Below, piece after piece: positions 1 through 64,000 of a stretch of DNA of 64,000 nt. Within the stretch, counting starts at the first letter, position 1. Each line of letters starts with the position of its first letter. The notes under the pieces are model-generated. The model had not been told where the DNA came from and ran no database searches. It saw only the letters and a list, made by a program, of their open reading frames with translations. The translations under genes were made by a program, and so were the position numbers. The stretch comes from Zhaonella formicivorans (lineage in GTDB: Bacteria > Bacillota > DUOV01 > Zhaonellaceae), in the NCBI RefSeq assembly GCF_004353525.1, contig NZ_CP085524.1:1646142-1710141 (forward strand), read 5' to 3'.

Positions 1-538
1 CAACTTCTGTTTTGGTAACAATGGTGCCCGTGGGGTTGTTGGGGTTGCAGATAAACACCAGTTTTGTATCGGGAGTGATAGCTTTTGCCATGCTCTCCAG
101 ATCATGTTTAAAATCGACACATGCGATCTGCCTGCATTCCCCTCCCATGAGATTAACGGCAAAATCATATTCAGAAAAACTGGGGTTGGCCATGACCGCG
201 CTGTTTCCCGGGTTAATGTAGGTTTCAGCCAACAATTTGATAATTTCATCTGAGCCGTTGCCTACAATAATCTGGTCAGGTCCGACCCCCACGGCGTCAG
301 CTAATTTTCCCCGCAAATAATGGCAGGACCCGTCAGGGTAGAGGTGGACTTTATGCACCAGTTCCTGCATGGCCACGACCGCTCTGGGCGAAGGGCCTAA
401 GGGGTTTTCATTGGAGGCCATTTTAACTGCGTTTTTAATCCCTAATTCTCTTTCAACTTCTTCAATTGGTTTTCCCGGCACGTAAGGTTTAATGGTTTCC
501 AAAGCTTTCCGTGCCACCGGCAACTTCCTGTCTGCCAT
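1..538 (-). CDS. hisC: Histidinol-phosphate aminotransferase, N-terminal part (runs off window)
   Basis: The minus-strand frame from the ATG at 536-538 stays open to the window edge, giving about 179 residues. It shows the HisC-type N-terminal motif SNENPLGPSP near residue 40, GNGSDEII near residue 95 and CNPNNPTGT near the edge, all typical of fold-type I PLP aminotransferases. HisC converts imidazole-acetol phosphate and glutamate to histidinol phosphate in histidine synthesis. An AAGGAG ribosome site lies about 7 bases before the ATG. The catalytic lysine is outside the window, and a broader aromatic or histidinol-phosphate specificity cannot be excluded. It is the last gene of the minus-strand run that begins with paaK and the ACT protein. 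Confidence 0.88.
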   Translation of the reverse strand, partial: MADRKLPVARKALETIKPYVPGKPIEEVERELGIKNAVKMASNENPLGPSPRAVVAMQELVHKVHLYPDGSCHYLRGKLADAVGVGPDQIIVGNGSDEIIKLLAETYINPGNSAVMANPSFSEYDFAVNLMGGECRQIACVDFKHDLESMAKAITPDTKLVFICNPNNPTGTIVTKTEV

Positions 539-608
539 TTCCAACACTCCTTAATCTTACAGCAAATTCAGCTTACAATAATCCACATCCTCGAGACCGG
601 CAAATATC

Positions 609-1040
609 TTACATCTTGTACAGCGTTTCTCCCGGCAACAACTTTACGCCGCTGGCAAGCAATTTTTCAATTGCGGTATCAATATTCTCCACCTTAAACA
701 CCACCAAGGCGCCGCCAGGAGCTTTCCCCAGGAATGCATACAAGTATTCGATATTGATTTCTGCTTTTTCCAGCTCAGCCAGTACTTGTGCCAAGCCGCC
801 GGGCTGGTCTGGCATCTCTACACCGATTACATCAGTCACGCTTACAGTAAAGTCTTCCTGCTTCAATACTTCAAAGGCTTTATCCGGCTGGTCCACTATT
901 AGCCGCAAAATGCCGAAATCCGAAGTGTCGGCAATAGATAAGGCCCTGATATTAATACCATGTTTGGCTAAAACGGCAGTAACTGCTGCCAGCCTTCCGG
1001 ACTTATTTTCCAGGAAAACTGAGATTTGCTTGACTTTCAT
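609..1040 (-). CDS. Tandem ACT-domain protein
   Basis: This 143-residue protein consists of two ACT domains: residues 1-70 (start MKVKQISVFLENKSGRL) and 71-143 (VIGVEMPDQPGGLAQVL). Each carries the N-K/Q-x-G ligand loop (ENKSGRL, DQPGGLA). ACT pairs bind amino acids and act as regulatory modules, and no catalytic domain is attached. A stand-alone tandem ACT protein next to phenylacetate-CoA ligase is a recurring arrangement in anaerobes. Here it follows paaK by 28 bp, so co-transcription is likely. The ligand (perhaps an aromatic amino acid) is inference. Confidence 0.85.
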   Translation of the reverse strand: MKVKQISVFLENKSGRLAAVTAVLAKHGINIRALSIADTSDFGILRLIVDQPDKAFEVLKQEDFTVSVTDVIGVEMPDQPGGLAQVLAELEKAEINIEYLYAFLGKAPGGALVVFKVENIDTAIEKLLASGVKLLPGETLYKM

Positions 1041-1068
1041 CGGAATCCTCCTTTTTTTACTGGATTTC

Positions 1069-2367
1069 CTATATTTTTCTCCGGTCTATTACCCTTTTAG
1101 CCTTACCTTCACTGCGCTCAATGGTTTTCGGTTCGACCAGCCGCACTTTCACAGTCAAACCTAAAGTAGTTTCAATTTCGCCCCTGATCTTTTTCTCCAG
1201 CTCTTCCAGCCTGCGCACCTCATCGGAAAAGAAGGAAGCAGAAACTTCTACCAAAACTTCTATAGTGTCTAAAGTACCTACCCTGTCCACAATAATCTGG
1301 TAATGAGGCTCAGTCTGGCCAATTTCCAGGAGGACGCTTTCGATTTGGGACGGGAACACGTTGACACCCCGGATAATCAGCATGTCATCAGTCCGCCCGC
1401 TGACCCGTTTCATCCGCACATGGGTCCTGCCGCAGCTGCACTCTTCCAGGCTTAAAGAACTAATATCCCTGGTGCGGTAACGGATCATGGGCAGAGCTTC
1501 TTTGGTTAGTGATGTGAACACCAACTCTCCCACGCTGCCGTAAGGCAGGACCTCGCCGGTATCAGGGTTGATAATTTCCGGGATGAAGTGATCTTCAAAA
1601 ATATGCAGCCCCTGTTTTGCCGGACATTCTATGGCTACACCCGGCCCGATAATTTCACTTAGACCGTAGATGTCCAGCGCCAATATACCCAGTTTATGCT
1701 CAATCTCTTTACGCATGTTGTCCGACCATGGCTCAGCGCCAAAGATACCTACTTTTAACTTCAGATCTTCGGGCGTAATACCCATCTCCTCCATCACTTC
1801 CGCAATATTTAAAGCGTAAGAAGGAGTGCAAGTCAAAACCGTGCTGCCATAGTCCTTCATAATCATCACCTGGCGCTTGGTATTTCCGCCGGAAATGGGT
1901 ATTACCGAAGCACCTATTTTTTCAGCACCGTAATGGATGCCTAAACCCCCGGTAAACAGGCCATACCCGTAAGCATTGTGGATCACATCGTTTTTAGTTG
2001 CACCCCCGCAGGTTAAAGAGCGGGCCATCAGCTCCGACCAAACGTTTAAATCATTTCTGGTATAACCCACAACCGTTGGTTTCCCTGTGGTTCCGGAAGA
2101 GGAGTGGATACGGACAACTTCACTCAAAGGCACCGCAAACATCCCGTAAGGGTAATTGTCCCTGAGATCGGTTTTATAAGTAAAAGGCAATTTTTGTAGG
2201 TCCTGCAACGATTTGATATCCCCGGGCTCCGCACCCACCTCCTGCATGGCTTTGCGGTAATGGGGTACATTATGATAGGCCCTTTCTACAGTTTGCTGCA
2301 AACGTTCCAGCTGTAATTCCTGCAGCTCTTCCCTTGGCATACATTCATATTTGGCATTCCAGTACAA
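1069..2367 (-). CDS. paaK: Phenylacetate-CoA ligase
   Basis: This 432-residue AMP-forming CoA ligase has the usual length for the family. It carries the ATP-binding motif [15 protein letters not shown] (near residue 90), the [12 protein letters not shown] segment of the adenylation core and the YRTRDIS segment before the C-terminal domain. It activates phenylacetate, or a similar aryl acid, to the CoA thioester in the cytoplasm. In anaerobes it is commonly part of aromatic amino-acid degradation with indolepyruvate oxidoreductase, which is not in this window. The start is TTG with AAGGAGG ten bases upstream; no nearer ATG fits. It is followed by the ACT protein. Substrate range is not visible. 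Confidence 0.93.
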
Positions 2368-2596
2368 TTTTTTACTTCCTCCTTACCCTACCATACTTTA
2401 AAACAAAACTTGCTACAGGATGTTTTTACCCCTTCTGCAGCCAGTTAAGCCACTCCGGAAGCTAACGCCTGCCGAAAGAGGCGGGAATATTAGCGGCGCT
2501 TAGCCCTCGAGTGAAACTATATAAGGTATATAAATTCCACGTTTTCCTCCCTATTCCTGCTGCCGTAATGAAGGTTACTGCCCAGAATTTTTTTGT
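2368..2596 (-). promoter_or_regulatory. Hairpin-rich leader upstream of paaK
   Basis: The 229-bp gap between spoVR and paaK contains two clear stems. One is a two-part helix: GCTAA 2461-2465 pairs with 2490-2494, and CGCCT 2466-2470 pairs with AGGCG 2479-2483. The other is GCTACAG 2412-2418 with CTGCAGC 2435-2441 (one wobble). On the minus strand they lie in the likely 5' leader of paaK. They could be the spoVR terminator region or an RNA regulator. I recognise no known riboswitch consensus. Confidence 0.35.
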
Positions 2597-3844
2597 CTAT
2601 AAGAAGTGGCGGCTGTTTTTCTGTCCGTCGTAACTGAAAACCACCGGCCTGTTATCCACCACCGTTTCCAAATGGACCCCGCGTCCCCATAATAAATAAA
2701 TCCGCGGCAAGGTTTTTTCCAAAAAAGGTATGTCCAGTTCCGCATCCTCGTACCGGTGCCGCAGATACAATTCCCCTTTGGATTGATAATCAAGATCGGC
2801 TACGAGTATTGTGGGGAAACCGCAGTTAACAAGCATTTTTAATAACTCTTTTTTCACTTCCTCCGGGTCAGTGGATACAACAACCCATTCGTGTCCAATG
2901 CTTTGATAGACATAGAGGTCAAGTTCCGTTAACAACTCCGGGGTTAAATAATTGCGCACCAAGGACAGGTCATTTTCAGCCTCCCTTACATTGAACAGTT
3001 GCTGCTCCCCGAAATTAGCGGCAATATGTTCCAAGAGCTTGAAACCAATTAAATAAGGGTTCAAATTTGGCCCGCTGCGCATGGTAATATTTGCATTGAG
3101 TTTGGCAAACTCTACGGCTTCCGCAGAGTCCAGCGGCAATGTATGCATGATCCGGGTATGCCAGTAAGTAGCCCAACCTTCGTTTAAAATCTTAGTCTGC
3201 AGTTGGGGCCAAAAGTAAAGCATTTCTTCCCTAACCAGCATGATTAATTCCCGCTGCCACTCTTCCAGGTAATGCCCGTATTTCGCAATACAGAGCAGCA
3301 AATCCTTCTGATCGCAATCATGAGCGCCTTCCTTTGTTTGGCAAAAAACATGAGGGTTGATGTGTTCCTGAATGGATAACACCGCATCCAGGACTATCTC
3401 TACCTCCCTGGCCCCATACCGGTCAGCAAAGCCAGTAATCCGCTCGGCGTGAACAGCCATGGAGTCCAGCATCTGCCTGGAAGTATGGCTGAAATAATAG
3501 TTGTTCTTAAAAAAATCGCTGTGGGCAAAAACATGGGCAATTACAGCCTTGTTCTGCACCGGTGAATTGCTGTCCAGCAAAAAAGCATAGCAAGGGTTGG
3601 CGTTAATCACCAACTCATAAATCCTGTTCAGGTTATAGTCGTACTTGCTCTTGATTTTGAAAAAACTTTTGCCGAAACTCCAATGCCCGAAACGCACCGG
3701 CATCCCGTAAGCAGCCACCGTATGCAAAATATCGGCGGGGCAAATTTCAAAGTATGTATCATAAAAGTCAAGCCCAAACTCCCTGGCCTTGACAGCGATT
3801 TTTTTTATTTCCTGTAAAAGAGCGAGTTCCTCCTGCGAGTTCAC
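2597..3844 (-). CDS. spoVR: SpoVR family protein
   Basis: This 415-residue SpoVR homologue lacks a signal peptide or membrane segment. It shows the family pattern throughout: an N-terminal FGLDFYDTYFEICPADILHTVAAYGMPVRFGHWSFGKSF region, the NEGWATYWHTRIMH motif near residue 220 and a conserved NPYLIGFKLLEHI block. SpoVR is needed for normal spore cortex formation in Bacillus. In many bacteria it belongs to a prkA-yhbH-spoVR cluster, but here it lies about 47 kb from prkA and yhbH on the same strand. The start follows a GGGGGG-type ribosome site (ccccccttg on the plus strand). Biochemical function is unknown. Confidence 0.93.
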   Translation of the reverse strand: MNSQEELALLQEIKKIAVKAREFGLDFYDTYFEICPADILHTVAAYGMPVRFGHWSFGKSFFKIKSKYDYNLNRIYELVINANPCYAFLLDSNSPVQNKAVIAHVFAHSDFFKNNYYFSHTSRQMLDSMAVHAERITGFADRYGAREVEIVLDAVLSIQEHINPHVFCQTKEGAHDCDQKDLLLCIAKYGHYLEEWQRELIMLVREEMLYFWPQLQTKILNEGWATYWHTRIMHTLPLDSAEAVEFAKLNANITMRSGPNLNPYLIGFKLLEHIAANFGEQQLFNVREAENDLSLVRNYLTPELLTELDLYVYQSIGHEWVVVSTDPEEVKKELLKMLVNCGFPTILVADLDYQSKGELYLRHRYEDAELDIPFLEKTLPRIYLLWGRGVHLETVVDNRPVVFSYDGQKNSRHFL

Positions 3845-4001
3845 GGTAATCCCCCCTTGCTTCTACCATATGGCGCGGTGGAAGAAAAAATGCCAGTCAT
3901 CAGCATCGGCCTGCCACCGTGCCCTTAAGTCAGCTCTTAAGCCGTGGAAAAATTCGAAATGCTGATTTCGCTTACCCTACAAGTATCTAGAAAAGCAAAA
4001 A

Positions 4002-4026
4002 GCTACTATGCTATTTTCATAGTAGC
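4002..4026 (-). terminator. Intrinsic terminator-like hairpin
   Basis: A perfect 9-bp stem (GCTACTATG 4002-4010, CATAGTAGC 4018-4026) has a 7-base loop. On the minus strand it is followed by TTTTTGCTTTTC. It would end leftward transcription coming from the decayed transposase zone. The rest of 3845-4228 shows no convincing gene. Confidence 0.6.
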
Positions 4027-4228
4027 CAACAACCTCAAGAGTAGCGGCTCACAAAATTTGACAGTGTTTAGCTCACATTGACTGCCGCATTTTCATCTTA
4101 CTTTATTTGGCCGGGCAACTGTTTAATACCACCCGGTCATTAAAAAAACACCGCAAACCTCATAGGTAGTATCTCCCTTGGGGGCATAGGTCATAGACTC
4201 TCTGGTCAGAGATTCTTTACGTTTGTGC

Positions 4229-4500
4229 TCAGCTGCCTGGAAGAAGGAAATTCCTTTTGTATCCGGTGACACCTTTTCCTGCTCTTTGGGTTTCACCCGG
4301 CGCTCGTGGGAACGGACCAGGTTTAAGGGGATAGCCACCCTGGCGGTAAAGCGATAGATACCGCTCCAGTGTGCGTATACCTCCGGTCCCAGGTACTGCA
4401 CGGGACTTCAAACACCTGGCGGTTATCAGCTGACTTGGATGATCCATCCATCAACCCGCCATGATGGGTAAGAAAAAACCGCTTACTTTCCGTCATAGTA
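4229..4500 (-). pseudogene. Decayed transposase N-terminal fragment
   Basis: Different frames of this minus-strand stretch each carry a piece of an integrase-type transposase N-terminal helix-turn-helix region. One frame has RQVFEVPCS and another has GIRTLERYLSLYRQGG followed by GETQRAG. The second resembles the TIEFWVKAYRRCGFEGLKPKGR segment of the transposase at 17269. No single frame is open, so it is a multiply frameshifted remnant. The assignment rests on short similarities only. Confidence 0.4.
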
Positions 4501-4557
4501 GGTGAGCGGGCAGTTATAAAGACTTTATTACTGAGTTTTCTGTGGCCTTTTCGTAGC

Positions 4558-4848
4558 ATGCTAAGTGAATTTGTTGAAAAAGCAGTCTGTCTTAGAGTTA
4601 ATGATGACATTTCCTGGAATGAATTGGTTTATATTCTTAGCTCTCGTCCCGGCCTGGTTTCCGGGAAAACGGTAACAGGGCTGTTAGCCGAAATCGCTAC
4701 CAAGGAATACAATGACTCGGATGGGAAGCCCTTTCGACTGGGCTTACGCACTCTTGAACATTATCTGGCAGCCTATCACACAAAAGGCTTGGAACTATTT
4801 AGCCCCCTTGAACTTTTGGAGAAAATGCACGTATATGTTAGTATTTAA
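4558..4848 (+). pseudogene. Transposase N-terminal fragment
   Basis: A 96-residue frame contains VTGLLAEIATKEYND followed by LRTLEHYLAAYHTKGLELFSP. It lines up with the DNA-binding N-terminus of the transposase at 17269 (DYLAQIASHAHDV followed by KTIEFWVKAYRRCGFEGLKP). No DDE catalytic domain follows. It is oriented opposite to the remnant at 4229-4500, so two insertions of related elements appear to abut here. Not expected to be functional. Confidence 0.4.
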
Positions 4849-5022
4849 GTAGGGGTTAATAAGAGTGATAAAAAATAAGCACAGTCATGAATTTTAAGAA
4901 CAAATTCTAAAAGAATGTCAGGAGAGGTTCCTGTTCATAAAAAATTCCCCCTACACTAAGTTTATCATTTCTTAAGAAACGATGTACAACCTAGTCAGGG
5001 GGCTTAAGAGATGCTTTTCCTT

Positions 5023-5052
5023 GTTTAAATTCCTCATAGGTAGGCTATAAAC
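5023..5052 (-). repeat. Orphan CRISPR repeat
   Basis: This 30-bp copy of the array repeat has a single change: the fifth base C is A, giving GTTTAAATTCC instead of GTTTCAATTCC. It lies 5.9 kb before the first array repeat. In crRNA orientation (minus strand) the handle becomes ATTTAAAC instead of ATTGAAAC. No second repeat is next to it. An 8-bp perfect hairpin (5061-5068 with 5079-5086) sits directly upstream in that orientation. It could be the displaced far-end repeat of the array or an isolated repeat with its own role. The surrounding 4849-5121 holds no recognisable gene. Confidence 0.85.
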
Positions 5053-5121
5053 AACCTGTGACTGTAGCGATAGCATTTGCTACAGTTCCGGCAATATTCT
5101 TTTTAATTCCGGACGCTCAGT

Positions 5122-5208
5122 TTATATTTCTTGTAATGTTTTTTCTGATAAACTCCCAATAATAATACTAAAAGGTTCTTCTACTTCAATAGGATAATTA
5201 GAAATCAT
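5122..5208 (-). CDS. Small ORF, possibly the frameshifted tail of the preceding ORF
   Basis: A 28-codon frame (MISNYPIEVEEPFSIIIGSL...) starts inside the end of the 44-codon ORF at 5198-5332 and overlaps it in another frame. There is no separate ribosome site. The two may be one protein of about 70 residues broken by a frameshift near 5205, or a translationally coupled pair. Function unknown. Confidence 0.3.
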   Translation of the reverse strand: MISNYPIEVEEPFSIIIGSLSEKTLQEI

Positions 5209-5332
5209 TTTTCATTTTTCTGACTAATTCTTCTGCATATTCTTGACTTTTTGCAAATAGAATACCTTCAAACTTATTTCGAGCTTTTTTACTATTGATT
5301 TTGTGATAATAAAAATGAACTGAGTAAATCAT
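5198..5332 (-). CDS. Small protein downstream of AbiE pair
   Basis: A 44-codon ORF (MIYSVHFYYHKINSKKARNKF...) has a strong AGGAGG ribosome site seven bases before its ATG, which is why I keep it despite its size. It is Lys/Glu rich with no membrane segment. It lies about 65 bp after the toxin gene abiEii on the same strand and may be part of that transcript. I do not recognise the family. Its end overlaps another short frame, suggesting a possible frameshift. Confidence 0.45.
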   Translation of the reverse strand: MIYSVHFYYHKINSKKARNKFEGILFAKSQEYAEELVRKMKNDF

Positions 5333-5397
5333 AAGTACCTCCTAAAAGCTTGCTATAATTTCGTAATTCTTCTCCTATACTATACCCAATTTCCATC

Positions 5398-6342
5398 TCA
5401 CTGTCTGATCTTCCACAATGCCATTGGATGTGATTTGATGCGACAAATAATATCAGCATCATCGAACAGCAGCTCCGGCTTATACTCTTTTGCTTCAAAC
5501 CGCTCCAAGAATTCCTGTTCCTGAGATGTTAATACCATTAATTCTGATATATACTCCTTTGTGGCTTTTTTAGCTGAATCCACGTCAAATGAATCATGTT
5601 TGGTTAACACCGGAAGCAAATCAGTCCTGATTTTATATTTTGTAATGCCATCAATAGCCCCTGTATCAAAGCTTTTATTTATTTCCCTGGCAGATATTGC
5701 AGCGTAGAACACCACACATTTTCTGAGAAGCTGTTCTTCACTTTCATCAAACAGCCTAAACTTAATCATATTGTAAACATCATATAAATCTCGTGCCGCA
5801 GCTCTGCTTATAAGTGCATTAATCTTGCTGCCGAAAATCTCAAGAGCATTAAGGCAATTCAAATTATATTCACTTTCAAAGTGTTCTGTAATGATTTTCA
5901 TTTCTTGTACCGGGAAAACATGCGCTCTTAAAGAATAGTTAATTTCTATCTTAATGGTATCTTTGTTGCCACCGCAATTAACATACTCATAAATCCAAGA
6001 ATCAAGACTGTGAGGTGTTTTAGTTTTGGGACTGAGCTTGTAACCGTTAAGCGCCATAAATTTTGCAAGAGCTGTGTTTATCATCATTCTGTTTTGCAGC
6101 ATTTCTTCTTTACTGTCATTGCCTAAATAATCAAGGTCAATATCCACAGATAATCTTGGAAGATTGAATATTATTAAATTTATTGCAGTTCCGCCTTTTA
6201 AAGCTAATTTACCCTTCAATATTGGAACACTGTTTATATATTCTAAAATATCCGCCAATCGATATACCTTTTCCAATGTATCCCGGATAAATCCAAATTT
6301 GGACGCACTTTGAGAAATATAGTTTTTGTCATAGTTATACAA
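5398..6342 (-). CDS. abiEii: AbiEii-type nucleotidyltransferase toxin
   Basis: This 314-residue protein of the AbiEii/AbiGii family has the nucleotidyltransferase core LKGGTAINLIIFNLPRLSVDIDLDYLG near residue 50 (GG and DxD motifs). Further on it has EIFGSKINALISRAAARDLYDVYNM, the conserved K...R..RDLYD segment. AbiEii toxins are type IV toxins that stop growth, often on phage infection. The known homologue MenT transfers nucleotides to tRNA. The start overlaps the end of the antitoxin gene by 8 bp, as expected for a coupled pair. Length is normal. It lies next to the CRISPR locus, consistent with a defence island. Confidence 0.9.
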   Translation of the reverse strand: MYNYDKNYISQSASKFGFIRDTLEKVYRLADILEYINSVPILKGKLALKGGTAINLIIFNLPRLSVDIDLDYLGNDSKEEMLQNRMMINTALAKFMALNGYKLSPKTKTPHSLDSWIYEYVNCGGNKDTIKIEINYSLRAHVFPVQEMKIITEHFESEYNLNCLNALEIFGSKINALISRAAARDLYDVYNMIKFRLFDESEEQLLRKCVVFYAAISAREINKSFDTGAIDGITKYKIRTDLLPVLTKHDSFDVDSAKKATKEYISELMVLTSQEQEFLERFEAKEYKPELLFDDADIICRIKSHPMALWKIRQ

Positions 6343-7102
6343 GGGGCATTCCTCCCTGCTCTACCATTTGAAAAATGCCATCGGGGACAACCAATTTCCA
6401 TTGACTATCGTACTTAGTGCTTTCTTTCGTTAAATATCTGGTGCTTTTTCCGATTTTACTTTTACAGTAATCTATAAATTCACCGGAAAGATGCAGCTGA
6501 TCTTTATAATGCTCCAGTATAAATCCTGTTTTCTGATATAAAAACTGCATATCATAAGCAGACAAATATTTGATTAATTGATTCTCATCTAAATAAGGGA
6601 TGGAAGTGATGCAATTTAGGAGTTCTTCCAGTCCTCCTATTTTTTCAAAATCCTTTATACTATCCACTATAGTACGCTCTAACGAAGTAATCCGAATCCC
6701 CTTTGTGTTTTTTGGAGAAACTACTCCCAAATCAAATTGTGAAGGAACATATCTATAAGTTATGCCTTCAAATTCAAAATCAGTAAACCTTTTAGAAGAT
6801 GATACATATATTTCGTAAAATACCTGATTGGATATTCCCATATATTCGAAAGCAGAATGATGCGATATATAAGCAGTTTCATTTATTGCACAGGCAATAT
6901 GATACTTAGAAGCTATCACCTGTCCGTCAGCTACGTTAATGCAAGTATAAAGATTGTTTCTGATTTTTTTTACAAGCCCCTTTTTAGAAAGTCTTAACAC
7001 AAGAGAAGAGGCCGTTTTTTTATTGCCTACAAGATTGCATACATCATTCAAAGTAAAGGTATTCATTTTTGAAAGCTCTGCATATCCGACCATGTTAATC
7101 AC
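6335..7102 (-). CDS. abiEi: AbiEi-type antitoxin / transcription regulator
   Basis: This 255-residue protein has an N-terminal winged helix (residues 8-60: TFTLNDVCNLVGNKKTASSLVLRLSKKGLVKKI). It is followed by the AbiEi domain with YISHHSAFEYMGI and RITSLERTIVDSI. AbiEi neutralises AbiEii and represses its own promoter. The ATG follows GAGGTG by 6 bases. It is the first gene of the pair, as usual for AbiE. A perfect 7-bp inverted repeat in the promoter region is a likely self-regulation site. Confidence 0.9.
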   Translation of the reverse strand: MINMVGYAELSKMNTFTLNDVCNLVGNKKTASSLVLRLSKKGLVKKIRNNLYTCINVADGQVIASKYHIACAINETAYISHHSAFEYMGISNQVFYEIYVSSSKRFTDFEFEGITYRYVPSQFDLGVVSPKNTKGIRITSLERTIVDSIKDFEKIGGLEELLNCITSIPYLDENQLIKYLSAYDMQFLYQKTGFILEHYKDQLHLSGEFIDYCKSKIGKSTRYLTKESTKYDSQWKLVVPDGIFQMVEQGGMPLV

Positions 7103-7156
7103 CTCTATAAATCCAGCGATATTTTCTTTACTTTTAAAGATTTTCAGCCAAATTTT

Positions 7157-7173
7157 AAATAATTATATTATTT
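7157..7173 (-). promoter_or_regulatory. Inverted repeat in abiE promoter
   Basis: AAATAAT-TAT-ATTATTT is a perfect 7-bp inverted repeat with a 3-base centre, about 55 bp before the abiEi ATG in a very AT-rich promoter region. AbiEi antitoxins bind inverted repeats at their own promoter, so this is a reasonable operator candidate. The high AT content lowers the weight of the match. Confidence 0.4.
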
Positions 7174-7255
7174 CTTTAAATATATCACGTTATTCTTTAT
7201 TTACAAAGGTATTTATGAAAATTTTAAAGTGCTAGCAGCAAATAAAACTTGCAGC

Positions 7256-8177
7256 TTATTCGCGTTTTCGCGGCTGCCGTATCTTTAAGGTGATTTTCAG
7301 ATAGTCGTTATAATCCTTTCCGCGTTCGGGTGGCTCATCGGACACGGCGTAGGAGGGCGGGAGGATGGTTTGAATGGCCTTTGCCGCCAGCCGTCCGACC
7401 GTGTCGTTGTCCAAGTGTAAAGCAATTTCCTTGATTTGCGGGAAGTCCTTCAGTATTGCATGAGTGCGGCGGGTGGAGTACTTTCCTCGATTATCTTTTT
7501 CGGCATATAGATTCCTGCAAGGGACAGGTAGTTTTCCTGCCGCCAGTCCCTGCCGGAAAGCAGCTCCAACGTGCCATAGGATAATAAATCAATGGCGCTT
7601 TCAAACAGGTGCAGTTTGCTGCATTCGCTCCTGGCCGGGATAGAGAAGGAGAAATGCTTGTCGCTTCCGTTCACATCCCCCATAAACCGTTTGCCAAACG
7701 TTCCACGGAGAGTAGCGCTGTCCGGCACCTCGTTTTCATGCTTATCCATGTTGAGCAAAATGTTCAGCTTTGCCAGCCGCGCAGATTTGGTTTGAAGCTC
7801 CTGCTCCTTTTCAAAGGGGATGTCAATCTATTCCCTTGCTGTTTCCATCTGCTGGTGAAGCGTTTTCAATTGTTCCCGGCAGTATTCCAGCTTCTTCGGT
7901 ATTTCGGCAAGAGCGTTATTAAGCCTTGTGATGTTACCATGGATGTCCGTGCCTAGTGTGACTGTATGGCTCAGAGCGCCCCTCAGGGTGATCTGATACT
8001 GCTTATTGAAGCCGTCAAAGGAAAACAGCATGGAAAATCCCATGTAGCTGCCCAGCTCCTGCGGTTCCGGCGAGGTCATCAGCTTGCAGGCTTCCAGGAT
8101 GGCCACGCCCGCCTTGGCCTTTTCGGTGTAGTCTATGTCCTTGACGGTCATGCCCGAAAATTTGCTGTCCTCTGTGC
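7256..8177 (-). pseudogene. Broken conjugative-element gene: helicase C-terminus joined to DUF3991-TOPRIM
   Basis: One minus-strand frame reads from about 8177 through a C-terminal piece of the large SNF2-type helicase/methylase of clostridial conjugative elements (TVKDIDYTEKAKAGVAILEACK, then LRGALSHTVTLGTDIHGNITRL). It meets an in-frame TAG at 7828-7830. It continues as NILLNMDKHENEVPD and switches to a DUF3991-like piece (LHLFESAIDLLSYGTLELL). A frameshift near 7450 leads to the TOPRIM end (IALHLDNDTVGRLAAKA). So it is an internal deletion joining two neighbouring genes, plus a stop and a frameshift. The 5' side was cut by the transposon end at 8178. Confidence 0.75.
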
Positions 8178-8448
8178 TGTGAATTTGCAAATTAAAAGGG
8201 ATGACATTTTGCAAAATAAAATGGATTAAAATTAGCTTGAATTTATCGGTTTTTGCGAAATAAATTAGACAAATGGGCAAAATTTTTTCACATAGTCACA
8301 GTATTTTAGTTAAGATTTTTGCCAAAAAAATGCAGCTAGGATGCCCCTAACCGCATTTTGGCATAAACCTTCTTATCAAGAACCATAAGCTACCTATTAC
8401 TCTTTTTAAACCACCCTTACACTGTAGCCTGATGCAGGATGAAGATAA
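8178..8448 (-). mobile_element. Truncated second copy of the TniA/TniB-like transposon (right end)
   Basis: This stretch is an inverted near-copy of 19689-19950. It holds the terminal TGTGAATTTGC end, the AT-rich end-binding region and the last codons of the DUF5348 gene (YLHPASGYSV, compare YLHPASRYSV at the intact copy). It starts at the TGT terminus inside the conjugative-element pseudogene and is cut at 8448 by IS66 copy 1. The remaining ~3.2 kb of this copy is absent. Confidence 0.85.
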
Positions 8449-8532
8449 GTAAGCGTCAAATAATCCACACCTATTAATACAGAACAAAAGTTGAGAAAAT
8501 AGACCTGAACACAAAAATGGAGGTGTTCAGGG

Positions 8533-8830
8533 ATGGACAAAAACCTAGCTGAAATCTGGGAACAACGGCTCAGGGAACATGAGCAAAGTGGCCAAACCAT
8601 TGCCAGCTGGTGCAAACACAACAATATCAGAACCAACCAGTTTTTCTACTGGCGCCGCAAACTACGGCCAGAAAAAAAAGCAAGACCAGCCCCAAATAAA
8701 ATGGATAGCCGTACCTAAAAACCCGGCCAAAACAAGTGGCATAACCATTACCCTTGGGCAAATAAAAATAGAAATAACCCCGGGATTTGACCCAAAGCTG
8801 CTGCGTGAAATCATCGAGGTGCTTACCTAG
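8533..8830 (+). pseudogene. tnpA: IS66 accessory protein TnpA, frameshifted
   Basis: Same gene as the intact 98-residue TnpA at 12818, but a run of eight A (seven in the intact copy) near 8671-8678 shifts the frame. The first part reads MDKNLAEIWEQRLREHEQSG; the remainder (IKWIAVPKNPAKTSGITITL) is in the next frame. The helix-turn-helix region is intact and the tail is lost. Recoding at the A run is conceivable but not needed in copy 2. Confidence 0.85.
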
Positions 8831-8832
8831 CC

Positions 8833-9186
8833 ATGATTAATGAAATTACAAACCAGGAAGTATATCTGGCCTGCGGCAGCACAGATCTTAGAAAATCCAT
8901 AGACAGCCTGGCAGTACTGGTCAAAGAAAGCTTTAACCTGGATCCCTTCAGCCCCTGCTTATTTGTCTTTTGCAACCGCAACCGGGACAAACTAAAGATC
9001 CTGCAGTGGGACCATAACGGTTTCTGGCTCTACTACCGGCGCCTGGAGAAAGGTAAGTTTGACTGGCCAGAAAAAAACACCGATATATTAAGCATCAGCT
9101 ACCGGCAGCTGCGCTGGCTGTTAGATGGCTTATCACTGAAAGAAACCCGGGGCCATCAGGAAGTAAAAGAGCGCACCATAATATAA
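8833..9186 (+). CDS. tnpB: IS66 accessory protein TnpB, altered C-terminus
   Basis: This 117-residue IS66 Orf2 protein (YLACGSTDLRKSIDSLAVLV, FVFCNRNRDKLKILQWD) begins right after tnpA. It differs from copy 2 only at the very end: an extra A near 9168 replaces the tail SAP with ERTII. TnpB is required for IS66 transposition with TnpA and TnpC, though its exact role is unclear. Probably still foldable, but the element as a whole is broken. Confidence 0.85.
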   Translation: MINEITNQEVYLACGSTDLRKSIDSLAVLVKESFNLDPFSPCLFVFCNRNRDKLKILQWDHNGFWLYYRRLEKGKFDWPEKNTDILSISYRQLRWLLDGLSLKETRGHQEVKERTII

Positions 9187-9265
9187 TATAAAGATAATTA
9201 GCGAAAAACGAAGAAAATAGCAAATAAATGGTTAAAAATTCATAAAAACATGCTATAATTAAGGC

Positions 9266-10860
9266 ATGAGTACACAAAACAATTCCGCACTTACAATTGA
9301 AGAATTGACCATAACCATCCAGGCTTTAGAACAGCAGATTGCGGAACTTAATGCTAAACTAAAATGGTATGAAGAACAATTCCGCCTAAGTCGCCAAAAA
9401 CAGTATGGAAGCGCCCGCGCAAAAGACCCCGGCTCAACAAATCAGCCTGTTTAACGAAGCGGAAGATACAGCGAGTCCCCAAGCCAAAGAAGAAACCATA
9501 GAAACCATCACCTACAAGCGGAAGAAAAAACAGCCTGGACAAAAAGCAGAACAGCTCTCCGAACTGCCGGAAGAAATCATCGAATACAGGATTAGCGAAG
9601 AAGAAAAAGTCTGTCCTTGCTGTGGTGGCAAACTGCATGAAATGAGCACTCAGGTCAGGCATGAGCTTAAAGTTATCCCTGCCCAGGTATCAGTAGTAAA
9701 ACATGTCCAGTACATCTATGCCTGCCGGCAGTGTGAAAAAGAAAACATCAAAACCCCGATCATAAAAGCTGAAATGCCAAAACCCCTGCTGCCGGGAACC
9801 TTAGCCTCTCCATCCATACTGGCCTACATAATGGATCAGAAATATACCAACAGCCTGCCGCTCTACCGCCAGGAACAACAGCTATCCCGTCTGGGAATAG
9901 AATTATCCAGGCAAACCATGGCCAACTGGATCTTGGCTGCTGCTAATCCCTGGCAAAATCATATATGACCGCCTGCATGAAAAACTCTTAACCAGAGAAA
10001 TCCTGCACGCTGATGAAACAACCCTGCAGGTACTAAAAGAACCGGGGCGAACAGCAGAAAGCAAATCATACATGTGGCTCTACCGGACAGGAAAAGAAGA
10101 ACCGCCCATAGTCCTTTATGATTATCAAACCACCAGGGCCAGCAAACATGCAGACAAATTTCTCCAGGGATTTAAAGGGTATCTGCAGACAGACGGCTAC
10201 AGCGGATACGGCAAATTAAACGGAGTCACCATAGTCGGCTGCTGGGCCCATGCCAGAAGGAAATTCACCGAAGCATTAAAAGCCCTGCCGCCAGAGCAGA
10301 AAGACAAACCAGTAGCCGCCAAAGTGGGGCTTGAATACTGTAACCGGCTCTTTGCCGTAGAAAGGCAGTTAAAAGAAGCCACTGCCGAAGAACGATATCA
10401 AAAACGGCTGGAAATATCCAAGCCAATATTGGAAGAATTCTACATATGGCTTAAAAAACAAAGACAACAAACGCTGCCCAAAAGCGCATTTGGGCAGGCG
10501 ATAAACTATTGCCTTAACCAATGGGAAGAACTCAATCATTATTTATTAGACGGTAGATTAGAAATAGACAACAACCGGGCGGAGCGCTCGATAAAACCCT
10601 TTGTGATTGGTCGAAAAAATTTTCTGTTTTCCAATACCCCTAGGGGAGCCAAAAGCAGTGCGATAATCTACAGCATAGTTGAGACCGCCAAAGAGAACAA
10701 ACTGAAACCTTATAACTATCTGATACACCTGTTTGAAAAAATGCCAAACCTTGACCTTACAGATCCGGAAATAGTAGACAGCCTGCTGCCCTGGTCAGAA
10801 ACATTGCCTGAAAATGTTAGGATGTCATCTAAGGATAATAATACTGGATTAAAGGCTTAA
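9266..10860 (+). pseudogene. tnpC: IS66 transposase TnpC, frameshifted twice
   Basis: Corresponds to the 531-residue TnpC of copy 2. Base changes near 9413-9424 (CCGCGCAAAAG against CAGCGAAAAG) and a 2-base deletion near 9953 (GGCAAAATC against GGCTAAAAATC) split it into three frames: 9266-9454, 9405-9968 and 10072-10860. The DDE catalytic region is divided, so this copy cannot make active transposase on its own, although copy 2 could act on its ends. Confidence 0.9.
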
Positions 10861-10889
10861 GGGATAGGTGTGTTCTTTTTGACGCTTAC

Positions 10890-12733
10890 ATAAACTGTAC
10901 TTTATGAAGGTGTGTTCCGGCGTTGTGGTGCAGCCGTTTCAATTCCTCATAGGTAGGCTATAAACTTATCTCAGCTGGGGTTTGTTAGAAAATGACATAG
11001 TTTCAATTCCTCATAGGTAGGCTATAAACTCACCTCCTTCCTTAAGGGAATGGAGGGCGAACACGTTTCAATTCCTCATAGGTAGGCTATAAACCTTTTA
11101 TTAGGCAACATTATACCTAATTGGGTTCAATGAGTTTCAATTCCTCATAGGTAGGCTATAAACGTATTGAAAAATGGGTTTCCACACAAAGAAGTGAGTT
11201 TCAATTCCTCATAGGTAGGCTATAAACCGGATATGATGATTAAATAAAATTTTGCTTTTATCAGTTTCAATTCCTCATAGGTAGGCTATAAACATGAATG
11301 GTTAAATAATGTTGGCTATCCTTGGGCAGGTGAGTTTCAATTCCTCATAGGTAGGCTATAAACCTGCATAAAGCACTAAAAAACCAGTCAGCAGTATGCG
11401 TTTCAATTCCTCATAGGTAGGCTATAAACAGTGGCAAATGTCTATTATGTCCTGTATTTCAAAGTGTTTCAATTCCTCATAGGTAGGCTATAAACTACGA
11501 GGGAGGAGATGAGTAAGATGAACGACATATTCGTTTCAATTCCTCATAGGTAGGCTATAAACTAATACCTCTGTTGAGCCTTTTATATATCGCCCACCGA
11601 CGTTTCAATTCCTCATAGGTAGGCTATAAACATCCTGCAATTGATGTAAATATCCTGCTCCTACTTTTGAGTTTCAATTCCTCATAGGTAGGCTATAAAC
11701 CCGTTGTATTCTCGGTATTATTATATTTATAATAGTTTCAATTCCTCATAGGTAGGCTATAAACGTTGAAATCGAAAAAGAATACAAAGAAAAAATTGCA
11801 GTTTCAATTCCTCATAGGTAGGCTATAAACCAGGCGGCTGAGTCATCGGGCCATACAACGGGAAAGTTTCAATTCCTCATAGGTAGGCTATAAACCGCAC
11901 TTATAGCACTGCCAAAGCCCTTGGTCTACGCGTTTCAATTCCTCATAGGTAGGCTATAAACTTGTGAGCGTGAGGAGGAACATGCCAATGACAAAGTTTC
12001 AATTCCTCATAGGTAGGCTATAAACTCCCAGGAGATTTAACTGACTCACCCGGTTTGAGCTGTTTCAATTCCTCATAGGTAGGCTATAAACAAACCCAAT
12101 TTAAACATCATTTTCATACGAAGATTGGGTTTCAATTCCTCATAGGTAGGCTATAAACCCAAATACGAACAAGGCAAAGGGCAGTTAGTTCTCCTGTTTC
12201 AATTCCTCATAGGTAGGCTATAAACGTGCAATGTGACAAGCCAAGCAAGGTAAAAAATGAAAGTTTCAATTCCTCATAGGTAGGCTATAAACGCTTTGGG
12301 ACTTTTCCCCAAGGAGTGAGTATAATGTTGTTTCAATTCCTCATAGGTAGGCTATAAACTGCCGGACGTAAATCCTAATATAGGTGTTAGGTGGAGTTTC
12401 AATTCCTCATAGGTAGGCTATAAACGGCTCCCGGCGGGCCTTAAATAGATTATTTATTTGTCAGTTTCAATTCCTCATAGGTAGGCTATAAACCGACAAA
12501 GGACTGGGCAAGCAGACCAGGTTTGTGGCCGGTTTCAATTCCTCATAGGTAGGCTATAAACCCTACGCCCCTTGGCTAAAACACGCTTTGCCAGGGTTTC
12601 AATTCCTCATAGGTAGGCTATAAACCATGTATTGATTTGGGAGCAAGCAAACGGGCCAGTCCCGTTTCAATTCCTCATAGGTAGGCTATAAACTTGCGGA
12701 GAGCCTCACGGTGCGATTGCGGCTCGAAGGTTT
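10890..12733 (-). CRISPR. Type I-B CRISPR array, leader-distal segment
   Basis: 27 complete 30-bp repeats lie from 10936 to 12693, preceded by the last six bases of a cut repeat (ATAAAC 10890-10895) plus a 40-bp spacer. They are followed by a spacer (12694-12729) and the first four bases (GTTT) of the repeat split by IS66 copy 2. On the plus strand repeats begin GTTTCAATTCC and end GGCTATAAAC. In crRNA orientation (minus) they end in ATTGAAAC, the canonical 8-nt handle. Spacers are about 34-40 bp. All repeats read identical, with no decayed terminal repeat, consistent with the true far end having been removed by IS66 copy 1. Confidence 0.98.
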
Positions 12734-12817
12734 GTAAGCGTCAAATAATCCACACCTATTAATACAGAACAAAAGTTGAGAAAATAGACCTGAACACAAA
12801 AATGGAGGTGTTCAGGG

Positions 12818-13114
12818 ATGGACAAAAACCTAGCTGAAATCTGGGAACAACGGCTCAGGGAACATGAGCAAAGTGGCCAAACCATTGCCAGCTGGTGCAA
12901 ACACAACAATATCAGAACCAACCAGTTTTTCTACTGGCGCCGCAAACTACGGCCAGAAAAAAAGCAAGACCAGCCCCAAATAAAATGGATAGCCGTACCT
13001 AAAAACCCGGCCAAAACAAGTGGCATAACCATTACCCTTGGGCAAATAAAAATAGAAATAACCCCGGGATTTGACCCAAAGCTGCTGCGTGAAATCATCG
13101 AGGTGCTTACCTAG
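12818..13114 (+). CDS. tnpA: IS66 accessory protein TnpA
   Basis: A 98-residue protein has an N-terminal helix-turn-helix-like region (EIWEQRLREHEQSGQTIASWCKHNN) and the IS66 Orf1 pattern (FYWRRKLRP). It starts after GGAGGTGTTCAGGG. It is the first gene of the tnpABC operon and ends two bases before tnpB. Needed with TnpB and TnpC for transposition; DNA binding is inferred from the fold. Confidence 0.92.
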   Translation: MDKNLAEIWEQRLREHEQSGQTIASWCKHNNIRTNQFFYWRRKLRPEKKQDQPQIKWIAVPKNPAKTSGITITLGQIKIEITPGFDPKLLREIIEVLT

Positions 13115-13116
13115 CC

Positions 13117-13464
13117 ATGATTAATGAAATTACAAACCAGGAAGTATATCTGGCCTGCGGCAGCACAGATCTTAGAAAATCCATAGACAGCCTGGCAGTA
13201 CTGGTCAAAGAAAGCTTTAACCTGGATCCCTTCAGCCCCTGCTTATTTGTCTTTTGCAACCGCAACCGGGACAAACTAAAGATCCTGCAGTGGGACCATA
13301 ACGGTTTCTGGCTCTACTACCGGCGCCTGGAGAAAGGTAAGTTTGACTGGCCAGAAAAAAACACCGATATATTAAGCATCAGCTACCGGCAGCTGCGCTG
13401 GCTGTTAGATGGCTTATCACTGAAAGAAACCCGGGGCCATCAGGAAGTAAAGAGCGCACCATAA
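13117..13464 (+). CDS. tnpB: IS66 accessory protein TnpB
   Basis: This 115-residue IS66 Orf2 protein has the family motif YLACGSTDLRKSIDSLA near the start and FCNRNRDKLKILQWDHNGFWLYYRRLEKGKF in the middle. The gene lies immediately after tnpA. It has no identified catalytic residues and is required for IS66 transposition in tested members. Identical to copy 1 except at the last residues. Confidence 0.93.
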   Translation: MINEITNQEVYLACGSTDLRKSIDSLAVLVKESFNLDPFSPCLFVFCNRNRDKLKILQWDHNGFWLYYRRLEKGKFDWPEKNTDILSISYRQLRWLLDGLSLKETRGHQEVKSAP

Positions 13465-13548
13465 TATAATATAAAGATAATTAGCGAAAAACGAAGAAAA
13501 TAGCAAATAAATGGTTAAAAATTCATAAAAACATGCTATAATTAAGGC

Positions 13549-15144
13549 ATGAGTACACAAAACAATTCCGCACTTACAATTGAAGAATTGACCATAACCA
13601 TCCAGGCTTTAGAACAGCAGATTGCGGAACTTAATGCTAAACTAAAATGGTATGAAGAACAATTCCGCCTAAGTCGCCAAAAACAGTATGGAAGCGCCAG
13701 CGAAAAGACCCCGGCTGAACAAATCAGCCTGTTTAACGAAGCGGAAGATACAGCGAGTCCCCAAGCCAAAGAAGAAACCATAGAAACCATCACCTACAAG
13801 CGGAAGAAAAAACAGCCTGGACAAAAAGCAGAACAGCTCTCCGAACTGCCGGAAGAAATCATCGAATACAGGATTAGCGAAGAAGAAAAAGTCTGTCCTT
13901 GCTGTGGTGGCAAACTGCATGAAATGAGCACTCAGGTCAGGCATGAGCTTAAAGTTATCCCTGCCCAGGTATCAGTAGTAAAACATGTCCAGTACATCTA
14001 TGCCTGCCGGCAGTGTGAAAAAGAAAACATCAAAACCCCGATCATAAAAGCTGAAATGCCAAAACCCCTGCTGCCGGGAACCTTAGCCTCTCCATCCATA
14101 CTGGCCTACATAATGGATCAGAAATATACCAACAGCCTGCCGCTCTACCGCCAGGAACAACAGCTATCCCGTCTGGGAATAGAATTATCCAGGCAAACCA
14201 TGGCCAACTGGATCTTGGCTGCTGCTAATCCCTGGCTAAAAATCATATATGACCGCCTGCATGAAAAACTCTTAACCAGAGAAATCCTGCACGCTGATGA
14301 AACAACCCTGCAGGTACTAAAAGAACCGGGGCGAACAGCAGAAAGCAAATCATACATGTGGCTCTACCGGACAGGAAAAGAAGAACCGCCCATAGTCCTT
14401 TATGATTATCAAACCACCAGGGCCAGCAAACATGCAGACAAATTTCTCCAGGGATTTAAAGGGTATCTGCAGACAGACGGCTACAGCGGATACGGCAAAT
14501 TAAACGGAGTCACCATAGTCGGCTGCTGGGCCCATGCCAGAAGGAAATTCACCGAAGCATTAAAAGCCCTGCCGCCAGAGCAGAAAGACAAACCAGTAGC
14601 CGCCAAAGTGGGGCTTGAATACTGTAACCGGCTCTTTGCCGTAGAAAGGCAGTTAAAAGAAGCCACTGCCGAAGAACGATATCAAAAACGGCTGGAAATA
14701 TCCAAGCCAATATTGGAAGAATTCTACATATGGCTTAAAAAACAAAGACAACAAACGCTGCCCAAAAGCGCATTTGGGCAGGCGATAAACTATTGCCTTA
14801 ACCAATGGGAAGAACTCAATCATTATTTATTAGACGGTAGATTAGAAATAGACAACAACCGGGCGGAGCGCTCGATAAAACCCTTTGTGATTGGTCGAAA
14901 AAATTTTCTGTTTTCCAATACCCCTAGGGGAGCCAAAAGCAGTGCGATAATCTACAGCATAGTTGAGACCGCCAAAGAGAACAAACTGAAACCTTATAAC
15001 TATCTGATACACCTGTTTGAAAAAATGCCAAACCTTGACCTTACAGATCCGGAAATAGTAGACAGCCTGCTGCCCTGGTCAGAAACATTGCCTGAAAATG
15101 TTAGGATGTCATCTAAGGATAATAATACTGGATTAAAGGCTTAA
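13549..15144 (+). CDS. tnpC: IS66 transposase TnpC
   Basis: This 531-residue protein has full family length. Residues 5-45 form a coiled coil ([20 protein letters not shown]). A zinc-finger pair VCPCCGG and YACRQCE lies near residues 120 and 165. The DDE core has [10 protein letters not shown] (first D near 245), [10 protein letters not shown] (second D near 310) and [22 protein letters not shown] (E near 440). It cuts and joins the element ends. It is the only intact TnpC here and could mobilise copy 1 in trans. Preceded by a -10-like TATAAT near 13536. Confidence 0.96.
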
Positions 15145-15173
15145 GGGATAGGTGTGTTCTTTTTGACGCTTAC

Positions 15174-16453
15174 GAAGGTTTCAATTCCTCATAGGTAGGC
15201 TATAAACAATAGTAGCGGGGATAGCTATTGAGGTGAAGGAAAGTCGTTTCAATTCCTCATAGGTAGGCTATAAACTTGGACTCGACATACCGAAAGCAGT
15301 TTTGGAAAGTGAAGGTTTCAATTCCTCATAGGTAGGCTATAAACGAGGCAAAAGCCGCGGGGATAATCACCGAAGATCAGTTTCAATTCCTCATAGGTAG
15401 GCTATAAACTTTAGTTCGCAAGATTGCCCCTTATACATACCAAGGTTTCAATTCCTCATAGGTAGGCTATAAACTTGATGAAATTACCAAGCATGAAGGA
15501 TGGGAAATGTTTCAATTCCTCATAGGTAGGCTATAAACCAATTATCTGGACAGATGGAAGCGATTTATATGAGTTTCAATTCCTCATAGGTAGGCTATAA
15601 ACTAATATATACATTTTACTTTCCTTTCAATTTCACAGTTTCAATTCCTCATAGGTAGGCTATAAACCATGGCTTTAGTTTGTCTGCTGATGAAGTCAAG
15701 GGTTGTTTCAATTCCTCATAGGTAGGCTATAAACTTCATACAAAAAGAAAAAGCCACTCAAGAAGAGCGGCGTTTCAATTCCTCATAGGTAGGCTATAAA
15801 CTTTTGCGATAATAGTGCTCTTCTAACTCCGGAGCGGTTTCAATTCCTCATAGGTAGGCTATAAACTCAAGAGTATTAGTGCAGCCGAGGGATTTGATTG
15901 TTTGTTTCAATTCCTCATAGGTAGGCTATAAACTCGAGCTTGCTTTGGCCTATATCGAGTTGGATAGAGGTTTCAATTCCTCATAGGTAGGCTATAAACC
16001 TAATTTAAACGCAGATATGGTAGACGGTGTTCATAGTTTCAATTCCTCATAGGTAGGCTATAAACAGGAGCCGGGAATGTGCCAGTGGGAAATACGGCAA
16101 AGTTTCAATTCCTCATAGGTAGGCTATAAACCTGAGTTAACGACCGAGTTTTAAGCTTAAAATATACTGTTTCAATTCCTCATAGGTAGGCTATAAACGA
16201 AAGATAGAAAATGCCATCAAAGAAGAAAATAAGCAGTTTCAATTCCTCATAGGTAGGCTATAAACGAACTTATCGGCGTTATGCTGGACCATTACCCGGT
16301 GTTTCAATTCCTCATAGGTAGGCTATAAACCCTTAATGCACATTTGGCAGATAATACAAAACACGGTTTCAATTCCTCATAGGTAGGCTATAAACTGCCG
16401 GACGCAGCAGTAGAACAAATTGCTTCAGACCTGTTTCAATTCCTCATAGGTAG
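15174..16453 (-). CRISPR. Type I-B CRISPR array, middle segment
   Basis: 19 complete repeats lie from 15178 to 16395, then a repeat at 16433-16453 cut after 21 bases by the transposon that begins at 16454. Repeat sequence is the same as in the other segments, with spacers of about 34-39 bp. The spacer at 16066-16101 shares 16 bp, in reverse complement, with the spacer at 20373-20409. The segment is bounded by two mobile elements, so transcription from the leader must cross 3.5 kb of transposon to reach it. Confidence 0.98.
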
Positions 16454-16568
16454 TGTAAACTTTTAATTTATCTACTCCAAAACCGGAGTAGATTTTTCAT
16501 TTTCTATTTACCTTTAAGGCTAAGCATCCCTAATTTTATTTGATATAATTTTGTCAAAGTGAATTAGG

Positions 16569-17123
16569 GTGAGCATCTTGCAAATACTTTACGACTTTAA
16601 AATCAGTATGACCAAATACATTAAACTAGGCATAGAGAATCATTTCCCGGCATTTGAAGTATGCCCTAGCTGCAAAGCTAAAGTAAAACTAAAAAGGCAT
16701 GGCTTTTACTGGAGATATATACACCTCATAAAGAAGGCAGTAAAAGTACCGGTTTGCAGGTATTTCTGCCCCTCCTGCTGTAAAACTATTTCCCTGTTGC
16801 CGATCTTCCTATTACCCTACTATCAGCTACCTCTAAGAGTGATTATGAAATTAATCCAATGCGCTGCATCAGGTAAACAGGTTCTTCTAAACCTGAAACG
16901 CCAGCATCTACAGTTCATTAAAAAAAGATTTATGAATAACTTAAACTGGATAGAGGCCTTTTTTAGGGATAAGGGTTACGGCGGTTATATTATGCAGGAT
17001 AAAAAAGAAAAAGCCATGAAGCTCATGGATTTGATTAACACTGCAGCCACAGTGGAAACCTTCAGCCAAAGGTTTCATAATCACTTCCTAAGAGCGTTCA
17101 TGGCCCAACCAAATGCAAATTAA
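16569..17123 (+). CDS. DUF6431-like zinc-ribbon protein of the transposon
   Basis: A 184-residue protein starts at GTG. The N-terminal half has two CxxC pairs (EVCPSCKAK near 33 and YFCPSCCK near 63), forming a zinc ribbon like those of DNA-binding transposon proteins. The remainder is basic with a LIQCAASGKQ helix. Proteins of this kind accompany the same transposase/AAA+ pair in other clostridial elements; a target-site or end-binding role is inference. No catalytic motif is seen. Confidence 0.6.
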   Translation: MSILQILYDFKISMTKYIKLGIENHFPAFEVCPSCKAKVKLKRHGFYWRYIHLIKKAVKVPVCRYFCPSCCKTISLLPIFLLPYYQLPLRVIMKLIQCAASGKQVLLNLKRQHLQFIKKRFMNNLNWIEAFFRDKGYGGYIMQDKKEKAMKLMDLINTAATVETFSQRFHNHFLRAFMAQPNAN

Positions 17124-17268
17124 TTTTACTACAAAAAGCGTTAAAAATTAAGTTAAATCTTGAACCACATAACTTTTGCGTGGAGCCACGGTCTTTCTTC
17201 CTCTAAAATGTTTTTTGAGAGTTTCTAGCCGGCTAGCTACAAAAAAACATTATGAGGAGTAAGAAAAA

Positions 17269-17679
17269 ATGGATGAAAAAGAAAGAGAAGCAGTTGCCCT
17301 ATTTCGTTACGGCCTAATTGCGCCCATTTTAAATGGACAGGTTACCAGTCAAAAAGACTATCTAGCTCAAATTGCTAGTCACGCCCATGATGTGCCCCAC
17401 TACGGCGTAAAAGAATTTGCCCCTAAAACGATAGAATTTTGGGTTAAAGCATATCGTAGATGTGGTTTTGAGGGATTAAAGCCTAAGGGTCGGTCTGATA
17501 AAGGTTCTGTAAGAAACATCCCCGAAGAATTGAAAGAAAAAATTTTGGCTTTGCGTAGCGAACATCGGGAACTGAATGTAACGTTGTTTTATGAAAAACT
17601 GGTTAAAGATGCACTCTTTTTGCCTCAAAATATCTCATACTCGACCCTATATAGGTTCCTAAAAATGAAGGGCTGGTAG
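17269..17679 (+). pseudogene. Transposase N-terminal half, frame broken at 3' end
   Basis: A 136-residue frame carries the DNA-binding N-terminal domains of an integrase-type transposase (FRYGLIAPILNGQ, KTIEFWVKAYRRCGFEGLKPKGRSDKG, SYSTLYRFLKMKG). It ends at TAG. The -1 frame continues directly as GLVGKVETKSPDRKRFSYEE into the catalytic half. A one-base loss in the A run near 17663-17668 would explain this. A programmed -1 shift is possible, but the site is not a classical slippery heptamer. Confidence 0.75.
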
Positions 17680-17729
17680 GGAAAGTAGAAACTAAATCTC
17701 CCGACAGAAAAAGATTCAGTTATGAAGAA

Positions 17730-18533
17730 GTGAACATACTTTGGCAAGGCGATATGGCAGTAGGCCCCTATATTATTGTTTCCGGTAAAAAGGTTAGGAC
17801 AAATCTATTTGCTTTTATTGATGATTGTTCAAGGCTTGTTCCCTATGCTGAGTTCGTTTTATCCGAGAAATTTGATTCCCTAAAGCATGTGTTTAAAGAA
17901 GCATTAATACGTAGAGGCATTCCTAAGATGATCTATGTGGATAACGGTAAAGTATACAAATCGGACCAGTTTAGCATAGCATGTGCTTCGTTAGGTATCA
18001 CCTTAATTCATACCAAACCCTATGATGCGGCAAGTAAAGGGAAAATCGAACGTTTTTTCGGTACCGTACGCCAGAGGTTCTTGCCTACTTTAACTAAAGA
18101 TGCTCTTACTTCAATCGAGACCTTAAACCAAGCCTTTTGGCGTTGGCTGGAGGAAGATTATCATCGAAAGGTTCATTCCGCTCTTGAGATGAGCCCACTA
18201 GACATGTTTATGTCTCAGTTTAGCCGGGTAAAAATGATAGATAACCCCAAAGCTTTGGACGCCCTTTTCTTAAAAAGAGAAAAGCGTAAGGTTAAGCATG
18301 ATGGCACTATCTCAATTAATTCCTTGCTTTTTGAAGTGCCTCCCCAGTTTATTGGGCAACAAATCGAGGTTCGTTTTGATCCTGAAAAACTAGAACAGGT
18401 GTTTATCTATGTAGAGGGGAAAGAAGTGGCCAAAGCTTTGCCTGTAATTTACAGTGATAACGCCAGAATTAAAAGGGAAAAAAAGGCAAAAGGAAAAAGA
18501 AGAAGCCGCGCTATCCTTTCAGGAAATGTATGA
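17730..18533 (+). CDS. Transposase catalytic half (DDE/integrase core)
   Basis: This 267-residue rve-type core has acidic residues in GDMAVGPYI (first D near residue 8 of this frame), YVDNGKVYKSDQF (second D) and SKGKIERFFGTVRQRF (E). It is followed by a beta-barrel-like C-terminal segment (FEVPPQFIGQQIEVRFDPEKLEQVFIYVEGK) typical of Mu/TniA-like transposases. As an independent ORF it lacks the DNA-binding N-terminus, which sits in another frame just upstream. It is followed 18 bp later by its AAA+ partner. Confidence 0.85.
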   Translation: MNILWQGDMAVGPYIIVSGKKVRTNLFAFIDDCSRLVPYAEFVLSEKFDSLKHVFKEALIRRGIPKMIYVDNGKVYKSDQFSIACASLGITLIHTKPYDAASKGKIERFFGTVRQRFLPTLTKDALTSIETLNQAFWRWLEEDYHRKVHSALEMSPLDMFMSQFSRVKMIDNPKALDALFLKREKRKVKHDGTISINSLLFEVPPQFIGQQIEVRFDPEKLEQVFIYVEGKEVAKALPVIYSDNARIKREKKAKGKRRSRAILSGNV

Positions 18534-18551
18534 TTCCAGGGAGGGAACATA

Positions 18552-19352
18552 ATGTATAGAGCATTTTACTCTCTAAGCAGAAAACCATTTACCAAAGAAA
18601 TTGAGACAAAGCACCTTTTTCCCTCTAAAAGCTTTACTGAATTAATGGCACGGCTTAATTACCTTAAAGATTCAAGGGGCATTGGGGTGGTAGTGGGTGA
18701 GCCTGGTGCCGGTAAAACTTCTGTCCTCAGAAACTTTGCTTTAAGCTTAAATCCCTCACTTTACAAAGTTATTTATTTTCCTTTGTCTACAGGTACGGTG
18801 ATGGATTTTTACCGGGGACTGTGCTATGGGCTAGGTGAAGAACCTACCTTTAGAAAAGTTGATCTATTTAAGCAAATTCAAGAGGGAGTAACCAGCCTAT
18901 TTTATGAAAAAAAGATAACTCCTGTATTTATTCTAGATGAAATGCAGTTATCTGACAAGACCTCTCTAAATGACTTAAGCATCCTGTTTAATTTTACAAT
19001 GGATTCGGATAATCCGTTTATTTTGGTATTGGCGGGATTGCCTTATCTACTGGATCGTTTAGCTTTATCCCATAATCAGTCGTTAAATCAGCGTATTATC
19101 ATGCGTTACAAGGTCACACCCTTAGATAAAGAAGAGGTGAAAAACTATATCTTACATCACCTGGAGTTAGCAGGTGCTAAATTTGAAATATTTTCTCCAC
19201 AAGCAGTGGAGGCTATTGCCACCCGTTCTAGGGGATGGCCAAGACTCATCAACAATTTAGCTACTAACTGCCTGCTTTATGGGTGCCAGAAAAGACTTGA
19301 ATGTATTGATGAAGAGGCGGTAATTAAATCTGCTCAGGAAGCAGGTCTTTAA
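18552..19352 (+). CDS. AAA+ ATPase of the transposon (TniB/ExeA-like)
   Basis: This 266-residue AAA+ protein has Walker A GEPGAGKTS near residue 48, Walker B VFILDEMQ near 130 and an arginine-rich sensor region (SLNQRIIMRYKV). The start MYRAFYSLSRKPFTKEI is typical of ExeA/TniB-like ATPases that pair with DDE transposases and direct target choice (MuB, TnsC and TniB analogues). A GGGAGG ribosome site lies 6 bases before the ATG. Complete. Confidence 0.88.
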   Translation: MYRAFYSLSRKPFTKEIETKHLFPSKSFTELMARLNYLKDSRGIGVVVGEPGAGKTSVLRNFALSLNPSLYKVIYFPLSTGTVMDFYRGLCYGLGEEPTFRKVDLFKQIQEGVTSLFYEKKITPVFILDEMQLSDKTSLNDLSILFNFTMDSDNPFILVLAGLPYLLDRLALSHNQSLNQRIIMRYKVTPLDKEEVKNYILHHLELAGAKFEIFSPQAVEAIATRSRGWPRLINNLATNCLLYGCQKRLECIDEEAVIKSAQEAGL

Positions 19353-19505
19353 ACTTAAGAACTACGGCTGCTTAAAAAAACTGGGCAGATTGATAGATTA
19401 ATTCGCCCTGCTGCTAAAGAAAATGGTATGTGAGGCTTATGATATGACAAAGCCACATATCCTTCACTGTTAGGCATCTGCCCGAGGAGGGAGGCTTAAA
19501 TTAAA

Positions 19506-19733
19506 ATGCTAAAACAAGGTAAACTATTATACTCTAGCCAAAAGGACCGTTGGGAGATCCATGGAATAGACGACGAACCTTTCTCTCTACACTGTGGGGA
19601 ATGCTTTGAGATTAAGGTTGGGGAAACATTCTTGCCTTGTCGTATTGAAATAGATAGGGATTGGGTATTGTACTTTGCTAACTCTATGTTTTATCTGCAT
19701 CCGGCATCAAGGTACAGTGTAAGAGGGGTTTAG
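19506..19733 (+). CDS. DUF5348-like small protein of the transposon
   Basis: A 75-residue protein (LLYSSQKDRWEIHG, FSLHCGECFEIKVGE, CRIEIDRDWVLYF, YLHPASRYSVRGV), beta-rich with no catalytic motif, matches the DUF5348 pattern as I recall it. AGGAGGGAGG lies 11 bases before the ATG. The last codons also occur in the truncated copy near 8406-8440, showing it travels with the element. Role unknown. Confidence 0.6.
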   Translation: MLKQGKLLYSSQKDRWEIHGIDDEPFSLHCGECFEIKVGETFLPCRIEIDRDWVLYFANSMFYLHPASRYSVRGV

Positions 19734-19950
19734 AAAGAGTGATTCTTGGCAGAGGAATATATGTCAGAATGCGGTTAGGGGCATCCTAGCTGCATTTTTT
19801 TTTTGGCAAAAATCTTAACTAAAATACTGTGACTATGTGAAAAAATTTTGCCCATTTGGCTAATTTATTTCGCAAAAACCGATAAATTCAAGCTAATTTT
19901 AATCCATTTTATTTTGCAAAATGTCATCCCTTTTAATTTGCAAATTCACA

Positions 19951-20570
19951 AGGTAGGCTATAAACCCAATTCGTATCATGGATAATGTTGCAAGAGAAAA
20001 AGCTAGTTTCAATTCCTCATAGGTAGGCTATAAACGGCATTTAGCCACACCCCGCTTTCGAAGTCATCCCATGGTTTCAATTCCTCATAGGTAGGCTATA
20101 AACTAGCAAGTGATCTAAGCTATACCTTATTGCCTTGTCAAGTTTCAATTCCTCATAGGTAGGCTATAAACGTTTAATCTCCTCTATAGCCTGCTTTACA
20201 TCATCGTTTCAATTCCTCATAGGTAGGCTATAAACAGGCTGCGGCATTGAAGTAGCGGAAGTCGCAGAAGCCGTGTTTCAATTCCTCATAGGTAGGCTAT
20301 AAACTCTGTTGCAAGGCGTGAGTTAGCAGCTGCAACAGTAGGGTTTCAATTCCTCATAGGTAGGCTATAAACCACATTCCCGGCTCCTCCGTTTAGCAAG
20401 AGGTTGCTAGTTTCAATTCCTCATAGGTAGGCTATAAACCCGTGAACAGTAGGGGTAAAGCTGGCAGGCTTGCCGAGTTTCAATTCCTCATAGGTAGGCT
20501 ATAAACGCGTCCCGTCTGCTCAAGCCGGGCCTGATGCGAAGTTTCAATTCCTCATAGGTAGGCTATAAAC
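19951..20570 (-). CRISPR. Type I-B CRISPR array, leader-proximal segment
   Basis: It starts with the last 15 bases of the transposon-split repeat (19951-19965), then nine complete repeats from 20006 to 20570. The last repeat (20541-20570) borders the leader, so spacers here are the youngest. In crRNA orientation transcription enters from the high-coordinate side. Nine complete spacers between full repeats plus one beside the split repeat are likely the only ones still directly served by the leader promoter. Confidence 0.97.
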
Positions 20571-20583
20571 CCGTTCTGGTGTG

Positions 20584-20608
20584 AAAAAAATTTAGGCTTT
20601 TCAAGCCT
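20584..20608 (-). terminator. Terminator-like hairpin inside the CRISPR leader
   Basis: On the minus strand AGGCTT-GAA-AAGCCT (20594-20608) is followed by AAATTTTTTT (20584-20593). It begins a few bases after the predicted transcription start and 14 bases before the first repeat. With a 6-bp stem it may be a weak terminator or attenuator of pre-crRNA synthesis, or only a structural element. Confidence 0.45.
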
Positions 20609-20618
20609 CTTAGGTTTA

Positions 20619-20647
20619 ATGATATTTTGTACAACTGTTAATGTCAA
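20619..20647 (-). promoter_or_regulatory. pre-crRNA promoter
   Basis: On the minus strand TTGACA (20642-20647) and TATCAT (20619-20624) are separated by exactly 17 bases. The predicted start is near 20612, about 40 bp before the first repeat. It would drive precursor crRNA transcription into the leader-proximal segment. Confidence 0.75.
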
Positions 20648-20766
20648 TAGCCAAAAATCCATATAACTGTCCAGACTTCCAGATCTCGCAAGGGATACAA
20701 GGTCCTGCTGGTTGTCGTCGAACCCTGGGCTTTTTTGCACTACTGTAGTTCGACGACAGTTATAAG

Positions 20767-21030
20767 CTAAATAAAAACTCCTTCTCCGCCTTTTTTTACT
20801 CCCATGGACTCCCGATTGGTATACCTTGTTGTCCTAAAGGTATAAAAAAGACAGGAATCCTCTTCTTCATTGATTACTTTTTGCAACTCCATTTTTAGCT
20901 TTTTATAATTGGCATCGCTGATCTCTCCTTCCAGTACAGAATTTTGGACCCAGTTCAAGTATTTTCTGGCTTTTTTCAGCACTTTATTGACTCTTTTAAC
21001 ATTCACATCATACACCAGGATTACAAACAT
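20767..21030 (-). CDS. cas2: CRISPR-associated endonuclease Cas2
   Basis: An 87-residue protein with MFVILVYDVNVKRVNKVLKK at the start (ferredoxin-like fold, first strand ending in the conserved YDV aspartate) and QNSVLEGEIS. Cas2 forms the integration complex with Cas1. I chose the ATG at 21030 because AGGTG sits 6 bases upstream; the GTG at 21039 is part of that ribosome site. Last gene of the cas operon, next to the leader. Confidence 0.95.
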   Translation of the reverse strand: MFVILVYDVNVKRVNKVLKKARKYLNWVQNSVLEGEISDANYKKLKMELQKVINEEEDSCLFYTFRTTRYTNRESMGVKKGGEGVFI

Positions 21031-21051
21031 TCCATTCACCTACTCAAGGTT

Positions 21052-22044
21052 TTACCACCTGGCGACAAAAGGCTTATATTCCCGCTCGCCCATTAGATGC
21101 TTTTCCAACTTGTATAATTCCATTCTGATTAAACGCCGATAAGAAACCTCTCTCCCCAGTTCCCGGTGTTTTATTGTGGTTTTAAGCTTGCCGTCTATTT
21201 CTTCAGCAAACAGCCTTTTTGCGCCGTCTTTCAGTACTATGCCTTCCATGTTTTTTTCAAAGTCCTTTTTGGTAATCATCTTTTTGCCCAGCAATGTAAA
21301 TATTGCCCTGTCCACCAGTATAGGTTTAAAGATCTCCGCTATATCCAGGTTCAAGGTAAAGCTCCTGAAATTTGTGGAGTGCAAAAAACCTATTCTTGGA
21401 TCCAGATGGGTCTTGTAAATTTCGCTAAGGACCATTGTGTAAATAATGGAATTGCCAAAACTAAGCAAACTGTTAAGATGGTTTTTGGGTGGGCGGCGGC
21501 TTCTCTGCTCAAAGACAAAATCTTTGTTATCGATGATAATATCAAAAGCTTGATAGTAACACTCCCTGGCATTTCCCTCCACAGCCATTAGTTCCGTAAT
21601 TTCTCTGCAGGAATCGATTTGCGCTTCGTATTCCTCAATGCGCTCCAGGAATGATTTAAGCTCCTTGCCCCTATTGTCGTAGTATTTCAGCACCTGTCTG
21701 ATATTTTTCAGCGCCCCTGTAATAATAGCTTTGGCCAGTTCCAACCGCTTTAGCTTATCCTGGTAAAACTCCGCCTGTTTCAGGATCATATACCCGGAAT
21801 TTAAGTGTTCACGGGGATAAAAAGTGCCCATATAATAGCCATGATAATTAAAGTAGTGTAATAGAATTTCCTTTTGCGACAACAGCTCCAGCAATTTTTT
21901 GTTAAAACTGACTTCCCCGAAAACAAAGATATCGCTGATATCCTCTACGGGCAAGAACCTGTTAGTTTCTTCGCAATGAAATTTAAGTGTATTGTCCTGT
22001 CTTTTCAGTTCGCCGTCCGAAAAGATGTAAATAACTTTTTTCAT
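21052..22044 (-). CDS. cas1: CRISPR-associated endonuclease Cas1 (type I-B)
   Basis: This 330-residue integrase of spacer acquisition carries its metal ligands in VEGNAREC (Glu, near residue 150), GFLHSTNFRS (His, near 215) and LDIAEIFKP (Asp/Glu, near 230). The RRPPKNHLNSLLSFGNSI block is also typical. The ATG at 22044 follows GGGGAG by 6 bases; the upstream ATG at 22068 precedes that site and is unlikely. It begins 11 bp after the cas4 stop. Confidence 0.96.
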   Translation of the reverse strand: MKKVIYIFSDGELKRQDNTLKFHCEETNRFLPVEDISDIFVFGEVSFNKKLLELLSQKEILLHYFNYHGYYMGTFYPREHLNSGYMILKQAEFYQDKLKRLELAKAIITGALKNIRQVLKYYDNRGKELKSFLERIEEYEAQIDSCREITELMAVEGNARECYYQAFDIIIDNKDFVFEQRSRRPPKNHLNSLLSFGNSIIYTMVLSEIYKTHLDPRIGFLHSTNFRSFTLNLDIAEIFKPILVDRAIFTLLGKKMITKKDFEKNMEGIVLKDGAKRLFAEEIDGKLKTTIKHRELGREVSYRRLIRMELYKLEKHLMGEREYKPFVARW

Positions 22045-22055
22045 GGTTATCTCCC

Positions 22056-22562
22056 CTACGACCAGCAAAATTCAGCATAAGCACAGTTTTTGCAGAACTT
22101 TATTTTAACCGGCTCAGGAGGCTGCTCCAGATATGCTATGCGCAATATATCTTTAACTGCCGCTTCCAATTCTCTTCTTAAAGCATCGGTCAATTCCACT
22201 GTCTCCACTCTTCTCTCTTCGGGGAAACGCAATTCACCCTTTGCATTTAGACCTAGCTTTTCTACTTCCATTAAATAATAAGCCAATTGCATCCTGGAGC
22301 TTTTTTCAAACCTGGAAGTTTTCTTTACTTCAGCAATTACTAACCCGTCTTGCCCTCTTTTTATAATATCGAGTTTAATATTACCCAAGCTTATTTCTTT
22401 CTTTTCCCTTTGGTATGCTTGTTCATGAATAAACCGTCCCACATCCACGTTAGGGTTATCCTGCTCAGGAACGATATGCCGGGCCATCAACCATACCTCG
22501 CGGTGGCAAATATAGTAATACCAGATAAGGGTGCCGGTAACATGAAGGTCCTTATCATTCAT
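22056..22562 (-). CDS. cas4: CRISPR-associated exonuclease Cas4
   Basis: A 168-residue RecB-like nuclease. An N-terminal cysteine (YYICHREVWLM) and a C-terminal cluster (KFCKNCAYAEFCW) provide the four cysteines of the 4Fe-4S cluster. The PD-(D/E)xK core is in LDIIKRGQDGLVIAEVKKTSRFE, and QLAYYLMEVE is motif III. Cas4 trims prespacers and enforces PAM selection with Cas1-Cas2. It lies between cas3 and cas1, as is common in type I-B. Confidence 0.95.
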   Translation of the reverse strand: MNDKDLHVTGTLIWYYYICHREVWLMARHIVPEQDNPNVDVGRFIHEQAYQREKKEISLGNIKLDIIKRGQDGLVIAEVKKTSRFEKSSRMQLAYYLMEVEKLGLNAKGELRFPEERRVETVELTDALRRELEAAVKDILRIAYLEQPPEPVKIKFCKNCAYAEFCWS

Positions 22563-22586
22563 TTTCCTTTAAAACTCCTCACTTAA

Positions 22587-24938
22587 CTACAAAAAAGCCA
22601 AACCGGCTTCATCTCTAAATCCTGTGTACTCATCGTAATAATCTTTAATTTGTCCGGGGGGTATCCAGTAGAATGTAGCATTCACTCCATTTCTTGCTGA
22701 AAAAGGTACCGGTAAATTCTTTTTTATCCTAGAAATCCTTACCTGTATCATATACATGCTCATTTTAGCCAGAATGCTTTTTAACTGGGCTTTTTTTACA
22801 AAAATATTTTCATCATTTTCATAGAAAGATTTCACTAACTTTTCATAAGCATCTGCCAGCCCAGTAGCGCAATTATCCCATTCAACAAAAACGTCAGCAA
22901 TTTCTCCCGTGTTTTCAATAAGTTTAAATTCCATTATACGACTGAAATCCAGTTTGAGTATCCCTTCTTCCCAAATGGTTCTAGACTCTTCAGCAACACC
23001 GTTTTCCAAAGCCTGAAGATAATAAGTATTGATTAGCTCGCGGTAAGCAGTTTCCGGAATTTCATTTTTCCCCTTAAAATACTCTCTGGTTTTTGTTAAA
23101 TTGTGCAAGCCGTATACATAACTGTTATCGGACGCAATCTCTACTATATAAACCGGCAAGTAGTCACCTTTTTTGCCTTCACGGTTTACCCTTCCCGCAG
23201 TCTGAACCACAGATTCCAGGGGAGCCAAATCCCTAAAAGCCATATCGAAGTCCAAATCCACTCCCGCTTCAATGGTTTGTGTCGATACCATGAGAAACGG
23301 AACTTTCATAGCCAACAAATTTTTAGCTTCTGAAATAACCTCTCTTCTTTTTAAGGGAATAATATTCGTTGACAAATATAAAACAGGACATTGAAAGCAG
23401 ACTTCTTCCGCAATTTTGTTATAAATCTCAATACTTCTTTTAATCGTGTTAACGACAACTAAAACTGAACTCTTACGATCCCATTTTTCTTTAAGTAGAG
23501 CTATAAATTCATCCGTAGTCATTTTTTTGTCCAGTATAGGAATGAATTTTGTTCTTCTCAGGTCACGAAAATATCTTTCGTTGTCACTTAATAATTCAAC
23601 CACTTTTGATTCGCGCTTTTGCCCTTGCAACAATAGATCCCCAAACTCAATTATTTTAGGTTGGGTAGCAGTCATTAAAATAAATTTAGTCCCATAGTAT
23701 TCTGCCAGCTTTTGGATAGTAGCCCCGATTAAGGGTAAGTATTTTTCAGGCAAGGACTGTATTTCATCCAAAATGATTATACTTCCAGCAATTTTGTTAA
23801 GCTTTTTTAATGCCCTGTTGCTGGCACTGAAAATAGAATGAAAAAGCTGTACAAAAGTTGTTAAAATTACGTCAGCTTCCCACGATTCCAATTCTAAAAG
23901 AATTTTTTCCAAAGAACCTTCATCTTCGAATTCTCGGGTACACTGTCCAGCAATATCCGCAAGTTGGTGATTAATCAAAACTTTTAACTCGTTCCCTAAA
24001 ATATTGATGTAATCATCTTTTGTCTGTTCAATGATATTAATAAAAGGAATAGCCGCGATAATCCTTGGTTTGTAATTTGCTAAAACAGCTAACCGTTCCC
24101 GCAGCAAAAGCGCGCTCTCCAAAGCTGCCAAAGTTTTTCCTATACCTGTTGGAGCCGTTAGTGTAAATATTTTGGTATTGATGATTTCCTTATCACTCAT
24201 ACTTACAATAGTATCAATTATGGTTTTTCGGGCTTGCTCTCTTTTATTATTAATTACAAAATTATTGTTTTGTTTCTTTTTTATGTATTCCACAACCTTT
24301 TCATGGCTTACAATATTGCTTTTCTTTTTTTTAATTCCTGCAGAATTCAACTTATCTGCATCTATTAGAACAGAAAAAAGATAGACTAAAATAAAAAACC
24401 ATTCTTCGCTTTTAGCCCTGGTTTTTAAAAACTGAGGCATTAAGCTAAATAACCGATCTTTCTGTAAAGCTTCAATATCAAGGCAAGCAATAAAGTCGTT
24501 TGAAGTCATACGCATCTTTTCTGGAAAATCTACTAATATTTTATCGGCATTATTGATCATATTTTCAGCCTGCCGTTTAAGTTGGCCCCAATTTTCCGAG
24601 CCTTCCTTAAATAAACCGTATAAACTAAGATTCCCATGATGCAACCTGACTACGAGGTAAGCCAAAAAATTTAAACACATGGTGTCAATTTCTTCAGTAT
24701 TTCCTGAAATTTTTTGTTTCAGCAAGTTAAATAAAAAGCAGGCAGAAATATGAGCATGATTTTTCAGAACAGAGTTGTTCTTTTGTAACAAATATTCTTG
24801 AAAGAAATCCATATATTTCCCGACATCATGATAAAAACCAATCAATTCTGTAAGCATATTAATTTCTTTTGTAGTTACTTTTGAAAAACCAATGGCCGGA
24901 GAAACGCTTAGCATACTTTCCTGACTTACCGACGTCAA
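22587..24938 (-). CDS. cas3: Cas3 helicase-nuclease
   Basis: This 783-residue protein has an HD nuclease domain (FYHDVGKYMDFF near residue 34, SACFLF and RLHHGNLS) and an SF2 helicase (TGIGKTLAALESALL Walker A near 263, IIILDEIQSLP near 400, LMTATQP motif III, VQTAGRVNREG motif VI near 590). It degrades target DNA after Cascade recognition. The start is uncertain. The frame given begins at TTG, but the Cas3-like sequence KYYAHYDIKQNIKQLLRDH continues upstream without ATG, GTG or TTG. A G6 tract at 25006-25011 would need one more G to connect it to an ATG. Confidence 0.95.
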   Translation of the reverse strand: MTSVSQESMLSVSPAIGFSKVTTKEINMLTELIGFYHDVGKYMDFFQEYLLQKNNSVLKNHAHISACFLFNLLKQKISGNTEEIDTMCLNFLAYLVVRLHHGNLSLYGLFKEGSENWGQLKRQAENMINNADKILVDFPEKMRMTSNDFIACLDIEALQKDRLFSLMPQFLKTRAKSEEWFFILVYLFSVLIDADKLNSAGIKKKKSNIVSHEKVVEYIKKKQNNNFVINNKREQARKTIIDTIVSMSDKEIINTKIFTLTAPTGIGKTLAALESALLLRERLAVLANYKPRIIAAIPFINIIEQTKDDYINILGNELKVLINHQLADIAGQCTREFEDEGSLEKILLELESWEADVILTTFVQLFHSIFSASNRALKKLNKIAGSIIILDEIQSLPEKYLPLIGATIQKLAEYYGTKFILMTATQPKIIEFGDLLLQGQKRESKVVELLSDNERYFRDLRRTKFIPILDKKMTTDEFIALLKEKWDRKSSVLVVVNTIKRSIEIYNKIAEEVCFQCPVLYLSTNIIPLKRREVISEAKNLLAMKVPFLMVSTQTIEAGVDLDFDMAFRDLAPLESVVQTAGRVNREGKKGDYLPVYIVEIASDNSYVYGLHNLTKTREYFKGKNEIPETAYRELINTYYLQALENGVAEESRTIWEEGILKLDFSRIMEFKLIENTGEIADVFVEWDNCATGLADAYEKLVKSFYENDENIFVKKAQLKSILAKMSMYMIQVRISRIKKNLPVPFSARNGVNATFYWIPPGQIKDYYDEYTGFRDEAGLAFL

Positions 24939-25068
24939 ATGGTCACGAAGTAATTGTTTAATATTTTGTTTTATATCGTAGTGGGCATAATATTTCGTAT
25001 TAATCCCCCCATTTTTAAAGAAAAGGCATTGAGCACTACATTCCTGACACTACCCAATGCCCGAAATC

Positions 25069-25824
25069 TTATTCCATCCAAACTATACATTCTCCGTTGT
25101 TTAATTGAATACAGTTTGTAATCCTTGCATTTATCGGATTCATATTCAGGTTTATAATCATATGTCCTTTCCCTTGTGGAGTTAGCTTTCGATTTAAGTC
25201 AAACTCCAGAGGCAATTCTTCTTTTATTAAGGATAATTCGGTAGAATTATCCAGAACGAGTTCCTTAATTTTAGCTGCAGGTATGATAGAATAAATTGGA
25301 TATATACCTTCTGTGGTTATTTCTGTACCTTCAAAGCTGTTTTCAAATTCCAACCAGCCCAAATTTTGAGCAATACCTAAGCCTAAGGAAATTCCTTTAC
25401 TCAAATATCCATAGCTTGTACCAGTCAGCAACTGTTTTAATTCTTCAAAAATGTCTGGTTCACGATGACAAAACCATACTTTATAATCCAAGTAACCGTT
25501 AACAATATCCTGGGGTATTATTAGTTCTGTTGCTGTTTGACTGTGATGTTCTTTAGAGCCGTTTAAATCATTTGGCGACTTAACCATTAACAAATTTAGT
25601 TTTTGAACTGTTTTCTTAATAGGTGAGCATAAAGCTACAGCAATATAACATTTCTGCAAAGAAAAAAGGTCATAGTAACTGTCTCTCTTATAACCGAGTA
25701 GACCGGCTAAAATGCCGATAATAGTAGTTCTTGGCGGTATAGTGTAACTTAGGGCTGAGGAATTAGAATAATACCGTCTGAAATGAGCCATCTTCCCTTT
25801 AAGGTGGAAAGCTAAAATTTCCAT
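25069..25824 (-). CDS. cas5: Type I-B Cascade subunit Cas5
   Basis: This 251-residue RAMP protein has an N-terminal Cas5 signature (LAFHLKGKMAHFRRYYSNSSALSYTIPPRTTIIGILAGLLG), with the PPRTTIIG...LG motif near residue 30-43. It is the subunit that caps the 5' handle of the crRNA in Cascade. The C-terminal part is divergent, as usual. It follows cas7 by 16 bp and would read from the same transcript. Confidence 0.94.
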   Translation of the reverse strand: MEILAFHLKGKMAHFRRYYSNSSALSYTIPPRTTIIGILAGLLGYKRDSYYDLFSLQKCYIAVALCSPIKKTVQKLNLLMVKSPNDLNGSKEHHSQTATELIIPQDIVNGYLDYKVWFCHREPDIFEELKQLLTGTSYGYLSKGISLGLGIAQNLGWLEFENSFEGTEITTEGIYPIYSIIPAAKIKELVLDNSTELSLIKEELPLEFDLNRKLTPQGKGHMIINLNMNPINARITNCIQLNNGECIVWME

Positions 25825-25840
25825 TTTAATGCACCTGTTT

Positions 25841-26893
25841 TTAATTAGTAAAATCTGCCCATAAATCTACGAGCTCATAAGAGGGCATGTTCATTAGATT
25901 ATCTTTGGAAGCAAAAGGATGAACCCAGCCAACCACACGTTCTATATAACCATCACGCTTCATCTTATTAATAGTGGCTGTCATATTGCTAAAATCTACT
26001 TTCAAGTCTTCCAGCTTTCTTATAGCTTTATTGGCATCATAAGAAACCTGCAAAAACCTTCTTAAATCACCTAGGTAACCGTCAAACTCCGGTTTATAAA
26101 GTATTTCCAGGTAAAAAAGCGGCGTTTGCCCTTGTTTGCTGTCAGTCTGGTTACTCATCATTCCCTGAACCAGTGCTTTTCTAAAAATTTCCCTATCTAC
26201 GAAGGTCATACCTGTCAATTCTGCGCTATATTTGTTTATGGTACCGCAATGGGCTATTAAACCATAATAAATTTTATATTTCTTCCCAAAAGTAGAGTTG
26301 TCATCATTCATGATGGAAGTAATAGTGTTCGATTTAACGAGTTCTGCAGGATGCAAGGAATAACCCCAACTTATTTGGACCGGCCCCGTAAATGTTTTGG
26401 AAACTCCTTCTACAGCCATAGCACTACCAAAAAGGCGTATATCGATCAATTCCCTTTTTATCAATTCCGTTAACAATAAATTATTAAGAACTGTTAGTTG
26501 CGATTTAATATTTTTATCTTTTTTCTCTTTGAGCTCTAAATACTTTTCGTAATATTTATTTTCGTTATTCCCTAAAATCCAGTTCTCTTGTAAAATTTTA
26601 TTTTCCGATAAAATTTTATTAATCTTTGTAGTATCTCTTAAAGATTTTTCAATAATATAGTTAAACATCTCGTCCATGGGCACTTTTCTTTCTCCTAACG
26701 TATCAACAAAAATGGGGTACCCCTTATGTTTAAGTATTTCTCTAACGTCTCTCTTACGCCTGGCATCACTTACTAAAACAGTGGAAGTTTCATAATCCAT
26801 TCTTGGCTTGTTTTCTTGATCGGGATCGCCATTCGGATTAGTCAGTATTGCTTCAAAACCGAACAAAAAATCACTATTTTGTTGGATTATCAT
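25841..26893 (-). CDS. cas7: Type I-B Cascade backbone Cas7 (Csh2-like)
   Basis: This 350-residue protein has the Csh2 start GFEAILTNPNGDPDQENKPRMD and the TSTVLVSDARRKRDVREIL block, then LIDIRLFGSAMAVEG and the FTGPVQISWGYSLH segment, all typical of the family. Copies of Cas7 form the filament along the crRNA spacer. They flip out every sixth base of the guide, which is relevant to the crRNA-like gene upstream of cas8b. Ordered cas8b-cas7-cas5 with short gaps. Confidence 0.95.
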   Translation of the reverse strand: MIIQQNSDFLFGFEAILTNPNGDPDQENKPRMDYETSTVLVSDARRKRDVREILKHKGYPIFVDTLGERKVPMDEMFNYIIEKSLRDTTKINKILSENKILQENWILGNNENKYYEKYLELKEKKDKNIKSQLTVLNNLLLTELIKRELIDIRLFGSAMAVEGVSKTFTGPVQISWGYSLHPAELVKSNTITSIMNDDNSTFGKKYKIYYGLIAHCGTINKYSAELTGMTFVDREIFRKALVQGMMSNQTDSKQGQTPLFYLEILYKPEFDGYLGDLRRFLQVSYDANKAIRKLEDLKVDFSNMTATINKMKRDGYIERVVGWVHPFASKDNLMNMPSYELVDLWADFTN

Positions 26894-26910
26894 AATAAAC
26901 TCTCTCCTTA

Positions 26911-29010
26911 CTATTTTGTATTTTCCACGTTATCATCAGCATTAAGTTCTTGTTCCAAAACCTCTTTTTCTTCGTCAGTTAAATCAGGAGCCCTGTTACC
27001 TACCATGTAGGCATAGCCGGACATTAAATAAAATACATTAGCGTGATCATTATAAGGCCATGCTTGTTCCAGATTTCCAAAGTTACAATGAAATTTCTGC
27101 ATTAAATTTTCGCTAAAAAGAGTGAATTTATTATACTGGCGCAGTTTCTCGATGATATCTTCATATAGTCGTAATATCTCGTTTATATTCATACCCTGGA
27201 AATTTATTTTCTTTAGAATAGGTTTGGTTTTATGTTCTTTCTGATATTGAGCTACTGCAACCCTGTGCAAAAGACAGCCTAAGTAAAAAAGAGCTCTTGC
27301 TTCTTTTTGAAATCCTTGTTGAGTCAAGAATTTCTCCATATCATTTATTGATTCAAGTATAGGTGAACCAGCTGTTTTTTCTGCCCTTAACACCTCATCC
27401 CCTCCTTTAGATATTATAAATACTTTTTTATCAAGCAAATTTAATTTTTGGCATGTCCTCATTAACACCAAATATCCCATAATGATATTTTTAATAAAAA
27501 AATCTTGTTTGTTAGGAAAAAAGTTATATAATCTTAAATTCAAATAATTATCGATTTCTGTTTTTTCCAGCTGCTTCAAGCCCTTTTCCAAAGCCTCCGT
27601 TGCATAGAAAAAAAGGACATTTGCTAAAATTTTTTGCTTATTTAACATGGCTTTGTATAGAGACAAAACTCTGCCTACGTCAATCTGTTCTTTTTTCTTA
27701 TTAGTTTTAACAGGAATCAGGTTATAAACAGTACCTAAAGACATATACCTCAAATGTTCTTTTAAAATTTGATGTTGTTCGCCAATTGTCCTGACCACTT
27801 TAGTAAAATATAAAGTCGGAACATCCTCAATAACTTGCAATATTGTGACCGAGTTTCCATCGGTCCGGTAGACCAAAAAGTTGAGACTATACTGGTCGCT
27901 AATAAAATAAGTAAAATAAGATTCCAGTTCTACGCTTTTCAGCCATTCTTCTGCATCTTTGCTTTGAAAAGCAAAGTCTATTGAATTCTTAAATTTTTCA
28001 AGATTCATATAGTCAAAAGGTTTTAATATGCCCTCAGCCAAGATAAAAGCACTTTCTCCGGCAATCTTGCCGATAAATTTTTCATTAATTATTTTTTCAC
28101 CGGCTAATAACTTTTGATAACAATTGTTGCACATTGCATAATTATCGTTATAGCCATTCTTATTAATATTTCGTGCTGAATTAATCGTAGTAGTCGTAAA
28201 TATTTTATTAATTCCCGTACGACTAAAAATTACAGTATATTCACTGGATACGTCTGGTTTTACCTGATGGCAAATGTAACATATACCTGAGTTTTTCAAA
28301 TTATTGGTATGCTTACTCTTTGTTAAGTCCTGCTCCTCTGCTTCCAATTTGTTAGCTTTTCTAACAAGAGCAAGATAATCTTCATGTTGAGGTAAAATTA
28401 TCCGGCTACCATCCTCCAGCTTTACTGCAGGGATTACCAGCACAAATTTATTTGATTTGTTTTCGCTTTGAAAGGTGCGCCTGATGAAATCTTCAAACCC
28501 GATTGTCCCACCATTAACTTTTAACCCTTTTTTACTATCTAAAACAATAGTTTTTATATCCTGGTTAGCAAATTGTACAAATTTATCAAGCGCTACACTT
28601 CCTGCTCCTTTTTGTGCACCAAGCGTGACTAAACCAGCTTCTGCCATTTTTCTCAAAACAACTGCTAACTGGCTGTCTCCCATTCCTAATTTTTGCAAGT
28701 TTAAATGCAAATCATTCCAGACACTCCCAAGAAGATAATGTAAAGATTCTACTTCCCTTGTTAAATAATATTGTAAAGCAGCTGCAGGATTGTTTCCGAA
28801 GTAATTATATTCGACAGGCATTTCAGAGTTATAGGGAATTAGGTCTTCAAAGGTAATGTTATTTAGAAACAAATCAAATACTAGAAAAACTATATAGGGA
28901 TTATCGTTTTCTTTGAATTGCCGTTTTGGTTTTCTTATTAAAGATGATAAACTAGTGTCGCCTGCTTGTACCGTACTGCCTATCAAAGCAGTTATCTCTG
29001 GCAAGTTCAT
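26911..29010 (-). CDS. cas8b: Type I-B Cascade large subunit Cas8b (Csh1/TM1802 type)
   Basis: This 699-residue protein is the TM1802/Csh1-like signature subunit of type I-B. A zinc-finger pair CYICHQ (near residue 247) and CNNCYQ (near 296) matches the family. Cas8b recognises the PAM and starts R-loop formation. AAAGGCGGG lies 8 bases before the ATG. It is the first gene of the cas8b-cas7-cas5-cas3-cas4-cas1-cas2 run, with its own promoter at 29049-29077, and the crRNA-like gene in the same gap is predicted to target that promoter. Confidence 0.92.
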   Translation of the reverse strand: MNLPEITALIGSTVQAGDTSLSSLIRKPKRQFKENDNPYIVFLVFDLFLNNITFEDLIPYNSEMPVEYNYFGNNPAAALQYYLTREVESLHYLLGSVWNDLHLNLQKLGMGDSQLAVVLRKMAEAGLVTLGAQKGAGSVALDKFVQFANQDIKTIVLDSKKGLKVNGGTIGFEDFIRRTFQSENKSNKFVLVIPAVKLEDGSRIILPQHEDYLALVRKANKLEAEEQDLTKSKHTNNLKNSGICYICHQVKPDVSSEYTVIFSRTGINKIFTTTTINSARNINKNGYNDNYAMCNNCYQKLLAGEKIINEKFIGKIAGESAFILAEGILKPFDYMNLEKFKNSIDFAFQSKDAEEWLKSVELESYFTYFISDQYSLNFLVYRTDGNSVTILQVIEDVPTLYFTKVVRTIGEQHQILKEHLRYMSLGTVYNLIPVKTNKKKEQIDVGRVLSLYKAMLNKQKILANVLFFYATEALEKGLKQLEKTEIDNYLNLRLYNFFPNKQDFFIKNIIMGYLVLMRTCQKLNLLDKKVFIISKGGDEVLRAEKTAGSPILESINDMEKFLTQQGFQKEARALFYLGCLLHRVAVAQYQKEHKTKPILKKINFQGMNINEILRLYEDIIEKLRQYNKFTLFSENLMQKFHCNFGNLEQAWPYNDHANVFYLMSGYAYMVGNRAPDLTDEEKEVLEQELNADDNVENTK

Positions 29011-29027
29011 TTAAAATCCCGCCTTTA

Positions 29028-29047
29028 TTATGACTATAATTTATTTA
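29028..29047 (+). promoter_or_regulatory. Protospacer-like site of the crRNA-like guide, over the cas8b start site
   Basis: TTATGACTATAATTTATTTA matches the 17-nt mini-spacer at 29294-29310 and its next three bases at 17 of 20 positions, starting exactly at spacer base 1. The mismatches are at positions 6, 12 and 18. The 5' flank (PAM position, 29025-29027) is TTA. The site covers about -6 to +15 of the predicted cas8b transcript, so a bound Cascade would block transcription. Confidence 0.85.
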
Positions 29048-29048
29048 A

Positions 29049-29077
29049 AGTGTAAAATAATATAACAAATTTGTCAA
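29049..29077 (-). promoter_or_regulatory. cas8b operon promoter
   Basis: On the minus strand, TTGACA (29072-29077) and TACACT (29049-29054) are 17 bases apart, with a predicted start near 29042. This is about 32 bp before the cas8b ATG. It makes the cas8b-to-cas2 genes independently transcribed from cas6. Confidence 0.75.
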
Positions 29078-29228
29078 TATTTTACTTGGGTATTTTTTCT
29101 TAATTTTTATTCCAAACAGTTTTAAAAAAATAACTATCGAGAAACATAGGATGTACAATTACAATTACAGACATTCTCATCAAATTTGGCAACCAAGAAC
29201 ATTTTGAAAATGTTTTAAAACAATCTCC

Positions 29229-29256
29229 TGGACATATGATCTATTTTTGATAAAAT
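29229..29256 (+). promoter_or_regulatory. Promoter of the crRNA-like RNA
   Basis: On the plus strand, TGGACA (29229-29234) and TAAAAT (29251-29256) have a 16-base spacer. The predicted start near 29263 falls at the left edge of the first degenerate repeat, as expected for a short crRNA-like gene. Confidence 0.6.
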
Positions 29257-29262
29257 AGTTGT

Positions 29263-29345
29263 TACAATAGTACTACCTACGTGGGATTGAAATTTATGTC
29301 TATACTTTATCTATTTAGTCTACCTATGAGGACTTCGTGTTTTTT
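29263..29345 (+). ncRNA. crRNA-like regulatory RNA (CreR/CreA class) between cas6 and cas8b
   Basis: Order on the plus strand: degenerate repeat 1 at 29264-29293 with the core CTACCTA and an intact ATTGAAA handle (last base T for C); a 17-nt mini-spacer TTATGTCTATACTTTAT at 29294-29310; degenerate repeat 2 at 29311-29340 keeping the exact core CTACCTATGAGGA but with a decayed 3' end; then a T6 run. Cas6 could release a guide with handle AUUGAAAU. The mini-spacer matches the cas8b start region with mismatches only at every sixth base. Known relatives are CreA of the Haloarcula CreTA module and cas-regulating CreR RNAs, both crRNA-like with partial target matches. No toxin-like partner RNA is evident, so self-regulation of cas genes (CreR) fits best. 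The 3' end is antisense to the end of cas6. Confidence 0.85.
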
Positions 29346-30073
29346 GTAATTACCACACACCCAAATCCCTGGCTGTTTTTACTCCCAATGCCTGCATCCA
29401 CCGCCATTTGCAGCAGCTCTTTGGGCCCGGTCAGTTCCAATTTCCCGGAGTAACCCTTGATTACGGTATCCTTGTATCTTAAGACATGCAGCTTTGTTTG
29501 CCCCATACTCCGGACACACACCTCCCCCGGCGGGGCTTCCTGACCGGCAAAAGCCAGGTATTTTTTGCGCAGGTTGTGTTCTACCAGTTTCGCATAGTCA
29601 GGTTCACCGGGTTGAAAGTAACAAGTATACTTTCTGCCGTCGGGTCTGAACATCGTACTGTACACCACAACGGGAGACAGGGTTTTTACCGTTATCTTTT
29701 GAGACTCCACCTGCTGCCTTTCTACCTCAATCCTCTCTATTTCCACCCGGTTATCACCCAGCCGGAGGTACTTCCCAAATAAGATCCCATTGGCCAGGGA
29801 TTGGCAAAATTCATCCACAGGGGAAGAAATTACTAACTTCACTAAATCACTGAAAATAATTCGGTCTTTTTCCGGTTCCAGTTGATAGTTGCCAATCAAC
29901 CTGGAAAAAGCAAACAGCTTAAATCTACGATTTCCATATTCATAGCCTTTTTCATGGAGAAAAGCTGCCAGTTCAGGCGAAATAGCGTTGTAGATAAAAC
30001 CTTGCAAAATATGGTTATACTGTACCGGCAATACTAACTTCTGCTGTGCATTAATTACTAGGGTAATCTGCAA
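29324..30073 (-). CDS. cas6: CRISPR RNA endonuclease Cas6
   Basis: This 249-residue RAMP protein has a C-terminal glycine-rich loop GIGSKNSQGFGCVVI and the N-terminal ferredoxin-like strand ITLVINAQQKLVLPVQYNHILQGFIYNAI. It cuts the repeat to leave an 8-nt handle. The start is TTG with AGGAGG 8 bases upstream. Its stop codon TAG falls inside the second degenerate repeat of the convergent crRNA-like gene, so the two overlap. It is separated from the other cas genes by 313 bp and needs its own promoter, in the AT-rich 30074-30300 stretch. Confidence 0.94.
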   Translation of the reverse strand: MQITLVINAQQKLVLPVQYNHILQGFIYNAISPELAAFLHEKGYEYGNRRFKLFAFSRLIGNYQLEPEKDRIIFSDLVKLVISSPVDEFCQSLANGILFGKYLRLGDNRVEIERIEVERQQVESQKITVKTLSPVVVYSTMFRPDGRKYTCYFQPGEPDYAKLVEHNLRKKYLAFAGQEAPPGEVCVRSMGQTKLHVLRYKDTVIKGYSGKLELTGPKELLQMAVDAGIGSKNSQGFGCVVITKNTKSS

Positions 30074-30301
30074 GTTGCTAACCTCCTGATATTTTGGAAG
30101 CAGTCATATCTTAGGGATGCCTGTTCCTGCAATTTAGCCCTTCCGTTTAAAATCACGGCTGGATAATACTATATTTTGCAACTTTAACTTTATTTGGCAT
30201 AGAGCCCATAATATTCTTTGACATATTTTACTAATATCCTGCCTATTTTGAAAAAATACTTGCCTTCTATTAACTAATAAGAAATATCAACAAACAAAAA
30301 A

Positions 30302-30323
30302 CCCGCTCCTAAGTTTGAGCAGG
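30302..30323 (-). terminator. Terminator downstream of the ABC transporter operon
   Basis: On the minus strand CCTGCTC-AAACTTA-GGAGCGGG is followed by TTTTTTG. A closely similar stem (CTGCTC 30474-30479 with GAGCAG 30490-30495) lies 170 bp nearer the gene; both are preceded by the same CATAACCTGCTCAA. The palindromic element at 30341-30446 lies between the two. Confidence 0.75.
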
Positions 30324-30340
30324 TTATGGTTTGCAGACAA

Positions 30341-30446
30341 AGCCCGCATGTATTATTTCGCTCTGGACACGCTCGCACGCCGTTACCGGCAGCATAGCTG
30401 CCGACGGCTGGGCGAAACAAGTCCCGCTCCATAATACATGCGGGCT
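30341..30446. repeat. Palindromic element between duplicated terminator stems
   Basis: A perfect 16-bp inverted repeat (AGCCCGCATGTATTAT 30341-30356, complement at 30431-30446) encloses 74 bp. Inside is a nested hairpin: GCCGT 30379-30383 with ACGGC 30404-30408, and CGGCAGC-ATA-GCTGCCG 30387-30403. No ORF. The flanks contain two versions of the same small terminator stem, suggesting an insertion with local duplication, as for a MITE or REP-like element. A processed structured RNA is the alternative. Confidence 0.6.
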
Positions 30447-30505
30447 AATAAGAGTTTGTCGACGGTCTGAAATCTGCTCCTAAAGAATTGAGCAGGTTAT
30501 GGTTT

Positions 30506-31261
30506 TTACAGTATCTTGCTTAAAAACTCCCTGGTCCTGGGGTGTTCGGGATTGGTAAAAATTTTTTGCGGGGTCCCTTCTTCCAGGATCTGCCCGTCGT
30601 CCATGAAAATCACCCGGTCGGCAACCTCCCGGGCGAAACCCATTTCATGGGTAACTACCACCATGGTCATGCCTTCCCCGGCCAAATCCTTGATTACCGC
30701 CAGCACTTCGCCCACCAGTTCGGGGTCCAGGGCGCTGGTGGGTTCATCAAACAACATCACCTTGGGCTGCATGGCCAGTGCTCGGGCAATTGCCACCCGC
30801 TGCTGCTGCCCGCCTGACAATTGAGTAGGATAGGCATGAGCTTTATCTTCCAGCCCCACTTTGGCCAAAAGCCGCTTGGCCCTTTCCCTGGCTTCCGCCG
30901 CCGGCACCTTGAAAACAGTCAAAGGCCCTTCCATCACATTTTGCAGTGCCGTTTGGTGGGGAAAGAGGTTGAAACGCTGAAACACCATGCCCACCTGGCT
31001 GCGCAAACGGTAGATATTTTTTCTGCTGTCATCCACCAGGCGTCCATCGGGGAGCTTTCTTTTACCCACCGGCTGGCCGTCAATGGTAATATATCCCGAG
31101 TCAATGGTTTCCAGGTAGTTTAAACAGCGCAAAAAGGTGCTCTTTCCTGAACCGCTGGGACCGATGATCACCACTACCTCACCTTGCTTTACGGTGAGAC
31201 TGACGCCCTTTAATACCTGTAATTTGCCAAAACTTTTGTAGATGTTCTCTGCCACTATCAT
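30506..31261 (-). CDS. Polar amino-acid ABC transporter ATPase
   Basis: This 251-residue GlnQ/HisP/ArtP-type ATPase has Walker [14 protein letters not shown] near residue 34, the signature [16 protein letters not shown] near 145, Walker [15 protein letters not shown] near 165 and switch His VVTHEMGF. It drives import by the permease encoded upstream, from which it is 17 bp away. Substrate (glutamine, arginine, cystine or other) is not visible from the ATPase. Confidence 0.94.
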
Positions 31262-31278
31262 CTTGCTGCCACCTTTTC

Positions 31279-31953
31279 CTACTGCCCGTCAGCCACTGCC
31301 AGCCGTTTTTCCAACAGACCGATGATGTAGATGAAAAATGTTGTCAAGAGCAGATACAACAGTGCCACTGTAAGATAAATTTCCATGGAGCGGAAGTAGG
31401 TGGTATCCAAGAGCGAGCCGGTCCGCATCAATTCAACCATGGTAATAACAGACACTAAAGAAGTATCTTTCATTAAGGCAATGAATTCGTTACCCATGGG
31501 AGGCAACAGTCTGCGGTAAGCCTGCGGCAATATCACTCTCCGCATGGCCTGGGTATAAGACATGCCCAGGGAAAGGGCGGCTTCCATTTGCCCTTTATCT
31601 ATAGATTGGATGCCTGCCCTGATAATTTCCGCAATGTAAGCCCCGCCGCAGATGCTCAAGCCCGCCACCGCGGCGGTAAAAGCATCCAACTGCAATATGC
31701 CTGCCTGGGCTAACCCGTAGTAAAGGACATATAATTGCACAAGAAGGGGGACTCCCCGGATAACCCAGGTGTAAATCCCCCCTAATATCACTAAAATTTT
31801 AAAACGTGATATTTTGGCCAGGGCTACAAACAATCCGATAATAGTCCCGAAAAAAATTGCCAAGACAGTCAGTTCCACAGTCATAACCACCCCTTTGAGC
31901 AAAAGGGGCAAGATTTGCAATTCAAAAGCAATGTCAATCGGACCAAACCGCAT
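31279..31953 (-). CDS. Polar amino-acid ABC transporter permease
   Basis: A 224-residue membrane protein of the HisM/GlnP class, with about five hydrophobic segments. The family's EAA loop is at [38 protein letters not shown] chose the ATG at 31953 ([11 protein letters not shown]), preceded by GGGGTG at 5 bases, over the in-frame 18-codon extension that overlaps the binding-protein gene. One permease gene suggests a homodimer. Confidence 0.92.
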
Positions 31954-31975
31954 TGTTTCACCCCATAAATCAATC

Positions 31976-32809
31976 TTATTCAGCCGGTGGCGTGATATCC
32001 GCGCCAAACCATTTCATGGAAATGCTGCTTAAAGTGCCGTCTTTCTGCATTTCAGTCAAAGCTTTGTCAATAGCTTCTTTTAAATCCGTATCTTCCTTGC
32101 GGATTCCGATGGCGTAAGTATCATCAACCAGACGCCCCGGAAGCACTTTATAAACATCGGGCTTTTTACTTACAAAATGGGCAGCTGTAGTTAAATCCAC
32201 AACTATAACGTCCACACGGCCGATGGCCAGGTCTTGAAATGCCTGGGGATACTGGTCGTACAGCACCACGTCTTTCAGACCCAGTTTTTGGGTAGCTTCG
32301 TAACCGGAACTGCCGGTCTGGGTGGCTACCTTTTTGCCTTTCAGGTCTTCAGCGGTTTTGATGGTAGTGTTGTCTTTCTTAACTACCATTCCTATCCCGG
32401 CATTGACGTAGACTTTAGAGAAATCAATTTCCTTTTTACGCTCTTCAGTCACGCTCATCCCGGAAATGATAACGTCAAACTTCTTGGAGTTCAGGGAGCC
32501 CAAAACGCCTTCCCACTCGGTAGGCTGCCACTTGATTTTTACGCCCAGGCGTTTAGCCAGTTCTTCGCCCATATCAATATCAAAACCAACTAACTTATTG
32601 GTCCCTTCTTCACGATACCCCATGGGCGCAAAGGTATCATCCAAACCGGCAACTATTTCGCCTTTCTCCTGGATTTGCTCCCAGGTTGTTTTTTCCGCCT
32701 GCTGGTTTGCTTCGGGCTTGTCCGCCGGCTTTTCGCCGCCGCAGCCTGCTGCTAACAGCGCTAATCCCAATACCAGCACTGTAAGCCATAAGTATTTCTT
32801 GTTCAACAT
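31976..32809 (-). CDS. Amino-acid ABC transporter substrate-binding lipoprotein
   Basis: This 277-residue family 3 solute-binding protein has a lipoprotein signal ending in LLAAGC near residue 22. The family-3 signature GFDIDMGEELAKRLGVKIKW lies near residue 76, and VDVIVVDLTTAAHF near 190. The ATG at 32809 is chosen because GGGGGAGG lies 8 bases upstream; the earlier ATG precedes this site. First gene of the transporter operon. Ligand not determinable. Confidence 0.93.
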   Translation of the reverse strand: MLNKKYLWLTVLVLGLALLAAGCGGEKPADKPEANQQAEKTTWEQIQEKGEIVAGLDDTFAPMGYREEGTNKLVGFDIDMGEELAKRLGVKIKWQPTEWEGVLGSLNSKKFDVIISGMSVTEERKKEIDFSKVYVNAGIGMVVKKDNTTIKTAEDLKGKKVATQTGSSGYEATQKLGLKDVVLYDQYPQAFQDLAIGRVDVIVVDLTTAAHFVSKKPDVYKVLPGRLVDDTYAIGIRKEDTDLKEAIDKALTEMQKDGTLSSISMKWFGADITPPAE

Positions 32810-32912
32810 TTTCTTTTCCTCCCCCAACAGATCTGGTTATACATTACTCTAACAGTTTAACTAATTAAAGCGTTAAAAGTCAATACCTAAAATTGGAAGA
32901 AAAAAGAGATAA

Positions 32913-32934
32913 GCCCCGCCACGTACGGCGGGGC
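32913..32934 (-). terminator. nrfA terminator
   Basis: An 8-bp GC stem GCCCCGCC-GTACGT-GGCGGGGC is followed on the minus strand by TTATCTCTTTTTTC. It lies 9 bp after the nrfA stop codon and separates nrfHA from the ABC transporter operon. Confidence 0.9.
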
Positions 32935-32942
32935 CACTGCTT

Positions 32943-34298
32943 TTATTCTTTTTTCTCGGCTCCGGTTTCTGTGCCGGCAGCTTCTTGTTTAGCCTTAACA
33001 GCATTTTCCGCGGTCATGGGCGCCGGGGTCTGCCAGCTGGGAGCTGCTACGCCGGTCTGAGCTTCGATGGCCTTAAGCTTAGCCTGGGTAGCCAGGTCCA
33101 GGGATTTATTTAAACTCTCCATGGTCAATTGGGGATTATGGAAGCCCATGGAGTTTTCAGCGCCGACCCAGTCAATGTAAAACTGTGCTTTGCGCTGCAA
33201 TTTCCTGGCCTCTTCCAGCGCAGCAGGGTTCGCGCCAGCCTTGGCGGCTGCCTCGATGGCATGAATTGCTTCCACGTTAATGTTGCCTACTTTAGCCATC
33301 ATATTGGCTGTCTTATCCTGAGTATAGAAAACGCGCTGCTTAAGCCACTCCGGATCTTCCCGGTGACAAGTCATGCAGCTTTCCTCAATATGCTTCAAGG
33401 GGCTGGTCCACCAGTGGGAAGAGATCTTCTCACCGCCTTCCATTTTATAAGGCATATGGCAGTCAGCACAGGCGAGCCCTGCGGCCTGGTGCACGCTGCC
33501 CTGGAATGTCTCAAACTCGGGGTGCTGTACTTTAATCTCTCCCGTCCCCGCTTTCGGGTGCTCCCAGTCTACAAAGTTCTGTTCTTCGTAATAGGCGAGA
33601 ATATCATCCGGCGTAAAACCTTTATCCCAGGGGAAAGTCACCACTTTTTTGTCCCCGGCAAAGTAATATTCCACATGGCACTGGGCGCAGACATATGTGC
33701 GCATTTCCTGGTGGCTGAGCTTATCCGGGTCCTTGCCGAGCCTGGTAAGGGTATTCCGCAAGGGCGGCTGGGTGATAACCAGGTTCATGGTCTTAGGATC
33801 ATGGCAGTTGGCACAGGTAATAGGTTCTTGCATCTTGGACGTTAACTCATGGAAATTGGTTGCGTAATAGCTGTCTCCCATCTCCTTAACCAGTCCGGGG
33901 ACGTTGGCGCTTTTACAAGTCCAACAGGAAGCAATGCTCTTTTCGTTGATCCGCTTAATCTTTTTGACATCGGTCAGAGTATAGACGTGGCCCCTGTCCT
34001 CATTGTATTCTTTGGAAAAACCGTAACCGGCAAACAGTTCCTTCAAAAAAGGCCACTGGGTCAGTTTGTCGTATTCCTCGGAACCTCCGTACTTCGTCCC
34101 TTGGTTGGACATCTCGCTGTTCTTTTTATAGCTGTCGAACTGTTTTGGATAGTATTTACCGAATTCCTCCGCCGACAGTGTCCCCTCGGGGATATCGGCG
34201 CGGAAAGAGACAGCCTGTTCATTGTTAGCGCCGCAGCCCGCTGCCACCAGCACCAGCAGCAGGGCAGCCAAACCCAGCAGTAACTTATATTTTTTCAT
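32943..34298 (-). CDS. nrfA: Ammonia-forming cytochrome c nitrite reductase NrfA
   Basis: This 451-residue pentahaem protein has active-site haem motif CWTCK (near residue 123), characteristic of NrfA, and four CxxCH motifs (CANCH, CAQCH, CADCH, CMTCH). A lipoprotein-type signal (LLVLVAAGCG) fits export and anchoring outside the membrane. It reduces nitrite to ammonium with six electrons delivered by NrfH, encoded 22 bp upstream. Catalytic Tyr/His context is present in CAQCHVEYYF. A C-terminal charged tail (KQEAAGTETGAEKKE) follows. Confidence 0.97.
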   Translation of the reverse strand: MKKYKLLLGLAALLLVLVAAGCGANNEQAVSFRADIPEGTLSAEEFGKYYPKQFDSYKKNSEMSNQGTKYGGSEEYDKLTQWPFLKELFAGYGFSKEYNEDRGHVYTLTDVKKIKRINEKSIASCWTCKSANVPGLVKEMGDSYYATNFHELTSKMQEPITCANCHDPKTMNLVITQPPLRNTLTRLGKDPDKLSHQEMRTYVCAQCHVEYYFAGDKKVVTFPWDKGFTPDDILAYYEEQNFVDWEHPKAGTGEIKVQHPEFETFQGSVHQAAGLACADCHMPYKMEGGEKISSHWWTSPLKHIEESCMTCHREDPEWLKQRVFYTQDKTANMMAKVGNINVEAIHAIEAAAKAGANPAALEEARKLQRKAQFYIDWVGAENSMGFHNPQLTMESLNKSLDLATQAKLKAIEAQTGVAAPSWQTPAPMTAENAVKAKQEAAGTETGAEKKE

Positions 34299-34320
34299 TT
34301 AATATAACACTTCCTTTCTA

Positions 34321-34782
34321 CTATCTGAAGTTGCTGTGCGGTGTATAGCGGTGACAATCGGAACAGCTGCGTGTGGGGTCCATCCGCACGTTCCTGGTTA
34401 CCTCCCCATGGCACCGAATGCAGTTTTGTTGGACTATTGCTTCATCTGCAGTGGCGATGCGGATCCGGGGCGGAATATCCCCGAAAGTGTTGTTGACTAA
34501 GTGTTTGACACCGGAAGTTACTTTGGAATAAGTCTTTGTCAAGTAATTGCGCTGGTCCGTATGGCAGCCGTTGCAATCCACTATTTCCCGGTGGGAAGAA
34601 TGGCTCCAGGTGCCATAGGCGGGCTGCATTACGTGACATGAAACGCAAAAACTTGCATCTTTGGTAATGCTGTGCACACTGTCGACACCAATCAACGCCA
34701 CCAAAAACAGGCCGGCCAAAACCGCGAGCAAAAGCGGCCTTTTAAACCGGGGCTCCATTTTTTCTACAGTGCCGGTCTTCAT
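34321..34782 (-). CDS. nrfH: NrfH tetrahaem quinol dehydrogenase
   Basis: This 153-residue NapC/NirT-type protein has one N-terminal transmembrane helix (PLLLAVLAGLFLVALIGV, residues 16-33) and four haem motifs CVSCH, CNGCH, CIRCH, CSDCH. NrfH takes electrons from menaquinol and passes them to NrfA. A GGGGGG ribosome site precedes the ATG. First gene of the nrfHA operon. The 310 bp upstream hold the operator candidate at 34855 and the terminator of the two-component genes. Confidence 0.96.
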   Translation of the reverse strand: MKTGTVEKMEPRFKRPLLLAVLAGLFLVALIGVDSVHSITKDASFCVSCHVMQPAYGTWSHSSHREIVDCNGCHTDQRNYLTKTYSKVTSGVKHLVNNTFGDIPPRIRIATADEAIVQQNCIRCHGEVTRNVRMDPTRSCSDCHRYTPHSNFR

Positions 34783-34854
34783 GGCTTCCCCCCTTTCAAC
34801 TTGTTCTTGTTAAACCCTTGCCTAACCTAATATCAGAAGTAATTGAATTAGTGC

Positions 34855-34870
34855 ACACGAGTACTTGTGT
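34855..34870 (-). promoter_or_regulatory. Near-palindromic operator candidate upstream of nrfH
   Basis: ACACGAGTACTTGTGT is a 16-bp near-perfect palindrome (one mismatch pair) about 75 bp before the nrfH ATG. It could be a binding site for the neighbouring response regulator or another dimeric factor. This is a single site without a second instance seen, so it is only a candidate. Confidence 0.3.
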
Positions 34871-34990
34871 CAGTGGCTAAAAGCCTTTAATTTGTTGCCT
34901 GGCCGTCTCAGTTAATTCAATAGTCGCCATACCCGGCAAATAGGCATTTAAATTTGGTAAAGATTCATGCAAGCCCGTTTTCCATAAAAA

Positions 34991-35020
34991 AAATGCTTGT
35001 TACTATAGTAGCAAGCATTT
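34991..35020 (-). terminator. Terminator of the two-component operon
   Basis: AAATGCTTG pairs with CAAGCATTT (34991-34999 with 35012-35020), extending inward. On the minus strand it is followed by TTTTT. It lies about 70 bp after the response regulator stop and isolates it from nrfHA. Confidence 0.85.
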
Positions 35021-35092
35021 CTTAATCACCTTTTATTAAATTCTTAACGGATCTATTTATTTTCTTAACAATTTATTAACAGCGCCCTGTCT

Positions 35093-35794
35093 CTAATCCT
35101 GCATAAACTTATAGCCTACACCCCATACTGTACGAAGATAGCGGGGTTTGGCCGGATCTTCCTCAATCTTGGCCCTGATTTTACGGATAAAAACGGTAAT
35201 AGTCCCGGGATCTGCCACATAATCTTCATCCCACAGGTTTTTAAACAACTGTTCCCTGGTGAATACCTGGCCGGGGTGATTGGCAAGAAAACAAAGCAGA
35301 TCGAATTCTTTGGCAGTCAGGTCAACTTTAACCCCCCGCACAATAACTTCCCTGGTTTTACAGTCGATAATTAAATCTTTGCTGCGGAAGGAACATTCCC
35401 TGGAGGACCCAGGTTTTTCCGGCTTTCTGCTGCGCCGGATCAGGGCCTTAACCCGTAAAGTCAACTCTACCGGACTAAAAGGTTTGGTAAGGTAGTCGTC
35501 GGCGCCCAGGTTAAAACCCACACTCTTATCTACGATATCGCTTTTGGCCGATAAGAAGATGATGGGGGTACTAAAATCGTCGCGAATTAAGCGGCATAAT
35601 TCAAAGCCATCTTTTTCGGGCAGCATCACATCTAAAATCACCAGTTCCGGCTGCTCCTTTTGAAATATTGCCCAGCCTTCTTCTCCGTCAGCGGCGCATA
35701 ATACTTGAAACCCTTCTTTGCTTAGGGCCTGCTCCACCACCCTCCGGATGCTTTCCTCATCATCCACCAGTAAAATCCGTATTGGTTCAACCAT
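35093..35794 (-). CDS. OmpR-family response regulator
   Basis: A 233-residue protein. The receiver domain (residues 1-120) has DDEES, phospho-acceptor Asp in VILDVMLPEKDG, and LSAKS and KPF switch residues. A winged-helix DNA-binding domain follows (LTAKEFDLLCFLANHPGQVFTREQL...VFIRKIRAKIE). The ATG at 35794 follows GAGGAGGG by 5 bases and overlaps the kinase stop codon by 8 bp, so the pair is co-translated. Neighbouring nrfHA is a plausible target, by position only. Confidence 0.95.
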   Translation of the reverse strand: MVEPIRILLVDDEESIRRVVEQALSKEGFQVLCAADGEEGWAIFQKEQPELVILDVMLPEKDGFELCRLIRDDFSTPIIFLSAKSDIVDKSVGFNLGADDYLTKPFSPVELTLRVKALIRRSRKPEKPGSSRECSFRSKDLIIDCKTREVIVRGVKVDLTAKEFDLLCFLANHPGQVFTREQLFKNLWDEDYVADPGTITVFIRKIRAKIEEDPAKPRYLRTVWGVGYKFMQD

Positions 35795-37490
35795 CTTTAC
35801 CCTCCTCAAGGCTGGCAGCCACAGGGAGGCCTACCGTAAAAGCGCTTCCCTCTTCCGGTCGGCTGCTGACTCTGATCCAGCCCCCATGCATTTCCACCAA
35901 TTCTTTAGCCAGGGCGAGACCCAACCCCGTTCCCCGGTAGCGCCGGGAATTTGAATTGTCCACCTGAACAAAACGTTCAAAAATGCGCTCTTGATCTTCT
36001 TCCTTAATGCCTATGCCTGTATCGTTTACTTCAACCAAAACGGTTTGGGTTTCCCGGTCGAAATCAACTTTAATTTCTACCTTGCCGCCCTGGGGCGTAA
36101 ACTTGACCGCGTTGCCGGCCAGGTTTTCCACTACCCGGTGTATTTTTTCCGGATCGGCTTTCAATAAAGGAATTTCTTCCATAAATCTCGTTTTAAAATC
36201 TATACCCTTTTTCATGGCCAGCGGGGCAATGACCCTTTCCACAGAGCCGATCACGTCCACCATATCTACAGTTTCCAGGTTGAGTTGATAACGCCCCGCC
36301 TCGATTTTGGCCAGGTCCAGCAGGTTGTTGATGAGGTTCAGCAAGTTTTCACCGTTGACCTTGATCTCCTGCAGGTTTTGGCGGGATAGTCCGTCTTCCG
36401 GATCCATATTTTCCAATAAAAGCTCGGTAAAAGCGATGATTGAGGTCAGGGGGGTACGCAGTTCATGACTCATTGTGGCCAAAAAGCGGGACTTATGCTC
36501 ATTGGCCTGGGCCAGTTGCAGGTTGGCTTTCTCCAATTCCTGCTGTTTTGCTTTTAAAACTTCGTTTGCCAGCTGCAGCTCTCTTGTTCTTGTTTCCACC
36601 TGTTGCTCCATGTTGCCGTAGAGATTGCTCAACTGGAGGGCCATATCCTGAAACTGCATGGCCAGTTCTTTTATTTCGCCTACTGCTTTAACGTTTGTAA
36701 GGTCCACATTAAGGTTGCCGGAGCCCATTTCTGCCGCAGCCTTTTTAAGCTGACTTAAAGGGCTGGCCACCAAACGGTTCAGTAAAACATAAATGGCAGC
36801 CAGGGTAACTCCCAATAACACAAAAATAAAGCCAAAATGCCTGAGCATATCGGAGCGGAGGTTGGAAATAAAAATGTCCATCGGCACGGTAATGCTGATG
36901 GCCCCCGCCAGCCCTCCGTATTTATAACCTTCTTTGGGATAGCCGGCGATATCGGTACTACCTGCCGGTTCCCCGTGGCAGGGCAGGCATGATTCGTTAA
37001 CTCTGAGCGGGACGATATAGCGGAATACCTTTCTGCCGTTCAGGGTATCCTCACCCCATACCTCTTGCAGCGCAGGGTCCGCCTGAAATTTATATAAGGC
37101 CTGTTTTTCGTATTCATCCGGGGCATTTTTGGGGTTTCGCACCTCTAATCTGGTTTGTTTAATGCCATATTCGGTCCACGAGGCAAAAATATCCCCCAAA
37201 CCTCGTCCCACAGCCGCCGGATTCAAGCCTTTAAATTCAAAGTGCCCTTGGGAATCAAAGTTGATCCGGTCTTGCTTTTGCGCAATAAATTCCCTGGTGG
37301 CCAAGAGCTGTTTTGTAATTACCTGTGCCTTTTCCCGCAATTCTTGATAAGACTGTCGTTTTTGTTCATAATAATCCCAGGTAAAATTTACCGTCATGAT
37401 CAGCACAATAGCAACAGTAGTAGCAAACATGAAGCGGTAGTTCAGGTTCTGTTTAAACACAGGCTTCCACCAACTTGTGTATATTTTCAC
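35787..37490 (-). CDS. Haem-sensing histidine kinase with DUF3365 (Tll0287-like) domain
   Basis: This 567-residue membrane kinase has TM1 at about 20-38, then an extracytoplasmic sensor of the DUF3365/Tll0287 type containing a c-haem motif (ESCLPCHGEPAG, near residue 173). TM2 follows at about 222-245, then HAMP, a coiled coil (320-370), HisKA with phospho-His in ATMSHELRTPL, and HATPase with NLAGNAVKFTPQG, DTGIGI and GTGLGLALA boxes. The bound haem suggests sensing of redox state or a gas such as NO. Its position beside nrfHA fits control of nitrite respiration, which is inference. Confidence 0.93.
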   Translation of the reverse strand: MKIYTSWWKPVFKQNLNYRFMFATTVAIVLIMTVNFTWDYYEQKRQSYQELREKAQVITKQLLATREFIAQKQDRINFDSQGHFEFKGLNPAAVGRGLGDIFASWTEYGIKQTRLEVRNPKNAPDEYEKQALYKFQADPALQEVWGEDTLNGRKVFRYIVPLRVNESCLPCHGEPAGSTDIAGYPKEGYKYGGLAGAISITVPMDIFISNLRSDMLRHFGFIFVLLGVTLAAIYVLLNRLVASPLSQLKKAAAEMGSGNLNVDLTNVKAVGEIKELAMQFQDMALQLSNLYGNMEQQVETRTRELQLANEVLKAKQQELEKANLQLAQANEHKSRFLATMSHELRTPLTSIIAFTELLLENMDPEDGLSRQNLQEIKVNGENLLNLINNLLDLAKIEAGRYQLNLETVDMVDVIGSVERVIAPLAMKKGIDFKTRFMEEIPLLKADPEKIHRVVENLAGNAVKFTPQGGKVEIKVDFDRETQTVLVEVNDTGIGIKEEDQERIFERFVQVDNSNSRRYRGTGLGLALAKELVEMHGGWIRVSSRPEEGSAFTVGLPVAASLEEGKDG

Positions 37491-37575
37491 ATTCTGATAA
37501 TGACAAACACTCCGATTACTAAATAAGATATTCGACAGCTTTTGTCCATTTCCTGTAAAAGGGAGGCAGAAAAAA

Positions 37576-37603
37576 GAAGCGGTCTTACCCAGACCGCCGC
37601 TTC
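37576..37603 (-). terminator. Terminator of the mob/moe operon
   Basis: On the minus strand GAAGCGG...GGTCT and AGACCGCTTC form a strong stem with loop GGGTA, followed by TTTTTTCTGCC. It lies about 30 bp after the mobB stop. Confidence 0.88.
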
Positions 37604-37630
37604 AACTTGCCTAATAATTGTGGCATAGAC

Positions 37631-38128
37631 TTATGCGCCTTTTTTAAGATATTTCTCCTCAATCAGGTCCACAATTCCCACTGCGTCATTCAAATCATAA
37701 CAGGGTACCTCCAGGTCAAAGGGCACATCGCTGGCAATAGCCAGCAGTTCTTCCGGTGTGCAGAGCAGGCCCTGCTTGCCGCTGCCGGAACGAAACACCT
37801 CGATTTTTGCTTTGTCGGCTCTTTTGTAGCCCTCGGTCAAGATAATGTCAACGCCCGGCAGCATTTCCGCCAGCTCATCCAGCGATTTCTCCCCTTCTGT
37901 TTTGGTAATAATGGCAAATTTGCTGGCCGAGGAAATTACAACTACATCAGACCCGGCCTGAGCATGGCGCCATGTATCCTTACCCGGGTGGTCAATCTCA
38001 AAATTATGGGCGTCATGTTTAATGGTAGCCACCCGGTAACCGCGCCGTTTCAGTTCAGGCAGCAGTTTTTCCAAGAGAGTGGTTTTACCCACATCCGATT
38101 TTCCTACTACAGAGATAATGGGAATCAA
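37631..38128 (-). CDS. mobB: Molybdopterin-guanine dinucleotide biosynthesis protein MobB
   Basis: This 165-residue GTP-binding protein has a P-loop GKSDVGKTTLLEKL at residue 9 and the MobB motifs KHDAHNFEIDHPGKDTWRHAQAG and LTEGYKRADKAKIEVFR. It assists MobA in making bis-MGD cofactor. It lies 1 bp after moeA, so the genes are co-transcribed. Ends with a strong terminator. Confidence 0.95.
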   Translation of the reverse strand: MIPIISVVGKSDVGKTTLLEKLLPELKRRGYRVATIKHDAHNFEIDHPGKDTWRHAQAGSDVVVISSASKFAIITKTEGEKSLDELAEMLPGVDIILTEGYKRADKAKIEVFRSGSGKQGLLCTPEELLAIASDVPFDLEVPCYDLNDAVGIVDLIEEKYLKKGA

Positions 38129-38129
38129 A

Positions 38130-39359
38130 TCAATTCACCTCATCCGTCAGCAAAATAACTTGAACCTCTTGGCCGGCCTTTAAAGGCGGACTGTCGGCAG
38201 GCACATCCACCAGTGCATTGCAGTACACAATAGACTTCAATACCCCTGGCGTTTGCTTGCCGGCCAGCCGCACCTTATAGAGACCTTCCTCGTAGGACGC
38301 TGCTGCCCTTAAAAACCGCCTGGGGCCTCCCCCCTTGCTGAAATCGTCAACCATAATGCCTGTCACTTGGGGACGCTGCCATTTTTCCCTGCCCTGAAGC
38401 TTTAAGATCAGCGGTCGTACCAAAAGCTCAAAAGTAATGGAGGCGGCTGCTGGATTACCGGACAAACCCACAAGCAGCTTCCCGTTTTTTTGTGCGGCCA
38501 GCGCCGGTGTACCGGGCTTAATGGCAATTCGCCTGAATAACACTTCCGCTTCCATACTGCAAAAAGCAGCGTACATCAAGTCGTAGTCACCAACTGAGGC
38601 ACCTCCTGTAGAAATGACCAGATCGGCCTCCTCAAGCCCACTCCTTAACCCTGCAGCAATTTTTTCCAGCCTGTCGGGCACTGTTCCCAAGAGCACCGGC
38701 TCGCCGCCGGCAGCAATTATGGAAGCGCTAAGGCTGTACAGGTTGCTGTTATAGATTTTCCCCGGGAGGAGACTCTTTTCCACATCCATCAATTCTTCGC
38801 CGGTACAAAGTACAGCCACCCGAGGCTTCCTGGAGACCGGCACGCGGGAAACCCCAAGGGCAGCCAGCATGCCTACCGCTCCGGAGTGCAGGACCATGCC
38901 TCTTGTCAACACCCTTTCCCCGGCCCGGACATCCTCTCCGGCCCGGGCAATATTGCTGTCCGGAGCAATGGGCTGGTAGATCCGGACATATTCCCCGCCT
39001 TCATCCGTATCCTCTTTTTTCACCACCGCATTGGCGCCGTCAGGTATGGGGGCCCCGGTCATAATCTTCACTGCCGTACCCGGTGCAAGGGGAGCGGGCA
39101 AAACGAAACCTGCAGGGACCTCGGCAATAACTTTCAGGTTTGCAGGTTTGAGCCGGGAAGCTTGGAAGGTATCTTCGGCCCGAAGGGCAAAACCGTCAAG
39201 AGGTGAACGGGCAAACGGAGGAATGTTGTCCCGGGCATATACATCCTGGGCCAAGACCCGCCCTATAGCCTCTAGCAGACAAACCTCCTCCGCCACAAGA
39301 GGCGAAATGCGGGAAAGCAGGATTTCCTGAGCTTCACCGAGCGATACATTGCATTGCAT
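38130..39359 (-). CDS. moeA: Molybdopterin molybdenumtransferase MoeA
   Basis: This 409-residue MoeA of full length shows PPFARSPLDGFALRAED (near residue 42), IMTGAPIPDGANAVVKKED (near 105), CTGEEL and VISTGGASVGDYD (near 250), PGTPALAAQKNGKLLVGLSGNPAAA (near 285) and the C-terminal beta-barrel domain. It inserts molybdate into adenylated molybdopterin. It lies between mobA and mobB and serves the two molybdenum enzymes encoded upstream. Confidence 0.96.
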   Translation of the reverse strand: MQCNVSLGEAQEILLSRISPLVAEEVCLLEAIGRVLAQDVYARDNIPPFARSPLDGFALRAEDTFQASRLKPANLKVIAEVPAGFVLPAPLAPGTAVKIMTGAPIPDGANAVVKKEDTDEGGEYVRIYQPIAPDSNIARAGEDVRAGERVLTRGMVLHSGAVGMLAALGVSRVPVSRKPRVAVLCTGEELMDVEKSLLPGKIYNSNLYSLSASIIAAGGEPVLLGTVPDRLEKIAAGLRSGLEEADLVISTGGASVGDYDLMYAAFCSMEAEVLFRRIAIKPGTPALAAQKNGKLLVGLSGNPAAASITFELLVRPLILKLQGREKWQRPQVTGIMVDDFSKGGGPRRFLRAAASYEEGLYKVRLAGKQTPGVLKSIVYCNALVDVPADSPPLKAGQEVQVILLTDEVN

Positions 39360-39401
39360 AAAAAAACCTCCCTAGATATTTCGGCTAATGGGTGCCGTCA
39401 G

Positions 39402-39986
39402 TTATACCATTCTTTTGGCAGCTTCCAGGTCCTCTGGGGTATTGACATTTAGAAACACTTTCTTTAAATCGGCATACCGGGCCAAGGTTAGTTCGTCCAC
39501 CACACGGACATTAACTTCCGGGTAGAATTCTATAATCTTGTAAATTTGCTGTTCCAGACATTTTTCGATATAAGGAATGCAGCTTTTACCGTAAACTGCA
39601 TAAAGGGGCTCGTAGTGCTGTCCCACCTTGGGGACAACCACATCGTGCCCTTGAGCCAGCCCTACCAAAAATCGGGCCAGCTTTAAGTCTACGAAAGGCA
39701 TGTCGCAGGCAACGATAAAGCTATAGTCAAAGCTTGCGGCTTTCAGCCCGGCATGGATGCCTGACAAGGGCCCGTTGCGGGGAATTAGATCCGTGACAAC
39801 ACTGGCTTCCAGAAAAGCGTAAGCCTCAGGGTCATTGGTGACAATGATCACTTCCGGAAACACCTGGTGCATTTTCTGCACCAGGGTTTCAATTAAAGTT
39901 AAATTTTCCACAGTTAGAAAAGCCTTGTTTTTTTTCATACGGGAACTGCGGCCCCCGGAAAGAATGATAGCACTGCAGTTTAACAC
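39402..39986 (-). CDS. mobA: Molybdenum cofactor guanylyltransferase MobA
   Basis: A nucleotidyltransferase of about 194 residues with the signature SAIILSGGRSSRMKKNKAFL at the N-terminus, GPLSGIHAGL and the metal-binding VACDMPFVDL. It adds GMP to molybdopterin to give MGD. I take the GTG at 39986 (VLNCSAIILSGG) because family members start here. The open frame extends to a GTG at 40031 inside the preceding gene, and the ribosome site GGTGAGG is only two bases from the chosen codon, so the start is uncertain. Confidence 0.93.
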   Translation of the reverse strand: MLNCSAIILSGGRSSRMKKNKAFLTVENLTLIETLVQKMHQVFPEVIIVTNDPEAYAFLEASVVTDLIPRNGPLSGIHAGLKAASFDYSFIVACDMPFVDLKLARFLVGLAQGHDVVVPKVGQHYEPLYAVYGKSCIPYIEKCLEQQIYKIIEFYPEVNVRVVDELTLARYADLKKVFLNVNTPEDLEAAKRMV

Positions 39987-40021
39987 ATCCTCACCCCAGT
40001 CCGAGATAGTGGTTAACCTCC

Positions 40022-41134
40022 CTACAGCCACAAGTCGTTATTCAAGCTCGTAAACAGTTTTTCCTGTTCTTGTTGCGCTTGGCATTTTTGGCACAAAGCA
40101 GCACCTTCAGGCACCGGTTCACCGCATGCGGGGCAGGGCAAGAGCTTACTTTCCTTGAGCAATGAGGTGCAATCCCATTGCTCAAGAGTCTGCAACTCCT
40201 CACGTTCAAGGTGGGGACAAACAGCGGTGCAGATTCCACAGTCAATACACTTTACGGGTTCGAAAAAGAGTTGCAAAGAACTTTCCGCAGCAGCAATTCG
40301 CAATGCACCCGTGGGGCAAAGGGCGGTGCACCTGTCGCAGAAGTTGCAGTCCTCTTTGACATTTATTGTACATAAACGCAGCAAGCGAGCCAACTGTGGG
40401 GATAAATTTTGCGCGCGCAATTCAGGATTTTTTTGCAGCAAATTTTTGAGATAGACCCTTTTCGGGGAAAGGGGCACTTTGTTTTGTAAGGAAATTTCAC
40501 TGCTTGAGTCTGAATCGGAAAGCAGGGAGCGGACTTTTACAGTTAATTGCTTTTTGGTAAAAGCAAAAAAATCCCTGCGCGAAAAATCTCTGGGCTTGTT
40601 TTTTTTCAGCTCAGGGCGGTGAATAATCTCCACTTGAAACCTGTTCCCGCTAAAACAGTTCCACTGGGCAACCCAGCCGCGCAATTTTTCCTGATGGAAT
40701 GAGAAATTGCAGGACTGACAACACTCAGGCTGCCAATAGATTTGCACCGGTATATTCCGCAAAAATGCCGGCATTAAAATTTCCGGTGAAAGGGCCTCCA
40801 GGCAGGGGACTATCACATCGCTCTCCGGGGCAGCCTGCTTTTGGCAGCTGAAACAAGCTGTTTCCTTGCCAAGCAGCGCCTGTTCAACCTTCTGCAGTTG
40901 TTCCGCTTCCAGGCGAAAAACCTGGGTCGGACAAAGATAGCAGCACAGCCCGCACTCCGTACACTTGGACTTGTCCCACTGAAGAGAGTGAGCTTCTGTT
41001 TTAAGCGCCTTAGCCGGGCAGGCATCGCTGCAGAGCCGGCAATCATGATGCTTGTAACGCTCCCGCAGGCAATAGGCCTGTTCCACCTGTAAGGAAAATT
41101 TATGCAAAGTTTTCTGAAATAAAGACTGCCACAT
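40022..41134 (-). CDS. Multi-cluster 4Fe-4S ferredoxin-type protein
   Basis: This 370-residue protein has paired ferredoxin motifs at both ends. N-terminal: CRLCSDACPAKAL and CTECGLCCYLCP. C-terminal: CNFCDRCTALCP and CIDCGICTAVCP. A CFSC...PCLEAL thioredoxin-like middle region and a terminal zinc ribbon (CPACGEP, CQKCQAQ) are also present. An internal RDFSRRDFFAFTK resembles a twin-arginine motif but lies near residue 190, so it is not a signal. Expected to bind four 4Fe-4S clusters and relay electrons; exact partner unknown. It sits between torD and mobA and has its own promoter and leader. Confidence 0.85.
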   Translation of the reverse strand: MWQSLFQKTLHKFSLQVEQAYCLRERYKHHDCRLCSDACPAKALKTEAHSLQWDKSKCTECGLCCYLCPTQVFRLEAEQLQKVEQALLGKETACFSCQKQAAPESDVIVPCLEALSPEILMPAFLRNIPVQIYWQPECCQSCNFSFHQEKLRGWVAQWNCFSGNRFQVEIIHRPELKKNKPRDFSRRDFFAFTKKQLTVKVRSLLSDSDSSSEISLQNKVPLSPKRVYLKNLLQKNPELRAQNLSPQLARLLRLCTINVKEDCNFCDRCTALCPTGALRIAAAESSLQLFFEPVKCIDCGICTAVCPHLEREELQTLEQWDCTSLLKESKLLPCPACGEPVPEGAALCQKCQAQQEQEKLFTSLNNDLWL

Positions 41135-41137
41135 GTC

Positions 41138-41242
41138 GATTTCTCCCCTACTGCTTTTTTCAAGCTCCGCAGTTCGTTCCAGAGTTTTTGTATTTTCCCT
41201 GGAACTCTCTACACAAATTATATCAGTTTCCGTGCCGGAAAC
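41138..41242 (-). promoter_or_regulatory. Promoter and structured leader of the ferredoxin-type gene
   Basis: On the minus strand: extended -10 TGATATAAT (TATAAT at 41217-41222) preceded by a weak -35, with a perfect inverted repeat GTTTCCG-GCA-CGGAAAC (41226-41242) in the spacer as an operator candidate. The leader has a stem GTTCCAG/CTGGAAC and then AGCTTGAAAAAAGCAGTA followed by GGGGAGAAATC before the ATG. The same -10, leader stem position and 30-bp proximal sequence recur at 50800-50915 in front of the truncated yhbH copy. Confidence 0.7.
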
Positions 41243-41311
41243 AAAAGACGGTAAAGAATTGCTGTACTATTGCTCATGTGGCAAAAAAAGAACTATCTTC
41301 CGCCGAAATGG

Positions 41312-42046
41312 CTAAAGCAGTTTTTTTAGTCCATTAATACGATCAGCTTCCAGATTAATATATGCCGCCGTTATTTTTGACAACCCTTTATAGTAGCTCA
41401 GGTTGGTCTCCCGCTCTACATCTTTACAAAATTCAGGCAGCCATAATTCAATATGCTCTTTTAAGAACATCTCCTGTAAATCCTGCCAGTTCCTGGCTCC
41501 TTCCCTATCTTTTGCGAGATACTGTTCTGCCTCCTGACCGATGAGGTAACTCATAAACTCCAGTTCTACACAATGATAGTCTGGCAACTGTTTTGTGCCG
41601 ACATCTAATCCTGCTTTTTGATATAGTTTCCGCACCTCTAGCGTACTTTCCCCCATCAAATTGCCGAAACTCCCATCTTCCTGTTTTTCCCGGTAAGCAG
41701 ACTCATAGGGTGGACAAGGGAACCAGCCGGGCCCGATAAACAAGCGGGCATACTCCACCCGCCAATCTGTCAAGGACTTTTCCCTCTCCTCATTTAACTC
41801 CATTAACACCAGGTCGAGAAAGCCGGACATAAGCCGTAATCCTTCTTGGAATTCGGTTAAACGCGGATTCATCCTGTCAAGGCTAAACTGTAATTGTGTC
41901 AAGGCACCACCGGCACCGAAGAAATCCTCCAGCAGCTCCCGGTCCGGTTCATCCCACATTCTTGACAACACGGAATACGTAGCCCTACGGTTAAGAGCCA
42001 TTTCCTTCAACCCGTTCAAAACCGTATCGGTCAGTTTAGGTTGCAT
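41312..42046 (-). CDS. TorD/DmsD-type molybdoenzyme chaperone
   Basis: This 244-residue all-helical protein of the TorD family has the RRATYSVLSRMWDEPDRELLEDFF start and the conserved EYARLFIGPGWFPCPPYESAYREK segment near residue 90, then YHCVELEFMSYL. It binds the twin-arginine signal of the catalytic subunit and holds it until cofactor is loaded. It overlaps the NrfD gene by 11 bp, so it belongs to the operon beginning at 46267. Confidence 0.92.
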   Translation of the reverse strand: MQPKLTDTVLNGLKEMALNRRATYSVLSRMWDEPDRELLEDFFGAGGALTQLQFSLDRMNPRLTEFQEGLRLMSGFLDLVLMELNEEREKSLTDWRVEYARLFIGPGWFPCPPYESAYREKQEDGSFGNLMGESTLEVRKLYQKAGLDVGTKQLPDYHCVELEFMSYLIGQEAEQYLAKDREGARNWQDLQEMFLKEHIELWLPEFCKDVERETNLSYYKGLSKITAAYINLEADRINGLKKLL

Positions 42047-43262
42047 TGACCGTACCTCCCCGCGCGGGCAAAGTTTCTGCAGTCTGCGCCGGTGTCAAGA
42101 AAAAATAGGTCCCCACAGTAAAGATGAGCGCGCCGAAAGCACAAATACCCATCACAATAGCTAATTCCACCCAGGTCGGCGCATAGCTCCCCACGGTGGC
42201 CCAGATGCCAGGTGTCGCCGCTTGACCAAATGTCTCCGGGATCTGATATGATCCGAGGGTTACCCCAGGAGCAAATCCGATCAAGGGCAATAGGAACGAG
42301 GAGAACAGCAGCCAAACGCGTTTAAATAAAACGCCAACCACCACGAGAGCTGAAGCCAGTACCATCAGGCTGCTCTTCAACCTGTTCTTGGGCCAAACCA
42401 GGATCAAGAAAGGGACGACTGCCCCCAGGATAATTTCACCCCAGAAGAAAGGCGCCAGATTCCCGGAGAGTATCAGCTGCAAATACCCCATTAGGTGTTC
42501 CTCGCCAGGATACAGACCCGTCAAGATCTCTGAGAAAACAAAGTAAACGTCTACAGCGATGAATACCGCCAATAACCCGCCCAGGGTGGAGAGCAGTTTC
42601 TTTTCCACCTTGAATGAAGTGAACTTATTCAGTCCTATCAGTACGATCAGCAGTAGGGCCAGTCCGGAATCCAGGGCTGAAGCTACAAAGATAGGGGCCA
42701 TCAAGGCGCTGTGCCAAGTGGGCCTTGCAATCTGCAGCCCAAAGATCCAGGCAGTAACCGAGTGCACCAAAATAGCGACAGGCAAAGCGATAGCTGACAA
42801 CACCCTGAGGTTTCCTGGGCTGGGCTCTGCTCTAGTCATGCTATAAAGATATACCAGAGAAGTTACTAAATAAATGCCAATTACGATCACGTCCCAAATA
42901 AGCGGCGAATTGAATTGGGGATGAAAAAACAGGTTCAAAAACCGCTCGGGACGCCCGAGGTCCACAAGGATCAACAGGGTCGCCACAATAATACAGGTGC
43001 TGGAAAGCAACACTGCGGGTTTAGCCACCGGTTTGAACTGTTTGAGGTCAAAGACTGTCGCCGAAGAAGAGACAATCAGCCCTCCAGCCGAGAGCCCTAC
43101 AAAAAACATAAAAAGCGTGATATAAAGTCCCCAGGAAACAATATTGCGCATCCCGGTAGCGCTTAACCCGTTGGCAAGCTGATAAACCCACGCTCCAAGG
43201 CCAACCAGGGTGAGCATCGTCAGAATTATCGTCCAGGTGTTCACATATCTTTTGTTCAGCAC
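42036..43262 (-). CDS. NrfD/PsrC-type membrane quinol subunit
   Basis: A 408-residue polytopic membrane protein with about ten hydrophobic helices. It shows the NrfD family pattern: SWGLYITLFMFFVGLSAGGLI near residue 45, and buried acidic/basic residues in LIWDVIVIGIYL. It anchors the FeS subunit and exchanges electrons with menaquinone. Lies 19 bp after the FeS gene. Direction of electron flow (reductase or oxidase) cannot be read from it. Confidence 0.92.
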   Translation of the reverse strand: MLNKRYVNTWTIILTMLTLVGLGAWVYQLANGLSATGMRNIVSWGLYITLFMFFVGLSAGGLIVSSSATVFDLKQFKPVAKPAVLLSSTCIIVATLLILVDLGRPERFLNLFFHPQFNSPLIWDVIVIGIYLVTSLVYLYSMTRAEPSPGNLRVLSAIALPVAILVHSVTAWIFGLQIARPTWHSALMAPIFVASALDSGLALLLIVLIGLNKFTSFKVEKKLLSTLGGLLAVFIAVDVYFVFSEILTGLYPGEEHLMGYLQLILSGNLAPFFWGEIILGAVVPFLILVWPKNRLKSSLMVLASALVVVGVLFKRVWLLFSSFLLPLIGFAPGVTLGSYQIPETFGQAATPGIWATVGSYAPTWVELAIVMGICAFGALIFTVGTYFFLTPAQTAETLPARGGTVNAT

Positions 43263-43280
43263 GGCAAATCTGCCTCCTTT

Positions 43281-43901
43281 CTAGCGCACATAATATACCT
43301 GCGGTTTTGTTCCTTTATTTTCCAATAACTGCTCGCCTTTTCTGGTGCGCACGAGCTGCGCAACCTCGCTGGTCGAATCGTTCAGATCGCCGAAATGCCT
43401 GGCGCGTGCTGGACAAACCTCCACGCAAAAAGGCTGTTCCCCTTTATTCACCCGCTGTTCGCAGAAAGAACATTTTTCCACAACCCCACGCCTGCGTTTC
43501 GGAGTATCCGCCGAACCATAGTCAAAATCAGGGATGCGGACGGGTTCTTGCCAGTTAAAGACCCGGACGCTGTAAGGGCAAGCCGCCATACAGTAACGGC
43601 ATCCAATGCAGCGTTCATAGTCAATCAACACCCTTCCGTCTTCGGACTTATAGGTCGCCGCGACCGGGCACACTTTGACGCAGGGTGCATTCTCACAGTG
43701 CTGACAGGCTAGCGGGAGGTACCCCCTTTGTACATTAGGATATTCCCCCTTGGGAGTATCCATATATTTTCCACCTTCGGTAAGGATTCTGTTCCAATAC
43801 ATGCCCATCGGCACATCATTCTCCAATTTGCAGGCAATTTCACAGGTGTGGCAACCGATACATCTTTTTAAATCTATGACCATACAATATTTCTTGGTCA
43901 A
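43281..43901 (-). CDS. 4Fe-4S electron-transfer subunit (DmsB/PsrB type)
   Basis: This 206-residue protein has sixteen cysteines for four 4Fe-4S clusters: CIGCHTCEIAC, CQHCENAPCVKVCP, CIGCRYCMAACP and CSFC...CVEVCP. It passes electrons between the catalytic molybdenum subunit and the NrfD membrane subunit. No signal peptide, so it would be exported together with the twin-arginine catalytic subunit. It overlaps that gene by 4 bp (ATGA). Confidence 0.94.
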   Translation of the reverse strand: MTKKYCMVIDLKRCIGCHTCEIACKLENDVPMGMYWNRILTEGGKYMDTPKGEYPNVQRGYLPLACQHCENAPCVKVCPVAATYKSEDGRVLIDYERCIGCRYCMAACPYSVRVFNWQEPVRIPDFDYGSADTPKRRRGVVEKCSFCEQRVNKGEQPFCVEVCPARARHFGDLNDSTSEVAQLVRTRKGEQLLENKGTKPQVYYVR

Positions 43902-46267
43902 CTTAATTCACCCCCAGTAAACTTCCGTAAACCTACACGTACATCGAAAAACGAATAATTGAAAATACCGTCCTTATACTGCGAGTGAGTTAATTCCTGA
44001 TGGTGTCCTGCGGGGTAGCGCCACCAGCCCTGTTGGATATGGACTACTCCAGGACGAATGGATTCATTATAACGACATTTCAAAACTACGTGGCCCCTGT
44101 CGTTGTAAACCTCTACCATGTCCCCGTCAGCAATACCATTTGCAACAGCATCTTTGGGATTGAGGTCGGCAACAGGTTCCGGGTTTAGCTCTCTCAACCA
44201 CGGTTGATTTTCATACTGGGAATGGATTCTGAATTTCTCATGTCTGGTCAACAGGACAAAAGGATACTTTTCTGCCAGCTTACTATCCGGCCCGGCCTCT
44301 AGGGGCCATTTAAAGGTCGGTAATTCTTCTCCCTGGGGAGCCATTTTTTCCAGATAAAATTCGACTTTGCCGCTCTCCGTTTTGAATTTGCCGTCCTGCC
44401 AGGGAATATATGGCTTCGGCAGAAAGCGCACCGCCTGTTCCTGGCGGATCTTATCAAAAGTGATCCCTTGCTGCTTCAGAATTGGCATATCAAACCACTC
44501 CTTGCTGGCCTGCAGCCCTTCCGGGAAGTACTTGCCCAATCCCATTTTCCCGGCTATGCCCTGGTAGATTTCCCAGTCCGGCTTTGCTTCCAACAAAGGC
44601 TCCACGGCCCTGTGCCTGTAGAGTACGTAAGGTATATCTCCGGCAAGTACAGGTTCTTCGGTTTCGTAATAGTGGGCCGCAGGCAGGACAATATCAGCAT
44701 AGTCCATAGTATTATTCATAAACTGATCTACGGCAACCACGAATTCCAGCTTTGGCCATACTTCTTTTAACCACTTGTTGCGATCGGTGGTCTGCACCAG
44801 GAGATTGGAACAGGTAATGTAAATGGCTTTAACCGGGTAGGGGTCCTGTTTGATAATAGTTTCCTGCAATTGGATCAGTGGCAGCACCGCGGGAAAGGTT
44901 CCTGCAGGGAACAACCAGCTAGTGTTATACACCATGGGATCAAAACCGTAAAAAGACATCCCCACTATATTGCCGGACTTACCTATATTGCCTGTCAAGG
45001 CCAGCAATGTAGCCATAGACTGGCCTAACAGGTTGGCATGGTGATAGCGGTCCGCGCCAAAACCATACTTAATCCCGCCCGGCTTATTGGCGGCCAACAG
45101 ATGCGCAACTTCCACAACCATGCTGGCCGGGACCTCGGTTAGTTCTGCCACTTTGTCAGGGGTATAATCCTTGACCTTTTCCCACAACAACGAATAGGCA
45201 GTGGTGCAAACCACACCGTCCACTTGGTATGTCCCTTCCAGTGCAGGGGAAATTCCAAGGGAATCATGGGCTTTGGCACTTTGTGAAAATGAATCCCAAA
45301 CCAGGGGTTTTTTCCCTGCCCTGGCAAACTGTTTGTTGTCGCTCCTTACCAGAAACGGCGCACATGTACGGTGCAATACAAAATCTTTGTCCACCAGCCC
45401 TTGCACCATGATTTCCCGCAACAGGCCCAAGGCAAAAGCCGTGTCACTGGCGGGACGCAGGTTCACCCAGATGTCCGCCTTCTGCGCGGTAGCCGTAAAA
45501 ATGGGATCGATCACGATTAACCGCGCTCCCTTTTCTTTTGCTTCCTGGATAAAGTGCCACTCGTTAATTTGGGATTCGGCGCAGGAACTGCCCCATAAAA
45601 TAATAGTCCTGGCGTTGACCCAGTCTGAACTCTCATTGGAAAAGGCGTCAAAGATTCCCGTTCCAATGGTTGGAGCAAATCCGGCGGGTATAGAACTGTC
45701 AACACTACCCGAAGCATGAACCGCCTCTAAAACGCCGGAAAAGCGGTACTGTCCCCCGTATCCGCCGTTTAATACCCCGTAGTTCCCTGATTGCCCCACA
45801 ACAGCTATCGATTGCTTGCCGTATTTTTCTTGAAGCTGAGAAAATTTTTCGGCGATAGTGCTAAAAGCTTCTTCCCAACTGATCTTCTCCCATTTCCCTT
45901 CACCCCGTTCTCCCGCTCTTTTCATGGGATATTTAATTCTTTCCGGGTGATGGAGGCGTTGGAGATGAGTCAGCCCCCGCAGGCAGATGCGATTATAGTC
46001 CTGCTCCGGCATCGGTGCCGGGGCGGATTTCACCACCTTGCCGGCACGAACTGTGACCAGGTGGTTGCATGTCTGCCAGCAATTAGGTGAACAGATGCTT
46101 CTAACTATATTTTCTTTGACCTCCGGTTTTGCCTGGGCGGGTTGCAGCCATTTCAGGCTGTTGTTTGCCGAAATCCCTATAAGCCCTGCCGCGCCAACCG
46201 CAGCAGTGCCCTTTAGAAAATTGCGGCGGGAAATAGTAAAGCCTTTACTTTTCTTTTCATTTTGCAT
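43898..46267 (-). CDS. Molybdopterin oxidoreductase catalytic subunit, twin-arginine exported
   Basis: This 789-residue DMSO-reductase-family enzyme has a Tat signal (SRRNFLKGTAAVGAAGLIG, residues 13-31). The 4Fe-4S site CSPNCWQTC lies near residue 59. MGD-binding segments include WGSSCAESQINEWHFIQEAKEKGARLIVIDP, and the C-terminal cofactor-binding domain has VHIQQGWWRYPAG. It acts on the outer face with the FeS and NrfD subunits (CISM type complex). Closest roles would be DMSO, polysulfide, thiosulfate or similar; the substrate cannot be assigned. First gene of the torD/nrfD operon. Confidence 0.93.
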   Translation of the reverse strand: MQNEKKSKGFTISRRNFLKGTAAVGAAGLIGISANNSLKWLQPAQAKPEVKENIVRSICSPNCWQTCNHLVTVRAGKVVKSAPAPMPEQDYNRICLRGLTHLQRLHHPERIKYPMKRAGERGEGKWEKISWEEAFSTIAEKFSQLQEKYGKQSIAVVGQSGNYGVLNGGYGGQYRFSGVLEAVHASGSVDSSIPAGFAPTIGTGIFDAFSNESSDWVNARTIILWGSSCAESQINEWHFIQEAKEKGARLIVIDPIFTATAQKADIWVNLRPASDTAFALGLLREIMVQGLVDKDFVLHRTCAPFLVRSDNKQFARAGKKPLVWDSFSQSAKAHDSLGISPALEGTYQVDGVVCTTAYSLLWEKVKDYTPDKVAELTEVPASMVVEVAHLLAANKPGGIKYGFGADRYHHANLLGQSMATLLALTGNIGKSGNIVGMSFYGFDPMVYNTSWLFPAGTFPAVLPLIQLQETIIKQDPYPVKAIYITCSNLLVQTTDRNKWLKEVWPKLEFVVAVDQFMNNTMDYADIVLPAAHYYETEEPVLAGDIPYVLYRHRAVEPLLEAKPDWEIYQGIAGKMGLGKYFPEGLQASKEWFDMPILKQQGITFDKIRQEQAVRFLPKPYIPWQDGKFKTESGKVEFYLEKMAPQGEELPTFKWPLEAGPDSKLAEKYPFVLLTRHEKFRIHSQYENQPWLRELNPEPVADLNPKDAVANGIADGDMVEVYNDRGHVVLKCRYNESIRPGVVHIQQGWWRYPAGHHQELTHSQYKDGIFNYSFFDVRVGLRKFTGGELS

Positions 46268-46321
46268 CGTCTGACCTCCTCACTTGTAAAATCACTTAAT
46301 TGTTGACATTGTTAACGTTGC

Positions 46322-46339
46322 TTGTGACTAATTTCACCT
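46322..46339 (-). promoter_or_regulatory. CRP/FNR-type site upstream of the molybdoenzyme operon
   Basis: TTGTGA-CTAATT-TCACCT matches the TTGTGA-N6-TCACAA pattern at 10 of 12 positions, about 60 bp before the catalytic-subunit ATG. A perfect site of the same type precedes the decahaem cytochrome gene at 54732. A shared CRP/FNR-family regulator is plausible. Confidence 0.45.
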
Positions 46340-46434
46340 CCTCTTTCACGCTAGCCATGCTTAATAATTTAATTGGTTATTCAATTCGTTATCCATGAAA
46401 ATTGGCCTTTGTAGCACTTTATAAAATAAAAAAT

Positions 46435-46465
46435 CGGTACTTTGTTGTTTTATACAAAAGTACCG
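46435..46465 (-). terminator. Terminator after the PucR-type regulator gene
   Basis: CGGTACTTTTG pairs with CAAAGTACCG (one bulge) and is followed on the minus strand by ATTTTTTATTTTA. It lies 5 bp after the regulator stop and separates it from the molybdoenzyme operon. Confidence 0.88.
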
Positions 46466-46470
46466 AACAG

Positions 46471-47709
46471 TTAACCCCAACCTTTTTGGCTAAAAATCCT
46501 CAATGCAGTAAACAGATTCAGCTGTACTTCCAGATTGTTCAGGTCAATTCCCAAGAATTCCTCTGCTTTTTTTAACCTGTAACGCAAAGTATTCACATGG
46601 ACAAACAGTTTTTCCGCAGTAGCATTGATATCGGCATTGCACCGGAAATAAGTTTTTAAGGTCTCCAAAAATTGCCCCTCATGTTTTCTGTCGTAATCCA
46701 AAATGGGGCCCAGTATACTGTAACAGAACTCTTTCAGTTCCTGTTCCCCCATTTTGTAAATTAAACTAAGAATCCCCAATTCATCAAAATAGGTCAGCTC
46801 ATCTGCCTTATCGAAAAATCTTCCCAGTTCCAGGGCTGTCTTGGCCTCCTGGTAGCTGCGGAACAGCTCATCTGCCGCGGTATATAAGTGTCCTACACCG
46901 ACAGAAAAAGATATTTCCAGTTTGTTGTAAATATATTTTTTGGCTTTGCGGAACAAAGAATCAATCTCTCGCTTCAGTTCCGGAAAAGTCACTTTTTTCC
47001 CGATAGGCAACAAAACTATCAGGTACATTCCTCGCCGGGCCACCACAGGGTTATCCCAGTGCATTTTTAGAGCAGAATGCAACATGGATTTTATCTGCTC
47101 AATATTTTTTTCCGCATCCCAGGACTCCTCATCATCAAGCCCTACCACTGCCAAAGCGTGAGGGCGGGAAAAGTCCAAGCCAAAAGTTTTGCCGCGGTAG
47201 ATCAAGCTTTCCCTGTTTTCAAAGTTATTGTATAACAAATCGTGAATAAACTCATCTCTAAATTTCAGTTGGATTCGCTTGATTTCCCTTTCCTGCTTCA
47301 AGGCCACTAAGAAGATAAGCGCGCTTTGTTCCAGTGCCTGGGCAATTGCATTTGAGTAGCGGGTCTCCGTGAGCAGAAGAAAAATATACCCCTCCAGTTC
47401 TGACTGCATCAGAGGTAATGAGGCGTAAGGGACCGCTTTACCCTCCGGAGTTACCAGCATTCCCCGTTCAATTTTGGACTCTCCTCCCTGAAATTCACGA
47501 CGCGGCGTGGATACAGGTAAAAAGTCACCCCAGCAAAAATCTTCTCCTGGCTTTGCCTGATATGCAACTATCCTGAAAAATGGATCGGTAACGATCACTT
47601 GATTGCCTAAGAAATCTACCATTTTTTTGGCTAAGGAAGGCACTCCCCCGCCACAGGCTATGGCCTCCAGCAGCATGGTTTGCAACTTACTTGATTCCAC
47701 GATTGGCAC
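46471..47709 (-). CDS. PucR/CdaR-type transcription regulator
   Basis: A 412-residue protein with an N-terminal sensory region (residues 1-160, GAF-like: NQVIVTDPFFRIVAYQA), a GGDEF-like middle segment (SFSVGVGHLYTAADELFRSYQEAKTALELG) and the C-terminal PucR helix-turn-helix (ATAEKLFVHVNTLRYRLKKAEEFLGIDLNN). Such regulators often respond to small molecules and activate neighbouring catabolic genes. It sits between two molybdoenzyme operons and may control either. No membrane segment. Confidence 0.9.
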   Translation of the reverse strand: MPIVESSKLQTMLLEAIACGGGVPSLAKKMVDFLGNQVIVTDPFFRIVAYQAKPGEDFCWGDFLPVSTPRREFQGGESKIERGMLVTPEGKAVPYASLPLMQSELEGYIFLLLTETRYSNAIAQALEQSALIFLVALKQEREIKRIQLKFRDEFIHDLLYNNFENRESLIYRGKTFGLDFSRPHALAVVGLDDEESWDAEKNIEQIKSMLHSALKMHWDNPVVARRGMYLIVLLPIGKKVTFPELKREIDSLFRKAKKYIYNKLEISFSVGVGHLYTAADELFRSYQEAKTALELGRFFDKADELTYFDELGILSLIYKMGEQELKEFCYSILGPILDYDRKHEGQFLETLKTYFRCNADINATAEKLFVHVNTLRYRLKKAEEFLGIDLNNLEVQLNLFTALRIFSQKGWG

Positions 47710-47757
47710 CTCCCTTCGTAGATTTCAACAAACAGCAGTTTATCCAGCTGTAAGATG

Positions 47758-48324
47758 CTACAATTCGGTCCGCCTTAACCACTGCTTTCGGATTACAGGA
47801 GGTTTAAACTGTACCGACGGGCGCGTTAATTTAATATTCGGCAACGAAGGCACCGACTTCACCCATCCTTCCTCATCAATCCGGTCAAGGAAGGCCACTT
47901 TTAAGGCGCCATTGTTGCAGGCATCTTCACAGACCGGCCTTAGTCCTCCTTCGAGGCGACTCACGCAAAGGTCACATTTATCCACCTTTCCCGTCGCGGC
48001 GTCATATTGTGGAGCGCCATAGGGACAAGCCTTAACACATAAACAACATCCATCACAGCGTCCGGCATCATGGACCACGATTCCGTCCCGCCGCTTCTTG
48101 TAGGTACGATTAGGACAAACCCGAAAACACTCGGGACTTTCGCAGTGATTACAAGCGAGGGAAAGATAAAACAAACCTATTCCATCTTTATTCTGCCACT
48201 CCACCGCTTCCACCCGGCGATACCGTTGTGTTTCCCCCAGTCCAAAGTAATTTTTGCACGCCACCTCGCACGCCCTGCAACCCAGACACCTGCTAACATC
48301 CACCAGAAAGCCTACTTGCCGCAT
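47758..48324 (-). CDS. 4Fe-4S electron-transfer subunit of the second molybdoenzyme
   Basis: A 188-residue protein with four cluster motifs: CLGCRACEVAC, CNHCESPECFRVCP, CDGCCLCVKACP and CDLC...CEDAC. It is similar in plan to the subunit at 43281 but only distantly alike. It lies 12 bp after the catalytic gene. No membrane partner gene follows; the next gene is the regulator. The two-subunit enzyme may be soluble or use a membrane subunit encoded elsewhere. Confidence 0.92.
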   Translation of the reverse strand: MRQVGFLVDVSRCLGCRACEVACKNYFGLGETQRYRRVEAVEWQNKDGIGLFYLSLACNHCESPECFRVCPNRTYKKRRDGIVVHDAGRCDGCCLCVKACPYGAPQYDAATGKVDKCDLCVSRLEGGLRPVCEDACNNGALKVAFLDRIDEEGWVKSVPSLPNIKLTRPSVQFKPPVIRKQWLRRTEL

Positions 48325-48336
48325 CTCGCGCCTCCT

Positions 48337-50394
48337 TTAAACGGGACAAAGGTTAACAAATGTATCATGGATAGCAATAGCCGGACGTCCTGTCCCTTTG
48401 CTTCCCATGTCCGTGTAAGTGCCGTTTACCAAGTCGCCCAAATCATGTCCACCGCCGCCATACCAACCTTGAAAACACACTAACGTATCTTCGCTAATCG
48501 TTTTAGTTAGCTTAACCGGGAGCAATATTTCGCCCTGCTGGTTATAAACCCTCACAAGGTCACCGTTGTTTAAGCCAAACCTTTGTGCTGTAAGCGAATT
48601 GATCCATAGACAGGGCTCCCCTATTCCCCAGGTAAGCCATGGTAAATTTAGAAACTGGGAGTTGTTGCCAGACTGACTGTGGGGTGTAATCAACCTGAAC
48701 GGAAATGCTTTCGGAAAAGCAGCCGGTTCAGTGTAAACAGGCAATAATGGCAGTCCTTCACCAGCAGCTGTTGCAGAAGCTATTTCAAATTTTTCCGACG
48801 GGGTTTTAAACTTCATCCCCTCCCAAGCTACCTGAGGCCATTTAAGTTTGCGGGGGCCTTGCAATAATTCTCTGTAGTCCTCAATCCCCAGACGGGAGTA
48901 TAGCTCCTGGTTGAACTCCCCGGCAACCCACTCCTCTTCATTGCCGTCAGTGGGGAAACTACAAATGCCGGGTGATAATTCGTTAAGTTTGCGGGACAAT
49001 TCCCAAGCCACTTGCAGGTCTGATTTGCACTCTCCAAGGGGAGGGATGGCAGGTTCATTGATACCTATCCAGTGATGCCAATAGCTTGGCACCACATCCC
49101 ATTCTTCAAACTGAGTGGTGGTCGGCAAAAAGATATCTACATAGCGGGAACTCCGGTTCAAAAAATGGTCCACTTGCACTATTAAATCTAATTGTTCCAG
49201 AGCTTCTATTAAACTTCCGGTGTCAGCATCTTGAAACAGGTCTCTCTGAGCCAGCCAGAGCATTTTTACAGGCGGATTATCAGTTTTTTTCAGCTCTTTT
49301 CCCAGGACATTGACATTGATTTTCCTGTGAAAAACAGGATTTCTGGAGGTAATATAATCCCTGGTATAAAAAGAAAACAATTCCCAGGGTGCCATGGAAG
49401 GAAAGTACAGGCCCGCTCCGGATTTGCCCAAATTTCCGGTCAGTGCCGCCAATGTCGCTATGGCCCTGACATTCTGCCCTCCGTTAGTGTGGCGTTGTAA
49501 CCCCAATCCGGTCCAAATGACGGACGGTGAACCGAGAGCATACAATTCGGACACTGCCCAAACGGCCTCTCGGGGCAATGCGGTTTCTTGTTCAATCCAA
49601 TCATAGCCGATACTTGCCAAATAATCAAAAAATGGTTCATAGCCATGAACATGCTGCGCCAGGAATTTCTGATCGTGCCACCCATGTTCTACAATGCACT
49701 TGGCAATCCCCAGGGCTAAGGCCCCGTCACTGCCAGCCTTAGGCTGAAGATAAATATCAGCCTGCGCGGCGGTTGCCGTAAAAATAGGATCGATCACAAC
49801 AACCTGCGCGCCCCTAGTTCTGGCCTGGTCGATAAAATACATTTGATGCACTGCGGTCCAGGCAGGATTGACCCCCCAAAGAATAATAACTTTGCTGTTT
49901 GCCATATCCTCGGGATCGGATTTCTCCATTGCACCTGTACTGTACAGGTAAGCATCCAACCCAGCAGACCAGCAGGAGTTGCCCTCTGTCACTGTAATAG
50001 CACCCAGCCCGTCAAATAGGGCATTTGCGGCATAATGCAGCAGCCCCATGTTTCCGTACTGTTTACATAAACAAATCGGGAAAAAACTATTGTAGCGGCC
50101 CTTTAATTCCAATATTTTACAGGCAATGACTTCCATGGCCTCGTCCCAGCTGATCCGGCGCCAGTTCCCGGAGCCCCTGGGAAACTGCCGTAACGGATGA
50201 AGGACCCGCTGTGAGCTATAGACCCTTTCCACGTAAGCATAACCCTTTGCACAAAGATTCCCCCGGGTAAATCCGTGGGCGGGGTCGCCACTGACCCGCA
50301 CCAGTTTTCCGTTTTCCACGTAACTTAAAATACTGCAGGTACAAAAACAATTACGCGGGCAAAGGTTACGGAAAACTTTTCTCACAACAGACAC
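48337..50394 (-). CDS. Molybdopterin oxidoreductase catalytic subunit without export signal
   Basis: This 685-residue DMSO-reductase-family enzyme starts directly with the 4Fe-4S motif CPRNCFCTC near residue 12 and has no twin-arginine signal, implying a cytoplasmic enzyme. GNSCWSAG near residue 140 lies where the molybdenum ligand (Ser or Cys) is expected. WGVNPAWTAVHQMYFIDQARTRGAQVVVIDP and VCFQGWYGGGGHDLG bind the MGD halves. The substrate is unknown. It shares its overall plan with the 43898 enzyme but is shorter and diverged. Confidence 0.92.
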   Translation of the reverse strand: MSVVRKVFRNLCPRNCFCTCSILSYVENGKLVRVSGDPAHGFTRGNLCAKGYAYVERVYSSQRVLHPLRQFPRGSGNWRRISWDEAMEVIACKILELKGRYNSFFPICLCKQYGNMGLLHYAANALFDGLGAITVTEGNSCWSAGLDAYLYSTGAMEKSDPEDMANSKVIILWGVNPAWTAVHQMYFIDQARTRGAQVVVIDPIFTATAAQADIYLQPKAGSDGALALGIAKCIVEHGWHDQKFLAQHVHGYEPFFDYLASIGYDWIEQETALPREAVWAVSELYALGSPSVIWTGLGLQRHTNGGQNVRAIATLAALTGNLGKSGAGLYFPSMAPWELFSFYTRDYITSRNPVFHRKINVNVLGKELKKTDNPPVKMLWLAQRDLFQDADTGSLIEALEQLDLIVQVDHFLNRSSRYVDIFLPTTTQFEEWDVVPSYWHHWIGINEPAIPPLGECKSDLQVAWELSRKLNELSPGICSFPTDGNEEEWVAGEFNQELYSRLGIEDYRELLQGPRKLKWPQVAWEGMKFKTPSEKFEIASATAAGEGLPLLPVYTEPAAFPKAFPFRLITPHSQSGNNSQFLNLPWLTWGIGEPCLWINSLTAQRFGLNNGDLVRVYNQQGEILLPVKLTKTISEDTLVCFQGWYGGGGHDLGDLVNGTYTDMGSKGTGRPAIAIHDTFVNLCPV

Positions 50395-50554
50395 CTCCGG
50401 CTTTTTGCTGGATATTGATTCGAAAATTCTTAAACTGATCAGGTAAACTGCTGAAAGGGCAATCGAAAATTTTATTGTTTAAATCTTAACAAAAAAATGG
50501 GCGTTTATCGATATTTAACATTGTAATTTGCGCTTTTTTACCACTGCAGGCTGT

Positions 50555-50812
50555 CTACAGCAAATTTTTCGGCAGCAGAAATTTGCGCAACGCAGGATAG
50601 ACCTCATGCTTATTCTTGATTGTAACTGTAACACAATTAGAATCACTGTTTTTCTTCAGAGCCGCCATCAAGGTTTTGGTGCGATAATAGGGATTGACAA
50701 TTTCTCCATAGCAAAAAAGATTGCAGAGGGGCAAGATCTTTTGAACCAGTTCCAGGCATTTATCATTATCCGAAGGCAAGTTGTCGCCGTCAGAAAGCTG
50801 ATTTCTCCCCAT
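50555..50812 (-). pseudogene. Truncated copy of yhbH (C-terminal 75 codons)
   Basis: An 85-codon frame. From SDGDNLPSDN onward it is a close copy of the last quarter of YhbH at 51417 (ELVQKILPLCNL, INPYYRT-type segment, TVTIKNKHEVYPALRKFL). The N-terminal three quarters, including the VWA-like domain, are missing. Its start ATGGGGAGAAAT is formed from the GGGGAGAAATC ribosome site of a leader shared with the ferredoxin-type gene. The piece is therefore a fusion of a foreign leader to a yhbH tail. Several substitutions show it is not a recent copy. Function unlikely. Confidence 0.85.
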
Positions 50813-50915
50813 ACTGCTTTTTTCAAGCTTAGAGGTCGCTTAAACTTATTTAAGCAACTCTGTACGTAAATTATATCAGTTCCCATGTCAATAACGAAAG
50901 ACGGCAAAACATTCT
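50813..50915 (-). promoter_or_regulatory. Copy of the ferredoxin-gene promoter/leader
   Basis: On the minus strand: TGATATAAT (-10), a stem GCTTAAA-TAAG-TTTAAGC, then AGCTTGAAAAAAGCAGTA-T-GGGGAGAAATC. The -10 region and the 30 bp next to the start are nearly identical to 41138-41226. The stem occupies the same place but has a different sequence. It now drives the truncated yhbH copy. 50916-50992 is AT-rich with no gene. Confidence 0.7.
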
Positions 50916-50992
50916 AATATTGTTTTAATAATAATGGAATAATATACCAATATTTTTGGGAATATACTGTTGATTTCAGGTTACAATATAAA

Positions 50993-51400
50993 CAGGAACA
51001 TAACGGTTGAGCCAAGATCCATGTATGATCCGGTCCGGGTCGTATATGGGTCTGCCAAAGATTGCATACAGGTCGCAGGGCCTGTATGCAGTCGGAGGGC
51101 AGATTCTATACGGTAGGGAAAGGCTCTGCTGCAGTCGTATCTTAAAACTGTTATGATTGCAGTAGGGTCCCAACCTATCGTATAGGGTCGAGCGAAGATC
51201 GTACAGGGTGCCGCAGGTTTTAACTAATTAACGGTCGTATGCAGCCGAGAGGTTGCATACGGCTGTACAGGTATCCTGTACGGTCGAACGAACCATTATT
51301 GCAGGTGGTGAACTGCTTGGTTATGGTCGCAAGATCATAGCTTGGTAATAAGCCATCTGCAGTAGTGCAAGGTAGACCGTTATGTTCCCGTTTTATTTTT
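50993..51400 (+). ncRNA. Large multi-arm structured RNA candidate
   Basis: About 395 nt without an ORF are closed by a perfect 13-bp outer stem (50995-51007 with 51376-51388), followed by T-rich CGTTTTATTTTTTT on the plus strand. Inner arms: 51016-51030/51038-51052 (15 pairs, 4 G-T); 51060-51072/51081-51093 (13 pairs); 51102-51117/51174-51189 (16 pairs) enclosing 51126-51139/51152-51165 (14 pairs); 51197-51207/51275-51285 (11) enclosing 51234-51243/51254-51263 (10); 51295-51304/51357-51366 (10) enclosing 51321-51328/51333-51340 with a GCAA tetraloop. The wobble pairs I checked are all G-U on the plus strand only, which favours RNA over a DNA palindrome. A TACAAT box at 50981-50986 is a possible -10. 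I do not recognise the class. Confidence 0.8.
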
Positions 51401-51416
51401 TTATATTTTTTCGTGG

Positions 51417-52547
51417 TTATGGCCGCAGGAATTTACACAATGCCGGGTACACCTCATTTTTATCCTTGATGGTAACTGTTACAAAATTTGGGTCATCGAT
51501 CTTCTTCAGCGCCGCCATCAAGGTGCTGGTGCGATAATAAGGATTGATAATTTCTCCATAGCCAAAGAGATTGCAGAGAGGCAGGATCTTTTGAATCAGT
51601 TCCAGGCATTTCTCATTATCCGAAGGCAAATTGTCGCCGTCAGAGAAATGAAAAGGGTACAAATTATATTCCCTGGGGTTAAAACGTTCATTGATAATTT
51701 CCAGTGCCAGCTGGTAAACCGAAGAACACCTGGTGCCGCCGCTCTCTCCCTTGGTGAAAAATTCCTCCTCACTCACTTCTTTTGCTCTGGTGTGGTGAGC
51801 CAAAAATATAATCTGCACATTTTCATACTTGGTGCGCAAGAAACGCACCATCCAGAAAAAAAAGCTGCGGGCTATGTATTTTTCAAACACACCCATGGAG
51901 CCGGAAGTATCCATCATTGCTAACACTACGGCGCTGGTCTGCTCTTTTACATCTGCGTCCCAGGTTTTAAACATCACATCCTCGGGAGTGATTTTATTGT
52001 GCTCCTTGTCACCCCTTAAAGAGCGCCGCTTCAAACACTGCAGCACGGTTCTTTTCTTATCTACGTTAGCCATGAGCCCTGTTTTGCGCACATCTTTATA
52101 TTGGCTCGACTCGGCAAGTAAAAGCTGCTTTTTTGTTTCCTTCAGGTTGGGCAAATGCAAATCCTCGAAAATCATTTCTTCCAGTTCATCCAGAGTCACT
52201 TCCGCTTCATAGTAATCATCACCCGGCTCGTCACCGGCCCCTTTGCCTTCTTTCGTACCTAAACTGCTGCCCAACACATCCCCCTCTTGCGTTTGTCCTT
52301 TCCCCTGGCCCACATGCTTATTCTTTTCCAGGCTGAAGCGAATGCGATATTCTTCCAGGGACCTGACCGGAACTTTGATGATCTTGTTGCCCTCCGCCAT
52401 GATTATGTTTTCTTCACTGATAATTTCGGGTAAGTTTTTTCTAATCACTTCCTTGATTCTTTCCAGATGTCTCTTTTGGTCCAGATAAGCCTGGCGGCAG
52501 AGGGACCAGTCCTGGCGGGAAACAAAAAATTCCGGCAATTGTCTCAC
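51417..52547 (-). CDS. yhbH: YhbH/DUF444 family protein
   Basis: This 376-residue DUF444 protein has an acidic middle linker (near 100-120), a VWA-like domain with the metal site AMMDTSGSMG near residue 220, FLAHHTRAKEV and HFSDGDNLPSDN near 305. It is a sporulation-associated partner of PrkA kinase in Bacillus-type clusters; the molecular role is unclear. It begins 26 bp after prkA. Full length, unlike the nearby truncated copy. Confidence 0.94.
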   Translation of the reverse strand: MRQLPEFFVSRQDWSLCRQAYLDQKRHLERIKEVIRKNLPEIISEENIIMAEGNKIIKVPVRSLEEYRIRFSLEKNKHVGQGKGQTQEGDVLGSSLGTKEGKGAGDEPGDDYYEAEVTLDELEEMIFEDLHLPNLKETKKQLLLAESSQYKDVRKTGLMANVDKKRTVLQCLKRRSLRGDKEHNKITPEDVMFKTWDADVKEQTSAVVLAMMDTSGSMGVFEKYIARSFFFWMVRFLRTKYENVQIIFLAHHTRAKEVSEEEFFTKGESGGTRCSSVYQLALEIINERFNPREYNLYPFHFSDGDNLPSDNEKCLELIQKILPLCNLFGYGEIINPYYRTSTLMAALKKIDDPNFVTVTIKDKNEVYPALCKFLRP

Positions 52548-52573
52548 CCCATCCGGGTAATTTACACCCTGTT

Positions 52574-54466
52574 TTACTTGGCTAGCAGGCTGCCGGCATA
52601 CTTCAAGGCCTCAAAGGCACACACTTTACAGTAACCATAATTTTTCACCAGCCGGTCCAATACGTCCTCTATCCTGCTCAACTGCTGTGCATCAGGGTTC
52701 TGGCTTAATAAATTAAACCTGATGGTATTTTTTAAATCGGCAAACAGTTTCTTTTCTACAGCCTCTTTGAGTTTCCCGTGGGAATCATAGCCGAATTTCT
52801 TACCCTGCCTTGCCAGTGTGGAAAGCCTGATTAAAATTTCCTCCCGAAAGCTTTTTTTAGCATTTTCGCTGACGCCAATCTGCTCCTCAATACTTCGGAG
52901 CAGGTTTTCATCAGGTCCGTATTCTTCCCCGCTTACCGGGTCAACCACTTTTACTCCGTTGCAGTAAGCCTCAACATTGTCTAAATAACTGTCGAAAAGG
53001 TTTTGCGCTGCTTTTTCATAGGACGTGAGCAAGGCTTTTTGCATCTCCTTTTTGAGTACCTCATCATATTCTTTCTTAGCTACAGACAGCAAATTGAACA
53101 ATGTATTCTTCTCTTCTTTATTAAGGGCAGGATGCTTTTCCAAACCTTCCCTGATGCCCCGCAAAATATCCAGGGCGTTAATACATTTTTTTCCCTTGCT
53201 GATGAGGACACTGGAAATTCTGTTCATGATAAACCTGGGGTCAATGCCGCTCATGCCTTCACCCAACACTTCCTGCTGCAGTTCAACCACATCTTTATCC
53301 GTAAAACCTTCCACGTGTTCCCCATTATAGAGTTTCATTTTCTTAACCAAATCCATGCCCTGCTTTTTAGACTCTTTAAGCCTCGATAAGACAGAAAAAA
53401 CGCCCGCAACCCATAAACTATAGGGTGCAAGATGCGTATCCAGCTCACTTTGCTTGATTAACTTTTCATAGATTTTAACTTCGGCGCTCACCTGCAAGTT
53501 GTATGGCACAGGCACAACCATAATCCGCGAGCGCAATGCTTCATTTTTCGGGTTAGCTATAAAGGAGCGAAATTCACTTTCGTTGGTATGGGCCACCACT
53601 ACCTCATCAGCGGAAATCAGGGCAAAACGGCCTGCCTTGAAATTGCCTTCCTGAGACAGGCTCAATAAATGATAGAGAAATTTCTCATCGCACTTTAGCA
53701 TTTCCTGGAATTCCATAATACCGCGGTTAGCTTTGTTCAACTCCCCGTCAAAACGGTAAGCCCTGGGGTCAGATTCAGAGCCGTATTCGCCGATGGTGGC
53801 AAAATCGATGCTGCCTGTCAGTTCCGATATATCCTGGGACTTGGGGTCCGACGGACTGAAAGTGCCTATTCCCACCCGTTTTTCTTCGGAAATGATAACC
53901 CGTTCCACCATCACCTCCTCAATCCGCCCGCCATACCTTTCCTGCAGCATCAGCTGACAAGAAGGACAAAGGTTTCCTTCTATATAAACCCCCAGTTCTT
54001 TTTCCAATTCAGGCCGCAGCGCTTTCGGGATAAGGTGCAGCGGTTCCTCATGCATGGGGCAATCTTTGATGGCGTAAATTGCACCTTCTGCTGTCCTGGA
54101 GTATGCCTCCAGACCCCTCTTCAATAAAGACACAATGGTGGACTTTCCCCCGCTCACCGGGCCCATTAAAAGCAAAATCCTTTTGCGCACATCCAAACGC
54201 CTGGCTGCAGAATGAAAATATTCCTCCACCAGGGTTTCCAGGGTTTTATCCAAGCCAAAAAGTTCACCGGCAAAAAAATTATATTTTTTAACCCCATTCT
54301 CCTCACAGATACCGGCCGCTTTAATCATATCGTAAATCCTGGCGTGGGAAAGCCGGGCTATCTTGGGATTCTCTTCCACCAGCTGTAAATAATCTAAAAA
54401 GGTACCTTCCCAAGCCAGTTCCTTTTCCTGGCGTCTATACTCCTCCAAACGTTTGAGTATATCCAT
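52574..54466 (-). CDS. prkA: PrkA-type serine protein kinase/AAA+ protein
   Basis: This 630-residue PrkA has a P-loop GPVSGGKSTIVSLLKRGLE near residue 103, an AAA+ core with DEVVVAHTNESEF and the kinase-like C-terminal region. Length and order (prkA then yhbH) match the conserved pair. In Bacillus PrkA is made in sporulation and affects sigma-K-dependent genes. GGGAGGG lies 5 bases before the ATG. Confidence 0.95.
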   Translation of the reverse strand: MDILKRLEEYRRQEKELAWEGTFLDYLQLVEENPKIARLSHARIYDMIKAAGICEENGVKKYNFFAGELFGLDKTLETLVEEYFHSAARRLDVRKRILLLMGPVSGGKSTIVSLLKRGLEAYSRTAEGAIYAIKDCPMHEEPLHLIPKALRPELEKELGVYIEGNLCPSCQLMLQERYGGRIEEVMVERVIISEEKRVGIGTFSPSDPKSQDISELTGSIDFATIGEYGSESDPRAYRFDGELNKANRGIMEFQEMLKCDEKFLYHLLSLSQEGNFKAGRFALISADEVVVAHTNESEFRSFIANPKNEALRSRIMVVPVPYNLQVSAEVKIYEKLIKQSELDTHLAPYSLWVAGVFSVLSRLKESKKQGMDLVKKMKLYNGEHVEGFTDKDVVELQQEVLGEGMSGIDPRFIMNRISSVLISKGKKCINALDILRGIREGLEKHPALNKEEKNTLFNLLSVAKKEYDEVLKKEMQKALLTSYEKAAQNLFDSYLDNVEAYCNGVKVVDPVSGEEYGPDENLLRSIEEQIGVSENAKKSFREEILIRLSTLARQGKKFGYDSHGKLKEAVEKKLFADLKNTIRFNLLSQNPDAQQLSRIEDVLDRLVKNYGYCKVCAFEALKYAGSLLAK

Positions 54467-54731
54467 CGGCCATCCCTCCCAAAGGCAGTTGCTTGCCGCA
54501 AAGCCCAGTATAAAGTCCAGTATTATGTATATGTATTCTGCAAGGGATTCAGAATTTAGGATCTAAGACCTGAAAAGCACTTTTGCGGTCTCCCCCAAAC
54601 GCTATGAGTTTATGCTCTGCTCTTTCTCCCGGTATAGAAAATTATTGCAAAATTTTTATACTGCCAGAAGGAAATTTTTAGATGATAGCGAAGAAGTGTG
54701 TAGGCTATAAGGCTATATTTTTTATCAGGAT

Positions 54732-54749
54732 TTGTGACAAATATCACAA
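54732..54749 (+). promoter_or_regulatory. Perfect CRP/FNR-type palindrome upstream of the decahaem cytochrome
   Basis: TTGTGA-CAAATA-TCACAA is a perfect 6-6-6 palindrome of the CRP/FNR superfamily type, about 72 bp before the first likely ATG of the cytochrome gene. The region 54467-54820 is otherwise non-coding. An imperfect version occurs at 46322. Control by an oxygen-, CO- or cAMP-type family member is inferred, not shown. Confidence 0.65.
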
Positions 54750-54820
54750 TGTTTATCCAAATTAACCTGATTTATGACAGCTTTGCTTGCTATTTTAAAC
54801 CGAAAGGAGGTGTAAAAAAT

Positions 54821-56950
54821 ATGAAGATAAAAGGCAAGCATCTCAATACCAAAAAGGAGGAAAAAACAATGACAAGAAAATCCATAATCTTGACAGCATG
54901 TTTATTATTTGCCGCTGTCTGTGCCTTAGCGTTGGTAAATGTATACGAAGCTGATGCAAAAGCCAGCTTTGGTGGCAACTGTTTTGCTTCCGGCTGTCAT
55001 AAGGCAGGAGTTGCACCAACTAAAGATTCTGTGCAAGCAGCCAAACCAGCGCAACCTGCGGCGCCGGCAAAAAGCAGCACACCGGCAAAAAGCAGTGCTC
55101 CTGCAAAACCCTCAGCTACTAAGCCTGCTGCTGCCCAACTGCCAGCCGCCAAAACAGCCACTTTAAAAATTAACGACAAAGCTGAAAAAGTTTTGATGGT
55201 TAACGGAACTACCCTGGTTCCTGTGGCCAAGATCTCAGAAATAGCTAAAGTTTCTCCTGTCTGGGATGGAACAAAGAAAACTATTACCATTAAGTCAGCA
55301 TCTACTACCATTGTTCTGACAGTAGGCAAAGATACAGCGGTTGTCAACGGGCAAGAAATAAAGCTTGAGGCCGCAGCCCGTGAAACTGCCGGCGTATCCT
55401 ACGCACCGTTGCGCTTTATTGCTGAAAAATTAGGACTTAAGGTGGACTTTGCCAACAACAGCATAAAGGTGTATAAACCCATCCCCACTCCTCAGGAGGC
55501 GTTAATCTCCAACAATTACGTGGGATCAGAAACTTGTGGCACCTGCCACCCCGATGCTTACAAAGAATGGAATAACAATCACGGCAACTTCGCCAAAGAT
55601 GTTTCTAAAGATCCTTCTGCCCTGAAAGGCAACTTTGAAGGTAACTACCCCAAAGCCATCGGTTTTGGCAAAAATGACATTCAATATGCCTTAAACACCC
55701 AAGAAGACGGGTTATTACACGGACAGGAATTAGTCGGCAAGAGGGGAACATTTGGCGTTCCGGCTGATGACTATCCGGTAATGTGGTCTACTTGGAATAT
55801 GAAAGATAAAGAATGGGAAACCGAGGTAGAGGCTTGGGGTGAAGGCACTCCGTGGTTATCCACCTGTGCCGGTTGCCATGTGACCAACATCCAGGTGCCC
55901 ACTGCAGGCAAGCCGGATACTCCCAAAGGATTCTTCGAACTGGGAATCGCTTGTGAAAACTGCCATGGCCCCGGAAAAGAACATGCTTCCAACCCGACTA
56001 AAGACAATATCATTGTAAGTTCAAATGCGGCTAACTGCGGCCAGTGCCATACAAGAGGTGCTTCAGCAGCTAAAAGGCCGGATGGTAAAACTTATGGCTA
56101 CCCATATAGTGAAGAAAAAGGCAACTATGAAGCAGGTATGGACCTGGCAGAATTTTATACCCATGTAAGCCTGGATGATGTAAAATCCTTCTGGCCAACA
56201 GGCCATGCCAGGAACTCCCACCATGTTCAATATCCGGAGTGGCTGGCTACAGATCATAGCAAAGCGTTGGAAGACTTAAAAACTAACGACCATGCCACCG
56301 ATGAATGCTTGGGATGTCACTCGGCTGATTATATCACCGCAAAAGAAGGCAATAAGCCTACTTTGCAAACAGCACAAGAGGGCCTGTCCTGTCAGGCTTG
56401 CCATGACTCCCATAACCCGACCCAATTCAGAACTGCCAAGGAAGAGTTGTGCGGCAGCTGCCATAACGCGGAAGGCGCCACTGTAGGCTCTGCAGTCCAT
56501 CACCCGCAAAAAGAATTAAATGAGGGGCTCATCGGTGTCGGAGTAGAGCTGAAGCCAAGCGTTATGGCAGAAGCCGGCGTCAACTGTATTGATTGCCATA
56601 TGCCCAAAACTACAGGACCCGACCCAAGCCATAACATGCATATAGTAACACCTAAAGTGGCCCAAGAATACGGCATGCCCAATGATTCCTGTATGGGTTG
56701 CCATCCGGGAGCTAAACCGGAATATATCCAAGCCCGCTTGGATAAGTGGCAGTCTGACGTTAAAGCCGAGCTTGAGGCAGTTGGGGCTCTAATCGAAGCA
56801 AAAGCTTCCTTTAAAGATAACCAGGCTTACAAAGAAGCTAAATTCAACTATGATATCGTGCTGCAAGACGGCAGCACCGGCGCACACAACTATGAGTTAG
56901 CCATGGATTTGCTCAAAGCGGCAAAAGAAAGATTAAACAGCTTAAAATAA
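54821..56950 (+). CDS. Decahaem cytochrome c with copper-amine-oxidase-like N-terminal domain
   Basis: About 709 residues. The signal peptide core is SIILTACLLFAAVCALALV. An unusual CX4CH site (CFASGCH) follows, then an Ala/Pro/Lys-rich linker, a beta-rich copper-amine-oxidase N1-like domain (MVNGTTLVPVAKIS...VSYAPLRFIAEKLGLKV) and a C-terminal half with nine CxxCH motifs (CGTCH, CAGCH, CENCH, CGQCH, CLGCH, CQACH, CGSCH, CIDCH, CMGCH). The architecture is typical of exported or cell-wall multihaem cytochromes of Peptococcaceae-type bacteria. Two in-frame ATGs have good ribosome sites: 54821 (AAAGGAGGTG) and 54869 (AAAGGAGG). The only plus-strand non-transposon gene of note, with its own terminator. 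Confidence 0.92.
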   Translation: MKIKGKHLNTKKEEKTMTRKSIILTACLLFAAVCALALVNVYEADAKASFGGNCFASGCHKAGVAPTKDSVQAAKPAQPAAPAKSSTPAKSSAPAKPSATKPAAAQLPAAKTATLKINDKAEKVLMVNGTTLVPVAKISEIAKVSPVWDGTKKTITIKSASTTIVLTVGKDTAVVNGQEIKLEAAARETAGVSYAPLRFIAEKLGLKVDFANNSIKVYKPIPTPQEALISNNYVGSETCGTCHPDAYKEWNNNHGNFAKDVSKDPSALKGNFEGNYPKAIGFGKNDIQYALNTQEDGLLHGQELVGKRGTFGVPADDYPVMWSTWNMKDKEWETEVEAWGEGTPWLSTCAGCHVTNIQVPTAGKPDTPKGFFELGIACENCHGPGKEHASNPTKDNIIVSSNAANCGQCHTRGASAAKRPDGKTYGYPYSEEKGNYEAGMDLAEFYTHVSLDDVKSFWPTGHARNSHHVQYPEWLATDHSKALEDLKTNDHATDECLGCHSADYITAKEGNKPTLQTAQEGLSCQACHDSHNPTQFRTAKEELCGSCHNAEGATVGSAVHHPQKELNEGLIGVGVELKPSVMAEAGVNCIDCHMPKTTGPDPSHNMHIVTPKVAQEYGMPNDSCMGCHPGAKPEYIQARLDKWQSDVKAELEAVGALIEAKASFKDNQAYKEAKFNYDIVLQDGSTGAHNYELAMDLLKAAKERLNSLK

Positions 56951-56980
56951 AGCTTTGAGTCAGAATACCCTGAATAGCAA

Positions 56981-57006
56981 CCGGGGCCCTAACTAAAGGG
57001 CCCCGG
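56981..57006 (+). terminator. Terminator after the decahaem cytochrome gene
   Basis: CCGGGGCCCT-AACTAA-AGGGCCCCGG is a 10-bp perfect GC-rich stem followed by TTGTTCTTTACTTT. It sits between convergent genes (cytochrome plus, bzaE minus) and may end transcription from both sides. Confidence 0.9.
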
Positions 57007-57025
57007 TTGTTCTTTACTTTATGAC

Positions 57026-58522
57026 TTAAAAATTTAGCACTTCAGCTGTTCTTTTTTTAGCTTCAACCAAAAAAGCATCTTTTTCCGGAAAGTCCTTCAC
57101 AACTTCCAGTGTACCTAAAATGTATTCAAACCAATCCACCAGCAGCCGGTTCATCTCTGCATATTTTTGGGGAGCATCTGCCGGTTCTGCCACCTTACCG
57201 CTCCAAATTTGCTCCATACGGGAGAAAATAAAGTTGGTAATCTCCCTCATGATAGAGGCAAAAACTGCCACCTGCGGATTGGAATAAGAGGTACTTGCCT
57301 CATAGCTTGAATAGGGCGAGATTTGCAAACGTCCCTCTTTTTGCAGCCTTTGATAAGCGCCGGTCCCCTGCAGGATGATCTGATGGTGGTAGAGCACATT
57401 AGCTGTGGTCTCAAGATTTTTTAGCAGGTTGTTTCTTTTAAGAAACTCAAAGTTTATCCGAATATCCTCCAAGGTAGAGTCCGGTTCAAACATAATAAAC
57501 CCTATATTGGGTTCTATGCTATATTTACGCAGGACCTTTAAAGCCATTTCATTCTGCGCCACTGTAGTCATTTTATTAAGACGCTTAAGGGATTCGTCCT
57601 TTCCGCTCTCGAGGCCGAGCAGGATATGGCTAAGTCCTGCATCAGCGAGTGCAGCGATAGTTTCATCGTGGATATCATTCACCCTGGCCTCGATGCCAAA
57701 GCGAATGTTGCGCGATTTTAGGAGCGCAGCTAATCTTTTTGCCCTCTCCTGTCCCCTTTGGCCGGGACCAAAAAAGTTGGGATCGGTAAAGTAAAAATAC
57801 CTCATCTTATGCTCTGCCATAATCTCATCTATCTCCGCCACAATATTCTCCGGACTGCGCGCCCGCCATTTGGAACCCCGGCCATAAAACGCATTTATAT
57901 AGCAAAAGGTACATGCTCCGTAGCAGCCCCGGCTGCCCAGAATATTTACCTCGCCAATACCCAGTGAAGCTTTTGTTCGGACAGGAAAAGGAAGGCTGTC
58001 CAGATCTTCAATAAGTTCCCTCCGGCTAAAGACTATTCTGCCCTGCCCCTCCCTGTATGCAATTCCCGTAACATGCTCTATGGAAACCTGGCAGCAAAGA
58101 GCTTGGACCAGTTCAGCAAAAGTCAGTTCCGGCTCTCCCAGGATAACGGCATCAATTGCCGGGCATGATTCTAAGATTTCTTCATAGGCGAAGGTAGGGT
58201 AAAAACCATAGCTTATTATATAGGAAGCAAGTCCTTCATTTTTAACCTTTTCCAGAAAACTGTAAAGTTTAAGGTCGTGCTTCCAGTGATAGACCAGGTG
58301 AACTCCCAGAATATCAGGCTGCAGTGCCCTGACCCGTTCCAGAATTTCTTCGTAGGAAAGCTTTTCCAAATAGCCTTCTACAATTTCCACTTGGTGTCCT
58401 TTACTCTTCAGCATACCTGCAGCATAACCGGTCAACAGGCATGCTGAAAGGGGAGCATTAGCTATGTCGTTACACCTTTCAGCGCTTATGCTCCGCGGAT
58501 GCTCCAGCAAAAGCACCTGCAT
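57026..58522 (-). CDS. bzaE: B12-binding radical SAM methyltransferase-like enzyme, BzaE type
   Basis: This 498-residue protein has an N-terminal B12-binding domain (LLTGYAAGMLKSKGHQVEIVEG, LQPDILGVHLVYHW) and a radical SAM core with CYGACTFC (near residue 201), plus a C-terminal extension. In anaerobic 5,6-dimethylbenzimidazole synthesis BzaE carries out the last methylation step. The gene order cobT-bzaC-bzaD-bzaE here matches the known operon, which is the main reason for the name. The ATG directly follows the bzaD stop. Confidence 0.8.
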   Translation of the reverse strand: MQVLLLEHPRSISAERCNDIANAPLSACLLTGYAAGMLKSKGHQVEIVEGYLEKLSYEEILERVRALQPDILGVHLVYHWKHDLKLYSFLEKVKNEGLASYIISYGFYPTFAYEEILESCPAIDAVILGEPELTFAELVQALCCQVSIEHVTGIAYREGQGRIVFSRRELIEDLDSLPFPVRTKASLGIGEVNILGSRGCYGACTFCYINAFYGRGSKWRARSPENIVAEIDEIMAEHKMRYFYFTDPNFFGPGQRGQERAKRLAALLKSRNIRFGIEARVNDIHDETIAALADAGLSHILLGLESGKDESLKRLNKMTTVAQNEMALKVLRKYSIEPNIGFIMFEPDSTLEDIRINFEFLKRNNLLKNLETTANVLYHHQIILQGTGAYQRLQKEGRLQISPYSSYEASTSYSNPQVAVFASIMREITNFIFSRMEQIWSGKVAEPADAPQKYAEMNRLLVDWFEYILGTLEVVKDFPEKDAFLVEAKKRTAEVLNF

Positions 58523-59851
58523 TTACTTCACCCCCTGCCACATAAACACGTTTTTGCACAGATGCAAAGTTTCCAAATGGTATCTCAAAGTCTCAAACGG
58601 TTTTGGATTATAATAGGTCGGATACAACAGGTCAGTCTCCGCACTTATTACCCCTTTTTCCCTGGCAATAGCTTCTATAGGTGTACCAGGCAAAATCCGG
58701 ATATTGTTCAGGATAACTGTTCCCAGGTTTCTCTTCCTGCTGTGCAGGTCATAAATCCGTTCCAGGAGCCTGATTCCTTTCTCGATGGTCTTTTCGTTCT
58801 CACCGGGCACATTGACCATAAAATGGTAGATACTGATTACATCGCTCTTGGCAGCAATTCTTGCAGCTTTTAAAATATCCTCTTCCGTAAGATTTTTACC
58901 CAGTATGTCCAGGGATTCCTGACAGAGACCGTCGGGAGAGAAAGAGAAACACTCGCAGCCTGCCTTTGCGAAGAGCGTTACGTTATCTTCATTTAAGTGG
59001 TCTTCGCGGAAAAAGCCACCCCACTTCACTTTTAACCTCCTGCGCAGTATTTCCTGGCAAATATCTTCCAGATATCCGTCAGGAATGTTCACTACCGGGT
59101 CATTAAAGTGAAATCTCTCAATACCATACTCCTTATGTAAAAACTCCATCTCGTCCACAACCCCCGCGGGTTGACGGCAGCGCAACCTCTTTCCCTGGAG
59201 GTTGGGATAGACACAATAGGAACACTGAAAAGGACATCCCCGTTTTGTCTCAATCCCTATTGCAGCAACATAGCTGTTAATCCCCAGGTAAGAGGATGGG
59301 TCCAGCAAATTTCTGGCAGGAGGGAGGTAATTGGTACTCAGGTCAAATTCTTGGGAGGGCGGCATAACTTTTACCCTATCACCGTCCCGCAGGCAAAGAC
59401 CTTTTAAAGCAGGGGGATTATCCAGTGAGGAGAGGAGGGCCGGGAAAGATATTTCGGCCTCCCCCACAATTCCATAGTCGATTTCCGGCAGAGCAAGCAT
59501 TAGCCGCTCCGGGAACAGGGAAAAACCAGTACCTCCTGCAATAATCCGGGTTTGGGGTAAAAGTTTAGCAATCATTCGCACCGCAACAAAAAATGGCGGA
59601 ATAAGAGAACTGGTCTTGTTGGCCAGAGGGTCAATATTGCGCAGGGATATGCCCACTACCTCCGGCCGGAAACTTAAAAGCTTCTCCTTCAGTGCTCCAA
59701 AGGGATCCGCGTTAAGATTCATGTCCAAAAGCTCTACCTCGTAGCCTCTACCCTGGATATGGGTGGCCAGAGAGACAATTCCGATAGGATATACCCTCTC
59801 GGAAGATGCTTCGTCCATTGAAAGCGCTTGCACTAACAGAACACGCATCAT
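58523..59851 (-). CDS. bzaD: B12-binding radical SAM methyltransferase-like enzyme, BzaD type
   Basis: This 442-residue protein has a B12-binding domain (YPIGIVSLATHIQGRGYEVELLD, near 20-45) and a radical SAM motif CPFQCSYC near residue 214. In the bza pathway BzaD C-methylates 5-methoxybenzimidazole. The start is taken at the ATG pair near 59851, preceded by TTGGAGTG; the frame also opens at a GTG overlapping the bzaC stop. Immediately followed by bzaE. Confidence 0.8.
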   Translation of the reverse strand: MMRVLLVQALSMDEASSERVYPIGIVSLATHIQGRGYEVELLDMNLNADPFGALKEKLLSFRPEVVGISLRNIDPLANKTSSLIPPFFVAVRMIAKLLPQTRIIAGGTGFSLFPERLMLALPEIDYGIVGEAEISFPALLSSLDNPPALKGLCLRDGDRVKVMPPSQEFDLSTNYLPPARNLLDPSSYLGINSYVAAIGIETKRGCPFQCSYCVYPNLQGKRLRCRQPAGVVDEMEFLHKEYGIERFHFNDPVVNIPDGYLEDICQEILRRRLKVKWGGFFREDHLNEDNVTLFAKAGCECFSFSPDGLCQESLDILGKNLTEEDILKAARIAAKSDVISIYHFMVNVPGENEKTIEKGIRLLERIYDLHSRKRNLGTVILNNIRILPGTPIEAIAREKGVISAETDLLYPTYYNPKPFETLRYHLETLHLCKNVFMWQGVK

Positions 59852-59853
59852 AA

Positions 59854-61410
59854 TCACTCCAATAGCAGCAGGCCAAAATATTTAATATAATCACCCTTAC
59901 TGGCCAATGTCCGCAAGTTTATGCCCGCACGCCTGACCGTTGCAAATACATCAATACCTGCCCCCTCCAGGGAAGGTCTGCCTTCCCTGGTCCTGCGGCA
60001 AACTCCTTCCGGGGAACAGGAATCGCAGAGGGCACAGGGACCTGCCCAATAAGCAAAAGCTTTATAAAAACCTGCCTTAAAAGCTTCTTTTTCCGCCTGC
60101 AACACACGATTTTGAAAACTCCTGGTGGGAGGTTCCCCTTCCAAGAGCAGCGCTTGGTTATAATCCTGCAGCATTTTTCTTGTTTTTTCAGGCGAAGGAC
60201 TGTTGGGCGGACAGTGGGGCTTCCCGAAGTATGCACACCCGAAGCGGCAGCGCAAAACGGTCCAATCAGCAACATGAATTTGCTCAACGGGAATAGGTAA
60301 TACCCTTTGAAATCCAAGAGCTTTAATCCTGGAAACCAGTCGGGATTTACAATCCAGAGCAAGGTTCTCCAATCTCTCGGCATTTTTGGCAGCTATAAGT
60401 ACAGCCGTATCCGTCTCCAAAGGAATAAGCTCAGAAACATAAAGGTTAAAACTATTGATTTGTTTCCTCAGCCACTCCTTCGCAAAAATTTTGCCATTGT
60501 AGGTATTGATCAACATATTCAGATCATAAAGGGCAGCTTTTTCCGGAAAATGTTCCACAAAGAAATCATGGACAAGCAAAAAACCTTCCGGCTTAAGACT
60601 TTGTATAGCGTTTTTTAAAATATGGGAGGCCTCTATCTCCGAATAGGCATGGACAATATTGGAAAGTATTATTAGATCAAACTCTCCCTTGCTAACAGGC
60701 CATGATTCCAAGATATTAGCCGGACAATAGGATACCCTATCCCCAAATCCCCGTTTCTGCACCAGCTGCCGGGTATAATCCAGAACTTCGGGAATATCCA
60801 TCAGGGTGGCTCTCATCCCGGGGAAATTTTCTAAAAACCCTGCTGCAATAGCGCCGGAACCTGCCCCTACATCCAGAACATTTCCTTCCAGCGCAAGGCC
60901 GGAAAAGATGGGGGTAATTTCCTTCACCTTGGTGTGTGCCACACAGTCCATTGCATTAATATACTTTCGAATACGAGCTGCTAAACTTTCGGCATTTTCC
61001 TCAACCGGAGCAAAATTCACCCTTCCACCGGCTTTAAGGCAGGCCTTCAGGTCCCGCCAGTATGAAGTCAGGTATTTGCGCCAAAGAATGGAATCCCCCT
61101 GGTAGTCTGCTCTCCCCTTGACCAGATAATCGGCAGAGATTTTTGTGTTGCTAAAAAAATCATCATGACAGGTCAAGAGCCCCAAGGCACAAAGCGTATG
61201 TAAGTAACGTTTCAGCGCCTGAAGATCACATTTTACTTCCCTGGCGATCTCGTCAATTTTCTTTCCGGCAGGTTCAAGAAGTGTAAAAATCTCCATTTCA
61301 ACTGCTGTAAAGAGCGCCTCCGAAAACCAGTAGCCGGTAGCCAGGTCCTCCAAGTATTGGGGACCCGCCTGTTGGGGGTCATATTTAAACATTCCTGGAT
61401 ACCCCGGCAT
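59854..61410 (-). CDS. bzaC: BzaC-type O-methyltransferase fused to a DUF2284-like metal-binding domain
   Basis: A 518-residue protein. The N-terminal dimerisation/winged-helix and SAM-dependent methyltransferase domain (residues 20-345) has VLDVGAGSGAIAAGF (near 178) and LILSNIVHAYSE. The C-terminal segment (350-518) is DUF2284-like with many cysteines (CRFGCAYFGKPHCPPNSPSP, CALCDSCSPEGVCRR), probably binding an FeS cluster. BzaC methylates 5-hydroxybenzimidazole to the methoxy form. Overlaps the end of cobT by 26 bp. The identity depends on the operon context; a different O-methyltransferase is the alternative. Confidence 0.75.
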   Translation of the reverse strand: MPGYPGMFKYDPQQAGPQYLEDLATGYWFSEALFTAVEMEIFTLLEPAGKKIDEIAREVKCDLQALKRYLHTLCALGLLTCHDDFFSNTKISADYLVKGRADYQGDSILWRKYLTSYWRDLKACLKAGGRVNFAPVEENAESLAARIRKYINAMDCVAHTKVKEITPIFSGLALEGNVLDVGAGSGAIAAGFLENFPGMRATLMDIPEVLDYTRQLVQKRGFGDRVSYCPANILESWPVSKGEFDLIILSNIVHAYSEIEASHILKNAIQSLKPEGFLLVHDFFVEHFPEKAALYDLNMLINTYNGKIFAKEWLRKQINSFNLYVSELIPLETDTAVLIAAKNAERLENLALDCKSRLVSRIKALGFQRVLPIPVEQIHVADWTVLRCRFGCAYFGKPHCPPNSPSPEKTRKMLQDYNQALLLEGEPPTRSFQNRVLQAEKEAFKAGFYKAFAYWAGPCALCDSCSPEGVCRRTREGRPSLEGAGIDVFATVRRAGINLRTLASKGDYIKYFGLLLLE

Positions 61411-62455
61411 CCTCGAAAGTAAGCATTTTATTGATCACCTGGACAGCAGATTCCACAATATGCATCGCCACAGCCGCTCCCGTCCCCTCTCCCAAGCGGA
61501 AATTCAAGTCAAGGAGAGGCCTCAAGCCCAGTACCTCCCACATGAATTGATGTCCACCTTCTACCGATTTGTGAGAAGCAATCATATAATCTACAGAGTC
61601 AGGTGCCAAACCTTTGGCAATCAGCGCTCCGGCAGTTGAGATGAATCCGTCTACCACTACAGGTACCTTATGGTAAGCTGCTCCCAGAATAAGTCCGGCA
61701 ATTCCACCGATTTCAAACCCTCCTACCTTAGCCAGCACATCCAGGGCATCCTTTGCATCGGGCTTGTTGACCTCCAGCGCCTTTTGAATAACCCGTATCT
61801 TATTTTCCAAGCCTTCGTCATCTATGCCTGTTCCCCTTCCGGTGACTTCACGGACGGAGAAACCAGTCATTGCAGCCAGAATGGCACTGCTGGGGGTGGT
61901 ATTTCCAATGCCCATATCCCCGGTGGCAAAGAGCTCCACTCCTTCTTCTTCCACCAGCTTGCCGGCAATTTCTATCCCCGCTTCAATTGCTTCTTGTGCC
62001 TGTTCCCTGGTCATGGCAGGGCCTTTTGTCATATTTTTCGTTCCATAATCTATTTTATATGAAAGGATATGCCCCTTCTCAACCAATTCGCTTAAATCAG
62101 CGGCAACTCCCATATCCACGACTACCACCCGGGCACCGACCACCTCTGAAAGTACATTGATGGCCGCTCCCCCGGCAACAAAATTGGCTACCATCTGGCG
62201 GGTAACTTCCTGGGGAAATGCACTGACACCCTCTTCAACTACCCCGTGATCTCCGGCCATGGTAACTACTATTTTCTTTTTAACCGAAGGCTTTAAAGTC
62301 TCCTTAATAGCCGCCAGCTGTTCTGCCAACTTCAGCAGTTCCCCCAGGCTTCCCTGGGGAATTGCCAGGTTTTTTAAATAGTTGCCCGCTTTCATCCGCC
62401 ATTCCTGACTTACCGGTTCAATGCCTTTTGTTACTGTTTCCAGTGTCAATCCCAT
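61385..62455 (-). CDS. cobT: Nicotinate-nucleotide:dimethylbenzimidazole phosphoribosyltransferase
   Basis: This 356-residue CobT of normal length shows MAGDHGVVEEGVSAFPQEVT near residue 66, GDMGIGNTTPSSA near 175, VVVDGFISTAGALIA near 270 and the catalytic Glu in RLGEGTGAAVA near 325. It activates the benzimidazole base to its riboside phosphate for the cobamide lower ligand. Placed at the head of the bza genes, it points to use of the base made by the same operon. Confidence 0.96.
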   Translation of the reverse strand: MGLTLETVTKGIEPVSQEWRMKAGNYLKNLAIPQGSLGELLKLAEQLAAIKETLKPSVKKKIVVTMAGDHGVVEEGVSAFPQEVTRQMVANFVAGGAAINVLSEVVGARVVVVDMGVAADLSELVEKGHILSYKIDYGTKNMTKGPAMTREQAQEAIEAGIEIAGKLVEEEGVELFATGDMGIGNTTPSSAILAAMTGFSVREVTGRGTGIDDEGLENKIRVIQKALEVNKPDAKDALDVLAKVGGFEIGGIAGLILGAAYHKVPVVVDGFISTAGALIAKGLAPDSVDYMIASHKSVEGGHQFMWEVLGLRPLLDLNFRLGEGTGAAVAMHIVESAVQVINKMLTFEDAGVSRNV

Positions 62456-62476
62456 TTTTCCACTCCTTTCAATGTT

Positions 62477-63922
62477 TTAAATAATCCCGAACTCCGGCAT
62501 GATACATACATCGGGTCCCTGTTGATTATCCAGGGCTGTGAATGCTGAGACTGCAATAGGATATTGGCCGTCGAAACAGGCTGTACAAAATTCTTGAGCA
62601 GGAGCCTTGAAGGCGGCCAATAAACCTCTGAGGCTCAAATAATAGAGGCTATCTACACCCAGATATTTTTGTATTTCTTCTTGACTGCACCGGGCTGCCA
62701 ATAGCTGACCCGGTGAGGCAGTATCTATACCGTAATAACAAGGGTAAAGTACAGGGGGAGAAGCAACCATGAAATGTACTTCCCGGGCCCCTGCTTCACG
62801 CAGCATCTTGACAATTTGGCGGCAGGTGGTACCGCGCACGATGGAATCGTCTACCATTACCACCCGCTGCCCTTTAAAAATATCCTTGATAGGGTTGAAT
62901 TTGAGCCTCACCCCCAGCTCCCGCAAGTTCTGAACGGGCTGAATAAACGTCCTTCCTACATAACGGTTTTTCGTCAACCCTTCTTTAAAAGGAAGTCCCG
63001 CTGTTTCTGAATAGCCTAATGCAGCAACTCTTCCGGAATCCGGAACGGGTATAACCATGTCAGCGTCTACACGGCACTCCCGGGCTAACTGCCTGCCGAA
63101 GGCCTGGCGCACCATGTTTACAGTTTCACCGTCAATTATGCTGTCCTGACGGGCCAGGTAGATATATTCAAAAATACACAGGCTGCGGTGCCGGGCAGGT
63201 GGAACCTGAACGGACTTCAAACCGGATTCGTCTATGACCACTATCTCGCCGGGCTTGATATCCCTGACCAGCCGGGCACCGATAGCATCCAAAGCACAGG
63301 ATTCGGAAGCCAGTACATAGCCCTTACCCAGCTTGCCTAAACAGAGAGGCCGTATTCCTCTGGGGTCCCTTACACCGATTAGCTGATTTTTAGTCATCAC
63401 TACCAGAGAGTAGGCCCCTTTGAGATAGCCCATACATTGCTTTATTGTTTCCGGGAGTGAATTCTGTCTAAAACAGGTAATGAAGTTTAAAATGAGCTCG
63501 CTGTCACTGGTTGAACGAAAAATGGCTCCGCTTCTCCCCAAGGTTTGTCGCAGCTCAGCTACATTGGTCAGGTTCCCGTTGTGGGCCAGGCAAAAGCTGC
63601 CATGGGATGACCGGGAAACCATAGGCTGCGCATTTGCCAGTGAACTAGCACCTGTAGTAGAGTAGCGTACGTGGCCAATCGCCAGATTGCCCTTTAACAG
63701 CCCCAGGTTAGTTTCATTAAAAACCTCCGCAACTAAGCCCATGTTTTTGTGGAGTTGAATTTCAGCACCGTCTGATACCGCGATGCCGGCGCTCTCCTGC
63801 CCCCGGTGTTGCAACGCATAAAGCCCGTAATAGGTAAGTTGAGCCACATCCTGACCGGGGGCATAGATGCCGAATACTCCGCATTCTTCACGGGGTTTAT
63901 CGTCTATAAATCCACGCCACAT
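62477..63922 (-). CDS. purF: Amidophosphoribosyltransferase
   Basis: This 481-residue PurF begins with a short propeptide (MWRGFIDDKPREE) followed by the catalytic Cys of CGVFGIYAP. It has the glutaminase motifs ALQHRGQESAG and GHVRYSTTG, and the PRPP-binding MVDDSIVRGTT near residue 365. It makes phosphoribosylamine, the first step to AIR and purines. The ATG at 63922 is chosen for its GGGAGG site and because it gives the classical propeptide; an earlier in-frame ATG at 63988 adds 22 unlike residues. It lies 21 bp before cobT, so PurF and the bza genes are probably one transcript. Confidence 0.96.
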   Translation of the reverse strand: MWRGFIDDKPREECGVFGIYAPGQDVAQLTYYGLYALQHRGQESAGIAVSDGAEIQLHKNMGLVAEVFNETNLGLLKGNLAIGHVRYSTTGASSLANAQPMVSRSSHGSFCLAHNGNLTNVAELRQTLGRSGAIFRSTSDSELILNFITCFRQNSLPETIKQCMGYLKGAYSLVVMTKNQLIGVRDPRGIRPLCLGKLGKGYVLASESCALDAIGARLVRDIKPGEIVVIDESGLKSVQVPPARHRSLCIFEYIYLARQDSIIDGETVNMVRQAFGRQLARECRVDADMVIPVPDSGRVAALGYSETAGLPFKEGLTKNRYVGRTFIQPVQNLRELGVRLKFNPIKDIFKGQRVVMVDDSIVRGTTCRQIVKMLREAGAREVHFMVASPPVLYPCYYGIDTASPGQLLAARCSQEEIQKYLGVDSLYYLSLRGLLAAFKAPAQEFCTACFDGQYPIAVSAFTALDNQQGPDVCIMPEFGII

Positions 63923-64000
63923 GTAACCGCCTCCCGGAAATTTCAGAATAAGAATTGCAATGTAATCAGGCTCAACACTTCGACCCATTCGTTCATGGCA

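Follow-up and report, generated by a model that had tools for sequence, protein, structure and literature searches.

Does the stretch of roughly 400 nt at positions 50993–51400 of the sequence considered here specify a functional RNA and, if so, to what class does it belong and what might it do? The window, that is, the whole stretch of DNA that was analysed, comprises 64,000 nt of the chromosome of Zhaonella formicivorans (NZ_CP085524.1, positions 1,646,142–1,710,141, forward strand). An initial annotation, based on the letters alone, proposed for this interval a multi-branched structured RNA of unrecognised class.

Fold and strand of the RNA

The plus strand of the interval 50993–51393 has a predicted minimum free energy of −235.5 kcal/mol, as compared with −123.4 ± 6.1 kcal/mol for 100 dinucleotide shuffles, none of which was as low (z = −18.3); the minus strand reaches only −138. 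When both strands of the 64 kb were scanned in tiles of 400 nt, the RNA was by far the most structured tile (−222.6), the next unrelated one scoring −163.5. The folded part (50995–51388, plus strand, as are all features below unless stated otherwise) is about 400 nt long and adopts a six-way junction, in which a closing stem, P0, and five arms, A1–A5, provide nine helices of about 14–18 bp each. The 13-bp perfect closing stem described in the initial annotation is indeed present (50995–51007/51376–51388) and is followed by one U-G pair, so that P0 comprises 14 bp between 50995–51008 and 51375–51388; it is supported by fold and covariation, with compensation at 12 of 16 consensus pairs.

The five long arms, several of them nested, are likewise borne out, each by folding, RNAalifold and covariation. 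A1 is an 18-bp hairpin (51015–51053) and A2 a 15-bp hairpin (51060–51093) flanked by GCC (51054–51056) and GGC (51098–51100). The remaining three arms are nested, with one outer and one inner helix apiece. In A3 (51102–51189) these measure 16 bp (51102–51117/51174–51189) and 18 bp (51122–51139/51152–51169); A4 (51197–51285) combines a small, variable side hairpin with an outer helix of 16 bp and an equally long inner helix (51231–51246/51251–51266) capped by a GAGA tetraloop (51247–51250); and A5 (51294–51367) has an outer helix of 16 bp (51294–51309/51352–51367) and an inner helix capped by a GNRA loop, here the GCAA tetraloop already noticed on one arm, which lies at 51329–51332. GNRA loops are thus found on arms 4 and 5, and loop conservation is limited to the tips of these two arms, the loops of arms 1–3 being variable. 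The junction linker GGTCGAGCGAA (family GGUCGAGCNAAG; 51186–51196) corresponds to near-invariant alignment columns, and sister linkers were found between all arms. The family linkers, six in all, are conserved and purine-rich (GAGCNAAG).

Those wobble pairs that were inspected in the initial annotation had been described as G-U on the plus strand, equivalent to A-C mismatches on the other, and this holds for the whole fold: 32 of the 155 predicted pairs are G-U and none is A-C, which identifies the plus strand as the folding strand. Both the T-rich sequence 3′ of the closing stem and the −10-like box 5′ of it exist as proposed. The former (51389–51412) probably serves intrinsic termination, and in the folds of many homologues a separate terminator hairpin with its T tract lies just 3′ of the RNA; the latter is part of a promoter of forespore rather than sigma-A type. 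No plausible open reading frame covers the RNA, in agreement with the initial annotation, the only one being a mechanical 65-codon TTG frame on the opposite strand.

Homologues and covariation

A DNA similarity search, which included the same bacterial family, returned nothing useful, and blastn against phage and plasmid records (50,697 phage records) gave no match. By contrast, a covariance model of arms 3–4 built from the window sequence alone (R1) recognised full-length copies, with scores of up to 167 bits, in 80 of the 299 phylum genomes. Only a structure-based search worked. The source genome contains one full copy according to both the DNA search and R1. The RNA was absent from the two other genomes of the same family that were examined, making horizontal gain (or loss in those genomes) plausible.

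An independent check was provided by two probes that do not overlap, a model of arms 4–5 (R2) and a DNA pattern of the linkers around arms 1–3, since both pick the same places. In the genome collection the linker pattern picked out at least 120 stretches; 2.9 million viral contigs contained none. Of 40 pattern loci that had not been scored before, R2 recognised 38, the great majority with at least 49 bits. A pattern locus of Bacillus sp. EB600 scored weakly (34 bits) and one of Paucibacter gave no R2 match; among the loci tested from the first 80, those labelled Myxococcaceae and Thermoanaerobaculales and one from a Deltaproteobacteria MAG were also without match. Separately, a MAG labelled Deltaproteobacteria (locus L212) contains a 174-bit copy of the RNA, probably reflecting a binning error and possibly a transfer. 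R2 matched 39 of 160 genomes of Negativicutes, 60 of 147 of Clostridiaceae and 8 of 200 in a sample of the class Bacilli, four of the latter strongly. Carriers include Moorella mulderi, Sporomusa malonica and Thermoanaerobacterium saccharolyticum, and usually have one copy, with a maximum of 8. R2 also matches the region of arms 1–3 with low score, implying that the arms are variants of one module.

RNAalifold recovered the same six-way junction from an alignment of 46 homologues, in which both partners have changed in a compensatory manner at 112 of 141 pairs (1389 doubly changed cells versus 387 when shuffled). Homologues in which the stems were not preserved by compensatory changes had been named beforehand as an outcome that would refute the structure. 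This refutation fails: 97.1% of the paired cells can pair, as compared with 75.9% in shuffles and 31–43% when the columns are slid by one to three positions. At three loci (L093, L095 and L097) arm 3 is built differently or the number of arms has apparently changed, and these may represent a subfamily.

The long imperfect palindromes, their occurrence in up to 8 copies in some genomes and the duplicated yhbH end that flanks the window copy (see below) might instead be those of a palindrome or mobile repeat acting at the DNA level. To this reading we attach practically no weight. Of the pair cells, 25.9% are G-U and 0.5% A-C, which means that folding is confined to one strand; moreover, there is a conserved promoter, no transposase accompanies the element, one copy per genome is the rule, and neither the viral contigs (linker pattern) nor the phage and plasmid records (blastn) contain it. 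A mobile palindrome was accordingly rejected.

Absence from described RNA classes

The initial annotation had proposed a covariance search against Rfam, a strong match in which would have made the RNA a known one. No strong match was obtained. None of the 4227 families of Rfam 15 matched the region, the scores below threshold being chance matches only, and no family matched the RNA at 27 homologous loci, 12 of which yielded nothing and 15 further ones only tRNAs. Group I and group II introns were rejected, as there is no intron core, no exon context and no Rfam match. In the open literature on large bacterial, clostridial and forespore RNAs we found nothing fitting; supplements and subscription journals lay outside the scope of this search, and an earlier mention is possible. 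Structured-RNA surveys of 26 and 50 bacterial genomes contain no such motif in the portions that were available (PMC8632094, PMC11109978).

The multi-branched RNA is thus real, and its reading as an unrecognised class is supported. A conserved RNA class with a defined architecture, distribution and wobble pattern is what we observe; hundreds of spore-forming species carry this large and strongly conserved RNA without an Rfam entry or a description that we could find.

A 9/11-bp spacing of conserved wobble pairs

The same wobble is retained in at least 60% of the sequences at 23 pairs and in at least 80% at 20 pairs. At these 20 pairs, 829 of 920 cells are wobbles, 63 are G-C and only 15 are A-U. 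Their placement follows a simple ruler. In all seven helices (7/7) that contain both kinds in the right order, a distance of exactly 9 bp separates a U-G from the following G-U, its counterpart of opposite polarity; wobbles of the same polarity recur at 11 bp, about one turn of A-form RNA, in P0, A2, the inner helices of A3 and A4, and both helices of A5. This spacing implies a two-fold-symmetric pair of wobbles per helix (5′-U-N8-G-3′ on both strands), lying roughly on one face. Neither chance nor a simple tolerance of wobbles would produce a fixed spacing, and common descent of the arms explains their likeness to each other, not the retention of the wobbles. We infer, as our own reading of the pattern, that the wobble face of each helix is a docking site that is used repeatedly. 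The 9/11-bp ruler offers a direct and mutable handle on how RNA helices may be marked on one face for docking.

A putative forespore promoter

Upstream of the RNA, a forespore-type (sigma-F/sigma-G) −35 element, GAATA (50960–50964), represents the best fit and is situated 17 nt 5′ of the −10 element TACAATA (50982–50988; family consensus CATAATA/CATACTA), which would place the start site at about 50994–50997. The window promoter fits 9 of 11 consensus positions. In 104 homologues the best fit is G(T/A/C)ATA, a spacer of 17 nt (74/104) and CA(T/A)AATA, although this compilation picks its own best site in each sequence. The −35 element of the family sits 51–55 nt before the first linker, and the distance from promoter to closing stem is likewise conserved.

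The strict sigma-F and sigma-G consensus patterns are those of Bacillus. Strict sigma-G matches occurred in 18 of the 104 homologues (shuffled mean 0.22, maximum 2) and strict sigma-F matches in 17 (shuffled mean 0.23, maximum 3), whereas sigma-A-like promoters, with 2 of 104, were about as frequent as in the shuffled sequences (1.8). Either forespore type was met in 32 of 104 homologues, as compared with 0 of 118 downstream flanks and 3 of 1353 regions upstream of ORFs at the same loci; strict matches are thus a minority, the other homologues deviating at one or two positions. In a second set, which partly overlaps the first among Negativicutes, strict sigma-G matches were found in 9 of 20 Negativicutes, 5 of 21 Clostridiaceae and 2 of 4 Bacilli, with shuffled means of 0.08 or less. 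In the absence of transcript data, expression can only be inferred from these promoters; we nevertheless consider it strongly supported, on this sequence evidence, that sigma-G and/or sigma-F transcribe the RNA as an independent unit with a terminator of its own.

Such a promoter is a trait of CsfG, a forespore-specific RNA under sigma-F/sigma-G control (PMC9147052, PMC8216469), and the family shares it, as judged by sequence alone. The RNA might then be an antisense regulator of the forespore that functions like CsfG. This appears highly improbable. CsfG is, as described in those papers, a small sRNA with C-rich regions, while the window RNA is a 400-nt, almost fully paired six-way junction, nearly the whole of which covaries; C-rich target-pairing regions are lacking, its conserved unpaired segments being short purine-rich linkers. 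An antisense sRNA was rejected on these grounds.

Genomic context

The window RNA and a DUF444 (yhbH-like) gene, which adjoins prkA, face each other in convergent orientation. Both yhbH and prkA are linked to sporulation in Bacillus. The last 231 nt of the DUF444 gene are duplicated with 84% identity on either side of the RNA (50571–50801 and 51421–51651), and it looks as if the RNA had arrived with its own copy of the gene end.

Could the RNA be a cis-acting leader, such as a riboswitch or an attenuator, of a neighbouring gene? A T tract or terminator-like hairpin of its own would be in keeping with this. However, a leader lies 5′ of, and is co-directional with, the gene it regulates, and the downstream gene is antiparallel at 44 of 59 loci; the window copy converges with yhbH, and clustering of the neighbour proteins disclosed no recurring family. 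Gene orientation contradicts the proposal, which we regard as virtually excluded. The 95 nearest neighbour proteins matched 109 Pfam families, the commonest with only five members, and hence revealed no recurrent partner; nor did inspection of the multi-copy clusters uncover a common gene, for which reason no partner is proposed. Antiparallel downstream genes, a hairpin and T tract of its own and the lack of recurrent neighbours together point to a free-standing gene whose product acts in trans. The RNA is chromosomal and not phage-borne.

Among individual loci, one in Negativicutes (L301; G312:C1:2450000-2469900) contains five R2 matches, one strong and four weak, within about 10 kb, surrounded by small proteins without Pfam match and one weak match to DUF637 (possible hemagglutinin). 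Clusters in Clostridiaceae (L294 and L295) lie beside AAA-ATPase/PD-(D/E)XK genes, and the contig of a Bacilli locus (L226) also carries tRNAs. Elsewhere in the window, 5023–20570 contains several CRISPR arrays that share one repeat (RF01315); about 55 full copies of it form three blocks, and a weaker one stands alone. Near molybdopterin oxidoreductases lies a 738-codon ORF (54734–56950) whose product matches cytochrome c domains several times and also has a copper amine oxidase N-terminal domain.

Association with spore formation

SpoIVA (PF09547) is encoded by 79 of the 80 genomes of the phylum sample that have the RNA and by 169 of the 219 RNA-negative ones (Fisher p 5e-7). In Negativicutes, SpoIVA is limited to 51 of 160 genomes, and these comprise 35 of the 39 RNA-positive and 16 of the 121 RNA-negative genomes (p 1e-18). 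These p-values ignore shared ancestry. The source organism possesses SpoIVA. Five RNA-positive genomes lack it; one of them (G120) is 80% complete with a weak match, and the completeness of the others (G337, G344, G371 and G428) is unknown. Conversely, 169 of the 248 SpoIVA-positive genomes of the phylum sample gave no RNA match; sporulation in general therefore does not depend on the RNA. It is almost entirely confined to spore-formers without being universal among them.

A possible architectural role in the spore

The reading that we favour, with a probability of roughly 55%, is that of a new class of forespore-made, trans-acting, multivalent architectural RNA of about 400 nt. The RNA would be made in the forespore of endospore-forming Bacillota and act in trans. 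The dyad-symmetric wobble face on every helix would constitute one docking site used many times, which would make the RNA a multivalent scaffold. On such a scaffold, multiple copies of a single protein, or else other RNA helices, may be arranged in an ordered particle that enters the dormant spore and there, for example, protects or reserves part of the translation or RNA machinery. Both the scaffold role and the packaging into spores are inferred, and no partner protein has been found. The RNA is probably a structural component of the spore that has not yet been listed. We would give even odds to the more specific proposal of a large RNA class dedicated to endospores that, through its nine wobble-faced helices, forms an ordered particle in the dormant spore, either unaided or together with one protein.

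Alternatively, the RNA may be a decoy or hibernation factor which, in the manner of 6S RNA, titrates or inactivates polymerase, ribosomes or an RNA-binding protein in the forespore. The timing suggested by the promoters and the repeated, near-identical arms would suit titration. Nonetheless, nine covarying helices and six conserved linkers exceed what a decoy needs, and we consider this unlikely. Indeed, 6S RNA, a free-standing structured RNA linked to the timing of sporulation (PMC9147052), is a long hairpin with a central open bubble that mimics a promoter, and has an Rfam match; the window RNA has neither such a bubble nor an Rfam match, and forms a six-way junction instead.

Another possibility, doubtful but more probable than the decoy, is a particle made of RNA only, in which wobble faces and GNRA loops would pack the RNA with itself into a cage or lattice within the spore without the help of a dedicated protein. 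RNA-only homo-oligomers of ornate multi-arm RNAs have been described (PMC12286853), two GNRA loops and 9/11-bp wobbles would suit helix–helix packing, and no protein gene is linked to the RNA. On the other hand, no conserved kissing loop was identified, the loops of arms 1–3 vary, and ROOL and GOLLD, on which this model is based, are linked to phages.

Comparison with known structured RNAs

The RNA can also be compared with known structured RNAs of bacteria. The raiA motif, or ModT RNA, has an architecture that differs from that of the window RNA. It is a conserved structured RNA of Bacillota that has been studied with regard to sporulation (PMC11706538). OLE, a large ornate RNA of Gram-positive anaerobes and extremophiles (PMC12054373), is about 600 nt long. 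The likeness to OLE, ROOL and GOLLD drawn in the initial annotation is apt for size and ornateness and, as was already stated there, comes without a matching signature: no homology was found, the Rfam models of ROOL, GOLLD, OLE and raiA giving no match above gathering score in the window or the 27 homologous loci. ROOL and GOLLD are longer (GOLLD often exceeds 800 nt) and belong to phages and prophages, where they frequently neighbour tRNA islands (PMC12286853); our viral and phage searches did not detect such phage carriage for the present RNA. Unlike them, the window RNA is chromosomal, is preceded by a putative forespore promoter and lacks an Rfam match; like them, it is large, multi-branched, extensively covarying and free-standing, with a cellular function that remains unknown. 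The forespore, whose known RNAs are small and without known targets, would thereby be linked to a large structured one.
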